Shown: positions 1-64,000 of the stretch, one piece after another
Numbering within the stretch: the stretch's first letter is position 1
Layout of the letters: every line of letters starts with the position of its first letter
Notes under the pieces: generated by a model
What the model saw: only the letters and a program-made list of their open reading frames with translations
Database searches by the model: none
Told to the model about the DNA's origin: nothing
Position numbers and translations under genes: made by a program
Source: Auricularia sp. M13
Taxonomy: Eukaryota; Basidiomycota; Agaricomycetes; Auriculariales; Auriculariaceae
NCBI GenBank assembly: GCA_037042915.1
Contig: CM073202.1
Location: 3,286,001 to 3,350,000 of the forward strand
Reading direction: 5' to 3'
Length of the DNA stretch: 64,000 nt

Positions 1-119
1 GGATTGGGAGGCAGTGGTCCGGGACTCGGCGGTCGCGACGACGAATTGAACGAGTCCTCCGATGCCACGCTCGACGCACTTCCTGGAGTGGAGTTCGCAG
101 ACTGGTATCCGCCGCTCAT
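1..119 (-). CDS. N-terminus of a gene running off the left edge (partial, unidentified)
   Basis: An ATG at 119 on the minus strand opens a frame that stays open to the window edge. It begins MSGGYQSANS and is rich in Ser and Pro, ending PGPLPPNP at the edge. Such disordered Ser/Pro-rich starts are common in fungal kinases, synthases and regulators, but no domain is visible in these 39 residues. Upstream sequence (120-450) is non-coding in appearance and could hold the promoter. The call rests only on the start codon, the open frame and composition. Confidence 0.35.
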   Translation of the reverse strand, partial: MSGGYQSANSTPGSASSVASEDSFNSSSRPPSPGPLPPN

Positions 120-1444
120 GGTAGTCAAAAGAAAAGACACGAAGTGACAGCATGCCGGAAGCCGTGGTTATATGGAGTCATTGGTCGAACTGAGATGGTT
201 CGGGGGTCTCGAGGAAGTAACGATCCTCGTCACAACACGAGGCAGGGTAGTGTCGAACGAGGCGCGTGTTGACACGGCACATTCGGGCCGAGGTTCGTCG
301 AGCATGTCAAGGCTTGCAGAGTTCGGACATCGGGTGAAGGATTTGACGAGACCTGGTAACACTGGAAGGGGCCGCCCAGACATCCCACCAATAGCACATG
401 TACAACGACAGCAGGTTTCATAGACGTATATCCTTTGACATGCACGCGCTAAGTTAGATTACCACGCATCATTGAAGTGCGCGCGCCGTGTGTCGATATG
501 CAACTTGGAAACTGAGGCCTGAAGTCCCAAAGAGTGTCCTAAGAACGTGCCTTTGCAACTTCGGAATGACTAAGTTAGGCTTCGGAGTGGGCTTATACGT
601 TGGAAATCCTGGCAGCGCCTGATCTAGCCGTCGACCGGGGTCAAGGACAGTGCCGCAAGCAGGCCGCAAGAGCCCGAAGATGTGCCACGTGGCGGGGCGG
701 CAAATGTCACGAACGCGAAGAGAGCCGAAGAAGCGACGACGAAACGAGCGGACTGCATTCTGGCGAAGTTGAGACGCGGGTGGTCCTGAGTGGCTGGCGA
801 CGACTTGGAGTGTACTGCTGGTGGAGCAGGGTGACGCCAAGTGAGAGAGTAGCTGTAGAACGCGTCCGGCGGATCAATCCGGACCTTCTCCTCCTCGCAT
901 ATCAACTGCCAAAACTCTGCCAGCAAACTTGACGGTCGTGCTGCTTCGCGTAAAAAGTCCTCGGTGACGACACAGCGGCTTTTGGGGCTACGCGGCCGAG
1001 CACGTATATGCTCTTGCATTGCAATCGTGTAGGAGCAGGAAACCCGTCGTGAGTTTTCGTACACATTTGGACAGTGAATCGTTCTTCTGACAACAAGCAC
1101 CCGCCACAGCCGTCCGAAACTACGTGAATATTTACATAATATATACTTGAGTGCTCTCCGGTAAGCTGCCGCTGTCATTCGTCCAGTCTCGCCTTTCTTT
1201 ACCATCTATGGAATCCATAGCCGCGCAATCCCAGCTCCTTGGCACATTCTTCCGGCAGCAAGTCTTCGACCATGTGACCCGCTGGCAGTATTTCTTCCCA
1301 ATATCTGATTATACCCATTCTAGGACAGGCACGCCCATCAAATCCATCTTGACAATGCCCCACGTGATGCGGCGGTAACGCGGCGCGACAGAGTATATAG
1401 GTCAAAGGGGCCTGCGTCTGGAATTCCTCGCGGCACGTATCAAG
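120..1444. other. Intergenic stretch, no supported gene
   Basis: Several overlapping open frames occur on both strands, but none shows a recognisable domain. One minus-strand frame has an ATG at 758 followed by a signal-peptide-like hydrophobic run (RFVVASSALFAFVTFAA) and ends at 624. It could be the first exon of a small secreted protein or its remnant. A TATATA box at about 1392-1397 lies some 50 bp before the lipase start and is its probable core promoter. Confidence 0.4.
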
Positions 1445-2766
1445 ATGCTGTTTACGCCTGTCCTTGCCCTGACCTCCCTGGTCGTTGCTTCGCTCGCCGT
1501 CGACCAAGGTGTGCATAGCAGTGTTCGGGAAGGGTTGTATACTCAGGTGGAATAGCTGTCTACGATGACCTGGTGCACTACTTCAAGTATGCCACCTCGA
1601 CCTACGCGACTGCATGCGCGCGTCCCAACGGAAATACGCTTGTCGCAACTGTGAGTCCCGGTCGCATGCATGGTGTCAATTGCACGTTGACCGCTTGTGC
1701 AGTTCTCTGACAAGCACACGGGCGCGCACGGGTTTATCGCCCGCGACGACACGAAACAGGAGTTTGTCGTCGCATTCCGTGGAAGGTACACGCCGCTCTC
1801 CCGCCGTCGCCGGCGTTCCTGACACATGTTGGTGTGCCTGCCGTTCCGCAGCACGAGCCTGCAGGACGTAAAACTGTTCAATGAAACTGAATTGGTCGAT
1901 TACCCTGGAGTGGGAGGCCTCCAGCGTATGCCCGACTGCGCTCTTCCGTTGCTCGGCTGAGCAACCCTCTCTAGCGCCACGCGTGCACAAGGGCTTTATC
2001 AGCGCATACAACAGCGTCAAGCCTGCCATCGTAAACACCCTGACGGCCGCTCTTGTCGGATCTCACGCGCACTATGCGCTCGTTGCGGTTGGGCACGACA
2101 TTGGTGGCGCGCTAGCCGTTCTGGCTGGTGTAACGCTGCGCACTACGTTCATTGACAAGTAAGCGCTACATACACACGGCTCATTCACGAACGATGGTGC
2201 CTGAGGGCATTTTCAGCCGCTCTCAGGTGTACACATACGGCCAGCCGCGCACTGGCGATCTCCTCTTTGCGTTCTTCATTGACGAATTGATGGGTTTCTC
2301 GGTACATCGCGGTGAGTTCATTTGCTCATCCTTTGTTCGAATGTCTGACGTCCCTGTAGCCGTCAACAAGAAGGACGGGTAAGTCCCACATTCTCGCCCG
2401 ATTTCGAATTTAATGTCTCGGACAGCGTCCCGAAAATAATTCCTCTGGACATTGAGAATGGCTACGTGCACCATCGTTCGTCCTCTTTGTACGCACCATC
2501 GTCAACAGGAAGCTGATCACGCACTACAGCGGCGGAATACTGGACGAGCGCGGATCCACCGAGTGCCGCGACGACTGTCGGATGCCAGGAGTTCGGATCC
2601 GCTGTCGTTGGTGAGGACGAGACGTGCTCGCTCTCTGTCAACACGCACCTGCCGAACGCCGACCACTATGTTGTGCGTAATGTTTGTGGAAATTTCCACT
2701 CTTTGGCGCTCAATTTTCCTGTCGCAGTACTACGGGATCCCGGTCACGCAGTCGTTCTGCTCTTAG
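1445..2766 (+). CDS. Secreted class-3 lipase-like protein with Asp at the nucleophile position
   Basis: Ten exons can be joined with GT..AG introns of 38-66 bp: 1445-1508, 1547-1650, 1703-1785, 1852-1925, 1975-2158, 2217-2311, 2360-2378, 2426-2475, 2530-2672 and 2728-2766. They give 855 nt in one uninterrupted frame, 284 residues. The first ~20 residues (MLFTPVLALTSLVVASLA) form a signal peptide. The class-3 lipase/feruloyl esterase fold is shown by VVAFRGS, PRVHKGFISAYNSV, VYTYGQPRTGD, DGVPKIIP (catalytic Asp) and YVHHPAEYW (catalytic His). In this family the nucleophile elbow is GHSLGGAL; here it reads GHDIGGAL at about nt 2092-2115, so Ser is replaced by Asp. Frame and splice sites are otherwise intact, so this looks like a maintained but probably catalytically altered protein rather than a decayed one. 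A 19-nt exon (2360-2378) is notable. Confidence 0.88.
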
Positions 2767-3506
2767 CTTTATTAGTGGGCCCACCTGCGCAGAATGGGGT
2801 GATGTAACTGAAGCGTTCTATGGACTACTGGACAATGAATTCGTTTTCATCAGGTATGGATGTCGAAGGCAGATATATTCGACAAGGCAACACGCCGGCA
2901 CACGCGGTGGCTAAATAGGCAAACTAGGACTTGAGCGCACACAGTCTCTCGCTCACGGGCAGACCATCTGTCCTTTAATGTGTAGTGCATTCGACGTGGG
3001 AATGCATGCTTACGAGACGTGAGCGCTAGGTTCAAAACTTCAGGGCCCTACAAGTGGGGCTGGTAGCCATATGGTCTGCGCTCGGCGCGTTCAGGCCGCA
3101 AATCAAAGCAGCGGAATGTCGCCAATCGGGGAGATGTCAATGAGCTATCTCATCTGGCACTGGGCCCACACTTCTACCGTGGAATAGAGGGCCGAACAAT
3201 GCATCACATAGAAGATTATGTTGATATTTCCCCGGTTTTCATAGGCTTGAGATATTTACGTCGGATCCGGGTAGGATGGAGACCTTGACGCTTCACCCTT
3301 GTCCTCAAGCAGATGGGCGGGAATACCATCAATGGTATTTTTACCAGATTGAGACCTCAAATATGTGTGATTGAAGCATGTGTACGTTTTTGTTCCGACG
3401 CAGCATCAAATCTGACTCCGAAACGCGCTTTTTTCTTTTTCGGAGTTTTTACCGCGCAGCCAGCGTGACTGCTCTTGCTCTGGCGCCTGGAACATATCAC
3501 ACCTCA
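2767..3506. other. Intergenic stretch, nothing recognised
   Basis: This stretch separates the lipase stop codon from the first F-box gene. Short frames exist, but none has a domain or plausible splice partners. It presumably holds the lipase terminator and the F-box promoter. Confidence 0.5.
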
Positions 3507-5092
3507 ATGGAAAGGTACGTGTCGTATGCTCCGTATCATCCATTTTTGAATTCCGAACACTGCGTGGCAGCGTCGGGCTTGAATTCCCGATTGTGCGTTT
3601 GCACCGCGACGCGCTTTCGCTGGTTTTCAGCGCGGCGTGGGAGGAAACGGTTACTAGGGATCAAAGATCAGCACTCACTGTTCCACTGACTCTGTCACAC
3701 GTCTGTCGGCAGTGGCGAGCTGTTGCACTGACGCAACCGCGCTTGTGGACCGAATTCTTCTGGAAGCCAGGCGACAGCGTCGAAGCCGCGCTCGCCGTGC
3801 TGGAGCGTTCGCGTGCTGCACCGCTACGCATGCATATTGCCTTGGGCAAGCTGATCGGAACATCTGAAACTGACGATATCGTCACCCTCGACATGCTTGC
3901 GGAAGGGCACAACGTCCTTGAAGCTGCCAAGGCCCATTTCCATCGCGTCGCAAATCTCAAACTCTCTTTCGGCTTGGAGAGCCTGCACAGCACCGCGCTT
4001 GCGCCGCTTTTTGACTCAGAAAGTCCCCAGTGCAACATGCCACGGCTTCGCTTCATCAACGTCGAGTTTACGGACCCTCGCCCTCTGCCACTGGACTTGG
4101 CCCCTCGTCTCAACATCGCGAGTCCGCCTCTGATCTCAATTTCTCTAAACGGAGTACACATGGTGGACGTGCGCCGTCTCGTGGGGCGGGCGACGACGCA
4201 CATCGAGTTTAGCTGCCTCAATCTGGCTCTGGCTGATTTGTGCAGCATTCTGGACCTCGCTCCCAACTTAAGACTTCTGCACATATTCTTTTGCAGAGTC
4301 TTCCAAGACCCACAGGGCCCGCTATTCGAAGCACCGCGCATATCCAGCAGCCTGGACTCGGTCAACATCCTCTCGCCGCAGCGGGAAACCTTGCGTCTTC
4401 TGCGAATGCTAATACCCGCTGAAGCTCTCTTGCATGTGCGCGAGGTCGGCGTGCTATCATTTCGCGCCGAAACGCCCCTCGACGCAGCTTTGGAGTTCCT
4501 GCACATCGATAAGCTCTGCACGCGAGTCAGTATTGTTTCGATAGAAGTGTCGCGCCACGGGCTGCAGTTTACAACTGACACGGGGATGGAGCGCAACCTC
4601 TCTGGCGATATGCCCTCTCTGGACTTTCTGCGCGAGCTCTTTACATCGCCGTCAGGGACCGAATCCACTGCGGGCTCTGGGGTGGTGTCTGCATTGCGCG
4701 AGCTCAGCGTCGGTATCGATTTCTGGGCCGACCTGATGCGTCTTTTCGAGGCCGCTGGTGCATGTCTGCCGGCGCTGGAGGAGGTCAGATTGTCCATCAG
4801 CCAGGATGACTTTCTCGATCATGGAGGGGCTGAATCGGATTTCTACAATGGGGCGCGGATCGCTGCGCCGCAGCTACAGTCCATCGAGGTGTGCCTGTAC
4901 GGTCGCGTGCCGCCGACGCTGCCCTTGGTTCAACGCTACATCCATGCGCTGTGGAGCTTCCTCCCGCCTCAAGACGGCGAGATGAGCGTCATGTACTATG
5001 ACAGGTCTCATGACGAAAACCTCTTACCCACCTTTTTCGACATTTACGAAACCGAGATGGAACGCCTTCGCATTGCTGTAGAACGACGATAG
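3507..5092 (+). CDS. F-box protein, type A (copy A1)
   Basis: The long open frame to the stop at 5090-5092 has no nearby in-frame ATG. A good model is an 8-nt first exon (3507-3514, ATG GAA AG), an intron 3515-3570 (GTACGT..GGCAG) and a second exon from 3571, giving MESVGLEFPIVRLHRDAL. The F-box follows (DALSLVFSAAWEE.., then LSHVCRQWRAVALTQPRLW), at about residues 12-60. The remaining ~440 residues are a leucine-rich, LRR-like region typical of Agaricomycete F-box proteins, which recruit substrates to SCF ubiquitin ligases. It is a diverged paralogue of the genes at 8375-9787 and 34576-36000 (shared VEAALxxLERSR, ending near ETxMERL versus EETxRxM). Substrate unknown. Confidence 0.8.
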
Positions 5093-5614
5093 ACTTCTCT
5101 ATTCTAATCCAGCGGGACGGGACTCAGCGGAGCGTTCGCGCCATAGCATGGCTGGATATATCGAACTTGGATTAACCTTTGCCAACAAGTAACAAATACC
5201 TGCCAAATGAAACTTCCCCCCTCTCCATTAGCTTATTTCGACATCAGCTTAAATCCAAACCCCGCATGCCTTCCCGCAGGGCAGACTTTAGGCCTGGTAT
5301 CAGTAGAGGATACCAACACCACACGGGGGAATGCGACAACAAATCACACAGACAGCTAGGCGGCCGACTAGCGGCCGACGTCGAGGTGCGCGAGGTTCGG
5401 ACTCCAGCGATGCGCCGCTCGGCATCGTGTCCAATTCCTGCTGAGGAACCCCGTTCGCGGCGACGACGCAAGTCTGCGAGGGGCGTATCTCAATCGATGG
5501 GCGCCAGGCTGGCTGGAGAAGGAATAAACCGGTGTGGGACCTTCCCGCGCGCAAATCGTCCGGGCTGGCAGTAGAGCGTGGCACTTTAGACCCCAAGCTT
5601 AAGATCAATGTATA
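5093..5614. other. Intergenic stretch between convergent F-box genes
   Basis: This 520-bp stretch lies between the stop codons of two convergent F-box genes. Open frames here are short and compositionally random. It should hold both terminators; nothing else is visible. Confidence 0.5.
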
Positions 5615-7099
5615 CTAAGACCTCCGCACAACATCATCCGCGATTCGCAAGAGCAAGCTGTAATCGGCGTCCATCCTGAGTAAGCCGTCGTAGATGGAGA
5701 CGGTCCTCAGCTTGCGGTCCACCCCCCGCAGCAGCTGCTGCGTGATGTAGAAAATCATCGTTTCCGGGTACGGCGTGGGCGGGTGCTCGATCTCGCTCCG
5801 AAATTCGACGGTCTCGAGCGCCGGGAATGCCGGGACGCCCGCAGGCAGCAGCCGCCCCGCAGCGGCGGCGTACACGGGCATCTCGACAACGAGCGCGCTG
5901 ACCAGCGCCGCGACGCGCGGCGAGACGCGCGGGAGGAGCGGGAGGCCGACGGTGGCGTCCGGCGCGTGCAGCCGCGCGGGGTGCGCGTCCCACGCGGCGG
6001 TCAGCGCGGGATCGAGGTGACACGCGAACGGGAGCTCGAGCGCGCGGGTGCGCGCGCCGTCGCCGAGCGCAAACACCAGGCGCTCGCCTTCGTCCTCGCC
6101 CGTATCATCCGCGTACTGGCCCGGGCGCCGGCGCGTAAGTCGGAACAATGCCGGGCGCGCTACAGCAGCCAGCACGCAGAATCCGTCGTACTTGCACGGT
6201 CGGGCATAGCTGAACGTCAGCGCGCGGTACGGCGCGTCGAGCAGGCGCACGGCGTGCGGGTGCGTCCGCTCCGTGATGCGCATCACGCCCACGCGGGGCA
6301 CGCGCGCGCAGGCGGCTTTGAGCGCGTCAAGATCCTGCGGGACGTTGCTGCCGCTCGTACGGCGATTGCGATGTGGGAAGCGGAGCAGCAGCGTCCGCAG
6401 GTTGGGTGTTTGCTGCAGATACGCCAGCACGTCGTTGGCGGCGGAGTCGTAATACGGGAGGCGCAGGAAGGTCAGTGACTCTGAGAGCTGCGGGAGGGCG
6501 CCGACGCCGGCGGTCATGGCCATCCGCCGCAAGGACGGCAGGCGGAGGCGCTGCGTGCTGTTGAAACCGGGAACAAGAGGAAAGCCGCCGTCCAGATCAT
6601 CCTGTGGCGACTCCACGACCAGGGAATCCAGCATGGGCAGTTCGTCGAAGAACCGAAAAAAGACGAGGGGGATCATGGATGCCGCCGAATGGAACTGTAT
6701 AGCTGCGATGCGGTGCGAGTGAGGCGCCATGGACTGCGCCAGGCTCTCAATGACGTTAATGTCGGTATATTTTACAGAGATAGTGACCTGCAGGGTCAAG
6801 GGCAGCGAGTGACTCCGGGGTAGAAGCGCAACTACCTCGCGGAGGTTGCTAGTACCGGTGCTGGGCGTTTTGGAACAGGCGCGGCACTCGCACTGTGTGG
6901 AGTGGATGGAGGACCGGAACGTGAGCGAACACCAGAGTCGTGGGCAAGATATAGCCACAGAACGCCATAGTTGGCAGACACGCGAAACAGACAGCACGCT
7001 TTCCATCGGCAGAAATTCCCAGATAGTGCACCACAATTCGTTCGGCAGAATCGGCAGGCAATGCAGACGCGAGTAGTTCGGGTTAGAGACTGAGGCCAT
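5615..7099 (-). CDS. F-box protein, type B
   Basis: A single 494-codon exon with a true ATG at 7099 and TAG at 5617. The N-terminal F-box is clear: LPNELWCTIWEFLPMES, then SRVCQLWRSVAISCPRLWCSL, about residues 17-62. The rest is a leucine-rich substrate-recognition region with scattered LRR-like strands, such as LRLPSLRRMAM and LRTLLLRFP. It is not closely related to the type A or C genes here: the F-box agrees in pattern only. The 3' half is very GC-rich (runs of Ala, Arg and Pro), so long antisense frames appear, which are shadows. As an F-box protein it should bind Skp1 in an SCF complex. Confidence 0.82.
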   Translation of the reverse strand: MASVSNPNYSRLHCLPILPNELWCTIWEFLPMESVLSVSRVCQLWRSVAISCPRLWCSLTFRSSIHSTQCECRACSKTPSTGTSNLREVVALLPRSHSLPLTLQVTISVKYTDINVIESLAQSMAPHSHRIAAIQFHSAASMIPLVFFRFFDELPMLDSLVVESPQDDLDGGFPLVPGFNSTQRLRLPSLRRMAMTAGVGALPQLSESLTFLRLPYYDSAANDVLAYLQQTPNLRTLLLRFPHRNRRTSGSNVPQDLDALKAACARVPRVGVMRITERTHPHAVRLLDAPYRALTFSYARPCKYDGFCVLAAVARPALFRLTRRRPGQYADDTGEDEGERLVFALGDGARTRALELPFACHLDPALTAAWDAHPARLHAPDATVGLPLLPRVSPRVAALVSALVVEMPVYAAAAGRLLPAGVPAFPALETVEFRSEIEHPPTPYPETMIFYITQQLLRGVDRKLRTVSIYDGLLRMDADYSLLLRIADDVVRRS

Positions 7100-7524
7100 T
7101 GCACCACTAAAGCCTCTCGGGATAGCCTCTGCGAGAGCTGAGGTAGTCGTAAGGAGCCGAGCACGATAAGCTCCGGATCAGCGGAGTTTGCACGCTGCAC
7201 AGCATCGCCCTCCGGCAGACCGTCCGGCACGACGAGACGGACGCGTTCCTGCCAGAGCGACACCCGAGGTGTGCACAAACTCGCTCGTCATCGCAATCCT
7301 ATGAAATATTGAGGGGAACCCTGCACGTAGGATACTCGTTCCATTATTTGGTATGGAGCGCAGTCGACGCCTTTCGTGCCACCCGTATCGTGTCAATGAA
7401 AAGGAACAAAGGCCGATGGGCACTTCGCTTTGCCACAACCAACATACATAATCCACTATAAGAAGCGCACTCAGTGCTGAGGCGGACTTCCTATCCTCAA
7501 CTCCCGTCGACGTCACCCTCAACG
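7100..7524. other. Divergent intergenic region, F-box type B / CVNH
   Basis: This stretch lies between the minus-strand F-box start (7099) and the plus-strand CVNH start (7525), so it is a divergent promoter region. A TATAA-like element (ctataagaag, about 7457-7466) lies some 60 bp before the CVNH start. No gene was recognised. Confidence 0.4.
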
Positions 7525-8059
7525 ATGCAGCTCAGCAAGCTCCTCACATACTTTGCCGCCCTCTTTTCTGGGACCACGTACTCCGGGTTCAGCACCAACT
7601 GCGTGAACACACATCTCTCCGTCCGCGGCAGCCAAGCCTTCCTCGGTGCGACGTGCATCAACGAGGCGCGATTCCACGAGGGGAACCATTTTTTGGACTT
7701 GAACAAGTGCTTGGTCAACAAGAATGGCGTGCTGGGGTGCGGGGCCAAGTACGTGCCGTATATTTCTGATAGTCTGGCGGCGGCGTTCTTACGGACATAT
7801 CTACTGCAGGGGAAACGCGATGCAGAGCTGCCGGAACTGCACGCTGGCTGGCGCGGTCCTCCAGTGCGGCTGCACGCACACGGCCCACGGCACGTCGGCA
7901 ATAACGGTGCTCGACCTTAGTACGTTGCCGCTCTCTGTTCAGCCCGACGCCCATGAGCTGACGCGAGAGCAGATACCTGCATCGGCAGCAAAGGCGGGCG
8001 GATGGTCTGCCGCGGCTTGTGACATGAGCCTCGGGCTGAGAGTAGCGCTTGAGCTCTGA
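7525..8059 (+). CDS. Secreted CVNH (cyanovirin-N homology) lectin-like protein
   Basis: Two exons, 7525-7748 and 7810-8059, split by a 61-bp intron (GTACGT..CTGCAG), give 157 residues in frame. The start MQLSKLLTYFAALFSG is a signal peptide. The CVNH pattern follows in order: NCVNTHLSV, GATCINEA, LDLNKCLVNKNGVLGCG, then GNAMQSCRNCTL, LQCGCTH and ITVLDLSTL. CVNH proteins bind oligomannose glycans, and in fungi many are secreted. The last ~40 residues do not match the family well and lack the usual second-repeat ending, so the C-terminus may be divergent or involve another intron. The gene at 15389-15962 is a paralogue with the same intron position and the shared GNAxQSCRNCTL core. Confidence 0.78.
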
Positions 8060-8374
8060 GTAGAAGAATTTCTGGTTGGATATATTCAATATGCAATGTG
8101 TGAATGCTTACTAGTTGGAACGGTGTGCGATAGACGCCAGCGCGCATCGTCCCCGCCCGAACGTGACTCAGTCCATCGTCTTCATGATGCGCGAGCTCGC
8201 CCGGATTGCGCGAGGGACATGCTGCAGTACCGTATCAATATCGAAGGTTGAGGACGCAGGGGATCTGCCATCGAAGATGCGGTATGGTAGCTGAGGCAAG
8301 TGGCTGGCTGGTTTTTATGAGGCAACGCACGTAGCACGGGGGACACCCGGGATGTCTGCAGGCATATGGCAGGT
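8060..8374. other. Intergenic stretch between convergent genes
   Basis: This 315-bp stretch lies between the CVNH stop and the F-box A2 stop. No coding sequence or repeat was recognised. Confidence 0.5.
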
Positions 8375-9787
8375 CTATTGCTGATATGGTACTCCTGCCA
8401 TGGATCGCCACGTCTCTTCGCGGAAAAGCTCGCCAAACCGATGCAGATGACTGTTTCCCTCCCCGTGATGGTCAGCTATCGTGAACCCATCATCGCCCAG
8501 CGACGTGGCCCTAATGCAGACCATGCAGGCGATGAAATGGCGGACAAGGTCCGCGCTAGGCATTTCGCTGCCGTGTAGACACACTTCAACAAGAGTCAAG
8601 CTGGGCGCGAGGACGGGTGGTCCGTCGTGCACCGCGTCGTTGTCTCTTTCGAATGAGGACTGGGATACCCAGAGTGTGATCTTTTCAAGTTGCGGAAGGC
8701 TCGGTTCGTCTCCCGCGCCAGCGACCAAGATGATCAGATCCATGAAGAGCTCTAAGGCGATGGAGAGCTCGCGAAGCGTCGTCGAAATAGCGCCGGTGGA
8801 GAAGAGGTCGCCCAAATCGTCCAGCGAGACCGAGTCGCAGTTCATGATGCGCTCCTGGCCTGCTGTCGTGGCGACTGCGAGTTGATATTCGGTGACATTC
8901 AGGTACTTGATGTCGACGAGGTCCGCAATGCGGAGGAAATCGTATGCGACATCTGCAGGGATATCCATGAAGACGGTGTTTATGAAAACCTCCTGTATCG
9001 GGGCGATGGGTACCAGTGACTTGAGAAGGAGAAAATCTGCCAGCTGCAAGCCAAAGACATGGAATATTGCAAACCGTGGGGTCACCGCAATTCCGGTCTG
9101 CGCTCCCACCTGATCGTCATCTATGTTGCAAAAGTAGACATTGAGTTCGTGCAGGTTGGGCGAGAGCTCGAGGACGCGTCGGAGGACACTAGCACTGAGC
9201 GACAGACCCCGCAGGTGTAGCATCGTCGTCGTCGCACCAAAAAGCTGGGGCCAAGAGAGCGGGGTGATTCTGACCAGGGAAATCGAGCACAGGGGAGGAC
9301 ATTCGATGCTAAGGTGGGGGATATCCGTTGCTCCACACGCCTCAATACTGAGGTTGCGAAGACGAGACATCGCACAGGGATTATCTGAGAACAGCACCGA
9401 TAGAACGCCAGCACGCACGTTCACCGTCGAGAACGTCAAGGTCAAGTCTGTCGTCCGCCAAAAATGAGCTGCGGCGGCCGCAAACACAACGTGCCCCTCG
9501 GAAATCAGCGCGCCAGGCGTCCTGGGGTTATTCTTGGGTTCGAGACTGATTTTCATGGTCAGCAGCGCAGACCGCGAGCGCTCCAGAATCGTCAGTGCAG
9601 CCTCGACGTTATTCCCCGGCTCCCAGAAGAACGCCGTCCACAGCCGCGGCTGCGCCAAGGCCAGCGCGCGCCAGCTCCGACAGACGTGCGTCAACGTGAG
9701 AAGGGGCCGGAGCGCTGTCCGCTGATTGTACGACGGTGTTTGCTCTCGCACGGCGCTGAACACCATAGCAAGGGCATCGCTGTTCAA
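8375..9787 (-). CDS. F-box protein, type A (copy A2)
   Basis: A 470-codon open frame ends in TAG at 8377. The F-box is near its start: NSDALAMVFSAVREQ.. and LTHVCRSWRALALAQPRLW. The frame as listed begins at a TTG and no in-frame ATG lies just upstream, so the true start is probably in a short upstream exon, as in the A1 copy. A GACAG acceptor about 10 bp upstream is shared with copy A3. The body is leucine-rich. Nucleotide identity to 34576-36000 is very high over the first ~450 bp by eye, marking a recent duplication in opposite orientation on the two sides of the KDZ block. Role inferred: SCF substrate adaptor. Confidence 0.8.
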   Translation of the reverse strand: MNSDALAMVFSAVREQTPSYNQRTALRPLLTLTHVCRSWRALALAQPRLWTAFFWEPGNNVEAALTILERSRSALLTMKISLEPKNNPRTPGALISEGHVVFAAAAAHFWRTTDLTLTFSTVNVRAGVLSVLFSDNPCAMSRLRNLSIEACGATDIPHLSIECPPLCSISLVRITPLSWPQLFGATTTMLHLRGLSLSASVLRRVLELSPNLHELNVYFCNIDDDQVGAQTGIAVTPRFAIFHVFGLQLADFLLLKSLVPIAPIQEVFINTVFMDIPADVAYDFLRIADLVDIKYLNVTEYQLAVATTAGQERIMNCDSVSLDDLGDLFSTGAISTTLRELSIALELFMDLIILVAGAGDEPSLPQLEKITLWVSQSSFERDNDAVHDGPPVLAPSLTLVEVCLHGSEMPSADLVRHFIACMVCIRATSLGDDGFTIADHHGEGNSHLHRFGELFREETWRSMAGVPYQQ

Positions 9788-12486
9788 ACGCGAGATAGCA
9801 CTGTCTGACTGAGGCCTAGGATTATGGGCGCATCAGCTTAGAGAGCTTTCCTAATGCGCTTGGTGCTCACATTAATCTCGCGGCGTGGATGCGTCGCCTC
9901 TCGGTAGCAAAAAGCGGGATGGCGGAGCTTGATTTAACCATGACGGAACAACAGGCACTCAGCACATGTAGTACCTACAAACGTGAGCGTACCTATGCAT
10001 TAGAAGAAACCCTTTCAAAAGCGCCGTAAAATGGACGGGAGAGCAATGCAATCCGCGACCAGACTCAAATCCGATGCCGCAAGAAGACGAAAAACAGAAC
10101 GAGGATGGCAAGGATTCAGGCTGCGAGTGGGATGTGACGTTGTGTGGCGTTCTGAATGAATTTCTACTGTAATGAGACGCCAAAAACCTGAACTGATTTT
10201 TGGCTTACATTGTCCGAGCCATCCCACGCGGATTCAGCGAGGTCGTCGCCAGTTGCCGTTCTCAGCAGCACATTGGGCTTACATAATCTTGGGGCGAGAA
10301 GCAAAGAAAGGCGTTTTTTGACCAATAGGCTGCAAGAATGGATACCCGTTCAACGTTCAACCCTTTGCCACATCTTGAACAGGCCCCCAGCATAAAATTG
10401 GCACTCCTGCTCACTGGTAGGCGTTCGACACAGTAGACTTCACCACCCCCCCACTAGCGGAAAATACCTCACGCAAAGGAGAGATAGTGCCAAAAGTCGA
10501 GGACGCGCCGGGAGGCCGGCGATGGGCGTTTCTAGACTGGGGTGCGAGAACTGCAGTGGGACTCTCATCCGCACCTGAATTCAGCCAGCGCCGCGGCGGC
10601 CCCGGGAGAACTTGAAGCGCAGATACACTGGCAGGCCTAGGACGCGCCGCCGGGTGATCTCCATGCCAGACCCGGGACTTGGAGAACATCTCGTGCTGCT
10701 GCTGTGTCGAGGCGAGAGCGAGAGAAGGCCACTTCGTTGATACAGTATGCGTGTAACGGCGGCAGTGCAGCCGGTCTTGCGGTGAGACGTTGTGAAAATT
10801 GTTGTGCAGGCTACTTCTAGTCCCTTCCCACTGCCACCCTGAGGAGATCCCGGCGTGCCGGTGCGGGCTGGCGGGCAGTCTCACGCGGGACGTCGATGGG
10901 CGAGTGAAGACGCGGACGGCTGCTGGGCTCACGCACAGCGGAGGCCGCAGGCCTCAGAGAGCCAGCCTCGTCCGAGTCGAAGCACGCTCGGGTACTCCCT
11001 CCGACTCTGCGCGCTGTCTGCACCCCTGTGAGACTCGGGGGAGCGAATGGGAATTACAACACGCAATGCAGCACATTGGCCGGAAGGGTGCGCACTGGCA
11101 GCTCTGCGATTATATGCCGAGGAGCGCGTAGGTACATAAGTATCATTATTATGTCCAGTGACTGGAGGCGCCCGGACCTGCATCGCACCTGCACAAAGCC
11201 CGACGCGCGTGACGACGAAGCTCGGGTTGCGACGCGAGCTGGGATTGACGTTTAAAGTACCGTTGGGGCTGCGAATGCGGTGCGCGGAGCAGCACTGTCA
11301 GTAGGTCCAGGTGTAGACAGCGCGTCTGCAAAGGCATCACGAGGATCGAGGCGGCGAATTCAAAGCTGAGAATCCGAGCACGCGGTATGAATGGGGTTGA
11401 GGGTCGCATGATCAGCGCTTCGGAGTCGCAAGTCAGACTACAGTGCGGCGCCGAGAACGCGTCGACCGGGTTGCGACGGCAACGGCGACGCAGTGGAGTC
11501 GCGGAGGATTAACGTTTACAGTTGGAGCCGCGAATGCCAGGCAGTGCGTGGAGTAGCACAGCTACTAGTACTCAGGTTCAGCGAGCGCAAAAGCATTAAC
11601 TTATCAGGAGCTGGGGATTCGGGGCCGAGAGCTGAGAATCCGAGCGCACACGGTCTGAGGGTTGCCTCGAGCTCGCGATCGGAGTCACACTGAGATCAGA
11701 TTCACACCGAGCCTGAGGCTGACCAGGTGAACGCGGCGAATAAAGACCAATCTCGGGTTGCGACGGCAACCGGGTGCGCCATGGTCGCGAATGTGGGGTC
11801 GACGTTGGCGCAGCAAGCAGGACGACGGTCTAGACTCGCTATCGGCGGGTGCAGAGGACCAGCAGCGTTCGAGAGCCGAGACTGCGTCGCGCGTGGCAAA
11901 ATGGAAACTGAGAATCCGGGATGGCCGTGGGTTGAGGGCTTTTCTGACTGGAATGAACACAGGCTGCAATTTCAATTGCCTATCGTCGTACATCAAGCTT
12001 TGTTTCTGTTTGCGCGGATTGATGGATCAGAGCGCGACGTTCATTTCGCGCGGCGGCGGCCAGTCAGAAACGCGCACGTGCAGAGTCAGCAGACGGTGAC
12101 ACGCTTGAGCTTGAAACACGGCAAGCCCAGCCTGGGGGTTCGGCAGGCAGAATTCGGTGGGCGGTGTGAACACGAGGCGTGTGTCGGGACTAGAACGAAA
12201 GCTGAGCCGATGGGAGCTGAGGGCAGTATAGGTGCGGGTTGCTCGGCCGAGGTGTGGGATAATTCGAGGATCCGAGCGCGATACAGTGCTGGAGAACGGG
12301 CGATGGCGGGCGGGCGGGAGGAGCTCATCGGGGTTCGGTGTTCGGGACTCGGGAGGCGGGGCCGTGATTGGGCAGCGGCGCGTGTGTGGCAGTGCCATGA
12401 CGTGGCTGAAGACCGCGGACTCATATACCCAATCTCTCCCTCTCCTCCTCCCAGCTTCCCTCACTCTTTACTCACCGACCCCGACG
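9788..12486. other. Long non-coding stretch with degenerate tandem repeat
   Basis: No gene could be supported in 2.7 kb. Frames on both strands are Arg/Ala/Pro-rich by composition only. About 11220-11950 contains a degenerate repeat (listed separately). Upstream of 12487 a pyrimidine-rich tract (ctctccctctcctcctccc, about 12434-12452) looks like the CT-rich core promoter common in fungal genes. Confidence 0.45.
11220..11950. repeat. Degenerate tandem repeat, about three units of 245-285 bp
   Basis: Three units start at about 11221, 11466 and 11751 with variants of ctcgggttgcgacgg. Each carries, in the same order, a later block gagaatccgagc (11369, 11633; a variant at 11910) and a tgagggt block. 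Spacing is 245-286 bp. The units differ by many substitutions and indels, so the array is old. No coding frame runs through it. Confidence 0.55.
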
Positions 12487-12786
12487 ATGGCGACGCGGCC
12501 GCAAGGCATCACTCTGCCGGCGCTCGCGGCGCCGCAGCCGCAGCCGACGTTCCTGGGCACGCCGTTCGCGTCGAGCAGCACGGTGAACCCGTTCGAGTAC
12601 CCGTTCGCGCGCGCGCCGCCGAGCCCGCAGCTGCAGCAGCAGCGCACGAGCCCGCCACAGACGCACAGCACGAGCCCCGTGCACCCCAAGCTGCAGCGCC
12701 AGAGCCCGCCCGTGCCCGTCCCGCCCCGGCTCTCCGGCGCCAAGTCCGCCGCCGCGAACGAGGACGACCGCAAACGCCTCGCATAG
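12487..12786 (+). CDS. Small Pro/Gln-rich protein of unknown function
   Basis: An ATG at 12487 opens a 99-codon frame starting MATRPQGITLPALAAP and ending DDRKRLA. It follows a CT-rich promoter-like tract within 60 bp, which supports a real start. The protein is low-complexity (Pro, Gln, Ser, Ala) with NPFEYPFARAPPSP in the middle and a charged end. No domain is visible. Codon use is strongly GC3-biased, as in the expressed genes of this window. It could be the first exon of a longer protein, but the in-frame stop after KRLA is not next to an obvious donor. Confidence 0.55.
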   Translation: MATRPQGITLPALAAPQPQPTFLGTPFASSSTVNPFEYPFARAPPSPQLQQQRTSPPQTHSTSPVHPKLQRQSPPVPVPPRLSGAKSAAANEDDRKRLA

Positions 12787-15388
12787 CCCTCCTCGTCGTC
12801 GTCGTCGGAATCGCACTCTGTACTACTCTGATCTGTGCGTCGGCCACTCTAGAATACCCTCCGTGTTTGCTGATATCCTACCCGCATATCTATCTAGACT
12901 CGCTGTCGTCATCGTTTCCCGCCCGTATCCGCGGCTGGCCCATCCCAAGCGCCCGGCCTCAGCGTCATACACGACACGCTCTTCTGCCGGCCCCTCCGTC
13001 CTGACTCTTCCAATCAAAGTGTATCCATGATGTACGAGCCTTTTCCGGTCAAAACCTCTGCACGACACTCTACCCCGTACCGCTACTCTATACCCCGCCC
13101 GCATACCTACCTACCTCGTATTACCTATTAACCGTTACTGCACGCTTGCAATGACGCATTGTTGCCTTTGCGTCGTCCGGCCCGACGCCGTTTATTGACA
13201 CTTCCCACTCTCTCGCGCAAGTGCTCGTGAGGATCGTCGAAGATCGTCGGAACGTGGGGCGCCACCGCGAGGATCATACGCGTATGAATCTCAGGCCTTT
13301 CCTAAAGCGTGCTTTCGGATATTCCGCTGCTAAAGTGCGCTGATGGATACAGTAGTACAGTCGAAGCCCTCATAAGCCATAGCCCTCTTCGTCCATAACC
13401 CATAGCCGGCCAGAGCGTTTGGCCACCTCAGGAATCGCAATTTACATACAAATACCCGCCCTCTTAGGCCATGATTCACATAACCCATAGGTTTTCGGGG
13501 GTCCCAGATGCCATGGCTTATAAGGGCTTCGACTGTAGGACCTGAGAAGGACCCTCATCCGCCGCTCGAAATCCGCGTGTGCTGTTCGGCTTCAAATGCT
13601 TGGATTCTCAGCTTCGACTGCCACGTTCGACCCATGCGTCGCTCTCGAATAATCCTCAGGTTGTTCCTCTGCAACCGTACTGCACACGACCCTCCACCCC
13701 CACCCCGACCTGCTCAGGTCTTCTCGACAGACCAGAGACCAGCGCGATGGTCTCCTTGAAGTAGCTGGCAGCTCCTGACAGTGCGTCCTTGAAAAGTGGA
13801 ACCGGCGAGCGGGCGGACGCGCTGTGATAGTACCAGGGAGATAGACTCTAGCAGGCGCAGCTGCTGTTACATATTGCTGAGTCCTGACTACGCTGCGCGC
13901 ACCATTTTGCTGTCGCACGCGTTAAATTCTCAGCCTGCTTGAACCTGCCTCAGCCCGGTGCACGTCGTTGGATCTCGATCACCTATTATACTGATCTCAG
14001 CTATAGTAGTACCTTCACATTGATATTCAGAAAGACTCGACCATTGGTGAGAGCTACTGTATGTTTCCATACGGACGGTGCCTATAGATGATGCCAGGGA
14101 TGATTGTGCCGGCCACAGTGATCATCCAGCAGGGCGTCTTCGACTGGTGGGCGAACGGAGCGACGCACCCAGACTCGAGCGTGACGAGGATGATGCGACA
14201 TGGCGCTGAGGAGGACACGCAGGATTTTTCGCGTCAAGAAGGCAGTCGTGCCGCGTGCGAAGTCTTCTGAGGGACGATGAAAATAGACGAACCTCTGTGC
14301 ATGCAGGTCTTGCACGTTACAGAGCTCGGGACGTTTTCGTAAGCAGTCCCTTCGTGGAAACTAAAATGGGAGCGGGGCAGAGGTCGAGGGAAGGGACGCG
14401 ACTCCGCCGCGTCTTTCCCTAAGCCTTGCGCCGCACGGACCGTTGCATAACCGCGCCCCTCCACCCCCGCCTCCTGCAGATACTGCGTCCTGCAACAGCG
14501 CTCACTCTCGTTTCAACCTTTTTTTCCTTTTCGCTCCGAGTCGACTTCGCGGCCGCTCGACTACTCTCGATGCAATGGGCTTGCTCGCCCCTCCACTCCT
14601 GTCCCGCCGCAGCGTTTCCACGTCTGGTGTAGTTGTGCCCTGCGCAGATTTTGTGCACTGTCGAGCGCGTAAGCTATGTTGAACTCGTTTTTTCAGCTGG
14701 CGTTCGGACGTCTGTAAGTACAGTGGCGCAGGCTCTGACTATGCTGCGCGCCGCCGCTTGCTTGCGCGTCCAACATCTGCTGTGCTGTGACCACTCCTGA
14801 ACCTGCTTCCCGCTTTCCGCTTCGTGCTCTACGGCGTAATGCAACAGATTGCGCTGTCTCTGTCGGTCGCTGTTCCTGCTGCTCCCACGCCCGCTGCTAG
14901 TGACCACTGCACATTGCAGCCCCCGGTATTCCAGATCTCACGATCCGCCAGCGCTCACTAGCACTCGCGCGCGCAAAATCTGTTGATTGGAATGCGCCAG
15001 ACGCCAGACTGCTGCTCCCCATCGTCACTTGACACAGCCCTTCCCGTGCCACGCCGCACTGCAGCCTTGCTCCCAGTCGGCGCCCCCCGCCCCCGCACGC
15101 CTCGACATCTCACGTGCCTCCCCAATGCGGGTGCTGCATAGTCAGCGGCGCGACATTCGAGTTCTACTGTTCTTCTGGACCTGATACGAGTACATACGAC
15201 TGTGACGGACGGTACACCTCCTGGCCGCTTCGTTCTCCGTCGTCTCATCTCACGCTCTAGGAGGGGCAACGCAAAGTCGTGGAAATCTATGTATTACTGG
15301 GAACTGTGCAATGTGCATTCTGTACGACTTCAGACTTCGGCTAGGCCACTCGTTCTCTCTCACAAACGACCGAACACCAAATTCCCAC
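12787..15388. other. Non-coding stretch with one MITE
   Basis: No gene was recognised in 2.6 kb. A MITE lies at 13358-13535. Elsewhere there are pyrimidine-rich segments (such as 14440-14570) and short random frames. No homology between frames or splice continuity could be found. Confidence 0.45.
13358..13535. mobile_element. 178-bp MITE, TA target site (Tc1/mariner-pogo type)
   Basis: The left end CAGTCGAAGCCCTCATAAG and the right end (reverse complement CAGTCGAAGCCCTTATAAG) form near-perfect terminal inverted repeats of about 23 bp with one mismatch. Both ends are flanked by TA (13356-13357 and 13536-13537), the duplication made by Tc1/mariner-superfamily transposases. The interior has no coding capacity and repeats the word cataacccatag. 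It is a non-autonomous element. The well-preserved ends suggest fairly recent insertion. Confidence 0.85.
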
Positions 15389-15962
15389 CTATCCCACCGG
15401 GACCGGCGCCCACCGTGACGCGACCGTAGCCATACTCAGACTGGAGGCAGACCAGCAACCCGCCGTCGTTCCCCACACAGTTGTCTGCGGCGATACAGTA
15501 TGCGCATCAGTCACGTCAACTTCAATGGTGAACGTACCGAGGTCGACCGACGCGGCGTGCGTGCTGCCGTCGAGGCGCGCACAGCTGCACGTGAGGAGTG
15601 TGCTGCCCGCTGGGAGGGTGCAGTTCCTACAGCTTTGGAACGCGTTGCCGCTGCACCACCCATCAGCGCCCGTCGAGAAGACAAACTCAAAGAAGACTCG
15701 GAACGCACTGGGACTGGCAGGACAGGACGCCGTCGGTGTTCGCCAGGCAGCTGTTGAGGGGGACGAGGCTGCGCAGGCTGCGGGGCTCGGTCCAGCCCCA
15801 GCTGCTCCAACTCCACGTCGGGGTGTCGCAGGTAGCGGCGACGTAGACTTCCTGGGAGTATTCGAATTCGACCATGTCGACGTCGGTGCAGGTCGTGCCG
15901 AAGCGAGAGATGCCAGCGGCGAGTGTGTTGGAGACGAGGCCCAGCAGGAAGAGGAGCTGCAT
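15389..15962 (-). CDS. Secreted CVNH-like protein, second copy
   Basis: Minus-strand ATG at 15962; exon 1 is 15962-15709, the intron 15708-15651 (GTGCGT..GTGCAG), and exon 2 15650-15389 ends in TAG. This gives 171 residues in frame. The start MQLLFLLGLVSNTLAAG is a signal peptide. CVNH-type motifs follow: TTCTDVDMV, VAATCDTP, LNSCLANTDGVLSCQ, then GNAFQSCRNCTL, LLTCSCARLDG and ASVDLGTFTI. The intron falls at the same place as in the gene at 7525-8059, and the core around it is shared, so the two are paralogues. An insertion of Trp/Ser residues (WSWSSWGW) lies in the first repeat. A TATAAAGG box on the minus strand (16034-16027) is well placed upstream. Confidence 0.75.
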
Positions 15963-16561
15963 TGGTGGAGATTTCTTCGAATAATCACGGTGTGAATGCC
16001 ACTAGAGCGGCATGAGGATGGGCGGCCTTTATAGGCGAAATCTGTTGTGGCAAAGAATGCACGGAAGTTCCTTTCTCTGCAGGTATCGGGTGGCACACCA
16101 ACGTTGCAAATGAGTCAGGCAGGCGGAGCCACCTCGGGCTGACATCTGGAAGTTATATAGTAGATGTAATGCCATCATGAGTGCAATCCCCCCACTAGAC
16201 CTCCTACAATGAGCACTTGATATCTCAGGCCGGACGGGCACTTAGCACTGTGTATCACAGGTCATATTCAGTGATATCGCGGCTTGAGTCCCTTCACCGA
16301 GGCCATCAGTGCTAGCAATCGTCTATCCCTGTGCTATCTTTACGAAGCACTGTTCTATTCCCTTCATCTCCAGAGATGCAGCCATCCGTGCGATATCCCG
16401 TGAGATAGTTTAAATATTTGTTCTGGGGCAGAGTATCTTCTGAGCTACACAGTGATATCGTCCTATCTCTGGTGCTACGATGCTTTCGTACAAATTGCAC
16501 CAAGTCTCACACCTCTGTTATAGTCGCGAGTTCCTGTGAGGACTCATCAAATCCCCCCCAT
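15963..16561. other. Promoter region and left margin of the KDZ block
   Basis: The left half is the CVNH promoter. From about 16250 the sequence is rich in words related to the KDZ-block motif (CAGTGATA at 16269-16276 and 16450-16457, GTATCACAG at about 16250). I take this as the left margin of the composite transposon. No gene. Confidence 0.45.
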
Positions 16562-17059
16562 ATGGAGCTGCCCCCGACCCCTTCTCTATCATCGAGCACG
16601 CCGCACACGCCCGACTCCACACCCGACTCACGCGCACCCAAGCGCTCTCGCAGTCCCTCAGTGGCCTCAACAGTGCTCGACGGCTCGATGTCCACGAAGC
16701 GCTCTCGCAGTGCCTCTGTTTCAACTGCCGTTGACTCGGTCCACGACCCCGAAGATCCCGTGCCCGAGCGCTTTCCCTGGTTCCGCGCCGCCTTACGGTC
16801 GGGGAGAACGTACGAAGGCCCAGCGTTCTCAAACGAGGATCTCGTCAAGTGCCGCGATTGGTACAATGACATGGTTGAAGGACGCGCGCCGGCTGCATTG
16901 CAGAAGTGGGATACGGCCCATAAGGAGCTCGACGCACTCTTCGACGAGCTCAGCGAGCTGGAACGGCGGGAGAAGAAACACCTGCGGCAGATCAAACGCC
17001 TCACCGCGCTCTGCAACGCGCTTGAGGCTCAGCTCGCGGCGTTGCAGAAGTCCCCTTAG
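16562..17059 (+). CDS. KDZ cargo: small protein with C-terminal coiled coil
   Basis: An intronless 165-codon frame from ATG 16562. Residues 1-60 are Ser/Thr/Pro-rich with two basic patches (KRSRSPS, KRSRSASVS), likely disordered and nuclear. Residues 65-100 contain FPWFRAALRSG and VKCRDWYNDM. Residues 105-165 form a strong amphipathic helix with heptad leucines (ELDALFDELSELERREKK and LCNALEAQLAALQ), a predicted coiled coil. No catalytic motif. It sits at the left margin of the KDZ block, 220 bp from the 3' end of the big minus-strand cargo gene. Similar design (disordered start, coiled-coil end) recurs in the genes at 22977, 24383 and 31136, so these may be structural partners. Function unknown. 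Confidence 0.65.
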   Translation: MELPPTPSLSSSTPHTPDSTPDSRAPKRSRSPSVASTVLDGSMSTKRSRSASVSTAVDSVHDPEDPVPERFPWFRAALRSGRTYEGPAFSNEDLVKCRDWYNDMVEGRAPAALQKWDTAHKELDALFDELSELERREKKHLRQIKRLTALCNALEAQLAALQKSP

Positions 17060-17281
17060 ACTACGTATGCACTGTGTTCCTTGAATGTCAGATGTCAGGC
17101 CGTTGCTGCAGCCATAACCCTCGGTCTCCGTTTCACACCGCTTGCACTCAACACCACTTAGTAAGAGACTCAGCGATTCAGGTTCACTTGTTCATTCAAA
17201 GTAAGATCCCATCGTTCATTTGAGTCTTTCTGTCGTAAGCTCCTATTTGCACAGCAATATTGTCTGGTAAGTAACAACGGG

Positions 17282-20200
17282 CTAAGACCCTGCATTCCCG
17301 GTCCACGGGCCCATCAGTGCCTCCTCCCAACCAGTCTCCGGCATCGCGAAGTCCCCGAGGTTGCCCTGTGCACCAAACCCAGCGTGTGCGGCCGCCTGAT
17401 AGAGTGCCGACGCATCAGGCACACTCTGAACACCATACCCGCCGTATTGTTGCGGCTGTTGCGGCGCCGGCGGCGGGACGCTAGGTCCGGGGGCTGCTCC
17501 TGCACCATACGCGTAGCCTTGCGCTGGCGCATGCTGCTGGTCGACGTTGCCGTATGTGTACGGCTGCTGCGGCGGGTGCTGCGGCGGCGCGGGCGCCTGC
17601 TGCAGCTGCTGCCGCTGCTGCTGCTGCTGCAGTACCGGCTGCTGCTGCGCTAGTGGCGGCGCGGGTGGCGGCAGTGGCGGCGCGGGTGGCGGCAGTGGCA
17701 GCGCGGGTGGCGGTGCGGCCTGCTGCTGCGGGTGCCAAGGCTGTTGCTGCTGCGACGGCGGTGGCGGCAGCGACTGCTGCTGCAGGTAGTTCGATGGCTG
17801 CGGGCCGACGTTGCCGTACAAATACGGCTGCGGCGGCTGGTGTTGTGAGGACTGCTGCCCAGGGACTGTGTTTGCACCGTAGGCGAACCCGCCCGACTGC
17901 GTCTGCGCCGCAGGAAGTCCAGGTAGCGATAGCAGCGCCGCGTTGTGAACCGACGGGTCGGTACCGCCGCCCGTGCTGAATCCGTAGCCCCGCTGCTGCG
18001 CCGACGACGCCTGACTCGCTTGATGCGTCGATGGACCAGGTGCAAGAGCAGTGCCCATGCCGAATGCGTAGCCCTGCTGCTGCGCGGGAGGCGGCTGCTG
18101 CGCTGGCTGCGAGGGCGGCCTCGTGACACCGTTCCGAGCGCCATATGAATATGGCCCTTGTTGTGGCGCGGCTGGCGGGCCTTGCGGTACGGGACCTGCA
18201 GAGGTGCCATAATTGCTGCCACCGTATCCGTAACTGCCCTGGTGCAGCGACACTGGCGCTGGAGTTGGCGCCGGCATTGGAGTTGGCGCCGGCGCCGCAG
18301 GCTGTTGGTACTCCATGACTGAGAATGGAGAGGCATCCCGCGGCAGCGGGTGTGCAGAGGGCGTAGGCATGCGCGTGCTGACTGACGCCGCGCGCGATTG
18401 AGCCTGTCTGCCTGACAGCAGAGGGCCCGCGCTGAATGACTCCTACAGTGAGGTCAGCTCCTATGCAAATAGACACCGTTGTGCCACGTACAAGGCCGTA
18501 GTGGTCATGTCCACCGCCACCCAATTGCTCTTCCTCATCGTCGACCTCGAGAACCTGCTCTAGAGCCGGCTTCTTGCGAAGACGCCAGCCGTCGTCGTCA
18601 CCATCGGCCCGCTTGCGCTTGTCTTGCACGCGAGAGCTGGACGTTGTACCCATGTTGCTGCTGCGGACACTGCGCTCGCCGTCGCGGTGCATGCGGCGGT
18701 TGTCGCCAGACCCTTTCGTGCGCTTGCGCTGCCTCGCGTCATCGTCGTCGTTGCCCTGGCGCTGGCGATCCTTCTTCGTCGCAGCCTGGCCTTTGCTGCG
18801 ACGCGCATTGCGCTGGAATGCGTCGCTGCCGTCGTCGTCGCTGCCGCTACGAACCCAATCGCCCACATCGCCAGCTGGCTTGCTGGGCTCGACCTCGCTC
18901 GCGCTTGAGTCGTCCGTGTTCGAAAGGATGGCCTTCGACTTTGCGGCGCGTTTTTTGCTCTTCGGCGCAGGCACCTCGTCTTCGCTCTCGGCAGAGTTGT
19001 CGGTATCAGAATCTACCGTCTGCTCCTTTGCTGCACGTTTCCCGCGCCTCTTCCGGGAAGCCTCGTGCTCGCTCGCGTTTGAGTCCTCGTCCGCCTCAGA
19101 CACAGCTGCCTTGGATTTCGGTGCGCGCTTGGACTTCTTCTTGGTCTTCACGGGTTCGGATGCCTTGGTCTTCTTGGTGCCGTACACAGGGATGCGCTTT
19201 GCGAGAGCCTCCCCGCGAGCCGCGCGCGCAGCAGCGGCATGCTCCCGGATCGTCGCCAGCCTCTGCTTCGTCTCGCGAGGGGCTTTCTTCTCCTGCTCCT
19301 CGAGAACCTCCGCGACAGTTAAGAGGACATCACGGTCCGTGTTCAGCCAGAGCGGCGTGTCGAGCCAGAGTTCGAAGTCGCCCTCGAGTTCGCTGAGCTC
19401 GTAGGAAATAGCGACTACAATTTTTGTTGAGTTCCACAGCAAAGCTCCAACAGATACATTGTACGCATACGCACGTTTACTCAGCGGCACGGCCTTTGGA
19501 CGTTTCACGTCCGGATCCTTGCGTTGGAGGCTGTCGAAAAATACATAGGCTGCGCGGGCCATACGTGTGGACCAGACGAGACTCCTGCCCTGGTCGATAA
19601 TGTCGAGCTGGGGCGGCCAGTCCTCGATGCAGACCTTCTGCTTCAAGCACTGGAGGGGCGCGTTGACCCAGTCGACGTCTGAACCGTGTGTTTTCAATTC
19701 GGCACCTATCCGTGCGGCCTCGCGTCAGTCGCCGCAACAGATGTGTAGCGTGCGAGTACATACGTTGCCAGGCTGAAACAAGTGGCGGGATGAGCTTGCG
19801 CACGACCCTCTGGTCGATTCGCTTGACGTTGTCATCCGTCGGTCGCGGGGCTTGGGTCGCTTCGTCTGCGGTTCCGGTTGCTCTGCCAGAAAGAACGGTT
19901 GTCAGGGTGCTGGCACGCGCAAGGACACGCAATGCTCACATTGCCCACGCGCTGACGTATCCCAAGACCTTGCTCAGCTCAGAGTGGTTCTCGGTGACGA
20001 TCTTGTTGAGATCAACACCGCAGGCCCAGAAACAGTTCGCCGCTTGTCCTTTCAGGTCTCCCGGCACAGCGCATACAATGCCGCCGAACGTAACGATGTT
20101 GTACAGCATGCGGTACCGCTCGCACTGTCGCGATTACAGCGTGAGACTCGCTCTCACGCCCATGCAGCAAAAGTACTCACGGTCTCCAACAGCTGCACCT

Positions 20201-22224
20201 TGAGCTTCAACATCGCTTGGTACACCTCGCCGCGGCCGACGACCTCTTTCGCGACCTCTTTGTCGTAAAGCGCCGTCCATTTGATCAGCTGGGCGCGCAG
20301 TTCTTCGCGACGGTCTTGATCCATGGGTCCGACTTCGTCGCGATAGGCTTTGACGAAGCGTCGCACGTACGCAGAAAAAGACTCTTGTTATGAGAATTGC
20401 ATCAGCTATCAGATGGTGTTATGGATACATCCACATACCTCCTTCCAGGGGCCGGTTACGCGCACACCAGCGCCGCACAAACATGTTGTAAAGGTTCGCG
20501 CCCCGTCCCAATATGTTGGAGAGCCCGGTCATGGCCCAGATGACACGCTCAGGCTTCCTGAGCTCGACCGCCAGCTCGCGCACCTGAGCCTTGAAGGCCT
20601 CGACCACGTCCTCGACGCGCTGGCGGTCCTTCTTGCTGACCCGGCCCGGTTTGGACTTGACGCGTTGCCCTTTGCCTGCTGCTGCGCCGTCTGCAGGAAC
20701 AGTGCTCTGCGCTTCATCGCCGGCCATGCCTTGGTCGCCTTCGTCGTCGCCAGCAGGATCTTCGTCGCCGTCATCTGCGATGTCGTCACCGCCTGCAACG
20801 ACCTCGTCCGCAGTGCTGGCGCCGGCTTCGCGCGCCTCGCGCTCCTGTTCGTCGGCACGCTCGCGCTCGAGCTCACTCGTGAACTGTTCTGCCAGTAGCC
20901 GGAAAGACTCTGGCAAGTCCGCGTCGTCTTCGTCCCAGCCGTTCGACAGGGCATCCTGCGGGTTGAACTTGTCCTCGTCCTTGCCGGTGTCGTCCTCAGA
21001 ATCGGGTAAAAAGAGTGCTTCTCCGGCAGCTGCCTTGGCAGCGGCCGCAGACGAGGTCCCGGCGGTGCTGGACCCGGCGGCACTGGACGCGGTGGCTGCA
21101 GATGCAGTCAAGGACGCGGCGGCGCTCGTCGCGGCTGTTTTAGACGCGGTGGTGTTGGACGCGAGGGCGCTGGACGCGGGAGCTGCCTTGGAGGTGTCCG
21201 CCAACGAGGACGAGGCGGCGCTGGAGCCCGCGGCTGCAGACGAGGACGCGGCGGGTTTGGACGCGGCGGCGTTGGACGCGGCGGCGTTGGACGACGTGTA
21301 GGCGTCCGCCAACGAGGACTCGGCGGCGCTGGAGCCCGCAGCTGCAGACGAGGATGCGGCGGCATTGGACGCGGCGGGTTTGGACGCGGCGGCGGCATTG
21401 GACGACGATTTCTTCGACGATTTGACTTTGGGCGGGTCGGCGGGAGGGGGGACCTTGGTCTTCCCCACTTTCGTGGAATTCTTGCCGGCTTTTGCGCGCA
21501 CGGGTGCTGGAGCTGGGTCATCGTCCGCGGCAGCTGGACGGCCAGCGGCAGACGACGCGCTGGCGTCGGTAGGCTTGGTTCTGGCGGCAGAGGAAACACC
21601 AGCGGCAGACAAAGCGCCTGCGGCAGGGGCAGACGAGGTAGACGAGCCCCCAGCATCGCCCTTGCGAGCTTTAGCCGCGCTGCCGTCACCCGCTGGTAGG
21701 GGGCCGGCGCCTTCTCCCCTGACAATCACAGGATGTGCGGGCAGGTGCGTGCTTGCGCGACGCTCAGGAGAAGCGGGCGGCGTAGACAGAGGCGACTCAA
21801 TCTCCTGTGGCTCACGGGGACGTGTCCGCTTTGGTGGCGTGGTGACCGCGCCCATGTGCAATGGGTCCGGCTCCATGTCGCTGATGTCTTCATAGTACCA
21901 GTTTTTGTGTGCGAGATGATCAGGTGCGCCATTCCACGCCAGGCCGCGTCCTGAATCCTGGGAAATTATCAGCCTCACAGTCGGATTTTTCTCATAACAC
22001 GACAACGTACTGTCTTGGGAGCCGATAGAGCAGAACCCTTGGTATCCTTTCCCGATTTGTTACGCTGGGAACGTCGGGGCGGCGCAGCGGCAGAATGCTG
22101 ATAAAGTCGTCAGGGCTGCGTGTGCGAGAACCGACACATGAGCACTCACATCGTTTGCGGCCGAAGCTTTACCGTGCTTGCGGGTCGCTGCTGCGGCAGT
22201 TGACGACTCTCCAGGCTGAGGCAT
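17282..22224 (-). CDS. KDZ cargo: large multi-domain protein with aromatic-x-Tyr-Gly tail
   Basis: Minus-strand ATG 22224 (MPQPGESSTAAAATRKHG). Exons 22224-22150, 22097-22011 and ~21957-20440, then further exons, can be joined through GTGAGT, GTACGT and GTATGT donors in frame. The order is: basic N-terminus; a long Ala/Ser/Lys-rich region; an acidic region; a conserved-looking stretch (ERVIWAMTGLSN.., ANLYNMFVRRWCARNRP); YVRRFVKAYRDEVG; then YRMLYNIVTFGGIVCAVP and FWACGVDLNKIV, ending at SELSKVLGYVSAW; VDWVNAPLQCLKQKV; a Lys/Ser/Glu-rich nuclear segment (19300-18560); and a final exon (to TAG 17284) that is Gln/Pro-rich. That tail has about nine motifs such as YGYG, YSYG, FAYG, YLYG, YTYG and YAYG. 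I do not recognise the family; no TET/JBP or helicase motif was seen. Composition suggests a nuclear, DNA- or chromatin-associated protein (inference). Roughly 1,350-1,450 residues. Confidence 0.6.
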
Positions 22225-22976
22225 GTGGGTTGGTGCTGGGGATTGAGCGCGGGGTCGAGCACAATGGCCTGTACGGCGAGATGATTGGCGGTGAGGCGGC
22301 GAGCACGAGCGACAGTGCGAATGGTGGGGAAGTCATCCAGCACCAGAGATCTCAGTGATATATGCTCTGCAGAAGCCATTATCATCGGTGCTCGGGAGCC
22401 TGGCTGGCGGTCGCGCCATGCGTACCTGAAGGCCCGCAGAGATGATCAGTGACTTGGCCTCAGCAGCAACAATCGTATCATGGTGCTGAAGTCATTTAGC
22501 ACAGTGATTCGGCCAGTATCACTGTGCTAAGTCCTTGAGGAAATCATTTAGCAATTATCCTCGGATCACGCACCACGCTGCCTTGGTCACTCACATGATC
22601 CGGATCCTCACGCAGGGTACGCGTCCTGGCTGCCTCAGTTTCTCACCAAGGTCGGCTGAGACACGGGCAGCAGGCACGGTCCCAACTGCGAGCACATTGG
22701 AACAGCGGAAAGAGAGGCACTAAACATGTGACCAAACAAACTATGCTTGAATGCTATTACGACCGGAAGATCGTCGATGCTCGACTTGTGATGCCGCTTA
22801 ACATCTTATCACTGTGCTAATTGATCTTATCACTGGTGATAACTGCAGATTCCTGTTCTCACACGTGCAAACACCGGTGATCAACGGCAAGATGGATCCA
22901 GGCACCAATATCTGCAGGCCGGAACCGCACTCTAACTTCCTTACACTCCTTCCCCACCACTCTGACGTTGCTCTCA
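22225..22976. promoter_or_regulatory. Divergent intergenic region with KDZ palindrome cluster
   Basis: This region lies between the divergent starts at 22224 (minus) and 22977 (plus). It carries AGCACAGTGAT (22498-22508), TATCACTG (22517-22524 and 22807-22814) and TATCACTGGTGATA (22828-22841, palindromic except the centre). The placement suggests either transposase-binding subterminal sites or shared promoter elements of the cargo genes. Confidence 0.5.
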
Positions 22977-24378
22977 TGAGCGAGCACGCCTCCCCAGTTG
23001 CACGCCCATCGTCGGCTGCCAGTTCGGACGACTCCTCGCTGCCAGAGGAAATCATAGCGTGAGCCCGTCGCGGTCTGGATCTTGCCTTTGTATGTGCGCT
23101 CATAATTGCGACTAGTCAGCTGCTGGCTGCCAGCGCGTCAGAGCCGTGGAGAACGTGCGTACCTCCACACACTTTTCGCTATGTTTGAGGATTTATGCCC
23201 AACTATGCAGCCACCCGTGGACGCTCACCGACATTGCGCGTCTGCGCCCGGAGGACCGTCCCGCGTCATCTCCGCCCCCTCTCAAGGACGTCGACCGACC
23301 GCGGACCAGTGGCTGGTCGGAGGAGCCCCTTGAAGGAACCAGCGATCGACCCGTCGACCCCGTCTGGTCCTATGACGCGAGGGACTATCCTCTCAATTGG
23401 CTCAGGGCAGACGCGATTGCAGCAAGCCAGGCCTTTCAGACAGCTGTACGTGTCATCTCTGCGTTTCGTGCGCTTTGAAGCTGATCTCACGCTCAGTACG
23501 ACAGCGCTTTGCACTGGGGCGACCGTTTCAAGAGACTGGACCTGTTCTGGCACCGTGAGCACGACTATAACCTGAAAATGTACGGCCGCGGAAAACGGGG
23601 CGATATTGCTCCGTCCGAGGTGCACGACGCGCTCGACAACATCTTCGCGGCTCGCGATACGCCCCCTGCCTACACTAAGCTTGAGCTCTATGGACTGCAT
23701 GCTCGTTTGGACGCCATCTGGCTGCGGCACTCGCGTTCTCCATCCAGGTTACGCGTTGCTGTTCGCGACCTCCGGAAGAAAACCGAAGCGTTCAGCCTCA
23801 TGGAGAGCGTCTCGCTGGTGGAGGTCATGGCCGAGCATTGTCTGGTAGACTTCCGCGACGTTTTGATCTGGTAGGCACGCTGTGTTCTATTTGCTGCGCA
23901 ATGCTGAGCTTCTACACGCAGCATCGACCCCCGGGCCACTGTTCTCTACGGGCGCACAAGGGACTCGGACGGTGTCGCGCGCAGATGGAAGTCATTTGGG
24001 TATCATGGCTCCCCCATGCTTAATCCGCCGCCCAGGTCTCCGCAGGACGACGATCGGAGCGAGATCTCAGGCTCATCGGGCGATGAGGTTGAGGACCTCC
24101 CATACCCGCTCAGTCGTGCCGAACGGGCCTATCGCATTTACCGGCACGCTGGACGTGACTATGAGCGTGTCATGAAGGAGACGCTCGACTTGCAGGCCGA
24201 GACGGCTCGACTGAAGCAGCAGCTGGCTCTCGTGCGGGCAGAGACGGAGGGCCTGCGGCAGGAGTACCACGAGGCCTGCGTTGAGCGCGACAGGCTCAAA
24301 CGCACGCTCAAACACGCCGGGAGGGACTCAGAGGTCGAGTCATCGTTCTTCTATAGTCAACGCGAGCCTACATTTTAG
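22977..24378 (+). CDS. KDZ cargo: protein with acidic centre and C-terminal coiled coil
   Basis: ATG 22977 (MSEHASPVARPSSAASS). At least five exons join through GTGAGC, GTGCGT, GTACGT and GTAGGC donors. The product, about 400 residues, contains HPWTLTDIARLRPEDRPAS, WSYDARDYPLNWLRADA, SALHWGDRFKRLDLFW, KLELYGLHARLDAIWLRHS and VARRWKSFGYHGSPM. A highly charged helix follows (LDLQAETARLKQQLALV, EYHEACVERDRLKRTL), a predicted coiled coil. The junctions near 23060-23215 are the least certain. Its stop (24376-24378) is only 4 bp from the stop of the convergent gene at 24383. No known domain; the Trp-rich middle might be a small globular fold. Function unknown. Confidence 0.6.
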
Positions 24379-24382
24379 GTCA

Positions 24383-25217
24383 TTACATTTGTTGCCAAAT
24401 GAGATTCCCGTTTGCGTATGCTCTGGATAGCCCGTTCGAATCACGCCGATACAGAAGCTCAAGCTCTCGCAGCGCGCTACGGATGCGCGCTGCGCGCAGT
24501 TCAATCTCACACAACCGGCGCCAGCGTGTTCCCTCACGCAGGCATTGGTCGCCCTCCCGACTGTGTTCCTCGCGAACAGCCGACAGAGCCAGCTCCTGAA
24601 CGGCAGTTGTGACCTGATGGGCTCGGCTGAGACGCTCCTGCAGAGTTGAAAGCGGGTGCGAATTGCAGGCGAGCTTGATGGCTGCAACTGTGAATACAAC
24701 CCACTGCCCCTCGTCTGTGTCTTCTGAGCGCCAGTCGTTGAGATCGTCTTCCAGGGCTAGAGCGAGTTTATCCATGTCTGTATCGTTGCCGACAGTTGTT
24801 GCTCCATTGGTGAGCTGTGACCGATATGAGTCCAGTATGGTAGACACACTGCTAATATCACACCAGGCTAACCTTCAGAGAGTTCCCCAGCAGCGTCCAT
24901 GGAACTTCACCATCTTCCTGTACAGCGGAGGCTGCTGGTATTGGCGAAGGCGGTTTCGGCACTGCCGCTGCCTTGCGTGCCAGGCGATACTTCCTGACAC
25001 GCTGCTGCTCACGCTCTCGATTCCTGACAACGTGAGCATTCGTTTCGTGTACAGTACACTAAAGGCTTCCTTACCTCTCATAATATGCTCTTTTGCGTGC
25101 CTTTTCATCAGGATAGATTTTGGGCCGCCCGCGAACCATGGGTGTGAGAGCAAGTCAGAAACAAGGAACCACAGAGAGCGGAGATCGAGTTCTGAATCTC
25201 TCCTCATTCCTGTCATA
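24383..25217 (-). CDS. KDZ cargo: basic/coiled-coil protein of unknown function
   Basis: The last exon (TAA at 24385) encodes VSTILDSYRSQLTNG, an acidic segment (MDKLALALEDDLNDW), QWVVFTVAAIKLACNSHP and an amphipathic helix (LQERLSRAHQVTTAVQEL, then LRELELLYRRDS). Upstream, across a short intron (GTTAGC..TAGCAG), a frame with a basic run (REQQRVRKYRLARKAAA) joins in phase. A further exon may start at MTGMRRDSELDLRS (25217), joined through GTAAGG to an acceptor near 25018. The 5' end is therefore a model. It is convergent with the gene at 22977-24378, with stops 4 bp apart. No known domain; basic-helix plus coiled-coil content suggests a nucleic-acid-binding or scaffold role (inference). Confidence 0.5.
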
Positions 25218-25680
25218 ATTTTTGTGTTCAAATCGAATTCATTGTCGTCATATGCAGCAGTGGAACATCTAGAGACCACCAGACCCACCAGCAGTGCAGG
25301 TTAGCGCAACGCAAAGACACTGCGACCATTGTTATCCCTATTCTGTACGGACGGAATTCCAGTGTACGGACGAAATTCAAGCGTACGGACGCAAATCAGT
25401 TATCACAGTGCTGACCGTATCAACGCCCAGTATCAATGACTGTTGTATAGTGAGGACCGCAGGTGTACGTGAGGACACTGGTTTGTAGCTCTCACCAGTG
25501 TTTGAAGCTCTCTCTAACCAGTGGGAATACCGAGAGCCTCACTCCTGAGACCGTCGAGATGGGATAAGATGGCCTTATCACTGCTTCCCAAGTTTATCAC
25601 CGTGATAGCACAGCGGGATTGCCCGCGTGTCAACTCCGACACTCTTCCCGTCTTTCCCCGCAACCAACCATACCCCACCT
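25218..25680. promoter_or_regulatory. Putative promoter region of the KDZ transposase
   Basis: This region holds a three-unit 19-bp repeat (25345-25401) and KDZ palindromes: TATCACAGTGCT at 25401, TATCACTG at 25576-25583, and TATCACCGTGATA at 25595-25607 followed by GCACAG. The transposase ATG is 74 bp further on. The density of the motif right before the transposase start suggests self-binding or promoter function (inference). Confidence 0.5.
25345..25401 (+). repeat. 19-bp tandem repeat, three units
   Basis: Units start at 25345, 25364 and 25383, each beginning GTACGGACG followed by gaattc-, aaattc- or caaatc-like sequence. Spacing is exactly 19 bp. The array abuts a KDZ palindrome half-site at 25401 in the transposase promoter. 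Confidence 0.75.
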
Positions 25681-28600
25681 ATGAGCAAGCGGTCCGCACG
25701 TCTCAGGCGCAAGAGCGCCGCTGCCGCAGCACTCGCAGATGCTGCGCTTGAGGATTCGTCTGGAATTCGCCCGTCCAACAGTACAGGACCCGACCCGCAG
25801 TTCGCTCTGGTGCCCGCGAGTGATCTTCCAAAACGACGCAGGCCTTCTCACTTCCCGCGCCTTCCAAAGGCTCTCAGAGAAGCTGCTGATGTGTATCTTG
25901 GGGTCGGTCCGAACTCGAGATTCGGGCAGCGTTCAGACTTGCCCGTCCCGTCCGACAACACCCATCTTGACCCGCTCAGCGCACTCCTCCGAGTACCAGG
26001 CAACACCGAGTGGCAAGGTCTGGGCTTGTATCAAGTGCGGAATCAGACAGCACGTGGAGACGCGTCATCCGGCGACGAGTTCGACCACAACGGAATCGCG
26101 ATGGATTGGCAACCTTTGCTCTCGCGTCACCGCGCCCGCAGAGCTGCTCAACACGCTACATGGCTACATCATGTGATTCCTGGCCTCATTGAGCCACTTC
26201 TCGTATACATGCGCGAGGGTCCACGTTCCGGTCGCCCGTCGCCGTCGTCATGCGGATGCCTGGCAAGGCGTCAGCTGTCGGTGCTCCTCGCAGATTGGGA
26301 CCGTGAGTGACCATTCTCGACGCCGTACATTGTCTGACGACCCTGATAGGACATTCGACTGTCATTCTCAACATCTGTGACTGCCAGCCTGCAGCCTCCC
26401 AACTTCTCCGCGCTGGTTACTTCCCTTGCGCCCCAAAGCGCCCATCGGTCGCGTTCAGTCTTCAATTATTGGAGCTGATTTCTATCCATTCACTCAATGT
26501 TGCGCCCAACTCGTCCGCATGGGCTGATACGTTACATATGTTCTGGGAACGCCGTCGTCATGTCCTCAATACCGCGGTAAGTGAACTTCTCTGAACGCCA
26601 GTGAACTCGCAGCTTATGCTGCGGAACAGGAAAGTCTTCGAAAGCGGCTGGCAAACGCACTGCAGTGGTACCAAGTCCTCATGAATCGCACGGAGGCTCA
26701 CGTCAACGCTGTCATCTCAGGTTCATCGGCTTTTGCGGTGTGGGCAATCTAGCGCTGGCTGACAAAACGTACAGCAGCCGCAACGAACGGAACAGCAACC
26801 GCGACGGCCGTGCACGGTGCCGGCAGCAATGAACCTCAGACCTTGACCACCGCCGAACGACAGGGCAAGCGCGTCCGGGCGGCAAATTTTACAGTCGATG
26901 ATGATAGCGACCCGGGACAGCAACCGCGCGCCAAGCGGCAGCGAGGTCATAGCCAACGGCACGCGGGGCCCTCGGTTAGTATCATGTTCTTTGCGCGACG
27001 TAGTACAGGTTCTGACCGCACGTAGGCAGCAGATTCAGCGCACGCGCGAGGATGCCCAGCGAGTGGTGGGCATGCCGAGCGAGTCGTGGGCGTGCAGGTC
27101 GTCGCCGGCTCGCAGGTCGTCGCCGGCACGCAGCACGACTTTGACACAGGCGACGGGGACACGCAGGGCGACGCGCAGGGCGACGCGCAGGTCGACGCGC
27201 AGGTCGACTCGGACAACGCGCGCGTGCAGGGCGTCATAGGCTCGCAGGACCACTCAGATGCGCAAGACCACTCGGGCAACGCGGGCGCGCAGGGCAAGTC
27301 GGACAATGCGGCCTTGAGGGGCAACGCGCAGGCCGATGGGGACACAGACGGCGACGCGGGCTCTCAGGATGACACGCAGGCCGACTCGGGCGGCCAGCGC
27401 TCGCAGGCTGAGTCGGACGAGCAGGGCAACGACAATGTGGGCGCGCATGCCGATAGCTCTTCACGTGCGAGCCAGTTGCTCCAGCAACGCTGTCCCTTGT
27501 GCTTTGGCGGCACACGGCCAGACTTCTCGCATACAGAGTGAGCAGTTTCCGCACAAGGCTTCTGGTTACATCCCAGTTCTGACTATTCTCGAACAGGGCA
27601 CATGTCTTAGTATGCATCGACGCCAATTTCGCGCAGAAACGACGCAAATCAGCAGAGCCGGACCCGGACCTGACGTTCCTCGGCACAAGATTCCTGCCAA
27701 TCGAGGAAGTGCACGCGATGAAGGAGGAAGTGGAACGCAAGCGAAAACATCCACTCAAGAAGCGCGCCGCGAAGACGAACTCCTCCGTTGCTGACGACGT
27801 GTTGGATGAATGCGAAAAATCTTTCATCGCCGCGCAAGAATCGATGACAAAGGCGTCGAAGAACTACTACGCCGACACCGGGCTGATGGCGCTGCTCTGC
27901 CGCCACGATCGCGTCCTCTGGGTCGTCAACATGACGAGCGCCGGTGAAAAACAGTACTACGCTCTGGCTCTTCTCGACAGGCTGATGCGCGAGCTGCCCG
28001 AAGATTGGAACGTAGGGTTGCTATACGACATTGCATGCCAGCTGTCGCGCAGCATCGAGAAGGCACGTGCGTTCATTCCTATGCAGATGCAGACTGGCGG
28101 CTGACAGTGACGGGTATAGTTTGGATTTCTTGAGCGCTTCGCATCTCGCATGTCGTTTGCGGTCTCGGTCTTCCATGCGTACGGGCACCAGTGGAGTTGT
28201 CAGCTCGTTTACCACCCACGCAAGCGCGCAGGCTTCGGTCTTTCTGACGGAGAAGGATGTGAACGCTTTTGGAGCGCGATCCGCCGTCTCATCGCCGTAC
28301 TGCGAGTCTGTGGGGTATGTGCTACACAGGATGGATTCATCTGTCGAGACTGACGTGTCCGTATGCTAGTTTTTCAAGCGACTGTTTGTTCTCGACCGCC
28401 AGTTTGAATTCATTCAACGTGAAGGCCTGAAGAAAATGGGCAAGTGGCTGGCGCGCAAGTGGCGTGAGTGCATGCGCCGCATGCACAGCGCGGAGGAAGT
28501 TTTGTCTGGTTGCAAGTACGATGAGGCGACGCTCTCGAAGGAGTGGGAGGACCAGGTCAAATCCCAGCTCGTGAAACCAACGCGTAAGCCGAACAGCTGG

Positions 28601-30943
28601 TGTTCGGCGAGCATCTATTCATTGTCGAGTGGTTTTTGTCTGCACAGGCTATTCGAAGTATGCGGGGGACAAGGAGATCGACCGTATCCTGCTGGACATC
28701 GGGCGTGCTGATGACGCGTTTGAGCGGGTCAAGGCTGGCGAGGCCAAGCTGCGCAAGAAGGCAGCAGTTCTGACGCCCGCGGATTTGGACACGCTCACAA
28801 CTAGCATCGACTCCGGCCGACGCGAGGTCAAGGCTATTCGGGCACGCGTCAAATCGGCAACCGCTGCGCTCGGCGCGCAATCCGCGGCTCGCCTGCGCAG
28901 CTTGCGGGGCAACGCCTACATATGTGCGCGCGTAAATGCTCGAGCGCTACGTGCAAACATTCGCGAGGCTGTGCGAACACACAAGTTCGAGCGCGAGCGC
29001 TTGGAGCGCGCTTATCGGCGCCAGGTTATGCGTAAGTCGTCCTGAATTTGTTGCAGGTCTTTCTGACTTTGCCCAGAGAACAAGGAACACACGCAAACAC
29101 GGGACCTGGTGCACAAGCAGCAGAAGAAGATTACGGCCATGGTCAATCGTTTCAACAAGATAGTCAAGAAGATGGAAACACTCGTGAAGCAGGGCAAGGG
29201 TCCTGAGCGTCGAACGCGCACGCCGCGCCGCCTTGACGCAAAGGATCTATTCCGGCTCGACGTTGACGACAAGATTTGGCAAGAGGATCCTGGCCTCGGT
29301 GCGCAGGATGAGGACGACCTGCCGCGTTGGCAGGTGGATGACGATGTCCGCAACGGCATCCCCGCCATGCTGGAGGTCCAGCGATGCAGGGAGGAGATGG
29401 AGCGCCTGGAGGTCGAGGCGAACGCCCTTCATACCTGGTGGAACAGCGAACGCAACTTCTTGTGCAGCGTGAGGACCGGTGCGTGACGTCTCCCATGTTG
29501 TATATCACACTGACATGAGCTTCAGAGGGTTTATATGCTGCTGTGGTTGACGACAGGATTGCTTGGCTCAATGTTCTGGGCCATACCTGGAATCGGGACC
29601 TGGCGTCCGCAGGCTTTGCGGTGGTGTTCGAGGCGGATGGCGCGGCGCTACCGCTGTTGCGACAGCACAAGAGCCGCAGCTCAAGCCCACGCGATACCGA
29701 TCACAGGAACACACGGTTAGAGAACGACTCGAGCGACGACGACAGCGCGTTATGGACCGAAGAGGACGAGGATGAGCCGACTGCAGAACACCTCGACGAC
29801 GTGGCCGCCGCAGACTCCGAAGATACCACGCTAGACTCGGGCGGGGAGGACGACGGTGAAGTGTGGTCAAGCACGACCGCAGACGAGGGCGCAATCGTGT
29901 CGCCCCAGACAAAGGATGGTCGCGTACGATTTGTGTCGCATCCATTCTCTCGTGCGCCCAAGTCAGGCGCGTCGCACCGGCCGCCAACTGCGACTGCGCT
30001 GAGCAGGGAGACTGCAGATGAGGACGTCATTGTCATCGGCAGCAGCAGCAGCAGCTCAGACGGTGACGATATCTCAGAGTCGACCCCAGCGCGCGAGCCG
30101 GATCGGCGCTGTGGACCTTATTCGTGCACGGGACGGGAGGTGCTTCTGTTCGCATCCCGCACCGAGTGGGTCAGCGGCGACGGCTTAGCTGTTCTTGGCG
30201 AGGACTTCATGACCGGCGTGGACAGGATGCTCGTAGGAGTCGTGCCATCGACAGTGTATCGCGACGTGCAGGAGTACAGCGATTTGATGGCCAAGAAGAA
30301 TGTGGAGGGCGCGGCGAAGGTCCAGCAATGGATCGCGTCCAAGCTGACCATTGTGAGTGATGTTGCCCTTGATTCCGAATGCGGCACTCTTAACTCGGTG
30401 CAGGCTAAGGTGCCGGACCCGGAAACAGCAAGGAAGTGGCTGGTCGTGGTGCACGTCGAGCTCCCAAAGCACTGGACTCTCGTGGAGATCCGTTGGCACG
30501 AGCGCAGGCTGCGGTTCTACGATAGTTTTGCGACGCGCAATGGGTACGCAAAGGTAGTGAAGGCGCAAACTTATCTCTTCCTCCGTCTCTGCGAGATGAT
30601 ATACAAGCAGCACTTCCCGAAGGAAGAGTGGTTCTGGGAGGACGAGCAGGTACGCCAGACATCCCTGAACGCCCTATGCCGTCCTGATTAACATATCTGA
30701 TAGCGTGCAACTCGTCAGACCAACGGGTACGACTGTGGACCATTTGTCGCAGCCGACCTCGAGAGTCTTGTTCGATCAGATACCCCGAGCGACCTTCGGC
30801 AATCGGACATGCGCGCATGGCGAGCAAACCTCACGAGACGCCTGCGCGCACTGCCTGTCGACAGGAACGGCAAGTTGGAACGGCGGGCAGCAGCTCGGAG
30901 ACAGCTAGCGGATGGCGCGCATGTAATCAACATAGATTGTTGA
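25681..30943 (+). CDS. KDZ transposase with C-terminal Ulp1-like peptidase domain
   Basis: Starts at ATG 25681 (MSKRSARLRRKSAAAAAL). Exon 1 runs to 26302; intron 26303-26349; several more short introns follow, to TGA 30941-30943. In order: the N-terminal region; a CxC cysteine cluster (CGC near 26255 and ICDC near 26380, then RAGYFPCAPKRPSVAF), diagnostic of KDZ; LANALQWYQVLM; a basic/acidic linker with an Asp/Gln/Ala repeat (27086-27440); CPLCF; the RNase H-like catalytic core with CIDANF (first Asp), YDIACQ (second Asp), HAYGH, and DGEGCERFW (Glu); long Lys/Arg/Glu helices (28630-29470); an acidic Ser-rich linker (29700-30090); and a Ulp1/C48-like domain with KHWTLVEI (His), FYDSF (Asp) and QTNGYDCGPF (Gln, Cys). 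All catalytic residues of both domains are present. It should cut and paste the element; the peptidase may act on SUMO or process the protein (known only as an association in these elements). Introns near 26577 and 26730 are uncertain. Confidence 0.85.
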
Positions 30944-31135
30944 TGGTTAGGTCATACAGTCTTATCTTCATCGCTTACTACAAGATCAGTTACTACTTAT
31001 CTGGTAACTGATTCCAAACGTGTGAGTGCTATCACGGTGATAGCATTGTCTATCACGGTGCTAATGAGCGTTCAGTTCAGATTCATGTATTGCAGTGCGA
31101 ATGTGCAGGCTATGTGGACATCGGCTGACTCATGC
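30944..31135. promoter_or_regulatory. KDZ palindromes downstream of the transposase
   Basis: CTATCACGGTGATAGC (31029-31044) is palindromic apart from its central pair, and TATCACGGTGCTA follows at 31051-31063. They sit between the transposase stop and the stop of the minus-strand gene at 31136, so they cannot be simple promoters of either gene. That favours a role in transposition over transcription. Confidence 0.55.
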
Positions 31136-31919
31136 CTATGCGACGGTTGCGTCGCGCATGAACTGCGCGAGGTAGTCGAGTACTTCTGACGTGAGCGTGA
31201 GCTAAGAAGGACAATAGCAGGAGATCAATTAACTCACCTCGGACATTGACGGTGTGAGCTGGGATGTTGGGTGCCGGGATGAGCCTGTGACGAAGCTCAG
31301 TGTTGCACACGTTGCAGGTTGTGGAAAAACGTACTCGGGCAGACCGTCAGAATCCCAGAAGGCGTGCACAATCTCCAGAGGGTCTGACCTGTAGGAACCA
31401 GCCTGCAAATCACTGAATTTGCGTGCGGCCTCCTCGTATTGCAAGCGACGTCGCTCGACATGAGCGTCGTGCCACCGAAGGTCGGACGTGACACTAGGCG
31501 GCAATGAGAGACACCAGATGGAGAAAGGAAATAACGCACCCGGATTCAACGATGGGCAGGACAGCGCCCAATGCGCGAGCAAGGTTTTCAAGACGGACCT
31601 TGTCGGCCAAGTGCATGGCGCGCTCATAGAGACCATACGCGTTCGTGAGCTCTTGGTTTGCCCTGGCGAGCGTACGATCGCGCCGCAGGCGGTCGCACTG
31701 GAACAGCAGACCACCGAACTCTCTGCGGTAGCGATTGAGCTCGTCCTGGATCTTGTCGTGCTCCTCCATGACCTCCAGGAACGCGACGAGATTGTTCTTG
31801 CCCATGTCGTCGGCGTGCTGGCCTTGGAGGAGCCTGGCTTCTTCGAGGAGCTTGTGGCGCGAGGCCGGCGGTTGCGTGCGCAGCGAGGCAAGCTCGTGCT
31901 TTGTGGAGACAGTGGACAT
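31136..31919 (-). CDS. KDZ cargo: coiled-coil protein
   Basis: ATG 31919 (MSTVSTKHELASLRTQ). Exon 1 encodes a long helical region (LLEEARLLQGQHADDM, NLVAFLEVMEEHDKIQDEL, FQCDRLRRDRTLARAN, LYERAMHLADKVRLEN) predicted to be a coiled coil. A short intron follows around 31540-31490, then an exon with WHDAHVERRRLQYEEAARK and a small last exon ending LDYLAQFMRDATVA (TAG 31136-31138). A TATATA box at about 31957-31962 is well placed upstream for the minus strand. KDZ palindromes at 32006-32050 are upstream. About 220 residues; no known domain. It matches the coiled-coil style of the other small cargo genes. Confidence 0.6.
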
Positions 31920-32170
31920 GAGGGAGGAAGGGGAAACGCTGCTCCGCACGTGGAGTAGTATATAATGTGGTAGCCATCACGTGAGCCAGGGCTGCGGACT
32001 GTCTTAGCACAGTGATAGCAGGCGTTATCACAGTGATAGCACAGTGATAGGTGGCTTGATTTGGGGGATCGCCAAGACTAACAATCCGCAATTGATTCCA
32101 GCGTGAGATGATTCTCCGGCTCAAAGACCCTGGATTTGTATACCCGGAATACAAGGACGGTACAACGGAG

Positions 32171-32993
32171 TTAAGCTCTCACTTCTTCCTCCTTCGCAGG
32201 AGGCCCAAGCTGCTCGATCTCTTGGCTCTCATAACGAGCATAAGCTGCGGGTGAAATCGTTACGTGGAGCACATACTTGGAGCCTCGACGGCGACGCCGC
32301 CATGCGTCGACGTCAACGAGTCTGCAGTGAGACAGACGATGAACAGAATGAAATCCGCCCTGTGAGGGGGGCACGCACTCGGGCATTTCGTCGTCCATGT
32401 TGTCTACATCGAGGATGTCTCCGAACGTGATGTTGGCGTAGTGGTCGGTCGCCTCGATCAAGGCGTCCTTGGTCTTCTTGACGTTGAGAGCGCACCACCG
32501 CCGGTAGTACATAGTCTGCTTCTCACGGCTGAAAATCAATGAGATGAAGCAAGGGCGGTATTACGAAAAGACTTACGCCGAGGACCGCTTGATGAGCTCT
32601 TCCCAAGACGGGAACTCATCTTGTCCGGCGCTGCGGTCATTCAGTACTAGCAGGTCAGCACAGGTAGACATACTGCTGATTGGCGGCCGACGCCGGTGCC
32701 TCGTTGGGTGCATGCGGGACGCCCGAGGCAGTCGAGATCGCCGCGTGAAGGGCGGAGATAGCGTTTTCGACCCGCACGCGAGCCCGCTCGTGAGCGTACT
32801 CCTCGGTGAGAACGGCGACGTATGCTTCGGAAAGTGTCTCGAAAAAGCTGTCGAGATTGTCTTTATCGTCGTCACCGGTGTTGTCGGTCGCGGGCTCGAC
32901 GGGAGCGACGTCGCCGGTGTTGTCAGTCGCGGGCTCAACGGGAGCGACGTCGCCGGTGTCGCGCGGAGTGGGCTCAGCGGGAATGGCAGACAT
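32171..32993 (-). CDS. KDZ cargo: acidic protein with a duplicated 13-residue segment
   Basis: ATG 32993 (MSAIPAEPTPRDTG). Residues 10-40 contain two copies of TGDVAPVEPATDN, encoded by two 39-bp direct repeats (32881-32958). A helix follows (LDSFFETLSEAYVAVLTEEY, RVRVENAISALHAAI). After one or two short introns come QDEFPSWEELIKRSS, then TMYYRRWCALNVKKTKDAL, ATDHYANITFGDILDVDN and KYVLHVTISPAAYARY, ending KEEEVRA (TAA 32171-32173). The splice model between 32690 and 32530 is approximate. No recognised domain. As the rightmost gene of the block it is followed by a dense palindrome zone (33100-33410). Confidence 0.55.
32881..32958 (-). repeat. Two 39-bp direct repeats inside a cargo gene
   Basis: The units 32881-32919 and 32920-32958 differ at only two positions and encode a 13-residue repeat in frame. 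A recent in-frame slippage duplication is the simplest reading. Confidence 0.8.
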
Positions 32994-34575
32994 GAGGGTG
33001 AAGAGAGGCAAGATCAATCCCGAGCAGACGTACCTATATGCCAATGCGTTCATCAAGTTGGCGCTGATTGAGAGCGCCTTCGTGCCCCTGCAAGTGGGTC
33101 TAGCACTGTGCTGCGAGTCCGTATCACTGTGCTGCAGTTGATTATCACGGAGATATCTCTTGACTAAGACATTCTCACCGCAGGAGAGGGCGAGCACCGG
33201 TGCTAGATCTCGATTACTGGTGATATGTTCTTAGCACCGGTGTTAGAATGATCTCTAGTAAATCACGCCGCGTGATGTTGCTCGTCTCTGAATAGCACAG
33301 TGATACCGTGTGATATGTTCATGATCTCAGGGATATGGCTGTGATGCGTTGAATATCACGAGGATAGTGCGCTATCTGGGTGGATAGGGCGTTTATCTCA
33401 GTGATACAGCTGGGATTATGGATGATGGCCCAACCGCGGAACCGTGGATAGCACGTGCTGAGCCTGGGACATCTAAGAGGTCGATATCGAGATGACTGAC
33501 ATTGCATCTAGCGACCGCAAATGTATGGCAGCCTATGGTGGGCGGAGCTTACTGTATCGACGCCACAATGAAACGACTCTGTATTATCACGGAGAGAGAC
33601 CGTCGCGGCAGCGGATTTGAGTTTAACGGCCCGATCGCCTTTCGCTCTCTTCCATTGTACTTGCGACGCCTTTGAAAAGGTCACACCCCGCAATCAGTCC
33701 TTCTCACTGTGGAAAACGAGTTGAAAATCCCAAAAGGCGGAAAATGCCTTGAATATGGGTTGAAAATCCGTCCGAAGCATTTTCAACTTGTTTTCCAGCC
33801 GGGAAAACAAGTCAAAAAGCAGTGGCTGTGGGGTGTGAATCCCTCTACAGTAACGAGTGCACGTTTATGAATGCTCGTACAGCCTCATTGAATACTGCGC
33901 TCCTCTAGGGGCAAATGCCCCATTGCGCGTCTTCGCAGCGATTCCCGACGCGCTCGCGGGGCGCACGTATATAATCAGCGTCAGCCAATACCGCATGAAT
34001 TCCCTTGGTCCCACACGGCCCACTCTCTCACGCCTCGCCATATTCTCGACTATAGCTAGCAGCGGCGGCGCAAGCCTCGAGTCCTCTCCAAGTGAGCCTC
34101 ACTTCTTCACGGCTCCCCGAGGTTGCCGCCGCGTTATTTCAATTTGTCCACGCTCAGATGAACTAGAACATCAGCCAGGACGGTGTTCTGCGCCGAATGG
34201 GCATACTTACTGTACCCGAGACCTAGCGGCGCGCTCGCCGTTGCTGTTTATTAGCGTGGGGTCATTTGGCGACGCGGAGCAGATAGCGGCCTTGGAGCTG
34301 CATGCAGCCAGGACTCAGCAATAGGGCTTTGCATAGAATTCCTGCCCACTTGTAAACGCGTTTTAGAAGCTACCAGAGGTATAATGCTAGAACAGCCTGC
34401 GTCTATGTTGTTGCGTCGCGGTTAAATCGAGCTCCGATAGCTCCGCCTTTTCTCCGACCCCATTGCGCGGCAGCCGCCCGCATCCCTGCCGTAATGTGAG
34501 TACAGGCGCATTGGGAAGCGCGGAAACTGATGTGGTTGTACCATCAGGCCGCAGTCTGACAGTTCTATCTCGCGT
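32994..34575. other. Right margin of the KDZ block and intergenic sequence
   Basis: 33100-33410 is dense in KDZ motif variants (TATCACTG 33122, CAGTGATA 33298 and 33399, plus AGCACCGGTGCTAG-like words). After about 33480 the motif stops. 33710-33800 carries an imperfect hairpin (ggaaaacgagttgaaaat facing attttcaacttgttttcc). 33850-34570 holds no recognised gene. Confidence 0.45.
33712..33797. repeat. Imperfect inverted repeat, ~19-bp arms
   Basis: The left arm ggaaaacgagttgaaaat and the right arm attttcaacttgttttcc pair with one mismatch over about 18 bp around a 48-bp loop that repeats gttgaaaatcc. It could be a tiny MITE relic or a structured transcript. No target duplication is visible. 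Confidence 0.5.
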
Positions 34576-36000
34576 TTGAACACCGATGCCCTTGCTCTGG
34601 TCTTCAGCGCCGTGCGAGAGGAAACACCGTCATACAATCAGCGGACAGCGCTCCGGCCTCTTCTCTCGTTGACGCACGTATGTCGGAGCTGGCGCGCGCT
34701 GGCCTTGGCGCAGCCGCGACTGTGGACGGCGTTCTTCTGGGAGCCGGGGAACAACGTCGAGGCCGCACTAACGATTCTCGAGCGCTCGCGATCTGCGCTG
34801 TTGACCATGAAAATCAGCCTCGAGCCCAGGGACAATCCCAGGACGCCTGACGCACTGATTTCCGAGGGGCACGTTGTGTTTGCGGCCGCTGCGGCTCATT
34901 TCTGGCGGACGACGGACTTAACGCTGACATTCTCGGCGGTGAACATGCGTGCTGGCGCGCTATCAGTGCTGTTCTCAGACGCACCTTGTGCGATGCCTCG
35001 TCTTCGCAACCTCAAAATTACGCCGTCCGGACTCGGCAGAACGAGTATTCCCACGCTCAACATTGCGTGTCCACCATTGCATTCAGTTTCCCTCTCAAAA
35101 ATTGTACCGTCATCTTGGGGCAGCCTAGTCGGGCCGATGACCACAGTTATGCACCTTAAAAGGCTCTCCATTCGTGTTCGTGACCTGGGACGCATTCTCG
35201 AGGTCTCGGCTAACCTGGACGAACTCGGCCTCTTCTTTTGTAGCATAGACGACGATCGCGTAGGGTCTCAGACGGGCGCACCGATGGCCACGCGGCTTGC
35301 CAAACTTCATGTTTTCGGCCTGCAGTTGCGGGATCTCCTTCTTTTGCAGTCGCTGTCGATACCCATCGTGCCGATAAAGGAGATTACCTTGAACACCGTT
35401 TTCATGGACGTCCCGGCTGACGTTGCGTTCGATTTCCTTCGCATTGCCGACCTTATCGACATCAGGGAGCTGTTCATCAACGCGGACTCGCTCGCAGTCA
35501 CCGCTGCAGCAGACGTCAAGCGCATCATGGACTGCGAAATCCCCTCTCTGGACTTTCTGGGCGACTTGTTTTCCGCTGGCGCCATCTTGACAACCCTTCG
35601 CGAGCTCACCCTTTCGTTGGAGGTCTTTATGGATCTGATCATTTTGATCACCGCAGTGGTAGACGCGCCAAGTCTCCCGCGACTCGAGAAGATGACGCTG
35701 TGGGTCTCGCAAGCAGCGTTCGCGAGGGCGGACGACCACATGTACAACGGACCTCCCATCCTCGCGCCCAGCCTGACCCTTATCGAAGTCTTCCTTCACG
35801 GCGACGAGCTGCCCACCGCCGACCTTGTCTACCATTTTATCGCTTGCATGGTCTGCATCAGGGCCACTTCTCTGACCGATGCCGGTTTCAAGATAGCTGA
35901 CCGTCAGCATGGGGAGGGGGAAACGCATTTGCATCGGTTTGGCGAGCTTTTCCGCGAAGAGACGCGGAGACTCATGGAAGGAGTACCACATCAGCAATAG
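34576..36000 (+). CDS. F-box protein, type A (copy A3)
   Basis: A 474-codon frame ending in TAG 35998-36000. The F-box is at the start: NTDALALVFSAVREE.., SLTHVCRSWRALALAQPRLW. As in copy A2 the frame opens at a TTG and lacks a near ATG. A conserved GACAG acceptor at about 34561 in both copies suggests an upstream first exon not resolved here. The leucine-rich body and the C-terminus (LHRFGELFREETRRLMEG) match copy A2 closely. Early exon sequence is nearly identical by eye, with more divergence in the middle (about residues 130-170), so the pair may have undergone partial gene conversion or uneven selection. Predicted SCF substrate adaptor. Confidence 0.8.
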   Translation: MNTDALALVFSAVREETPSYNQRTALRPLLSLTHVCRSWRALALAQPRLWTAFFWEPGNNVEAALTILERSRSALLTMKISLEPRDNPRTPDALISEGHVVFAAAAAHFWRTTDLTLTFSAVNMRAGALSVLFSDAPCAMPRLRNLKITPSGLGRTSIPTLNIACPPLHSVSLSKIVPSSWGSLVGPMTTVMHLKRLSIRVRDLGRILEVSANLDELGLFFCSIDDDRVGSQTGAPMATRLAKLHVFGLQLRDLLLLQSLSIPIVPIKEITLNTVFMDVPADVAFDFLRIADLIDIRELFINADSLAVTAAADVKRIMDCEIPSLDFLGDLFSAGAILTTLRELTLSLEVFMDLIILITAVVDAPSLPRLEKMTLWVSQAAFARADDHMYNGPPILAPSLTLIEVFLHGDELPTADLVYHFIACMVCIRATSLTDAGFKIADRQHGEGETHLHRFGELFREETRRLMEGVPHQQ

Positions 36001-37035
36001 GCCTGCCCTGTGCCTGCAGGCATCGGTGCGTAGCGAGATTACTGAACGTCGCCTGCTTTGTAACGATTCGCTGATACAGGATTTAGGCGCCTGCGTGAGG
36101 ATCCCATTTCCGGAGAGCTATTTAGAACGAGATGAATACAGTGTGCGTGGTGCCGGAGACCTGGTTGGCACTTGAATGGCAACGCTCAGAAGCATGCAAA
36201 GGATCATCAAATGCTTTCGGAAATTGCGGAGCTTGCAGAGTTGCTCTCCGCATCAATTGCGCGCAGAGGCGCAACACAGCCCGCCGAGCCACAACCCAAG
36301 CTATCTCTTGTTGAGAACCTTCGCAAGTACGTCTTTGAGCGTCAATCGCATGGCTCCAGCTGAGCTGTTCCTCTGCTTATCACATGTGTTGCAGGGTTCT
36401 TCAGAAGTTCAGAACACCCGACACCGGGCGTTCGAACTTAAGGCCCGATATGATACTGCAACGCGCTGGCAGGCCATCGTCGGAGTTGTCCCGGTAAGCT
36501 CAAATCAGCATTGGAGGTATAAAAAAAAGGATATGTATAATGCCCGCAAAAACTTCACCGTGCGCTACTCAGAGACTCTTCGCTCGGTTCTCCGATCGCG
36601 CCAGCGTGTCCGCCCCAGTCTCCACTTGACTCGGAGGACCCTTCAGCGTGTGTCGCGATGTCTCTCTCCCTCTGCCACCGTTCTCGCAAATGATCCTCCA
36701 GCCTCCGATACTCCCACTGAGAAAGCTTTCACTGTATTATGCGGCTAGATCTAAGGATCACCGAGTGGCATCACACCAGTCGTTGGAGACGGCACGCAGC
36801 AGCTACTCGCATCTGCTTGATCAGAAGGCAACGGGGCCTCCGCTTAGATACACGAGCTTTTCAGCATGGGTAATTGCGACGTACTGTGAGATAGCAACTT
36901 CTGAACCCTTCTTTGCTTTTGAGGCGTGCTTGAGCGCTTGCGTTGGCAAAGCTCCTTGAGCCTTCCGCGTGCGCGAACAAAATAAAATATGAGTGTCGTG
37001 CTCCTCCGACACGACGCAGACGCGAACGATTGCGG
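36001..37035. other. Intergenic stretch with possible gene fragment
   Basis: 36172-36320 reads NAQKHAKDHQMLSEIAEL.. and KLSLVENLRK in an open frame. A GTACGT donor follows and a GTTGCAG acceptor lies near 36394, with more open frame to about 36490. It may be a fragment of an unrecognised gene. The remainder (36500-37035) shows nothing. Confidence 0.3.
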
Positions 37036-38362
37036 GACTGACGTCACGAACGTCACTTTGTTCTAATTTGGGACGAGGTTCGTCGAAAACGACCTCGTCG
37101 ACGAACCTACACCCCAACCGATTGCGACTGTTGCCCCAGCCGATTTGGGCGACCTTTGGCTATAAAAGGGGGAGGGTCGACGCGGCGCGCGCCATGTCGT
37201 TTTTGCCCCGCATTTCTCTTCTTCTTCACGCGCTCCTTGCGCGCTCCCGTGTCTGACGTCACGTGACCCCCGACGATGCTTGCTCCTGGAACTGTTGACG
37301 CGCGCACTGCCGCCTGCTGCCGCGATTCTCATTCTTGGCATGAACTATCTGCATCTCTTCTTGTGTTCCCGCGGCGTAGGTCGAGGGAGGCGAGCCGATC
37401 TGTTCGACTCACCTCCCTCAACCTATTCCGTCGCTGTTGCCTTCCTGGTCTCGCAGATGATCTGGCGTATGTCACGTCACAGAGAACTTGCTGCTTTGCT
37501 GGATCCTCAAGACGCTCTTCCTCATTGCGATGGTTTTTCTGGCATGCACCGTTTCTTCCACCTGCGACTGTCGCTCACTCGTACGCATTTCCAATGTGCT
37601 ACCCGCCCTCTCATGCTCGCCGAACATCGCGGCTGTCGTCCTGACGCACCCTGCTACAACTCATCGGAAGGCTGTGATTCAGCGTGCCTGCACCACTTGT
37701 TTTATCTTCCTTGGTTCAATACTGTGCTTGCACTATCGCGCTCAGTTGCTACAGATGTCCGTGCTCGTTTGGCGCGTGCTAAGTAAACCCTCCGCAGTCC
37801 GCATCCACAACGCGAGCGTACCCGCTTGCGAGCAAGATTACACCGACGCACCGGCCCATTCCCTGCCATCCGTCCGATGCGATTGTGGAGACGCGCCCCA
37901 CGCTGCGAAGCCTGCCCATCGTCGCGACATTTATTATCCGCACGGCGTGGCGACTCCGGGAGCCTGCGCGACGCCCTTCACTGTTCGCGCTTTTTTACCC
38001 TCGTCTCAAACAAGAGAGTCGAAGTTCCCGGGCGGTCAGTACCAAGGCGACGCCTCTGTTTTCCTGCGAACCGGTTGAACCTGTTCAGCAGGGTGCTTTT
38101 ACTACATGAGAGATGTAAGCTACATGCATGATTGGCACCAGACAGTGGCGAGTCGGCTGTCGTAACCGCCGCATGCCATTGTGATCTCAGCGCTAGCTCT
38201 TCGACGAAAGATTTGGGAGCCGGTCATACTGTGTCTTCAGTCGCTGCAGCGGGGCCCAGTAACCGGTATGTCCTTGAAGTCAAGATGATTGACATGAGAC
38301 AAGGATGCTTCGCCCCAGACTGTCCACGACTGACGTGATCAGATTCAATTTCTGGTCTACTA
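37036..38362 (+). repeat. Inverted segmental duplication, arm 1 (non-F-box part)
   Basis: This segment matches 51492-52462 in reverse orientation, with many substitutions and small indels. It contains a TGACGTCA palindrome (37039-37046), a hairpin (arms 37078-37086 and 37098-37106), a TATAAAAGG box (37161) and a second TGACGTCA (about 37253). Downstream, hydrophobic stretches (STYSVAVAFLVSQMIW, LKTLFLIAMVFLACTVSS) occur in different frames, so it may be a decayed membrane-protein gene (inference). Near 38165-38222 on the minus strand is a relic of an F-box C-terminus (SFVEELALRSQWHAA). Confidence 0.7.
37161..37168 (+). promoter_or_regulatory. TATA box in duplicated segment
   Basis: TATAAAAG, followed by ggggaggg. 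The other duplicate arm keeps TATAAAGG at the equivalent place (reverse strand, about 52322-52330). Two TGACGTCA (CREB/ATF-like) sites bracket it. The core promoter appears conserved while the downstream sequence drifts. Confidence 0.5.
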
Positions 38363-39835
38363 TCAGTCATCCGAGACAACTACATGCCATTCTGATCTAA
38401 GCTCTTCGACGAACGACTCGGGGACCGGGTCACCTTGGTGTATACCTGACACCAATCCATGAAATTTCCGCCAGCGATCTGCCGCACCGACGTCGCGGAG
38501 GATGAGCTCGGGAGGACGAGCTTCATCTAACGCAAGGAAATGTACGACGATTTCCAGGACAGCGTCGACCAGATGCTCCAGGCAATCTAATGGCATGTCG
38601 CTCCCGCCCCAGAGCTCCAGCACGCGTAATGTGGGACACGGAATCTTTGAATCCGTCTCTACGATGACCGGAAAAGGATGGACGCGCACGCATAGTCGCG
38701 TCAGGTGATTGAACGACAAGTCATATGGCGCGAGGCGCAGGTATTCGTAAGGAATAACAAGTTCCCTGAGGTGCGAGAGCATGTGCCGCGCGCCGTCCGG
38801 CCAGCTGAAGTGATCGCGAACATGAATGTCAATCAGATCAGAGACGAAGCCTGAGTCGTCGATCATCCTCCAAGCTTGCTTTGGAAACCAAAGTTCTCCG
38901 CCGGCGTACTCTACACTCCACTCATCGACCATGAGTGTGTGGGGCTGACGACGTGGTGCACGGGTCATAGCCTCCAGCCATCGGACGTCTTCGGTTGACG
39001 TGAAATGCTGGATATTGGGGAAGCCGAGATAGCGAAGTAATGGGCACGGCAGAGTCAAGTCCCACCCGCCATATGGGCCCAATATCCAGAGTTCGTCAAG
39101 TCGAAACGCATCTGGAGCAGGCGTACGCGGCACGTCGCAGCGATATACCTCCAGGTACAAGCTCCTGAGGCGAGGAAGGCAGACGATTGAATATAGTTGG
39201 GTAGCGGAGAGCGTGTGGATATCGAGGTGGAGTCGAGAGATATTTTGCATCCCGCCCACGGCGTTGAATCCATCTGGCGGCAGCCTCATTCCCGCGAATG
39301 CCAGCTTGCGTAGCTCGGGGGCATGTCCCAGAAGAAACGTTGCTGGAACTGCTCGAGCACCAGAATCTGCGTCTCGCTCCTCCGAAACGGCAGAGTGCGT
39401 AAGCTCGTCCGGGAAGACGGGGTCATGAAATAGTTGGATGTCGAGAGCCTCCAGCAGTGGCGCGGGATGTGCAAGCGCAGCGTAAACCGTTGGAAAGTAA
39501 TTCAGTTCCAGAGGCATCGAAGAGCTTGCCTGCAAACGCAAGAGACGAACGTGATACAAGTGGCGGGATATGATCTCGAGAACTTGGTCGAGGTTTTCCT
39601 GGGTAATATCGGTAATTTGGACATCCACGGGCACTCTTTGTGTGCGCGCAAGCTGGTCGTTCAGGGCGGAGGCGGACGTGCATCGGATACGCGACCAGAG
39701 GAGCTCGTGAGCGAGCGCAATTGACCTCCAGCGCTTACAGACGTGCGTGGCGCGTATTCTGTCATCAAAGCAGAGCAGCTCAAACACGGCGCTCGCGACC
39801 TCCGCGGGAATTTGGTCGCTAGCAGATTTTACCAT
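38363..39835 (-). CDS. F-box protein, type C (copy C1)
   Basis: ATG 39835 to the stop at 38365, 490 residues, intronless. F-box: IPAEVASAVFELLCFDDRIR, THVCKRWRSIALAHELLWSRI, residues 9-50. A leucine-rich body follows (VRLLRLQASSSMPLELN, LLEALDIQLF, LRSLYLEVYRCDVP, LRVLELWGGSDM), ending SFVEELRSEWHVVVSDD. The frame also reads open upstream to 40318, but that extension is translation of an inserted MITE (39846-40325), so I chose ATG 39835. It is the intact member of a pair with 49947-51491. The insertion leaves only 10 bp of original leader, so its present promoter must lie in or beyond the MITE. Predicted SCF adaptor. Confidence 0.85.
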   Translation of the reverse strand: MVKSASDQIPAEVASAVFELLCFDDRIRATHVCKRWRSIALAHELLWSRIRCTSASALNDQLARTQRVPVDVQITDITQENLDQVLEIISRHLYHVRLLRLQASSSMPLELNYFPTVYAALAHPAPLLEALDIQLFHDPVFPDELTHSAVSEERDADSGARAVPATFLLGHAPELRKLAFAGMRLPPDGFNAVGGMQNISRLHLDIHTLSATQLYSIVCLPRLRSLYLEVYRCDVPRTPAPDAFRLDELWILGPYGGWDLTLPCPLLRYLGFPNIQHFTSTEDVRWLEAMTRAPRRQPHTLMVDEWSVEYAGGELWFPKQAWRMIDDSGFVSDLIDIHVRDHFSWPDGARHMLSHLRELVIPYEYLRLAPYDLSFNHLTRLCVRVHPFPVIVETDSKIPCPTLRVLELWGGSDMPLDCLEHLVDAVLEIVVHFLALDEARPPELILRDVGAADRWRKFHGLVSGIHQGDPVPESFVEELRSEWHVVVSDD

Positions 39836-39845
39836 GCAGCGATTA

Positions 39846-40325
39846 CTGCCCTTTGCATAATATTCCGGACAGCTCCGAAAAAGAAAAAGCGGGCGGGGCC
39901 GACCGAACCCCCGACCAACCCAGCCCGGCAGACGGTAGCGACGGTGTATGCGCAGATACACGCAATCCAAGTACATGGCTGGCCTCGGGGAGGCTGGAAA
40001 CCTCTTCCGCGCAGCTTCTTTGAGGATTGGAAGTGCCGTTGCGGTGTGCTCGCCCGCCAGCCCTCCGGGCTGCGGTTTGAGCGGCATCGGCCGATTTGCC
40101 CAGCTCCGTCGTCGTGCACGGCGCAGACGGCGAGCGCGCCTTTTTAGCCAATTTTTCCGGCGGGATGCGTGTAGTATGGCGGTGCAGTGCTCCCTATGTT
40201 GTAAGCTAGCCTGCAGCAGGCGAAAATCGGTCGCTACTGCCTGCCGGGCGGTGTTCGTCGGGGGTTCGGTCGGCCCCGCCCACTTTTTCTTTTCGGAGCT
40301 GTCCGGAATATTATGCAAAGGGCAG
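39846..40325. mobile_element. 480-bp MITE-like element with ~105-bp terminal inverted repeats
   Basis: The left end CTGCCCTTTGCATAATATTC is repeated in reverse complement at the right end. Pairing continues for about 105 bp with few mismatches and one 1-bp gap (including the block ggcggggccgaccgaac). TA flanks both ends (39844-39845 and 40326-40327), suggesting a TA target duplication; a TTA/TAA reading is also possible. The interior has no transposase. It lies 10 bp upstream of the start codon of the F-box gene at 38363-39835. Nearly identical arms point to recent insertion. Confidence 0.85.
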
Positions 40326-41583
40326 TAATGGGTCGTAGTCTATAGTTAAGGCCGTGTTCACTGTCAGGCTGTATGCGTAGCGGAATTCAAGGTACAGCAC
40401 GCACACCTGTGGGCACCAAGATACTAATGAGAGCTGCCAGAGGTGGTTTGAGTTGAAGACCGGGGCCGAATTAAACTCCGCTGAGATCGAAAAAACAGCC
40501 TCAGTTAAGGAGGCAATTATATATTTCGCTCCGTTGCGCAGTTGACGTGTCTACATCTCAGATTGTAGATAAAACTCTTGCATTTGATTTGTCGATCATC
40601 GCATTCCGAAGGATACAGTACATTGTTCGACATGGCGTACTACTTAGCATCACGATGACACCCTCAATGTCATGCTTAAGGCGCAAGCTGCCCGGCGCTC
40701 AGGAGAATCAAAAGTTACCACGATGTGTCAGCACCGTCAGCGTGCTCACAGCTTGAGCCATGTGCATGGCGGTTTGGCTCCGACAACAAACAGCAGATTC
40801 CAAGGTCGATCTTCAAGATAGGCAACCACATATCCCGTGAGCATCGAAGTGCGCTCCGCTCCGGGTTCTACACATGACCCGACGGCGAGTGCTGAGTCTG
40901 GTGCCTAATACAAGTCGCAGATCTGCAGAAGGCATTGATGGGCGCGCCGCCGTGAGATTGAAACAATAGTAGAGAGGCAACTACTCCCGACCAGGAGACC
41001 GACCGAGGCGGATTGTAAGTGAGATTCAAGCAATCCTCGAGCTTGACAACTGAGGCTGTCAATGAGGGGGGAATCCCGAAGAGCCACACTGCGGTGGCAG
41101 CTGACAGGTGGTTCATTGGGAGATTCGCCGAGCTGAGAATCATAGACCATTATGTAATGACCGAGCGGGTAATGTGAGGAGAAAATATCGATATTCGTGT
41201 GAAGAAATTTCCTGACAACCGTAGTCGATTATGAAGGCAAGCATTGTGCCGCCGTTGTGCACTTAGCAACCACATGGACGTATTGGGCTTACTGTACAGC
41301 ACATGTTTGCCACAGATGGATGTATGCTGGGCGAGCATCGCCATTGCTGTCTCACTCACGGTCCTGAGACCCAGGTGAAAATTTGCCCCCCTCCCCCCCC
41401 TTGCTTGGCTGGATCGTCGCACCTTCAATTATCACTGCCAACTCAAAAACTCGGACCTTTGCGGACCCTGCGGATGGCGTCTGTACTCCGGAAGGAAGCA
41501 CTGCAAGGTGATGCGGTGCCTGGAAGTGTGAGAGGGGCAAGCGGTGTTCGTACTCCGATCGAAAAGAAGCCGTCAGCGATTGG
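40326..41583. other. Intergenic stretch with a kinase-exon relic
   Basis: No complete gene. About 41308-41372, read on the minus strand, encodes [17 protein letters not shown], closely matching [17 protein letters not shown] of the adjacent kinase (from about 41918), so it is an inverted fragment of that exon. A C-rich tract (41391-41400) precedes the kinase promoter. Confidence 0.5.
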
Positions 41584-44500
41584 ATGTCGTCCACGACGGC
41601 GACGGCGCGCGAGCAGCCAGCGCGGCAGTCGATGGACGCCGGCACCCAGGAACATCGCCAGTCAAGCCGGGTTCGGGTTATTGGCGACTATGCGTTGGGC
41701 AAGACGCTGGGCGCGGGCAGCATGGGCAAGGTCAAGCTGGCCCACCATATTGTCACTGGCGAGCGGGTATGTGGCCAGAGGATCAGGCTGGGCATTGGCT
41801 GACAGTAAATCTCAGGTTGCGATCAAGATTGTGCCCAGAGCGCCGCCGCCCGACCCGCATGCGACGGGGCCGGAGGCCGCGAAACAAGCGGCCAAGGACG
41901 CCAACAAGGAGCTGCGGACCGTCCGCGAGGCAGCAATGGCGATGCTCGTCCAGCACCCATACATCTGTGGCATGCGTGAAATGCTGGTTCAGCCAGGCCA
42001 GTATCTCATGGTGCTCGAGTATGTTGCCGGCGGCCAGATGCTGGACTACATCATCGCCCACGGCCGTCTGCGCGAACGGGTAGCCCGCAAGTTTGCCCGG
42101 CAGATAGGCTCAGCCCTGGCCTACTGCCATGCAAATTCCATTGTGCACCGGGACCTCAAGATCGAAAATATTCTCATCGCGCACTCCGGCGACATCAAGC
42201 TCATCGACTTTGGTCTTTCGAATCTGTACAACCCGGCAGCCCACCTCAACACCTTTGCAGGCAGCCTGTACTTTGCTGCACCCGAGCTGCTCAACGCGAG
42301 AGCGTACACCGGGCCCGAGGTCGACGTCTGGAGCTTTGGTGTTGTGCTGTACGTGCTCGTGTGCGGCCGCGTGCCGTTCGACGACCAGAGCATGCCCGCG
42401 CTGCACGCCAAGATCAAGCGCGGCGTCGTCGAGTACCCGCCCTGGCTCTCCGCGGACTGCAAGTCGCTGTTGTCACGCATGCTCGTCACGGTCTCCGCCC
42501 AGCGCGCGACGCTCACCGAGGTGCTCAACCACCCCTGGATGAATCTCGGCTATACCTCGACGCCCAACACCCACATCCCACCGCGCACGCCTCTCAATGC
42601 GGACGAGCTCGACCCCGCCGTCATCCGCGGCATGAGCGGCTTCGAGTTTGGCTCCGACGCCGAGATCACGCAGAAGCTGCGCTCGCTGCTCACCAGCGAC
42701 TTGTACCTGCGCGCCTGTGCACGGCATACGCGCGGCACGACGTCTGCGTCGACGTTTGCGACGACGCTCGGCAGCACGTCGTCCGTGGACGTTGCCATGT
42801 CCTCGGCGTCTTCTGTGGTCTCGCACCCATCCAACGGCTCGGCCGGCGGCACGACAAAAGGCTCCAGGCGGTTCAGCGGTCTGAACTTTGACCATTACCG
42901 CCGCAAGCTGTTCTCGTCCACGGCGTCCGGGCCCAACAAAGATTCCGGATCGAATCCCCCACCGAGCGCGCTCCCGGCGTCGATGAGCAGCTCCTCGCTT
43001 GTGGGGCATGATGCTGTAGGCCATCTGGACACGCTGGACCCCACACGCGGCTTCCACCCGCTGATCAGTGTGTATTTCATGGTGCGCGAGAAGTTGGAGC
43101 GCGAGCGGCTCGCCCGGGAAGAAGCGGCGCATCCGCCGCCGCCGGCCGCGCACTCGCGCGAGGTGACCGTGGATAGCGTGCACGAGACGCCCTCGGATAC
43201 CACACTCCGGAAGCAGCAGGAGCAGCAGGCTCCCAAGGCCGAGCAGCAGCAGGCGCCGACGCCTGCGCCGCCCAAGGAGAAGGAGCGTCTGCGCGTGCCG
43301 CCGTCCATCGCGCCGCCGCAGCCGATGCGCCTGGGCGGTGCCGAGCACGGCGTTGTCTCTGGCCCGCCGTCTGCTGCCACACCCGCAAGCCCTGCGCCGA
43401 GGGCAAGGCTAGCCGATGTACCCGTCAGCCCACTCAGCCCGATCCTGCCCACGAAGGAAGACGCCGCAGCGAGCGTCAAGCCGCCGCCCGTCAGCGCGCA
43501 CAGGCGCAGCGTCAGCGTGCAGAAGGCGCTCCCGACGCCCTCGCAGCTCAGCCCCGCAGCGCCGCCGCCACAACAGCCCGCATCCGCACCGGCGAGCAGG
43601 ATACAGCAGCCGGCGTCCGCGCCCGGGAGCCGCATGTCGCCCTCGCCGTCCGCGCCGCAGGTGCGCAAGGCGTCGTCCCCCCTGCCCGGGGCCGGCGCCG
43701 GTGGCGGCACGGCGGGGTCAGCGTTTGCGCGGCGGTTCGGGAGCATCACGGGCGCAACGCGCCGCCGGACGTCGTCGCTCGTCGGCGCGCCGCCCGCAAC
43801 GGAGCGCCCGGAGCGCGTCGCGCGCAACTCGCTTGCCGAAGGCGAGGTGCTCTCGGACGGCGAGGGCTCGGGCCTCGGGCGCTGGGGCACCATTGGGCGG
43901 CGATGGAAGGGCGCGCGTCTGTCGAGTGCTAATGCCAATGGTGCGCCTGGCGAGGCGCGGCCGACCAGCGCGGGGGTGCCGAGTGCTGCCGGTGGGGGTG
44001 CGGGGGCGGTGGATGTGGTTGACGAGGAGGAGGAGGAGGTCGCTGTTGCGAGCGTTGGCGGAGACCATGAGCGGGCTGTGCGGCGGAGGAGTACGATGCA
44101 CGAGCAGGCGAATGCGCGCGAGAGTGAGAACATTGAGGTCGGCGTGGGTTCTGGCAGGAGCGAGTTCAAGGCTGTCCCACTCAAGGGGAGCTTCAGGTAC
44201 ATACCATCCTCATCCCAATACTTCTTTCTCTGCATTTTGCGGCTCAAGGCTGATACCATTTACCCTGATGCAGCGTCGCCACGACCTCGACAAAAGGTGC
44301 TACAGCACTGCGCACCGACGTCCGCCGCACGCTCACGCGGATGGGCATCGCGTTCCGCGAGATCAGTGGCGGGTTCGAGTGCGCGCACGAGCCATCCATC
44401 GTGCCCGGCTCGTCCAGCAAGTCGCGACCGCTGCGGAAGAAAACAAGCAAGCTGAGCATCGCGTCCAAGAAGAACAGGCCGCCGCAGACTCCTCCTGCGC

Positions 44501-44955
44501 CACCGACGCCCGCGCCGCCGCCCAAGGACAAGGATGCGGAGCTCAAGCTGGACGCGCAAAATCAGAACGGCAACGGCGACGCCAGCGTCAGCAGCTCGCT
44601 TGTGCACCTGGCTGCTACTGCGCGCGAGGCGTCCGAGCGCCCCGGGACGGGGCGGACGCCGAGCCCTGTTGCGGTCAAGGTTGCACAGCCGCCCAGCACA
44701 CCCATACGGCGCGACTTTGCCCAGACGGAGGCGCCGCCGGCGGAATGGTTCGACAAGAGCTCGCCGCTCGGCGTACGCTTCGAGATCCATATTGTCAAAG
44801 TACGTCGGTTTTGTTCTCTCAACACATGCGCGCAAACTAACGTGCCATAGGTGCCCATATTGCCTCTCCACGGAATTCAGTTCCGCAGGGTAGCGGGCGA
44901 CGGATGGCAATACCAAATGCTTGCGCGGCGCGTGCTGACAGAGCTCAAGCTCTAG
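41584..44955 (+). CDS. KIN1: Kin1/Kin2 (MARK/PAR-1 family) Ser/Thr protein kinase
   Basis: Four exons: 41584-41766, 41816-44196, 44274-44799 and 44851-44955. They sum to 3,195 nt, 1,064 residues. Kinase domain at about residues 27-320: LGAGSMGKV loop, VAIKI lysine, [10 protein letters not shown] catalytic loop, DFGLSN, an activation loop with [13 protein letters not shown] whose Thr is the LKB1-type site, and [20 protein letters not shown] long Ser/Pro/Ala-rich middle follows. The C-terminal KA1 domain is clear: [19 protein letters not shown].., [36 protein letters not shown]. Kin1-type kinases act at the plasma membrane in polarity, exocytosis and wall integrity; KA1 binds acidic phospholipids. 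The domain order and C-terminus match fungal Kin1. An upstream exon is possible but the ATG at 41584 gives a compact N-terminus. Confidence 0.92.
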
Positions 44956-45544
44956 CGCGCCCGGCCTGGCTGGCTCTCTGCATTGGCTCTGTCTTGGTTT
45001 TTCGTTCGCTGCATTGCTCACTCGGACGGTCCCTCTATCTCTCGCTCGCTCTCTCCATGCCCGCCGCATCGTTATCCACCCATTCTTGCTCTCCGCTCCC
45101 TATTCATGCCCAGCGCCCATGCATCCTTCCTCCCCTGCGGCGCCTGGAGCGCCGTCTCTTGCTCGCACAACCCATCCACCAATGCACGCATAGAATATTA
45201 TTTGCCCATTTGACCCGGTCTTCGCCCTTCACTTCGCTTAGCTTCATGATTCGCGCTTCTTGCTTATCCTGCCCGGTCCTTGCTTGGTTGCATCGTCTAT
45301 CTCTCCCTGGTTGGTTGGAGCTCGCTGTTGGCTGTCGTCGCCCCCCCCCCCCTCTTATTATCCGCTCTGCCCTATGTGTGCACATCCACCCACAAGTGTC
45401 TTGTACAAAAAATATTCACTCCCACAGCATGGGGAGCATTGGATAAAGAGTATCATAGTCGTACATCAGACTTTCAGGAGGCGAGGCGTTGGTTTCATGC
45501 CTGGTGTGCTCTACGAAAATTATGATTGATAGTCGATACATATA
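44956..45544. other. Convergent 3' intergenic stretch
   Basis: Pyrimidine-rich sequence, including a run of ten C at about 45341-45350, between two convergent genes. No coding signal; presumably terminators and UTRs. Confidence 0.5.
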
Positions 45545-46419
45545 CTATGGTGCTGCTGTCGACGGAGGCTCGCAGTCAACCTTCTCTGCGGGGTGGAAGA
45601 CAACTTCGGCAGGGGACCAATGCACGCCGAGCGACCAGATGTTGTCCAACGCGGGAAACGCCCAGCCGTCGCCAGTGACGTTGGACCACCAGACGGGCCG
45701 GATGCGCCCCGTGAGCCCAAACATCATGCTCTGCCACTCCTCGCTGGCGACTTCACCCTCGTCCGTCTTGCCCTGCCGCAGCGGCGGCTGCACGAGCGGG
45801 AAATAGGTCGGGACCCAGGACGCATCGAACGGAATTGAGAATGGGAACGAAGAGGGTGCTACGGTCGCCGTGAAGAAGGGAGTGTCAGGCGCGTCGGGAG
45901 GAGAGACTGAGATGTGCGTCGCGCCGTCGGAGAGGGGCGTGAACACGAAGTGCGCGAGATGCTTGGGCGTGTTCCAGTTTTTGCGCGCTGGGCACTGTTC
46001 AGTATCATCCGTGTGGGCACAGAGATAAGACAAGGACGTACCATTGTAGACGGAAGCTGGCGAAGAAACGTAGACGGCCGTCACGCGCGCGCGCCGCGCG
46101 CCCGACGGCGCGGTGAAATCGCCCGGGTGGTAGATCAGCTCGTCGTACGGCCCTGGCCACGGCGCGCCTTTAGTTCGCGTGTGACGCGCTCGTATGGGGA
46201 ATAGCACGCACCCACTGGGCTCTCCGTGTACCGCACAACCCACACGGTGCCTAGACCACCCAGGTACTTGTTCGTCGCGACATGAGGGTCGCTGGTGTCA
46301 GGCTGCTCCAGAGGGTGGTACGCGCCCTTTGGGAGCGTCTTCTGCGCGCCGAGCAGGATCCAGTAGACGTCGCCGCGCAGGTGCCAGGGCGCAGGCACGT
46401 CTTGGAACCAAGCGGCCAT
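45545..46419 (-). CDS. Acetoacetate-decarboxylase-like fungal protein
   Basis: ATG 46419 (MAAWFQDVPAPWHLRGDVYW). Two introns: GTGCGTGC..CCAG near 46225-46160 (joining SPVG to PYDELIYHPG) and GTACGTCC..CCAG near 46042-45992 (joining VSSPASVYN to RKNWNTPKHLAHF). It ends at TAG 45547. About 255 residues. The pattern (GPYDEL, then VTAVYVSS, NWNTPKHLAHFVF, GLTGRIRPVWWS) matches a fungal family related to acetoacetate decarboxylase by fold; a lysine sits in RKNWNTPK. Whether it decarboxylates anything is unknown. It is convergent with the Kin1 gene and shows no signs of decay. Confidence 0.7.
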
Positions 46420-47677
46420 GATTAGAGGATACAGTAGCGCACATCACCGATCCATCCGCCTAGACTGTTATGACATGAATAGCCACGGTGCAAGTCCGTG
46501 ATAACATCGGGGATTACCGACGTTGTCCTCGATGAGCTGTAGCTTTGTCCCAGCGTCTCAGTGCCGTCTCACAGTAAGAAACAGAGATCCGAAGCCGCTA
46601 AATTTACAAAGAGGAATATATGAACTATTTCTCAACGCCCTACTGTCTAATTCCCCGCCGTGGCAACCTATGTAAGTACCATGCGCCCGGGCGTCAAAAT
46701 GACAAAAGGCGTCAATCGTGAGCGCGCATTACATGAGCCGATTTGGACAATGCGTGGATCTCAAACATTTATCCCGAGGAAGAAGTGAGAGACCAGGGTG
46801 TAGTGCCAGCTGGCAGCGGCATTCTAACTGTCCAACAGTAAGTTCAAGGAATGCGAACACAATCACATTGAACCCCTGAGCTTCAGGGCACCTTCCTTCT
46901 CCCTTCTCACATTGAACAACGCGCACCCCTCGCTTTTAAGGTGAGGTGGAAGGGGTGTCTTCCTACGCTTCACTGGCAGCAATCAGCCCGGCCCGAGGCA
47001 CTGGCTCATCTCTGGCGCATGCTGGTCGAGCCTTCGATTCCGAACGGCCGCAGAAGGCGGGAGACGCAAGCAGAGTGGCTGTGGAAGTCGAAGCTGCCTG
47101 GCAACAGGCAGCTCCAAGCTGCATCAGTCGGGTGCTGAACAGGCACAAACGGCGCATCCTTCAAGTCTCAGGGACCAATTGACAGGAACAACTGCGCGAT
47201 TCGGAAGTAGGACCCAACAGTTTAGATGCGCCCGACAGCTTAGATGGATCGCATTCCTCCCGTCGGAGCGCGCTGCGGCCACGTATGGGCCTCCAAGTCG
47301 GCTCAGCAGGTCACCGGTGCAAGAACTGGTGCTTCAGAAGTCGCGGGCTCGTGCGAAAGCTTGACCATTAAAAACCGTGGCATTCCACAAAAGCCCTAAA
47401 GTACCTAAAAAGCGTAAGAAAGAAAAGGCGCCAAGAAGCAGGTGAAGAAGGGGTCGTCAACAAATATATTCTACCGAGTCAGCTACGTGCGAGGGGTGGT
47501 GCTACAAGCAAGGAATTATCTTCCTGAATAGATTAATAGCGGTAAGCGTCGGGGCAGGGTAACTGATGCGGTGGGTGCAATGAGTGTTGGGGTTTGAGGG
47601 GGTTGGGTGGGGTGAGTCCTCTACAGGCGGAAAAGATACTGGTGGTACACGCGCTCGCAGTCCGAAAGTCAAAAGGT
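46420..47677. other. Intergenic stretch, nothing recognised
   Basis: About 1.25 kb with only short, random-looking frames on both strands. No repeat or transposon end was noticed. It holds the promoter of the minus-strand gene at 45545-46419. Confidence 0.45.
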
Positions 47678-48730
47678 TCAGACTGGAGCAAGCTGGAAGG
47701 GGGTCGTGATGACCGCCGGCGGGCCGCGCAAGAGACGCAAATCCGGCGCGCTGTTGTTCCTCTTAAGGAGCGCGGGCCGTGCTGTTGATGAAGGTGCGCG
47801 GGCGGCAGGGGCGATCGTGGTGGGGGTGAAGGCAAAGAGCGCGTCGGCGTCGGGCGACGCGGGCGCGCTGGAATGGAAGAAGGAACGGGGGTCGAGCGAG
47901 GCGCGCCTGGTGGTGGCGGGCGACGCCGGCTCGTCGGGGTGGTAGAGCGTCGCGGCGTCGTCGAAGCCGCGCGGGGTCGACGACGACGCGTCGCTGAAGC
48001 TGTCGTCGAGCCAAAGCTCGGGGATGTGCTCGTCGGGGACCAGGCCGCGGCCGTCGGCGACGTGCGTGGGGGTGCGAGTGGGGTGCGGGTGGGCGCTGTC
48101 CTGATGCAGCTGCGTCGGGGCGGGGGCGGTGGGGGCGGCGTCCTGGTCCTTGTTGTTGTTGCCGTCGAGCGGCTCGTCTTCCCATTTGAATTCGTGCACT
48201 TCCCAGAAGTTGTTCGGGACCACTGGGGTCTGTTGTTGGAACGCGATCAGTTGAAGTCGAACAATAGCATCGGGAGAAGCGCGCGCACCGGAAGAACAAC
48301 GTCAACCGGGTCCTGTGCGGGCGAGACCGGGCTCTCGTCGTTGTCGGAATCATCGTCGAAGCCAAGGCTCTTGTTGGTGGCCTTGACCCAGGCGGCGATG
48401 TTCAGTGCCTCGTACTGGGTGCTGGCGTCGGAGCCGTCGTCGTTGTCCCAGTTGTCGAGGACAACGTCGCAGGCCGCCAGCGCCGCGTCTGTGCGTTCGC
48501 CGAACTCGTGCGCTAGCGCAACGGAGACGGCGGGCCCGCCCAGACGCTCGATCTCGCTGCTCTGAGCCTTGGTGACCTGGAAAGATTGTGAGACCGGAGC
48601 AGCCAAGACAGGCGAGACAATCGAGTCGTACCTGGCTCAGGCCGCGCAGGAGATCGCGCATTTCCCACAGCAGGCTCTCGAGGTCGACACTGGCGGGCGT
48701 CAGGGGGTATAGAATTCCTGTGGCAGCCAT
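47678..48730 (-). CDS. Conserved-looking protein of unknown function, helical N-terminus
   Basis: ATG 48730 (MAATGILYPLTPASVDLESL). Exon 1 ends after LLRGLSQ with a GTACGA donor; exon 2 begins VTKAQSSEIERLGG. A GTGCGC..ACAACAG intron removes an in-frame stop and joins PVDVVLP to TPVVPNNFWEVHEFKWEDE. The stop is TGA 47680. About 300 residues. Residues 10-110 are helical (EFGERTDAALAACDVVLDNW, NIAAWVKATNKSLGF), followed by an acidic segment (FDDDSDNDESP) and a disordered Ser/Pro tail with RRASLDP and LLKRNNSAPDLRLL, both resembling basophilic kinase or 14-3-3 sites. Not assigned to a family. Confidence 0.65.
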
Positions 48731-49946
48731 TGAGACGACGAGTGCGAGGGACGGGGGGCGAGGGCGGCGCGCGGCCGGGAAGGACGGATGGGAGTGGGGG
48801 CGTGGAGTGGAGTGCGCACGCGCACATCACGGTCTTATATATGAGCCCGAAGAATAGGCGCCCGGTGCCTGCCCGCCAGAACGTTCTTTGACCGACGCGT
48901 CTCCACGTCAGTTTCCGAGCCGAGGCGAGGCCCGTCGCGCCATGTCCGCGTCATTCCCCTAGCCTGCGCTCTCCCACTACTGGCACAGGCCCTGCGTGTC
49001 TCACTCTCACGCTGGTCTCACTACGTACCCCAACGAATTTTCTCGCGGACTGCGCACACCGCAGCGGTGCCAACGCGCAGGTCGCAGCGAGTCATGCCTA
49101 TTGTCTTCGCTTGTTCTCTGCGCTTCAGCTTTGCAGGTTGGCCACCAGTGTCCTGTTCTCGCCGGTGTTTGACTCGAACTTCACGTCGTTTCCCGGCTCT
49201 GCGCAATGCAGTGTCTCACCCCAAGCAGTCAGTTTCAACGTGCTCGCAACAGCCTCGGCGGGTGGTATGCTTTCCGACCTCGCAAACCTTCGTGCTCAGT
49301 CAGCGCGATGCAATCAAATTAGTGCGGGTTGGCTGTGCACAGATACCCAGGGTGCAAACGTGTTAACCTCGCTGACAACTGCTGTTCCACCTCAGTCTGC
49401 TTGCTGGAACATATCAATGCGTCACACTTGGCCATGGTTGTTGAGCACGCTATTACTGGAAAAGTGGGGTACATCACGTTGTGAACTCATTTCTAACACT
49501 GTTGCAACCATCGGCGGCCGGTGTCATCGCAGATGCTATTTTGCGCCCCAACAGAAACAAGAAGATCTGACAAATAACAATGGGCTTCGAAAAAATGACA
49601 GGTAGCACCCTCGTTGTCAGAGAATCGACAGGAGTGAGTGTTTATTACATTGCAGTGTCAATATATACACCGACTCGGAATGTCCGTTAAACGAATGTAC
49701 ATTGTCGATGTCAGTAGTGTATCCTTCTGCTATTAAGGACGCCCTCAAGGGTTTTCTCCCCGCTTGTTGAACAGAAATTTGCCTTATGTGAGCGGAGTTT
49801 CGTTTCAACGTCGATCCCTTCGTGCACGGTTTTTTTGCGCTCATCCAAAATCATTGTCCTTGTAGCCGCTGACGTGTGTACTTTACCTCCCACTGCACTT
49901 GCGCTTACTATCTTTGCGTTAAATCCCGCGGTAGTTTATTTGTTGC
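48731..49946. other. Intergenic stretch, no supported gene
   Basis: A frame at 49111-49605 has a secreted-protein flavour (LFSALQLCRLATSVLFSP, several Cys) but no ATG or splice partner. It may be a relic. The rest is featureless; 49620-49940 is the leader of the decayed F-box copy. Confidence 0.35.
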
Positions 49947-51491
49947 ATGCTCGACGCAATTTTTCCAGCGTGCCGCGACTTGCACCGCGACCTTGAAGCG
50001 GTAAATGGGCGGACGCGTTGTGTGACAATCGCGAGCGACATTCCGGCGGAGCTGGTGTCCAGGGTGTTGGAGCTGCTCTGCTTCGCTGATAGGATACGCG
50101 TCACTCACGTCTGCAAGCGCTGGAGGTCAATTGCGCTTGCTCACGAGCTCCTCTGGTCGCGTATCCGATGCACGTCCGCCACCGCCCTGAACGACCAGCT
50201 TGCGCGCACACAAAGAGTGCCCGCGGACGTCCAAATTACCGATATTACCCAGGAAAATCTCGACCAAGTTCTCGAGATCATATCCCGCCACTTGTATCAC
50301 GTTCGTCTCTTGCGTTTGCAGGCAAGCTCTTCGATGCCTCTGGAACTGAATTACTTTCCAACGGTTTACGCTGCGCTTGCACATCCCGCGCCACTGCTGG
50401 AGGCTCTCGACATCCAACTATTTCATGACCCCGTCTTCCCGGACGAGCTTACGCACCCCTTTGTCGCTCCGGAGGAGGACAGCACAGACTCGAGTGCTCG
50501 AGCGGTTCCCACAGCTTTTCTTCTTGGATACGCCCCCGTGCTACGGAAGCTTGCATTCGCAGGGATGAGGCTGCTGCCAGATGGATTCAGCGCCGTGGAC
50601 GGGATGCAGAATATCTCTCGACTCCGCCTTGATATCCGCACCCTCTCTGCTACCCAGCTATACTCTATCGTCTCCCTTCCTCGCCTCAGGAGCTTGTACC
50701 TGGAGGTATATCGCTGCGACGTGCCGCGTACGCCTGCTCCAGATGCGTTTTGACTTGACGAACTCTGGATATTGGGACCGTATGACGAAGGGCACTTCAC
50801 TCCGCCGTGCCCACCTGCTCCGCTATTTAGGCTTCCCCAACATCCGACATTTCACCTCGACTGAGACCTCGGGTGGCTCGAGACTATGACCCGTGCACCA
50901 CGTCGTCAGCCGCACACACTCATGGTCGATGAGTGGAGTGTAGAGCACGCCGGCGGAGAACTGTGGCTTCCAAAGCAAGCTTGGAGGATGATCGACGACT
51001 CAGGCTTCGTCTCCGATCTGATAGACATTCACGTTGGCGATTACTTCAGCTGGCCAGACGTGCAGCACATGGTCTCGCACCTCAGGGAACTTGTTATTCC
51101 TTACGAACACCTGCGCCTCGCGGAGTACTATGGCTTGTCGTTCGATCACATGACGCGACTATGCGTGCGCTTGCATCCTTTGCTGGTCATCACAGGGATG
51201 GATATCAGGATTCCGTGTCCAGCGTTGCGCGTGCTGGAGCTCTGGGGTGGGAACGATATTTCGCAAGGCTGCCTGGATGATCTGGTTGACGCTTTTCCGG
51301 AAAACGTCGTACATTTCCTTGCGTTAGATGAAGCTCATCTTCCCGAGCTGATCCTCCGCGACGTCGGTGCGGCAGATCGCTGGCGGAAATTCCATGGATT
51401 GGTGTCAGGTATACGCCAAGGCGACCCTGTCCCCGAGTCATTCGTCGAAGAGCTCAGATCAAAATGGCATGTAGTTGTCGCGGATGACTGA
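49947..51491 (+). pseudogene. F-box protein, type C (copy C2, disrupted)
   Basis: The frame opens at ATG 49947 and contains the same F-box and leucine-rich body as 38363-39835 (SDIPAELVSRVLELLCFADR, CKRWRSIALAHELLWSR). At 50751-50753 the CGA of copy C1 (DAFRLDEL) is TGA, and the next ~130 bp have lost the frame relative to C1, with another in-frame stop. From about 50886 the original frame resumes and stays open to the normal end (EELRSKWHVVVADD). It is therefore probably a pseudogene, although 267 intact residues including the F-box could still be translated. It has no MITE upstream; its leader differs from C1. Confidence 0.8.
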
Positions 51492-52462
51492 TAGTAGACC
51501 AGAAATTGAATCTGATCACATCAGTCGTGGACGGTCTGGCGCGAAGCATGTTTGTCTCATGTCAATCATCTCGACTTCAAGGACAGCAATGACCAGCTCC
51601 CGAATCTTTTGTCGAAGAGCTAGCGCTGAGGTCGCAATGGCATGCGGCGGCTTGGTACTGGCCGCTCTGGAACTTCAACTGTCTTATTTGAGACGAGGAT
51701 AAGAAAAGCGCGAACAGTGAATGGCGTCACGCAGGCTCCCGGAGTCGTTGCGCCACGCACCAAACGAGCACGGACATGTGTGGTAACTGAGCGCGATAGT
51801 GCAAGAAGGATGAAACAACTGGGGCAAACACGCTGAATCACAGCTTCCCGATGAGTTATAGCAGGGTGTGTCAGGACGGCAGCCGCGATGTTCGGCGAGC
51901 ATGAGAGGGCCCGGGGTAGCGCGTTGGACCACAGATGCGTACGAGTGAGCGACAGTCGCAGGTGGAAGAAACGGTGCATGCCAGGAGAAACCATCGCAAT
52001 GAGGAAGAGCGTCTTGAAGATCTAGTAAACCAGCAAGCTCCCTGTGACACATACGCCAGATCGTCTGCGAGACCAGGAAGGCAACAGCGACGGAATAGGT
52101 CGAGGGAGGTGAGTCGAACAGATCGGCTCGTCTCCCTCGACCTACGCCGCAAGAGCACACTGCGAGATGCAACCAGTCCACCCCAAGAGTGAGAGTCGCG
52201 GCAGTGCGCGCGTCAACACGGTGGGTCACGTGACGTCAGACACGGGAGCGCGCAAGGAGCGCGTGAAGAAGAAGAGAAATGCGGGGCCAAAACGACACGT
52301 CGCGCGCCGCGTCGACCCTCCCCCTTTATAGCCAAAGGTCGCCCAAATCGGTTGGGGTAAGAGTTCGCAATCGGTTGGGGTGTAGGTTCGTCGACGAGGT
52401 CGTTTTCGACGAACCCCGTCCGAAATTAGAACAAAATGACATTCGTGACGTCAGCGTCGCCG
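51492..52462 (-). repeat. Inverted segmental duplication, arm 2 (non-F-box part)
   Basis: Reverse-complement counterpart of 37036-38362. Shared landmarks include TGACGTCA (about 52226 and 52450), the TATAAAGG box (reverse, about 52322-52330), the cgtcgacgaggtcgttttcg hairpin (about 52389-52418), and the F-box C-terminal relic (51599-51653, plus strand here: SFVEELALRSQWHAA). This arm is about 350 bp shorter through several deletions. Hydrophobic stretches persist in one frame (STYSVAVAFLVSQTIW). Confidence 0.7.
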
Positions 52463-52651
52463 CACCGGACATCGTCACGAAACTCTGTACATTTCTTGGC
52501 ACTTGCCGGCCTGACCGCGACAACTGTGCGACTTTCTCAGTTCGCTCATAAGCACTGCCATCCTGTTGGTGCTCGTGCCATTACATAATCATTTTGGGCA
52601 GTTCTGCGAAGAATTTTCAACAGTTCATGAGAAGTCCTATGTTTTGCAGAA

Positions 52652-53974
52652 TCATTGGTTATCTTTGGGCGATGTCAACAAGGCCGATGCATGCAGCTCT
52701 GAACGAAGCTCACCTTCCAAAACCATAGAAATCTTTGTGCCAATAAATAGGTTGTCCATGTTCTGTTGCAGCGGCGTCTTGATTACAGACGGGACGGTCT
52801 GATTCCACCTCACGCGTATCACGAGTGCACGAAGTTCGCACCAGTGGGCATTGGTGATCGCAAGCGGAATCGCCTCCCAAGGGTTGGTCAACATCCAAGG
52901 CAGCGTGAAGTTGTATTCGAAGATGATTTCGATCTCGCGCAGCGAAGGCGCGACGAGCTCCTGCGCGAACAGCCGGGACAGTCTTCCGGCCCAAAAGCGC
53001 TGGAAGGCGATCGTGCACCGCACATGTTTGATGGCGGGGAGGTGGCTCACGAGAGTCGCAAAATCTGTGGATTCTTCAGTTATCTGACGCCCCAAACGGT
53101 TTCCAAACCTGCCATCTAACATGACATCCTCGAAGCTCAGGTCAAGGCTACGAATCGTCTGCAGCATTGGGCTGGCGGGGTCTTGCAAGAGGTCGCCCAG
53201 AGGTCTGTCTGTAAGCTGTTGGTTCACGTACGCGGTGATGGAGCCCACGATCTCCACGCCTGCGATCCGTGCTGTGTCCATGGAAATCCAGCGTAAGACT
53301 GCTGAAAGGGCAGCCGAATTGGTGTTCATCTCCAACTCGATGGAGCAAGGCGCGATGAACTGCGGAGGGCACAGAACGGGTGCGACTGGGGAAATGGATT
53401 CCGCTGAAAGCGGCATGAAGTCATGACCGGACACTCTGAGGCATCTGAGCGTGGGCATAGCAGAAAGACGTTCCGCAAAGTCCTCCAGAGACACGTATTG
53501 GCCGACATGCGTCTGTAGCATCTTCAACCTCCCAAAATTGGCGTGCAGAGCAGCTTCGGAACTGCACTGGAAGCGGAAACGTCCAATGAGCGAAAGGCGT
53601 TCGACAGAATGGCCCTCTGGCAACCGTAACTCGCGAAGAAATGTGGAGTAGGCGTCGTCGTGTTCCCTACCGTCCAGCCAGTCCCCAACCTGCAGGTGCA
53701 CGACGAACCGGATCAGTTGCGGCAGCTCGCGCAGAAGCTTGGCGAATTCGGCGACTGTAACGCGGATGAAAGCCACGGGAGCTGTTGTAGACGAACTGGA
53801 CCACCAGCGGTCGAACGAGTACGGGGTTTGGGTAACCTGTAAAATGCGGAAAAGGTGCGCGAGACTGCGCACGCGCCAGGAGCGACCAATCATACTGCAC
53901 GACAGGAGCGAGGAGCGGTCGTCGTCGAGGAAATCGACGATACACTCGATTACTTCGGTGGGAAGATGCGGCAT
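52652..53974 (-). CDS. F-box protein, type D
   Basis: The frame extends to 54001, but that end is a GTG; the first ATG is 53974, giving MPHLPTEVIECIVDFLDDD, a textbook F-box start, then SCSMIGRSWRVRSLAHLF. 440 residues, one exon, stop at 52654. The body has LRR-like elements (VERLSLIGRFRF, LRCLRVSGHDFM, IRSLDLSFEDVML). This is the common Agaricomycete F-box class (LPxEVIxxIVDxL) and is unrelated in detail to types A-C here. Role: SCF substrate adaptor, inferred. It borders arm 2 of the inverted duplication. Confidence 0.82.
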   Translation of the reverse strand: MPHLPTEVIECIVDFLDDDRSSLLSCSMIGRSWRVRSLAHLFRILQVTQTPYSFDRWWSSSSTTAPVAFIRVTVAEFAKLLRELPQLIRFVVHLQVGDWLDGREHDDAYSTFLRELRLPEGHSVERLSLIGRFRFQCSSEAALHANFGRLKMLQTHVGQYVSLEDFAERLSAMPTLRCLRVSGHDFMPLSAESISPVAPVLCPPQFIAPCSIELEMNTNSAALSAVLRWISMDTARIAGVEIVGSITAYVNQQLTDRPLGDLLQDPASPMLQTIRSLDLSFEDVMLDGRFGNRLGRQITEESTDFATLVSHLPAIKHVRCTIAFQRFWAGRLSRLFAQELVAPSLREIEIIFEYNFTLPWMLTNPWEAIPLAITNAHWCELRALVIRVRWNQTVPSVIKTPLQQNMDNLFIGTKISMVLEGELRSELHASALLTSPKDNQ

Positions 53975-55120
53975 CTGCGCTGGATAGGTGTAAGCCCGCA
54001 CGGAATGGTGGCTAGCGCGCCAGAAAGCTCTTACGACAGAACTCGATGCTATGAGCAGTACAAGGATGAATCAGGCGGGCTTGTTGACAGCTCTATTCTA
54101 GTCCTGACAGTCGGACTTGGAAAGCGTGCCTCTCGTTCGCGTCAAAATCTCCAATGGCCAGTCCAGAAATATGTAATACAAACTGGTGATCTCGTGGCCA
54201 ATAAATTTTTATGTTAGGAGGCTAAGCAAGACGATTATTTTCTTATACCTGTGGGATTCCAGCCCGAATATGCTGCTCCGACTCAGCGTTAGGTGTCCAA
54301 CGCAGCCGTCAGAAAAAGAATACATGGAGTGTGCACTCAATTTAACACAAATCGGCTCATACTTTGTCATAAATCCTCAGTTGCAGCACCTATGGTCAAT
54401 TTCACAGCCCGGGCGTTGCCTCCTCACCTACCGAACAGATAAGTATGCAGGGAGACAGAAAGGAACTATTAGCAATGCGCAATGCTCACTCATAGGAGCT
54501 CTACTTATATTCTCTTTCTATAAATTATCGGGGCACAATCTGTGGACGGAATGATCACGGCGCGCATGTAACAGAAAAAGTGGCGATCTGTGGCACTCCC
54601 TCGCGAAAAGAGGCGTATATAGCTAAGGATACAACCACTTCTATCTATTCAAAACACAAATATTGAGTCGTGAGCGTCTCAGCGACAGTCAGTGTTATGC
54701 GTTTCAAAGATCGACCAGTCGGAGCCGTGTAGAGTCGTGGGGCGGCGGGCCGACTTTTCGGAAGGAAGATCTCAGCCTTCGACGTGGTAGAGATATCATC
54801 TTTTTAACTGCTAAATTACTCAAAAAGGCGTCTTGACTACTTCCTGGGCATCAGCCGACGACATTGAAAACGGCGCTGCGTGTACGACGACGTTTCCTGC
54901 CTCGCTTTACCGGTTTCAAACAAGCTGCTAGTAGCCAGACGACGCAATTCTGGATGTAAATGCTGCATTCAGACGCATTGAAAGTTTCAGTTCTTCATTT
55001 ACAGAGAAGGTGTCAAACGGCGTTGCCGATCCGGAATTTTAGATAGCTGTGCCCGCCAAGCATTTGTAGTTGTTTGCCCCGATCCGCTCCCGCCCCGTTG
55101 CTCCTGTCGTCGTCCTGGGC
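53975..55120. other. Intergenic stretch, relatively AT-rich
   Basis: 54180-55000 is more AT-rich than the neighbourhood and has no long frame. Nothing was recognised. It contains the promoters of the divergent F-box D and TVP38-like genes. Confidence 0.45.
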
Positions 55121-57774
55121 ATGTCATACCCGTACCAGCAGCCAGGGCATGACTACAACCCGTCGGTGTCGGACGTCAACCTGCACCACCGGCACCCGCA
55201 ACATCCATATGCCCAGGCCGAAGCGCAGCCATATGCCCCGGACCCGCGCTTTCCCCCGCCCCAGCAACAGCCGCCCACACTGGGCCCGTATGACCCGCCA
55301 AGACGCCAGCGCACGCCCAGCCCAACGCCCACGGAAATAGCAGAGATTAATGCCCCGCTGTACGACTACAGCCATCTCAAGAGGAAGGACTGGTGGCTGC
55401 AATGGCGGCTCGTCCGTGCGTGCCTCTCCCTCTCGTTTCTCCTGATGAACTCACATTTCTGCAGCCTGGTATATCGGAGGAATCATCCTCATCGCTGGCT
55501 TCACGATGCTCACTCTGTACCATAAGCAAATTGTCCGGTTCCTGCGCCCCGCCGCGGACTGGATGCACGAGTGCGCACTCGACTCTTCCAGTCTGACGGT
55601 CACCTGAAACTTTACAGTCTCAAGTTTGGCTACCTCATCCCCGTCGCCGTCTTCTTCGTCATTTCATTCCCGCCGGTACGCCGTGCCCGCACTGCCCATG
55701 GAGCTGCTCCTCACCGCACACAGCTTTTCGGCCACGAAATCGTCGCCGTCATCTGCGGTCTCGTCTGGGGCTTGGGTATCGGCTTCGCCATCACCTGCGT
55801 GGGTACACTGCTTGGCGAAATAGGCAACTACTAGTGCGTCCTTCGCTACCCATCCTTATCTTGCGCTTTCTGACGGGAAGGTGCAGTGCCTTCAAGTACT
55901 GCTGTCGCGCGCGCGCGGAGAAACTCGAGAAGGAGAAAGCGTACTACGACTGCCTCGCCCGCGTTGTGCGCGAGGGAGGGTTCAAGGTCGCCCTCATGGC
56001 GCGCCTGAGCGCCATTCCGGGGCACTGTACGCTGCGTTTTTCCCGATTTGAACGCGTTCTGATGCGGGTGCAGTCACCACGGCCATCTTCGCGACGTGCG
56101 GCATGAACATCTGGGTGTTCTCCCTGGCCGCCATCCTCTCGCTGCCGAAGCAGTTCATCACCGTCTACGCGGGCGTCATGCTCGAGCAGTCTGAAGACCA
56201 GGACAAAGAAAGCGAGTTTGAAATATTGTCTTCCATCCAGCGCAGCTGACCGCCGCCGTAGAGAAGGAGGACAAAACGCAGAAGATTATCTCGGACGCCG
56301 TCGCCGTCATCAGCGTGCTCATCACGTTTGGCGCGCTCTGGTGGATATATCGCGAGATGCAGCGCGTCAAGCCCGAGGTCTTCAGGGACCGTCGCCGTGC
56401 ACGGTGCGTCTACTTTTTCTCGATTCACATAGGATACTGACAAACGTCATTGCCTGCCGCCTTGACATGCTTCCATCGCATTGCTTGCCATGCGCACATC
56501 CCAACCCCCTGTCGATCTTACCTCTTCCGAATGAACTCGTAACTTGGGCGCCCGCGGAACCTCCAGGCTGGCAAAGCTGAACGCGGCTGCGGAACTGACG
56601 TCGTATTCGCTGGGCGACTCGAGCACGCGCGTCGGCACGGTGCGCTTTGACAAGTACGGCGGCAGCGCGAGCAACCAGGACCTGTACGAGATGCGCGGCC
56701 GCTCGCCCGCGCAGTTCGCGCAGAACCAGAAGCGCTCGAGCGGCGACGACGACGGCAGCGTGGAGAGCGCCGCCAGCGACGCGCCGCTGGGCGGGGGCGG
56801 CCCGCCTATCCGTACCGTTGACTATGGGAAGCCGTATGATACCGCGGAGGAGTACCGTCCGCAGGGTCAACCGGCGCCGGCCAAGCTTTACGATGCGCCG
56901 TACGATGGGCGCGGGCCGCCAATTTCGCGACCGAGTGAAGACAGGGCGCGTGGACCAGCTTCTTCGCAGCAACAGCAGTTCTATCCGCCCATGCCGCCGC
57001 CACCGGGGGCGGGATACGCACGCCATCAACAGCAGCAGCAGCAGGCGTATCCCCGCCCTCCAGACCAGTATCGGCCGCCGCAGTCCCCTCCGTCACAGTA
57101 TCAACCGCCTGCTGGGCCGCCACAGTCAAGTCAATACCCGGGCCAGCCCCCGCGGCCGCAGCAATTTGCATCCCCGCCCCAGTCGCCGCCGCAGCGGGAG
57201 CCGAGTACGATCCCCAACCCGTTCGCCGGGGGTTCACCACATGCGTTTGCACCTTCGAGCCCGCCCGCATCGCACGTGCCGGCGCTACCACCCCCGGCAC
57301 AAAGCCCATATGCATCGCAACCTCACCCCGGCCCTGCCACCACCCCTCTGGTCGGCGCTCCGAGCAGCGCGCCGCGGTTCGCCTTGTCGGACGGGCCTGG
57401 TGGCCCCTCGTCAGCCCCTGTACCCGCCCCGGCAAGTCAGCCCCGTTACCCGCTTTCGGACGGTCCCACGCGCCAGCCCTCGCGGCACAAGCGCGAGGAG
57501 GCGACGACCGAGGACGGCGATGATGCACACCTTGATGTCCCCGCCGTCCGTGGCGGCGCGCGCCACGTCAGCGAAGCGACGGCCTACTACTCCGCGAGCG
57601 AGGGCGAGGACGACGACGTGCCGGATATGCGTGCGCCGCCGCCGATGACGAGTAAGTAATTTTCTGTTGGGTCGATTGCAATACGGCTGGATGGCTCACT
57701 TTTGGGTAGCCTCTAAGATGCCTGGTTCGCTGTTCCGCGAGGAGAGCGAGCCTGGGCCTGGGTGGGCGCGGTGA
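55121..57774 (+). CDS. TVP38: TVP38/TMEM64-family Golgi membrane protein with long Pro/Gln tail
   Basis: ATG 55121 (MSYPYQQPGHDYNPS). Multiple short introns; the last follows CCGATGACGA|GTAAGT and joins MT to TSKMPGSLFREE, ending TGA 57772-57774. After a Pro-rich N-terminus (to YDYSHLKRKDWWLQW) come membrane segments: WYIGGIILIAGFTMLTLY, LIPVAVFFVISFPP, VICGLVWGLGIGFAITCVG. The VTT/SNARE-associated core follows: LLGEIGNY, then a loop with MARLSAIPGH, VTTAIFATCGMNIWVFSLAA, LPKQFITVYAGVML, then a last segment AVISVLITFGALWWIY. A ~370-residue cytosolic tail rich in Pro, Gln and Ser follows, much longer than in yeast Tvp38. Such proteins act in Golgi/ER membranes, probably as lipid scramblase-related factors. 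The tail function is unknown. Confidence 0.85.
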
Positions 57775-58391
57775 GGAGACGACTCAGACGACCGTAACGG
57801 ACTTGGGAGGATTGCATATCATACCCCGTGCTGACGCTTTCCCTTCACGAATTCTGACCCTGTGTTTATGCTACTGCTCCCGTCCTTTACTCTAGTACAT
57901 TTGTTTGGATGGCGACCTTTCGTTCAACTCTTGCAAACTGTCCAGTGTATCTCTTCTGGCGTTTCAAAGATTTGCCTGAGGTATTCCATCGGCGTTGAAC
58001 ATCTTCTGCCGAGAGGACGAGCTCTTCTCCAAACGGGGTGCGCCCTCAGAATTCCGGTTTCCATAGCAGCAGACACACGGGTCGACGATATCGGGACTCC
58101 CTGCCCAAAAGATGAACGGCCATAGTCTTACCACATCCGCGACTCGCGGATGGGGAAAATCGCAGAAAATAGGTCTCAGCCACGGAACCCTCAAACCGGG
58201 AAATGGAAAATAAATGAGCATATCCGCCCTCCTTTGTACAACACCTTCATACTATAACATTCAATGCAGAGCGAAAGCAAAAGGTGTAGGATGTGGGCTG
58301 TAGTAGTTACAAAGCCGAATCGCGCCCGATTCCGCCTCACGCAAATTGTTTCTTGACCTTGTCCTGTAACAAGAATGAGCAGCTAATTGGG
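57775..58391. other. Convergent 3' intergenic stretch
   Basis: Between the TVP38-like stop and the IDH stop. No gene or repeat was recognised. Confidence 0.5.
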
Positions 58392-60192
58392 TCATCGGGG
58401 CGCGCAACGCACGTTGACGGCATCCAAATACGCAGTCGTCGTGACCCAGTGCTCGCGCTTAACGCCCTTGACACCGTGGATGGCGATGGCGAGGTCCTTC
58501 GTCATGACGCCCTCCTTGTCAATCAGGTCCACGCACGCCTTCTCCACGACATCGCAGAACTTCTTCAGCGCCGCGTTGTCGTCCGTCTTCGCGCGGAACG
58601 CCAGCCCGCGCGTCCACGCGAAGATGCTGGCAACGGGGTTCGTCGAAGTCTCGTTGCCCTTTTGGTGTTCGCGATAGTGGCGGGTGACCGTGCCTTGCGC
58701 GCATGCGTCAGCCGCGAAATAAAAGGTAATAATGGACGCACCGTGCGCTGCCTCGGCCTCAATCGTCTTGCCGTCGGGCGTGATCAGCTCGCTCGTCATC
58801 ATGCCCAGCGAGCCAAAGCCCTGAGCAAGGATGTCGGACTGCACGTCGCCGTCGTAGTTCTTGCACGCCCATACGAACCCGCCGGACGACTTGATGGCCT
58901 GCGCCACCATGTCGTCGATCAGCCTGTCGTGCATGTCAGCGAAAGGAAGCACAGCGGGCAGTTCGACGCCAGCGCACCGGTGTTCGTAGTAAATACCCGC
59001 GGCTTCGAACTGGCTCTTGTACTGCGCCTCGTAGATCTCCTGGAAGATGTCTTTGAAGCGGCCGTCGTACTTCTTCATGATCGTGTTCTTTGTCGACATG
59101 AACTGCAACCGATTCAGTGGATTTAGCCAGTAGCGCACGGGGCAGACGCACAAGAGGCAGCTTCTTCTCCAGCGCCATCTTGAAGCTCGAGTGCGCGAAG
59201 CCCGTTATGGAGTCGTCCGTGTTGTACATGCTCATGGCGACGCCGCGCCCCTTGAAGTCGTACACGTCCATCTTGACCGGCTCGCCGCCCTGCGGCGTGA
59301 ACACAAGCTGAAGCTTGCCAGGCCCGGGCACGACGTAGTCTGTGCTGCGGTATTGGTCACCGAACGCATGACGGCCGATGACAATGGGCTTTGTCCATCC
59401 GGGCACCGGGCGCGGGATGGAGTCGAGCACGATGGGCTCGCGGAAGACGGTGCCGCCGAGAATGTTGCGGATGGTGCCGTTGGGCGACTTCCACATCTAC
59501 CGCGAGTTAGCACAAGACCGAGCCTGGAAACGCATATCCTGACCTGCTTGAGATTGAACTCCTTGACGCGCGCCTCGTCGGGTGTGATGGTCGCGCACTT
59601 GATGCCGACGTTGTACTTGAGGATAGCCTCGGCGCTCTCAATCGTCACGCGGTCCTCCGTCGCGTCGCGGTGCTCGAGGCCAAGGTCGTAGTACTTGATG
59701 TCCAGCTTCAGGTAGGGCAGGATGAGCTCCTCGCGGATCTTCTGCCAGATGATGCGCGTCATCTCGTCACCGTCCAGCTCGACGACGGGGTTCGTGACCA
59801 CTATGCGCTTGTCGACAGCTGGACACGTTCGACGTAGACATTGCGGGGACCAGGGAGAATCCGGTGGGCCCAGACGATGTCAGAAGCCACGTAAGCAGCG
59901 CGAACGAGTAGCCATAGACCGAAGCCGCGTGGAGAGCAAGGTTGAAGCGAGCAACGAGTCGGCGGGTCGTACAAGGGATCATCGCCAGCCAATAGGTGGG
60001 TGTGACCAAGTTTCCAAAGCGTGAATCGTCCCAAAACAAGGCCCCAAAAGTACGCAGAAAGTCAGAAGCATGGCCATGAATGTAATAAGCGACTGCAAGG
60101 CTTCCAGGACTGCAGCACGAACCAGTGGTCATGGTCCTCCGCGCCAATGGGCGCAGTGTACGAGGAGCAGCGCGAAGGGACCTGGCGAACAT
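58392..60192 (-). CDS. IDP1: NADP-dependent isocitrate dehydrogenase, mitochondrial form
   Basis: ATG 60192 gives [20 protein letters not shown], an Arg-rich presequence for mitochondria. A second in-frame ATG ([11 protein letters not shown]) could yield a cytosolic form. Five exons: a 304-bp first intron (60122-59819), then introns before MWKSPNG (about 59545-59497), within KKLPL|FMSTKN (about 59137-59088) and within AAHG|TVTR (about 58732-58690). Signatures: [76 protein letters not shown] (metal-binding Asp), [15 protein letters not shown], and [18 protein letters not shown]. It converts isocitrate to 2-oxoglutarate with NADPH production. The length matches fungal Idp proteins and no defects were seen. 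The gene ends at TGA 58392-58394. Confidence 0.93.
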
Positions 60193-60617
60193 GGTGACGG
60201 TTGAGTGTAGGAGTGCGGCGTGCGGGGGATCGACTGTGGGGTAGGAGGTGATGTGCTGTGCGTGCCTGCGCCGAGGAAGTTGTGATCAACGTCCGGACCA
60301 GTTGAGCGGAATGTTCCGGGCAACATCGGCACGGCTGTCCCGCATGCTCGTCAACGTGGACCAACAAAGAGGGAAAGCTGGCGATTATGACAACCCCTAC
60401 ATCAACGTTACAGCTTTCAGTATCCCCATTCATTGCATAAGTAACATTTTGTAACCCGATTGCAGCTTATCTATCTCGCAAGGTCTTCTTAACGCCGTTG
60501 CAACATGCTCACAACTGCTTGAAGCCGCGTAGTACAGTACGTACAAGAGGTCTGTGTCAGGGAGATTTGCAGGCGCTCTGAGAGAGAGACTCAAAATGCG
60601 GTGGTGCGTGTTTACCG
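60193..60617. other. Divergent intergenic region, IDH / F-box
   Basis: A divergent promoter region of 425 bp. No coding frame or repeat was recognised. Confidence 0.45.
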
Positions 60618-62108
60618 ATGTTTACGTGCTCCTGCCCTCCGACCCATAAGGCCTGGAGAATGTCACCTACAGCGGCTTATATGTCACGGATTCCACTAGA
60701 GACGCTGCGCGGCGTTTTCGTACACTTGCCTTTCGTAGATCGCGTACACGCGTCGCACGTCTGCAGGACCTGGCGGGACGCATCGCTAGCGCATCCAGGG
60801 GCCCTCTGGTCGCATATAATATCCAACGGAACGCGAGCTGGAGTACTCGCCCAGCTTTTCGAGCGATCGCAGGGCGTGCCCGTGAGCGTCGAAGTGCTAC
60901 TTACAGATAATTCGCTCGGGGAATCTTTGGCCGCTCTTCAGAAGCACCTGCACCGCATCCGCACCTTATATCTGCACTCGTTCGAAGTAGGAGAAGGGGA
61001 ACTCTCCAGTCAGAACATACACCTCGTCTACCGCGTTGACATCGCTCGACCTACGGCTCCCGATCGCCGACTTCCCAACTTGGAATAGTGAGTTCAAAGC
61101 AGCAAAGCATACGGACCACGATTTGGATCTCTTATGCATGGGAAATTTTTAACAGATCACGATGCTCCTGCTGACATTTTTGCTGGACAAGCGCCTGAGC
61201 TTCGCCGAGCAACTTGGTTGGAGATAGGGCTCGAACCCCGCGGATACGGGTATCCCGCTCTCAGAGGACTCACGCACTATAACATTGAGATTACGTATCT
61301 TTCTGCGGCGCATATATCGGCGATCCTATCCTGCCTTCCAGCTCTCACGTCTCTGAAGATCGTCACGCACGCTTTCGACCTTCCAGGAGTCTCCCCTGCA
61401 TTCTCACAGCGCCTCGAGCAGCTCCATATTGACATGCGCGGCCTTCCGTCACGGCAATCGGTCATTTCTCTAGCAAGGTACCTTGGATATATGCACACGC
61501 GACGGCCCGTCACCACATCCGTATGCAAGGATTGGCCCGAATGGTTCTCAGCGGCACCGCGGACCATCCCTCACCGTCTCAAGATAACGAAAGAAACAAC
61601 GACGTCAGATCCCTGGATAGATTGCTGGTGCATGATCGACGATGGTGGATACATCTCGGAATGCTTGGGCGCTCCCACCTATATTATGCTCAGCTCGCCC
61701 ATGGGCAAGCGCGTCTTCGAGCGGCTGGAGACCTTGGAAATTATGGCCAACGAAACTCATATACGGATCTTCTGCAACATTGCCCCACTGCCTCGCCTTT
61801 CTCGACTCGTCGTGAATGTCACAGACAACGGCGACTCCGTGGGTAGGCTCGGCTCCCCCAGCGCGCAGATAGGGAAACTTGCCTGCCCCCAACTACGTCT
61901 TTTGGAGCTGCGGGGCAGAGCGTCAACGTGGATCATGCTGGTTCTGTCCGCGGACGACGTGGATCAATTCGTGCTGAATACGCTCGCGTTCGACCCAGCC
62001 ATGCCGCTCCGGGTCCTCCTCAGAAACGCCACACTATCGTCGACAGCATCTGCAAGGCCAACTCCTGGCTCAGGACAGGTAACTCATTGGTTGTCGGTGG
62101 AGATCTGA
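60618..62108 (+). pseudogene. F-box protein, type C-like, with a frame disruption
   Basis: Three in-frame ATGs (60618, 60660, 60681) precede the F-box: SRIPLETLRGVFVHLPFVDR, SHVCRTWRDASLAHPGALWS. The body resembles type C (RSQGVPVSVEVLLTD, HLHRIRTLYLHSFE). Near 61035 the reading frame appears to shift: the likely continuation (TSLDLRLPIADFPTWN) is in another frame and then fits a GTGAGT..TTAACAG intron (about 61089-61158) into HDAPADIFAGQAPELRR. The second ORF then runs to 62108 with leucine-rich repeats (LRLLELRGRAS). Either a single indel has broken the gene or the model misses a splice. The C-terminus diverges from the other type-C genes and ends soon after a GTAACT. Confidence 0.6.
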
Positions 62109-62465
62109 AGGCTTACTGACGGATCCGAAGCTTTTAGTCATAGAGACTATACTAGTCAGCGATTACGATGGTAAGCTCATTTCCATCGAAGAGTCTGATG
62201 ATAGCTAATACTCTCAGCCTCCATCGGTGAAGGAGGATATTCAGATAGGCCAGGTCCAACTGATCAACGATGTAAATTATACGGGAGGCTGGTCTATTAT
62301 TCAATTTCTATAAATGAAATTCATCCGATCTATACTGTTTACTGGTCAGGTCGAGACAGGCTGCAGCGGGCTTCCTACGTTGCGGGTATTAGTGGATAGC
62401 GCAAACGTTTGTATGGGACTCACCTATCGCTTTGTCGAATATTGTCAGGTCGGGCAGAGATACAG
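62109..62465. other. Convergent 3' intergenic stretch
   Basis: About 357 bp between convergent F-box genes; no gene was recognised. It is more AT-rich than its surroundings. Confidence 0.5.
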
Positions 62466-63968
62466 TTAGACCGGGCTCGCCCAGAGCCCTTCGTCCCCAT
62501 CCTCCTTAGAGTGCCGCCCACAAAAGCCGCGCCGCCGGACATCAGAAAACGTCTGTTCCAGTAGCCGCCGCGCCTCTGGCTTCGCCAACTCAATGCCGAC
62601 AAGGACAAGCGCCGCCTTGGTGCGTTTCGGCCGCGCGACCTGACCCAGCGCGCGGCCAAGGAACGCCACCTCGCGCGACTGGACAGTGATCGTCTCGTCA
62701 AGCGCAAAAAGCACAACCTCCTCAAGGGCCGCACAGGGAACGCGGTATGTACTCTCTGCATGGAACTCTCTTGACGTCTTGTCGTCGTCGGAGAACACAA
62801 GATTGGGGTGCGGTCTGAGCATGTCGGGCGGCCAAACCGTCGCGGGATGATCGTTTTGCGAGTCCAAGTCGACTTTTAGTACGCGCAGGGCCGGGAGCGC
62901 GGTGTTGCAGGCCAGGAAAGAGTGGAGGAATGTGCTTTCCACGCGGACGTAGGTCAGATGGGCGGGACCTCCGCCTGGCTTCCAGTCGATAGACAGCGTG
63001 CTGTCGGGTAACCACTCGCTCATATCGTAGATGCGCCGCCAGTGTCGGTGAGCGGGGACGATAATGATGGAAAGTTCTACGTGTCGGTGGAGGTTGCCTT
63101 GAAGGCGGAGGGAAAACTCCACGGCGGTGTCTGATTCGGGCTCGATCCACATAATGTCGTCGCAGGCCACGCGGACGTCCGGGATCTTGTCGATGTCCAG
63201 GGAACGCAAGACTTCCGCAGCGTTGATACCGCCTTCGACAATGAGCGAGCGCAGGTTCAACCCCTTGAGGAGGCCCTGCGGCAGTTCCACGGGAGCAGCA
63301 TACAGCGTTAGCGCGGAGAGCCTCGGAAAGTCGCGCGCGAGCGGAATGTTGTAGAATGAGGAGTCCTTATTTGCAAGTTGCAACGATGTGACCCCATTGA
63401 AAACGGGTACCTGCGCTGCTGGTAGGTGGACGTCGCCTAGCAGGACTGCGCGCAGAAGCGGTGCATGGCCAGCAAAGAGCTCCGGCGGTAGAATAGGCTT
63501 GCAGGCAGGGTTTAATACGGACCGGGAGAGCAGAAGATTTTGCAGATGCGGTGCAGGGTGACAAAGAGCGGCCGCTATGTCGTCATCCCAGTCGGCCAAG
63601 TCGACCTCTAGGTAGATCAGGAGCGGCAACGCAGGTGTAATGGCAGACATTATATCGCGCATTTGATGCTTTTCATCCTCATTAGAGATCCGAGGAGAAG
63701 TGCTGGTAAGTGAGAGCATCGTGTGCACTGACAGCTTCAGGCGCAGGTTTTTGGGCAGTGCATGTTGGACGAGGGCTCGGAACTCCGCGAGCTGTTTGCC
63801 GCAGCTTCTTGACTGCTCCAATACGATATGTCGGTCGATATATAGTCCGGCATTCCACGCAGCGGCGTAAAATCTGCGGGAAACGCCCGATGCCCCACGA
63901 CGATTGGGAACCGTCAAATGGCTGAGGACCTGAGTCAGAAGCTCCATAGGAAGAGCCTCTAGACCCAT
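62466..63968 (-). CDS. F-box protein, type E
   Basis: A single-exon 500-codon frame, true ATG 63968, TAA 62468. F-box at the very N-terminus: LEALPMELLTQVLSHLTVP, then SGVSRRFYAAAWNAGLYIDR. This version lacks the usual Cys-Trp (VCRxW) and has VSRRFYAAAW instead. The body is leucine-rich (LPLLIYLEVDLADWDD, LQNLLLSRSVLN, LRAVLLGDVHLP, LRVLKVDLDSQ). The C-terminus is basic (RPKRTKAALVLVGIELAK). It is not closely similar to the other F-box genes here. SCF adaptor role inferred. Confidence 0.8.
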   Translation of the reverse strand: MGLEALPMELLTQVLSHLTVPNRRGASGVSRRFYAAAWNAGLYIDRHIVLEQSRSCGKQLAEFRALVQHALPKNLRLKLSVHTMLSLTSTSPRISNEDEKHQMRDIMSAITPALPLLIYLEVDLADWDDDIAAALCHPAPHLQNLLLSRSVLNPACKPILPPELFAGHAPLLRAVLLGDVHLPAAQVPVFNGVTSLQLANKDSSFYNIPLARDFPRLSALTLYAAPVELPQGLLKGLNLRSLIVEGGINAAEVLRSLDIDKIPDVRVACDDIMWIEPESDTAVEFSLRLQGNLHRHVELSIIIVPAHRHWRRIYDMSEWLPDSTLSIDWKPGGGPAHLTYVRVESTFLHSFLACNTALPALRVLKVDLDSQNDHPATVWPPDMLRPHPNLVFSDDDKTSREFHAESTYRVPCAALEEVVLFALDETITVQSREVAFLGRALGQVARPKRTKAALVLVGIELAKPEARRLLEQTFSDVRRRGFCGRHSKEDGDEGLWASPV

Positions 63969-64000
63969 GATACGAGCGTGCGGAGAGTGACGCGTTTCGG

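Follow-up and report, generated by a model that had tools for sequence, protein, structure and literature searches.

Does a dense run of genes around a KDZ-type transposase in Auricularia sp. M13 move as one unit, and what might the accompanying genes and the palindrome that recurs between them do for it? The locus lies in a window of 64,000 nt (assembly GCA_037042915.1, contig CM073202.1, positions 3,286,001 to 3,350,000 of the forward strand), in which all positions below are counted. A sequence-only reading had placed a composite KDZ transposon with six extra genes at 16250-33480. We find that the block is one complete DNA transposon of the KDZ superfamily. A single block does occupy this span, but its ends had been set slightly short and lie at 16130 and 33540; "composite" is strictly the wrong label for one element with no segment flanked by two elements.

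16130..33540, no strand: whole KDZ element, 17,411 bp, with TIRs and exact TSD, and with colinear relatives that have exact TSDs of their own
16122..16129, no strand: left TSD copy GGCGGAGC, 8 bp
33541..33548, no strand: right TSD copy GGCGGAGC, 8 bp
16130..16145, plus strand: left TIR CACCTCGGGCTGACAT, 12 of 16 bases matching the right end
33525..33540, minus strand: right TIR CACCATAGGCTGCCAT (read inwards)

The terminal inverted repeats (TIRs) expected near 16.2 and 33.5 kb were found, as was the expected target duplication (TSD) of about 8 bp: the TIRs that bound 16130-33540 are imperfect (12/16 bases), and the TSD is an exact 8-bp GGCGGAGC. TIRs combined with a TSD of 4-8 bp are characteristic of the KDZ superfamily, and the window element has both. 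Two colinear relatives of 16.0 and 14.8 kb in the same genome each carry a different exact 8-bp TSD, the TSD being 8 bp in all three elements with defined ends, and homology at the right end amounts to 84% between elements and stops at the TSD. The target duplications rule out a chance gene cluster, and we saw no distinct terminal repeats that would divide the block into unrelated elements. We are thus practically certain that the block is a single mobile unit. A search for the joined flanks across this genome returned no empty copy of the site. Searches for the ends of the relatives C4a, C7, C4b and C11 found none, and neither did a freer search for C4a, C7, C4b and C1, which was weak because the true ends of the window element and of C2 were missing from its best four rows.

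Transposase and accompanying genes

Gene models were built with a small home-made splice model and no transcripts.

16562..17059, plus strand: G1, 165 aa model of a small coiled-coil-like protein; 3 loci outside the window
17282..22224, minus strand: G2, large protein with low-complexity arms and a conserved core, 1508 aa model, 15 loci outside the window
22892..24378, plus strand: G3, 433 aa model in which the stretches WHR and RGDIAP are invariant; 8 loci outside the window
24383..25216, minus strand: G4, 241 aa model, 16 loci outside the window
25681..30943, plus strand: G5, KDZ transposase, 1527 aa model, with CxC1/CxC2, KDZ and C-terminal Peptidase_C48 (Ulp1)
31229..31919, minus strand: G6, 214 aa model, weakly supported
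32171..32993, minus strand: G7, 228 aa model, weakly supported

The identification of G5 as a KDZ-type transposase is borne out by the Pfam scan, in which the KDZ domain (PF18758) reaches 172.5 bits against a cut-off of 26.6, with CxC1 (38.0 bits, cut-off 26.9) and CxC2 (32.0 bits, cut-off 27.0) located N-terminal to it. The YDCG motif of Ulp1 is present in six of eight transposase models and absent from those of C2 and C7. No tyrosine recombinase match was obtained among the ten sequences scanned against Pfam.

The six extra genes on both strands that had been proposed reappear in our models. Four of them, G1-G4, are conserved, but G6 and G7 are weakly supported: they are based on gene models and a weak similarity to one relative each, and single-protein queries of this genome at E<=0.001 gave self-matches only. 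The G4 models of C2 and of C13, the closest relative of the window element, open with an RGRP stretch. Between the window element and C13, pN/pS of G1-G4 ranges from 0.34 to 0.59, that of G3 being the same as that of the transposase, in values for which filtering of columns on local identity lowers pN and dS is near saturation. Roles of these genes in transposition or silencing evasion, as previously suggested, would fit such purifying selection on G1-G4.

No DNA-binding domain exceeded the Pfam cut-off in G2, G3 or the scanned G1, G4, G6 and G7 sequences, the cargo scan having used earlier, partly shorter models and ORFs rather than the final models. Compared with solved structures, the G2 and G3 cores gave best E-values of 0.016 and 0.1, to unrelated molecules; compared with Pfam, every family was matched by one member alone (best E 0.00073). 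A profile search for TET/JBP (PF12851) yielded 19 genome matches, four of them above the cut-off and none in the window, which rules out TET/JBP as cargo of this block; the earlier reading had likewise noted no TET/JBP motif.

The window element resembles fungal KDZ elements in its transposase with a CxC cluster, its TIRs, its 8-bp TSD and the extra genes alongside the transposase. Cryptococcus KDZ1 is given as about 11 kb long with 241-bp TIRs and an 8-bp TSD (PMC12810828). An 8-bp TSD is also given for Zisupton, to which the window element is alike by TSD length, and Kyakuja, as described for Laccaria families, is reported with 7-bp TSDs, no TIRs and CA..TG ends (PMC12730594). The 8-bp TSD and short TIRs thus set the window element apart from Kyakuja as outlined there, and the CA..TG ends agree. 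Fungal Kyakuja and Zisupton elements are named in the same source as carriers of TET/JBP genes, and the window element, which has no such gene, stands outside the TET/JBP-carrying group. It further differs from the KDZ elements described there in its 17.4 kb length, its short TIRs, its module of uncharacterised proteins and its palindrome arrays.

Mushroom genomes hold KDZ elements as one of their large groups, and here many copies in one genome tie a conserved module to a KDZ transposase. Starships are large fungal mobile elements that carry many genes and a tyrosine recombinase; the window element is likewise a large fungal element with many genes, but its transposase is of the KDZ type and it is bounded by TIRs and an 8-bp TSD. 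In Marasmius oreades, KDZ and Plavaka together are reported to account for about half of the DNA elements (PMC8290104). Our limited literature search found little on KDZ-carried genes beyond TET/JBP, and the module may already be described.

Palindromes in the non-coding DNA

The single recurrent palindromic motif reported for the block is TAKCACNGTGMTA, with 9 exact copies in the window element and 16 at <=1 mismatch.

16324..16357, no strand: two palindromes close to the left end, with 1 and 2 mismatches, spaced by 21 bp
22348..22819, no strand: palindromes in the gap between the divergently oriented G2 and G3, some of them spaced by 20/21 bp
25401..25607, no strand: two palindromes in the gap between the divergently oriented G4 and G5 (transposase)
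31030..31063, no strand: two palindromes spaced by 21 bp, in the gap between transposase and G6
32005..32049, no strand: three palindromes in the gap between G6 and G7, spaced by 21 and 11 bp
33101..33406, no strand: six palindromes close to the right end, three of them spaced by 21 bp

At <=1 mismatch the motif is absent from the window flanks and from 11 control pieces, and among the sequences compared it occurs only in non-exon DNA of the window element and C13. All sites lie outside exons (16/16 and 9/9), although the exon share of the two elements is 0.74 and 0.75; in the window element the motif is found near both ends and in six of the eight stretches between genes or at the ends. Sites often follow each other at 20/21-bp steps. 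The spacers between such neighbours show no relation to each other (identity 0.29 in the window element, 0.32 in C13), and therefore the steps are not recent tandem copies, which rules out tandem duplication as the source of the spacing in these two elements.

Related elements of this genome have the core of the gene set in common, and several carry other palindromes: the window element, C2 and C4a have TAKCACNGTGMTA, TGCTAGCA and GATGCATC, and C7 and C9 have TTTCNNGAAA together with some copies of TTCTAGAA. The close pairs window-C13 and C9-C7 share their palindrome. Helical phasing is stronger than expected from random spacing in the window element, C13, C4a and C4b; C2, C7 and C9 show no such excess, and the C4b sites partly form a 32-bp array whose steps look like a tandem repeat. 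One of the nine elements examined, C1, has no enriched palindrome, and C7 is marginal (6 TTTCNNGAAA in its first span versus 6 in the background). Enrichment scores are 13.0 for the window element and 10.1 for C13. One of the 11 control pieces is the right flank of C4b, which holds the tail of the C4b array and scores 13.1; the top control score is 6.6 without this piece, with eight of nine elements above it, and with the piece four of nine lie above. The palindrome spans of C4a, C7, C4b and C11 were drawn by hand around genes, and those of C4a, C7 and C4b were later widened after sites had been seen; since the widening raised their scores, the control comparisons use the first spans. For the window element and C13, the degenerate motif (16 and 9 sites versus 0 in 11 controls) is stronger evidence than the enrichment score.

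Candidate binders of the palindromes

We lean towards reading the locus as an autonomous KDZ element with an accessory module that would include a protein binding private palindrome arrays. The KDZ protein would cut and paste the element, and G1-G4 would be its accessory proteins and not passengers; that the G1-G4 module serves the element is likely. The palindromes may be binding sites of a dimeric element-encoded protein, and it is reasonably probable that some element-encoded protein binds them. Sites about two helical turns apart would place neighbouring dimers on the same face of the DNA. Since sites lie near both ends and in six of eight stretches, a single protein bound to them could bring the ends together for transposition and at the same time hold the promoters open against silencing.

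The leading candidate for this protein, put forward tentatively, is G2, because a change of palindrome coincides with a sharp change in its core: G2 core identity is 75% between the window element and C13, which share a palindrome, and 33% between the window element and C2, which do not, the transposase identities being 60% and 52%. C9/C7 and C4a, with G2 core identities of 45-49% and different palindromes, do not fit a simple rule, and the argument that would link G2 to the palindrome concerns one branch.

The transposase itself might instead be the binder, whether by its CxC cluster or by some other region, with the palindromes as its subterminal and internal sites and other tasks left to the cargo. 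The CxC1/CxC2 cysteine clusters and the palindromes near both ends speak for this alternative, which we nevertheless regard as unlikely, as palindromes also occupy internal intergenic stretches and, from the window element to C2, the transposase changes little and the palindrome wholly. Less likely still is a reading without any element-encoded partner, in which the palindromes attract a host transcription factor or are neutral repeats that slippage has spread within the element. In its favour, the TTTCNNGAAA palindromes of C7 and C9, with some TTCTAGAA, resemble a heat-shock element, and the C4b sites partly form the 32-bp tandem array. Against it, related elements within one genome have different palindromes, the close pairs share theirs, and the spacers in the window element and C13 are unrelated. 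Exact TAKCACNGTGMTA is moreover only mildly over-represented genome-wide (29 versus 8 for the reversed pattern), and the window element and C13 together hold 14 of these 29 copies.

Under an element-encoded binder, two plant systems offer likenesses. In CACTA/Spm, a TNPA-like protein separate from the transposase is described as binding short subterminal repeats that diverge between families (PMC2613891). The likeness would be one of proposed function only: the window transposase is KDZ and not CACTA, and the repeats of the window element, as putative binding sites, are palindromes and also internal. VANDAL transposases are of the Mutator type, unlike the KDZ transposase of the window. VANDAL elements are portrayed as having short motif arrays in non-coding DNA that differ between related elements, and their VANC anti-silencing proteins as accessory proteins with variable, repeat-rich regions (PMC5735166, PMC10398659). 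Element-specific arrays in non-coding DNA are found here as well, with C1 (one of nine elements, none enriched) as the exception; VANDALs are plant elements with other motifs in these sources, e.g. YAGTATTAY, and any likeness to VANC would be by analogy.

A broader and more doubtful proposal is that each lineage of this KDZ clade in this genome might encode its own palindrome binder (G2 or another of G1-G4) and stock the DNA at its ends and between its genes with copies of the palindrome private to it, in many cases helically phased. Protein and palindrome would then evolve in step, and each element would gain self-specific anti-silencing and transposition that would not wake relatives, a system reached independently of VANC and TNPA. 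If they do change together, fungi would provide a second natural series beside Arabidopsis VANDAL for self-specific control by transposons. The palindromes are directly testable in vitro.

The gene set across the genome

Beyond the window, homologues of G1-G4 were found at no fewer than 42 gene loci, and each of these 42 has a same-clade KDZ transposase no more than 17.1 kb away, although regions within 20 kb of a listed KDZ amount to only 7.0% of the genome. Because the genome searches score the best candidates only, copy numbers are minimum values. The clade comprises 25 loci defined by DNA similarity, and the 95 KDZ loci were hand-picked from 149 exon matches (150 of 163 candidates scored). 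Of the 24 other clade members, 19 have one or more cargo matches, and no cargo homologue was found away from KDZ in this genome.

The proposal that the genes move as one unit thus holds, with three colinear elements bearing different exact TSDs and 42/42 outside cargo loci near related KDZ. Since the relative orientation of G2 is reversed in 5/15 relatives, and C4a has transposase and cargo in a different order, the gene module is not rigid. These rearrangements could speak for a local gene cluster assembled beside a KDZ transposase in separate events, a reading made extremely improbable by the different exact 8-bp TSDs at three sites, the right-end homology that stops at the TSD and the co-location of all cargo loci with KDZ. 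In this genome, many elements of one clade are shown to hold parts of the set G1-G4 together with the transposase.

One of the 19 PF12851 matches, at C3:3544847, lies about 17.7 kb from a same-clade transposase at C3:3562557 and 9.3 kb from another KDZ.

Element ends, gene order and surrounding repeats

The transposase of the window element (25681–30943, +) gives Pfam matches to CxC1/CxC2, KDZ and a C-terminal Peptidase_C48, and the element fits KDZ in all features tested. An own-genome search located a colinear relative of positions 16000–33700 on the minus strand of contig C13; its match to the right end of the window element is 84%, and alignment of the ends places the sharp limit of homology at CACC on both sides. 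In related regions of the genome, named here after their contigs, we looked for CACC..GGTG pairs whose flanks, 7 to 9 bases long, were identical; C2 offered 70 candidates for the left end and 59 for the right, and a single pair qualified. End searches of the C4a, C7, C4b and C11 regions returned no convincing ends.

Elements with ends and their flanking sequences
Window element, 16130–33540, 17,411 bp, GGCGGAGC at both flanks
C13 element, 117615–133641, 16,027 bp, AGGCTCAC at both flanks
C2 element (third element with ends), C2:3745663–3760489, 14,827 bp, AGCAAACA as flank

Comparing the window element with six other regions brought out conserved coding blocks. The order of the cargo genes G1, G2, G3 and G4 and the transposase is identical in the window and C13, and C2 keeps it except for G1. 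The scanned cargo sequences contain no Pfam family at or above the cut-off. The coding exon of G2 holds a 98-nt direct repeat in four copies (21036–21394), giving an Ala/Ser-rich arm.

Inverted repeat arms at 8351–9817 and 34546–36024 (74–89% identity) bracket the window element, an arrangement that resembles an insertion between paralogous stretches in inverted orientation. There is also a closer second inverted duplication (37038–39811 / 50040–52454, 86–97% in about 13 pieces) with its inner arms about 10 kb apart, and the inverted arms 39842–39942 / 40230–40329 (91–96% identity, about 290–400 bp apart) are possibly a small element.

Association of cargo genes with the transposase

That cargo and transposase travel together, as the sequence-only reading had proposed, is borne out across the genome. 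Single-protein queries against the own genome (E≤0.001; locus counts are lower bounds) found at least 3 loci for G1, 15 for G2, 8 for G3 and 16 for G4 outside the window. Each of the 42 loci found is no more than 17.1 kb from a KDZ transposase belonging to one 25-member DNA-similar clade, and together they adjoin 19 of its 24 members other than the window's own; DNA up to 20 kb from one of the 95 listed KDZ loci makes up 7.0% of the genome. Relative to the transposase, 13 of the 16 G4 loci sit at −2.65 to −3.27 kb and 13 of the 15 G2 loci at roughly −5 to −9 kb. The orientation of G2 relative to the transposase is reversed in 5 of 15 loci (C4:369, C1:8690, C8:1729, C11:2275, C1:4986); G3 was seen at four of these, inverted along with G2, and three of the five also have G4 inverted. 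Single-protein searches with the further cargo genes G6 and G7 returned only self-matches in the own genome; aligned by hand, a G6-like model in C2 shows 36% identity and a G7-like model in C13 39%.

Between the window and C13 elements, pN/pS is 0.34 for both G3 and the transposase, 0.52 for G2, 0.56 for G1, 0.59 for G4 and 0.67 (0.48–0.90) for G7; for G6, compared with C2, it is 0.85 (0.61–1.12). Because of their values (0.34–0.59), G1–G4 look maintained, G6 not clearly so.

Palindromes and their putative binder

Exact copies of the recurrent palindrome TAKCACNGTGMTA number 29 genome-wide, versus 8 for the reversed pattern; the window element holds 9 of the 29 and the C13 element 5. Tolerating one mismatch brings the totals in these two elements to 16 and 9 sites, respectively, none centred in an exon, and none was found in the flanks of either element, 11 control pieces or seven other element regions. 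The sites occupy six of the eight stretches between modelled genes or at element ends of the window element, and the convergent stretches G1–G2 and G3–G4 are without them. Adjacent distances up to 110 bp between sites with up to two mismatches were 21, 21, 20, 21, 21, 11, 21, 21, 61 and 40 bp in the window and 21, 20, 20, 20, 40, 20, 21, 20 and 61 bp in C13, a periodicity that random spacing equalled in 0/2000 trials for each.

Other relatives carry other palindromes. GCTAGC has 18 of its 19 copies within 40 kb inside the C2 element, GATGCATC occurs 12 times in C4a versus 4 times in the 149 kb that served as background, TGGCNNGCCA 42 times in C4b versus 6 in background, and TTTCNNGAAA 11 times in C9 versus 5 in control pieces and 9 times in 30 kb around C7. 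These counts, with those of window/C13, therefore give at least five different palindromes, and the close pairs window–C13 and C9–C7 each have one in common. The palindrome comparison revealed none in C1, the sister of C4a. Random spacing matched the periodicity in 0.3% of trials for C4a and 0/2000 for C4b, and in 15.5% for C2, 74% for C7 and 18.6% for C9. C4b and C11 (C4:1163282–1174534, C11:1708233–1724108) share 98–99% identity along some 11 kb, with about 4 kb separating two pieces of the C11 copy; they have four TGGCNNGCCA copies in common, and C11 is without the arrays flanking the C4b genes. A dense TGGCNNGCCA array, mostly in 32-bp steps, adjoins a relative of the window element at C4:1161098–1161665.

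The transposase of the window element is 60% identical to that of C13 and 52% to that of C2; for the G3 core the values are 64% and 53%. Since identity of the G2 core, unlike these, drops from 75% to 33%, G2 is the candidate palindrome binder, a pointer that comes from one branch only. The G2 cores of C9/C7 and C4a are 45–49% identical, which fits no simple rule.

Comparison with known systems

By function, the window element may be likened to TNPA/CACTA, for which PMC2613891 describes divergent subterminal repeats and proteins binding them, and to VANC/VANDAL, with the motif arrays treated in PMC5735166 and PMC10398659; both are likenesses, not memberships. Active KDZ elements in Cryptococcus are reported in PMC12810828, and KDZ elements carrying TET/JBP in PMC12730594. 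The present genome has 19 TET/JBP matches, 4 of them over the cut-off, and 3 of the 19 lie within 20 kb of the nearest listed KDZ locus.
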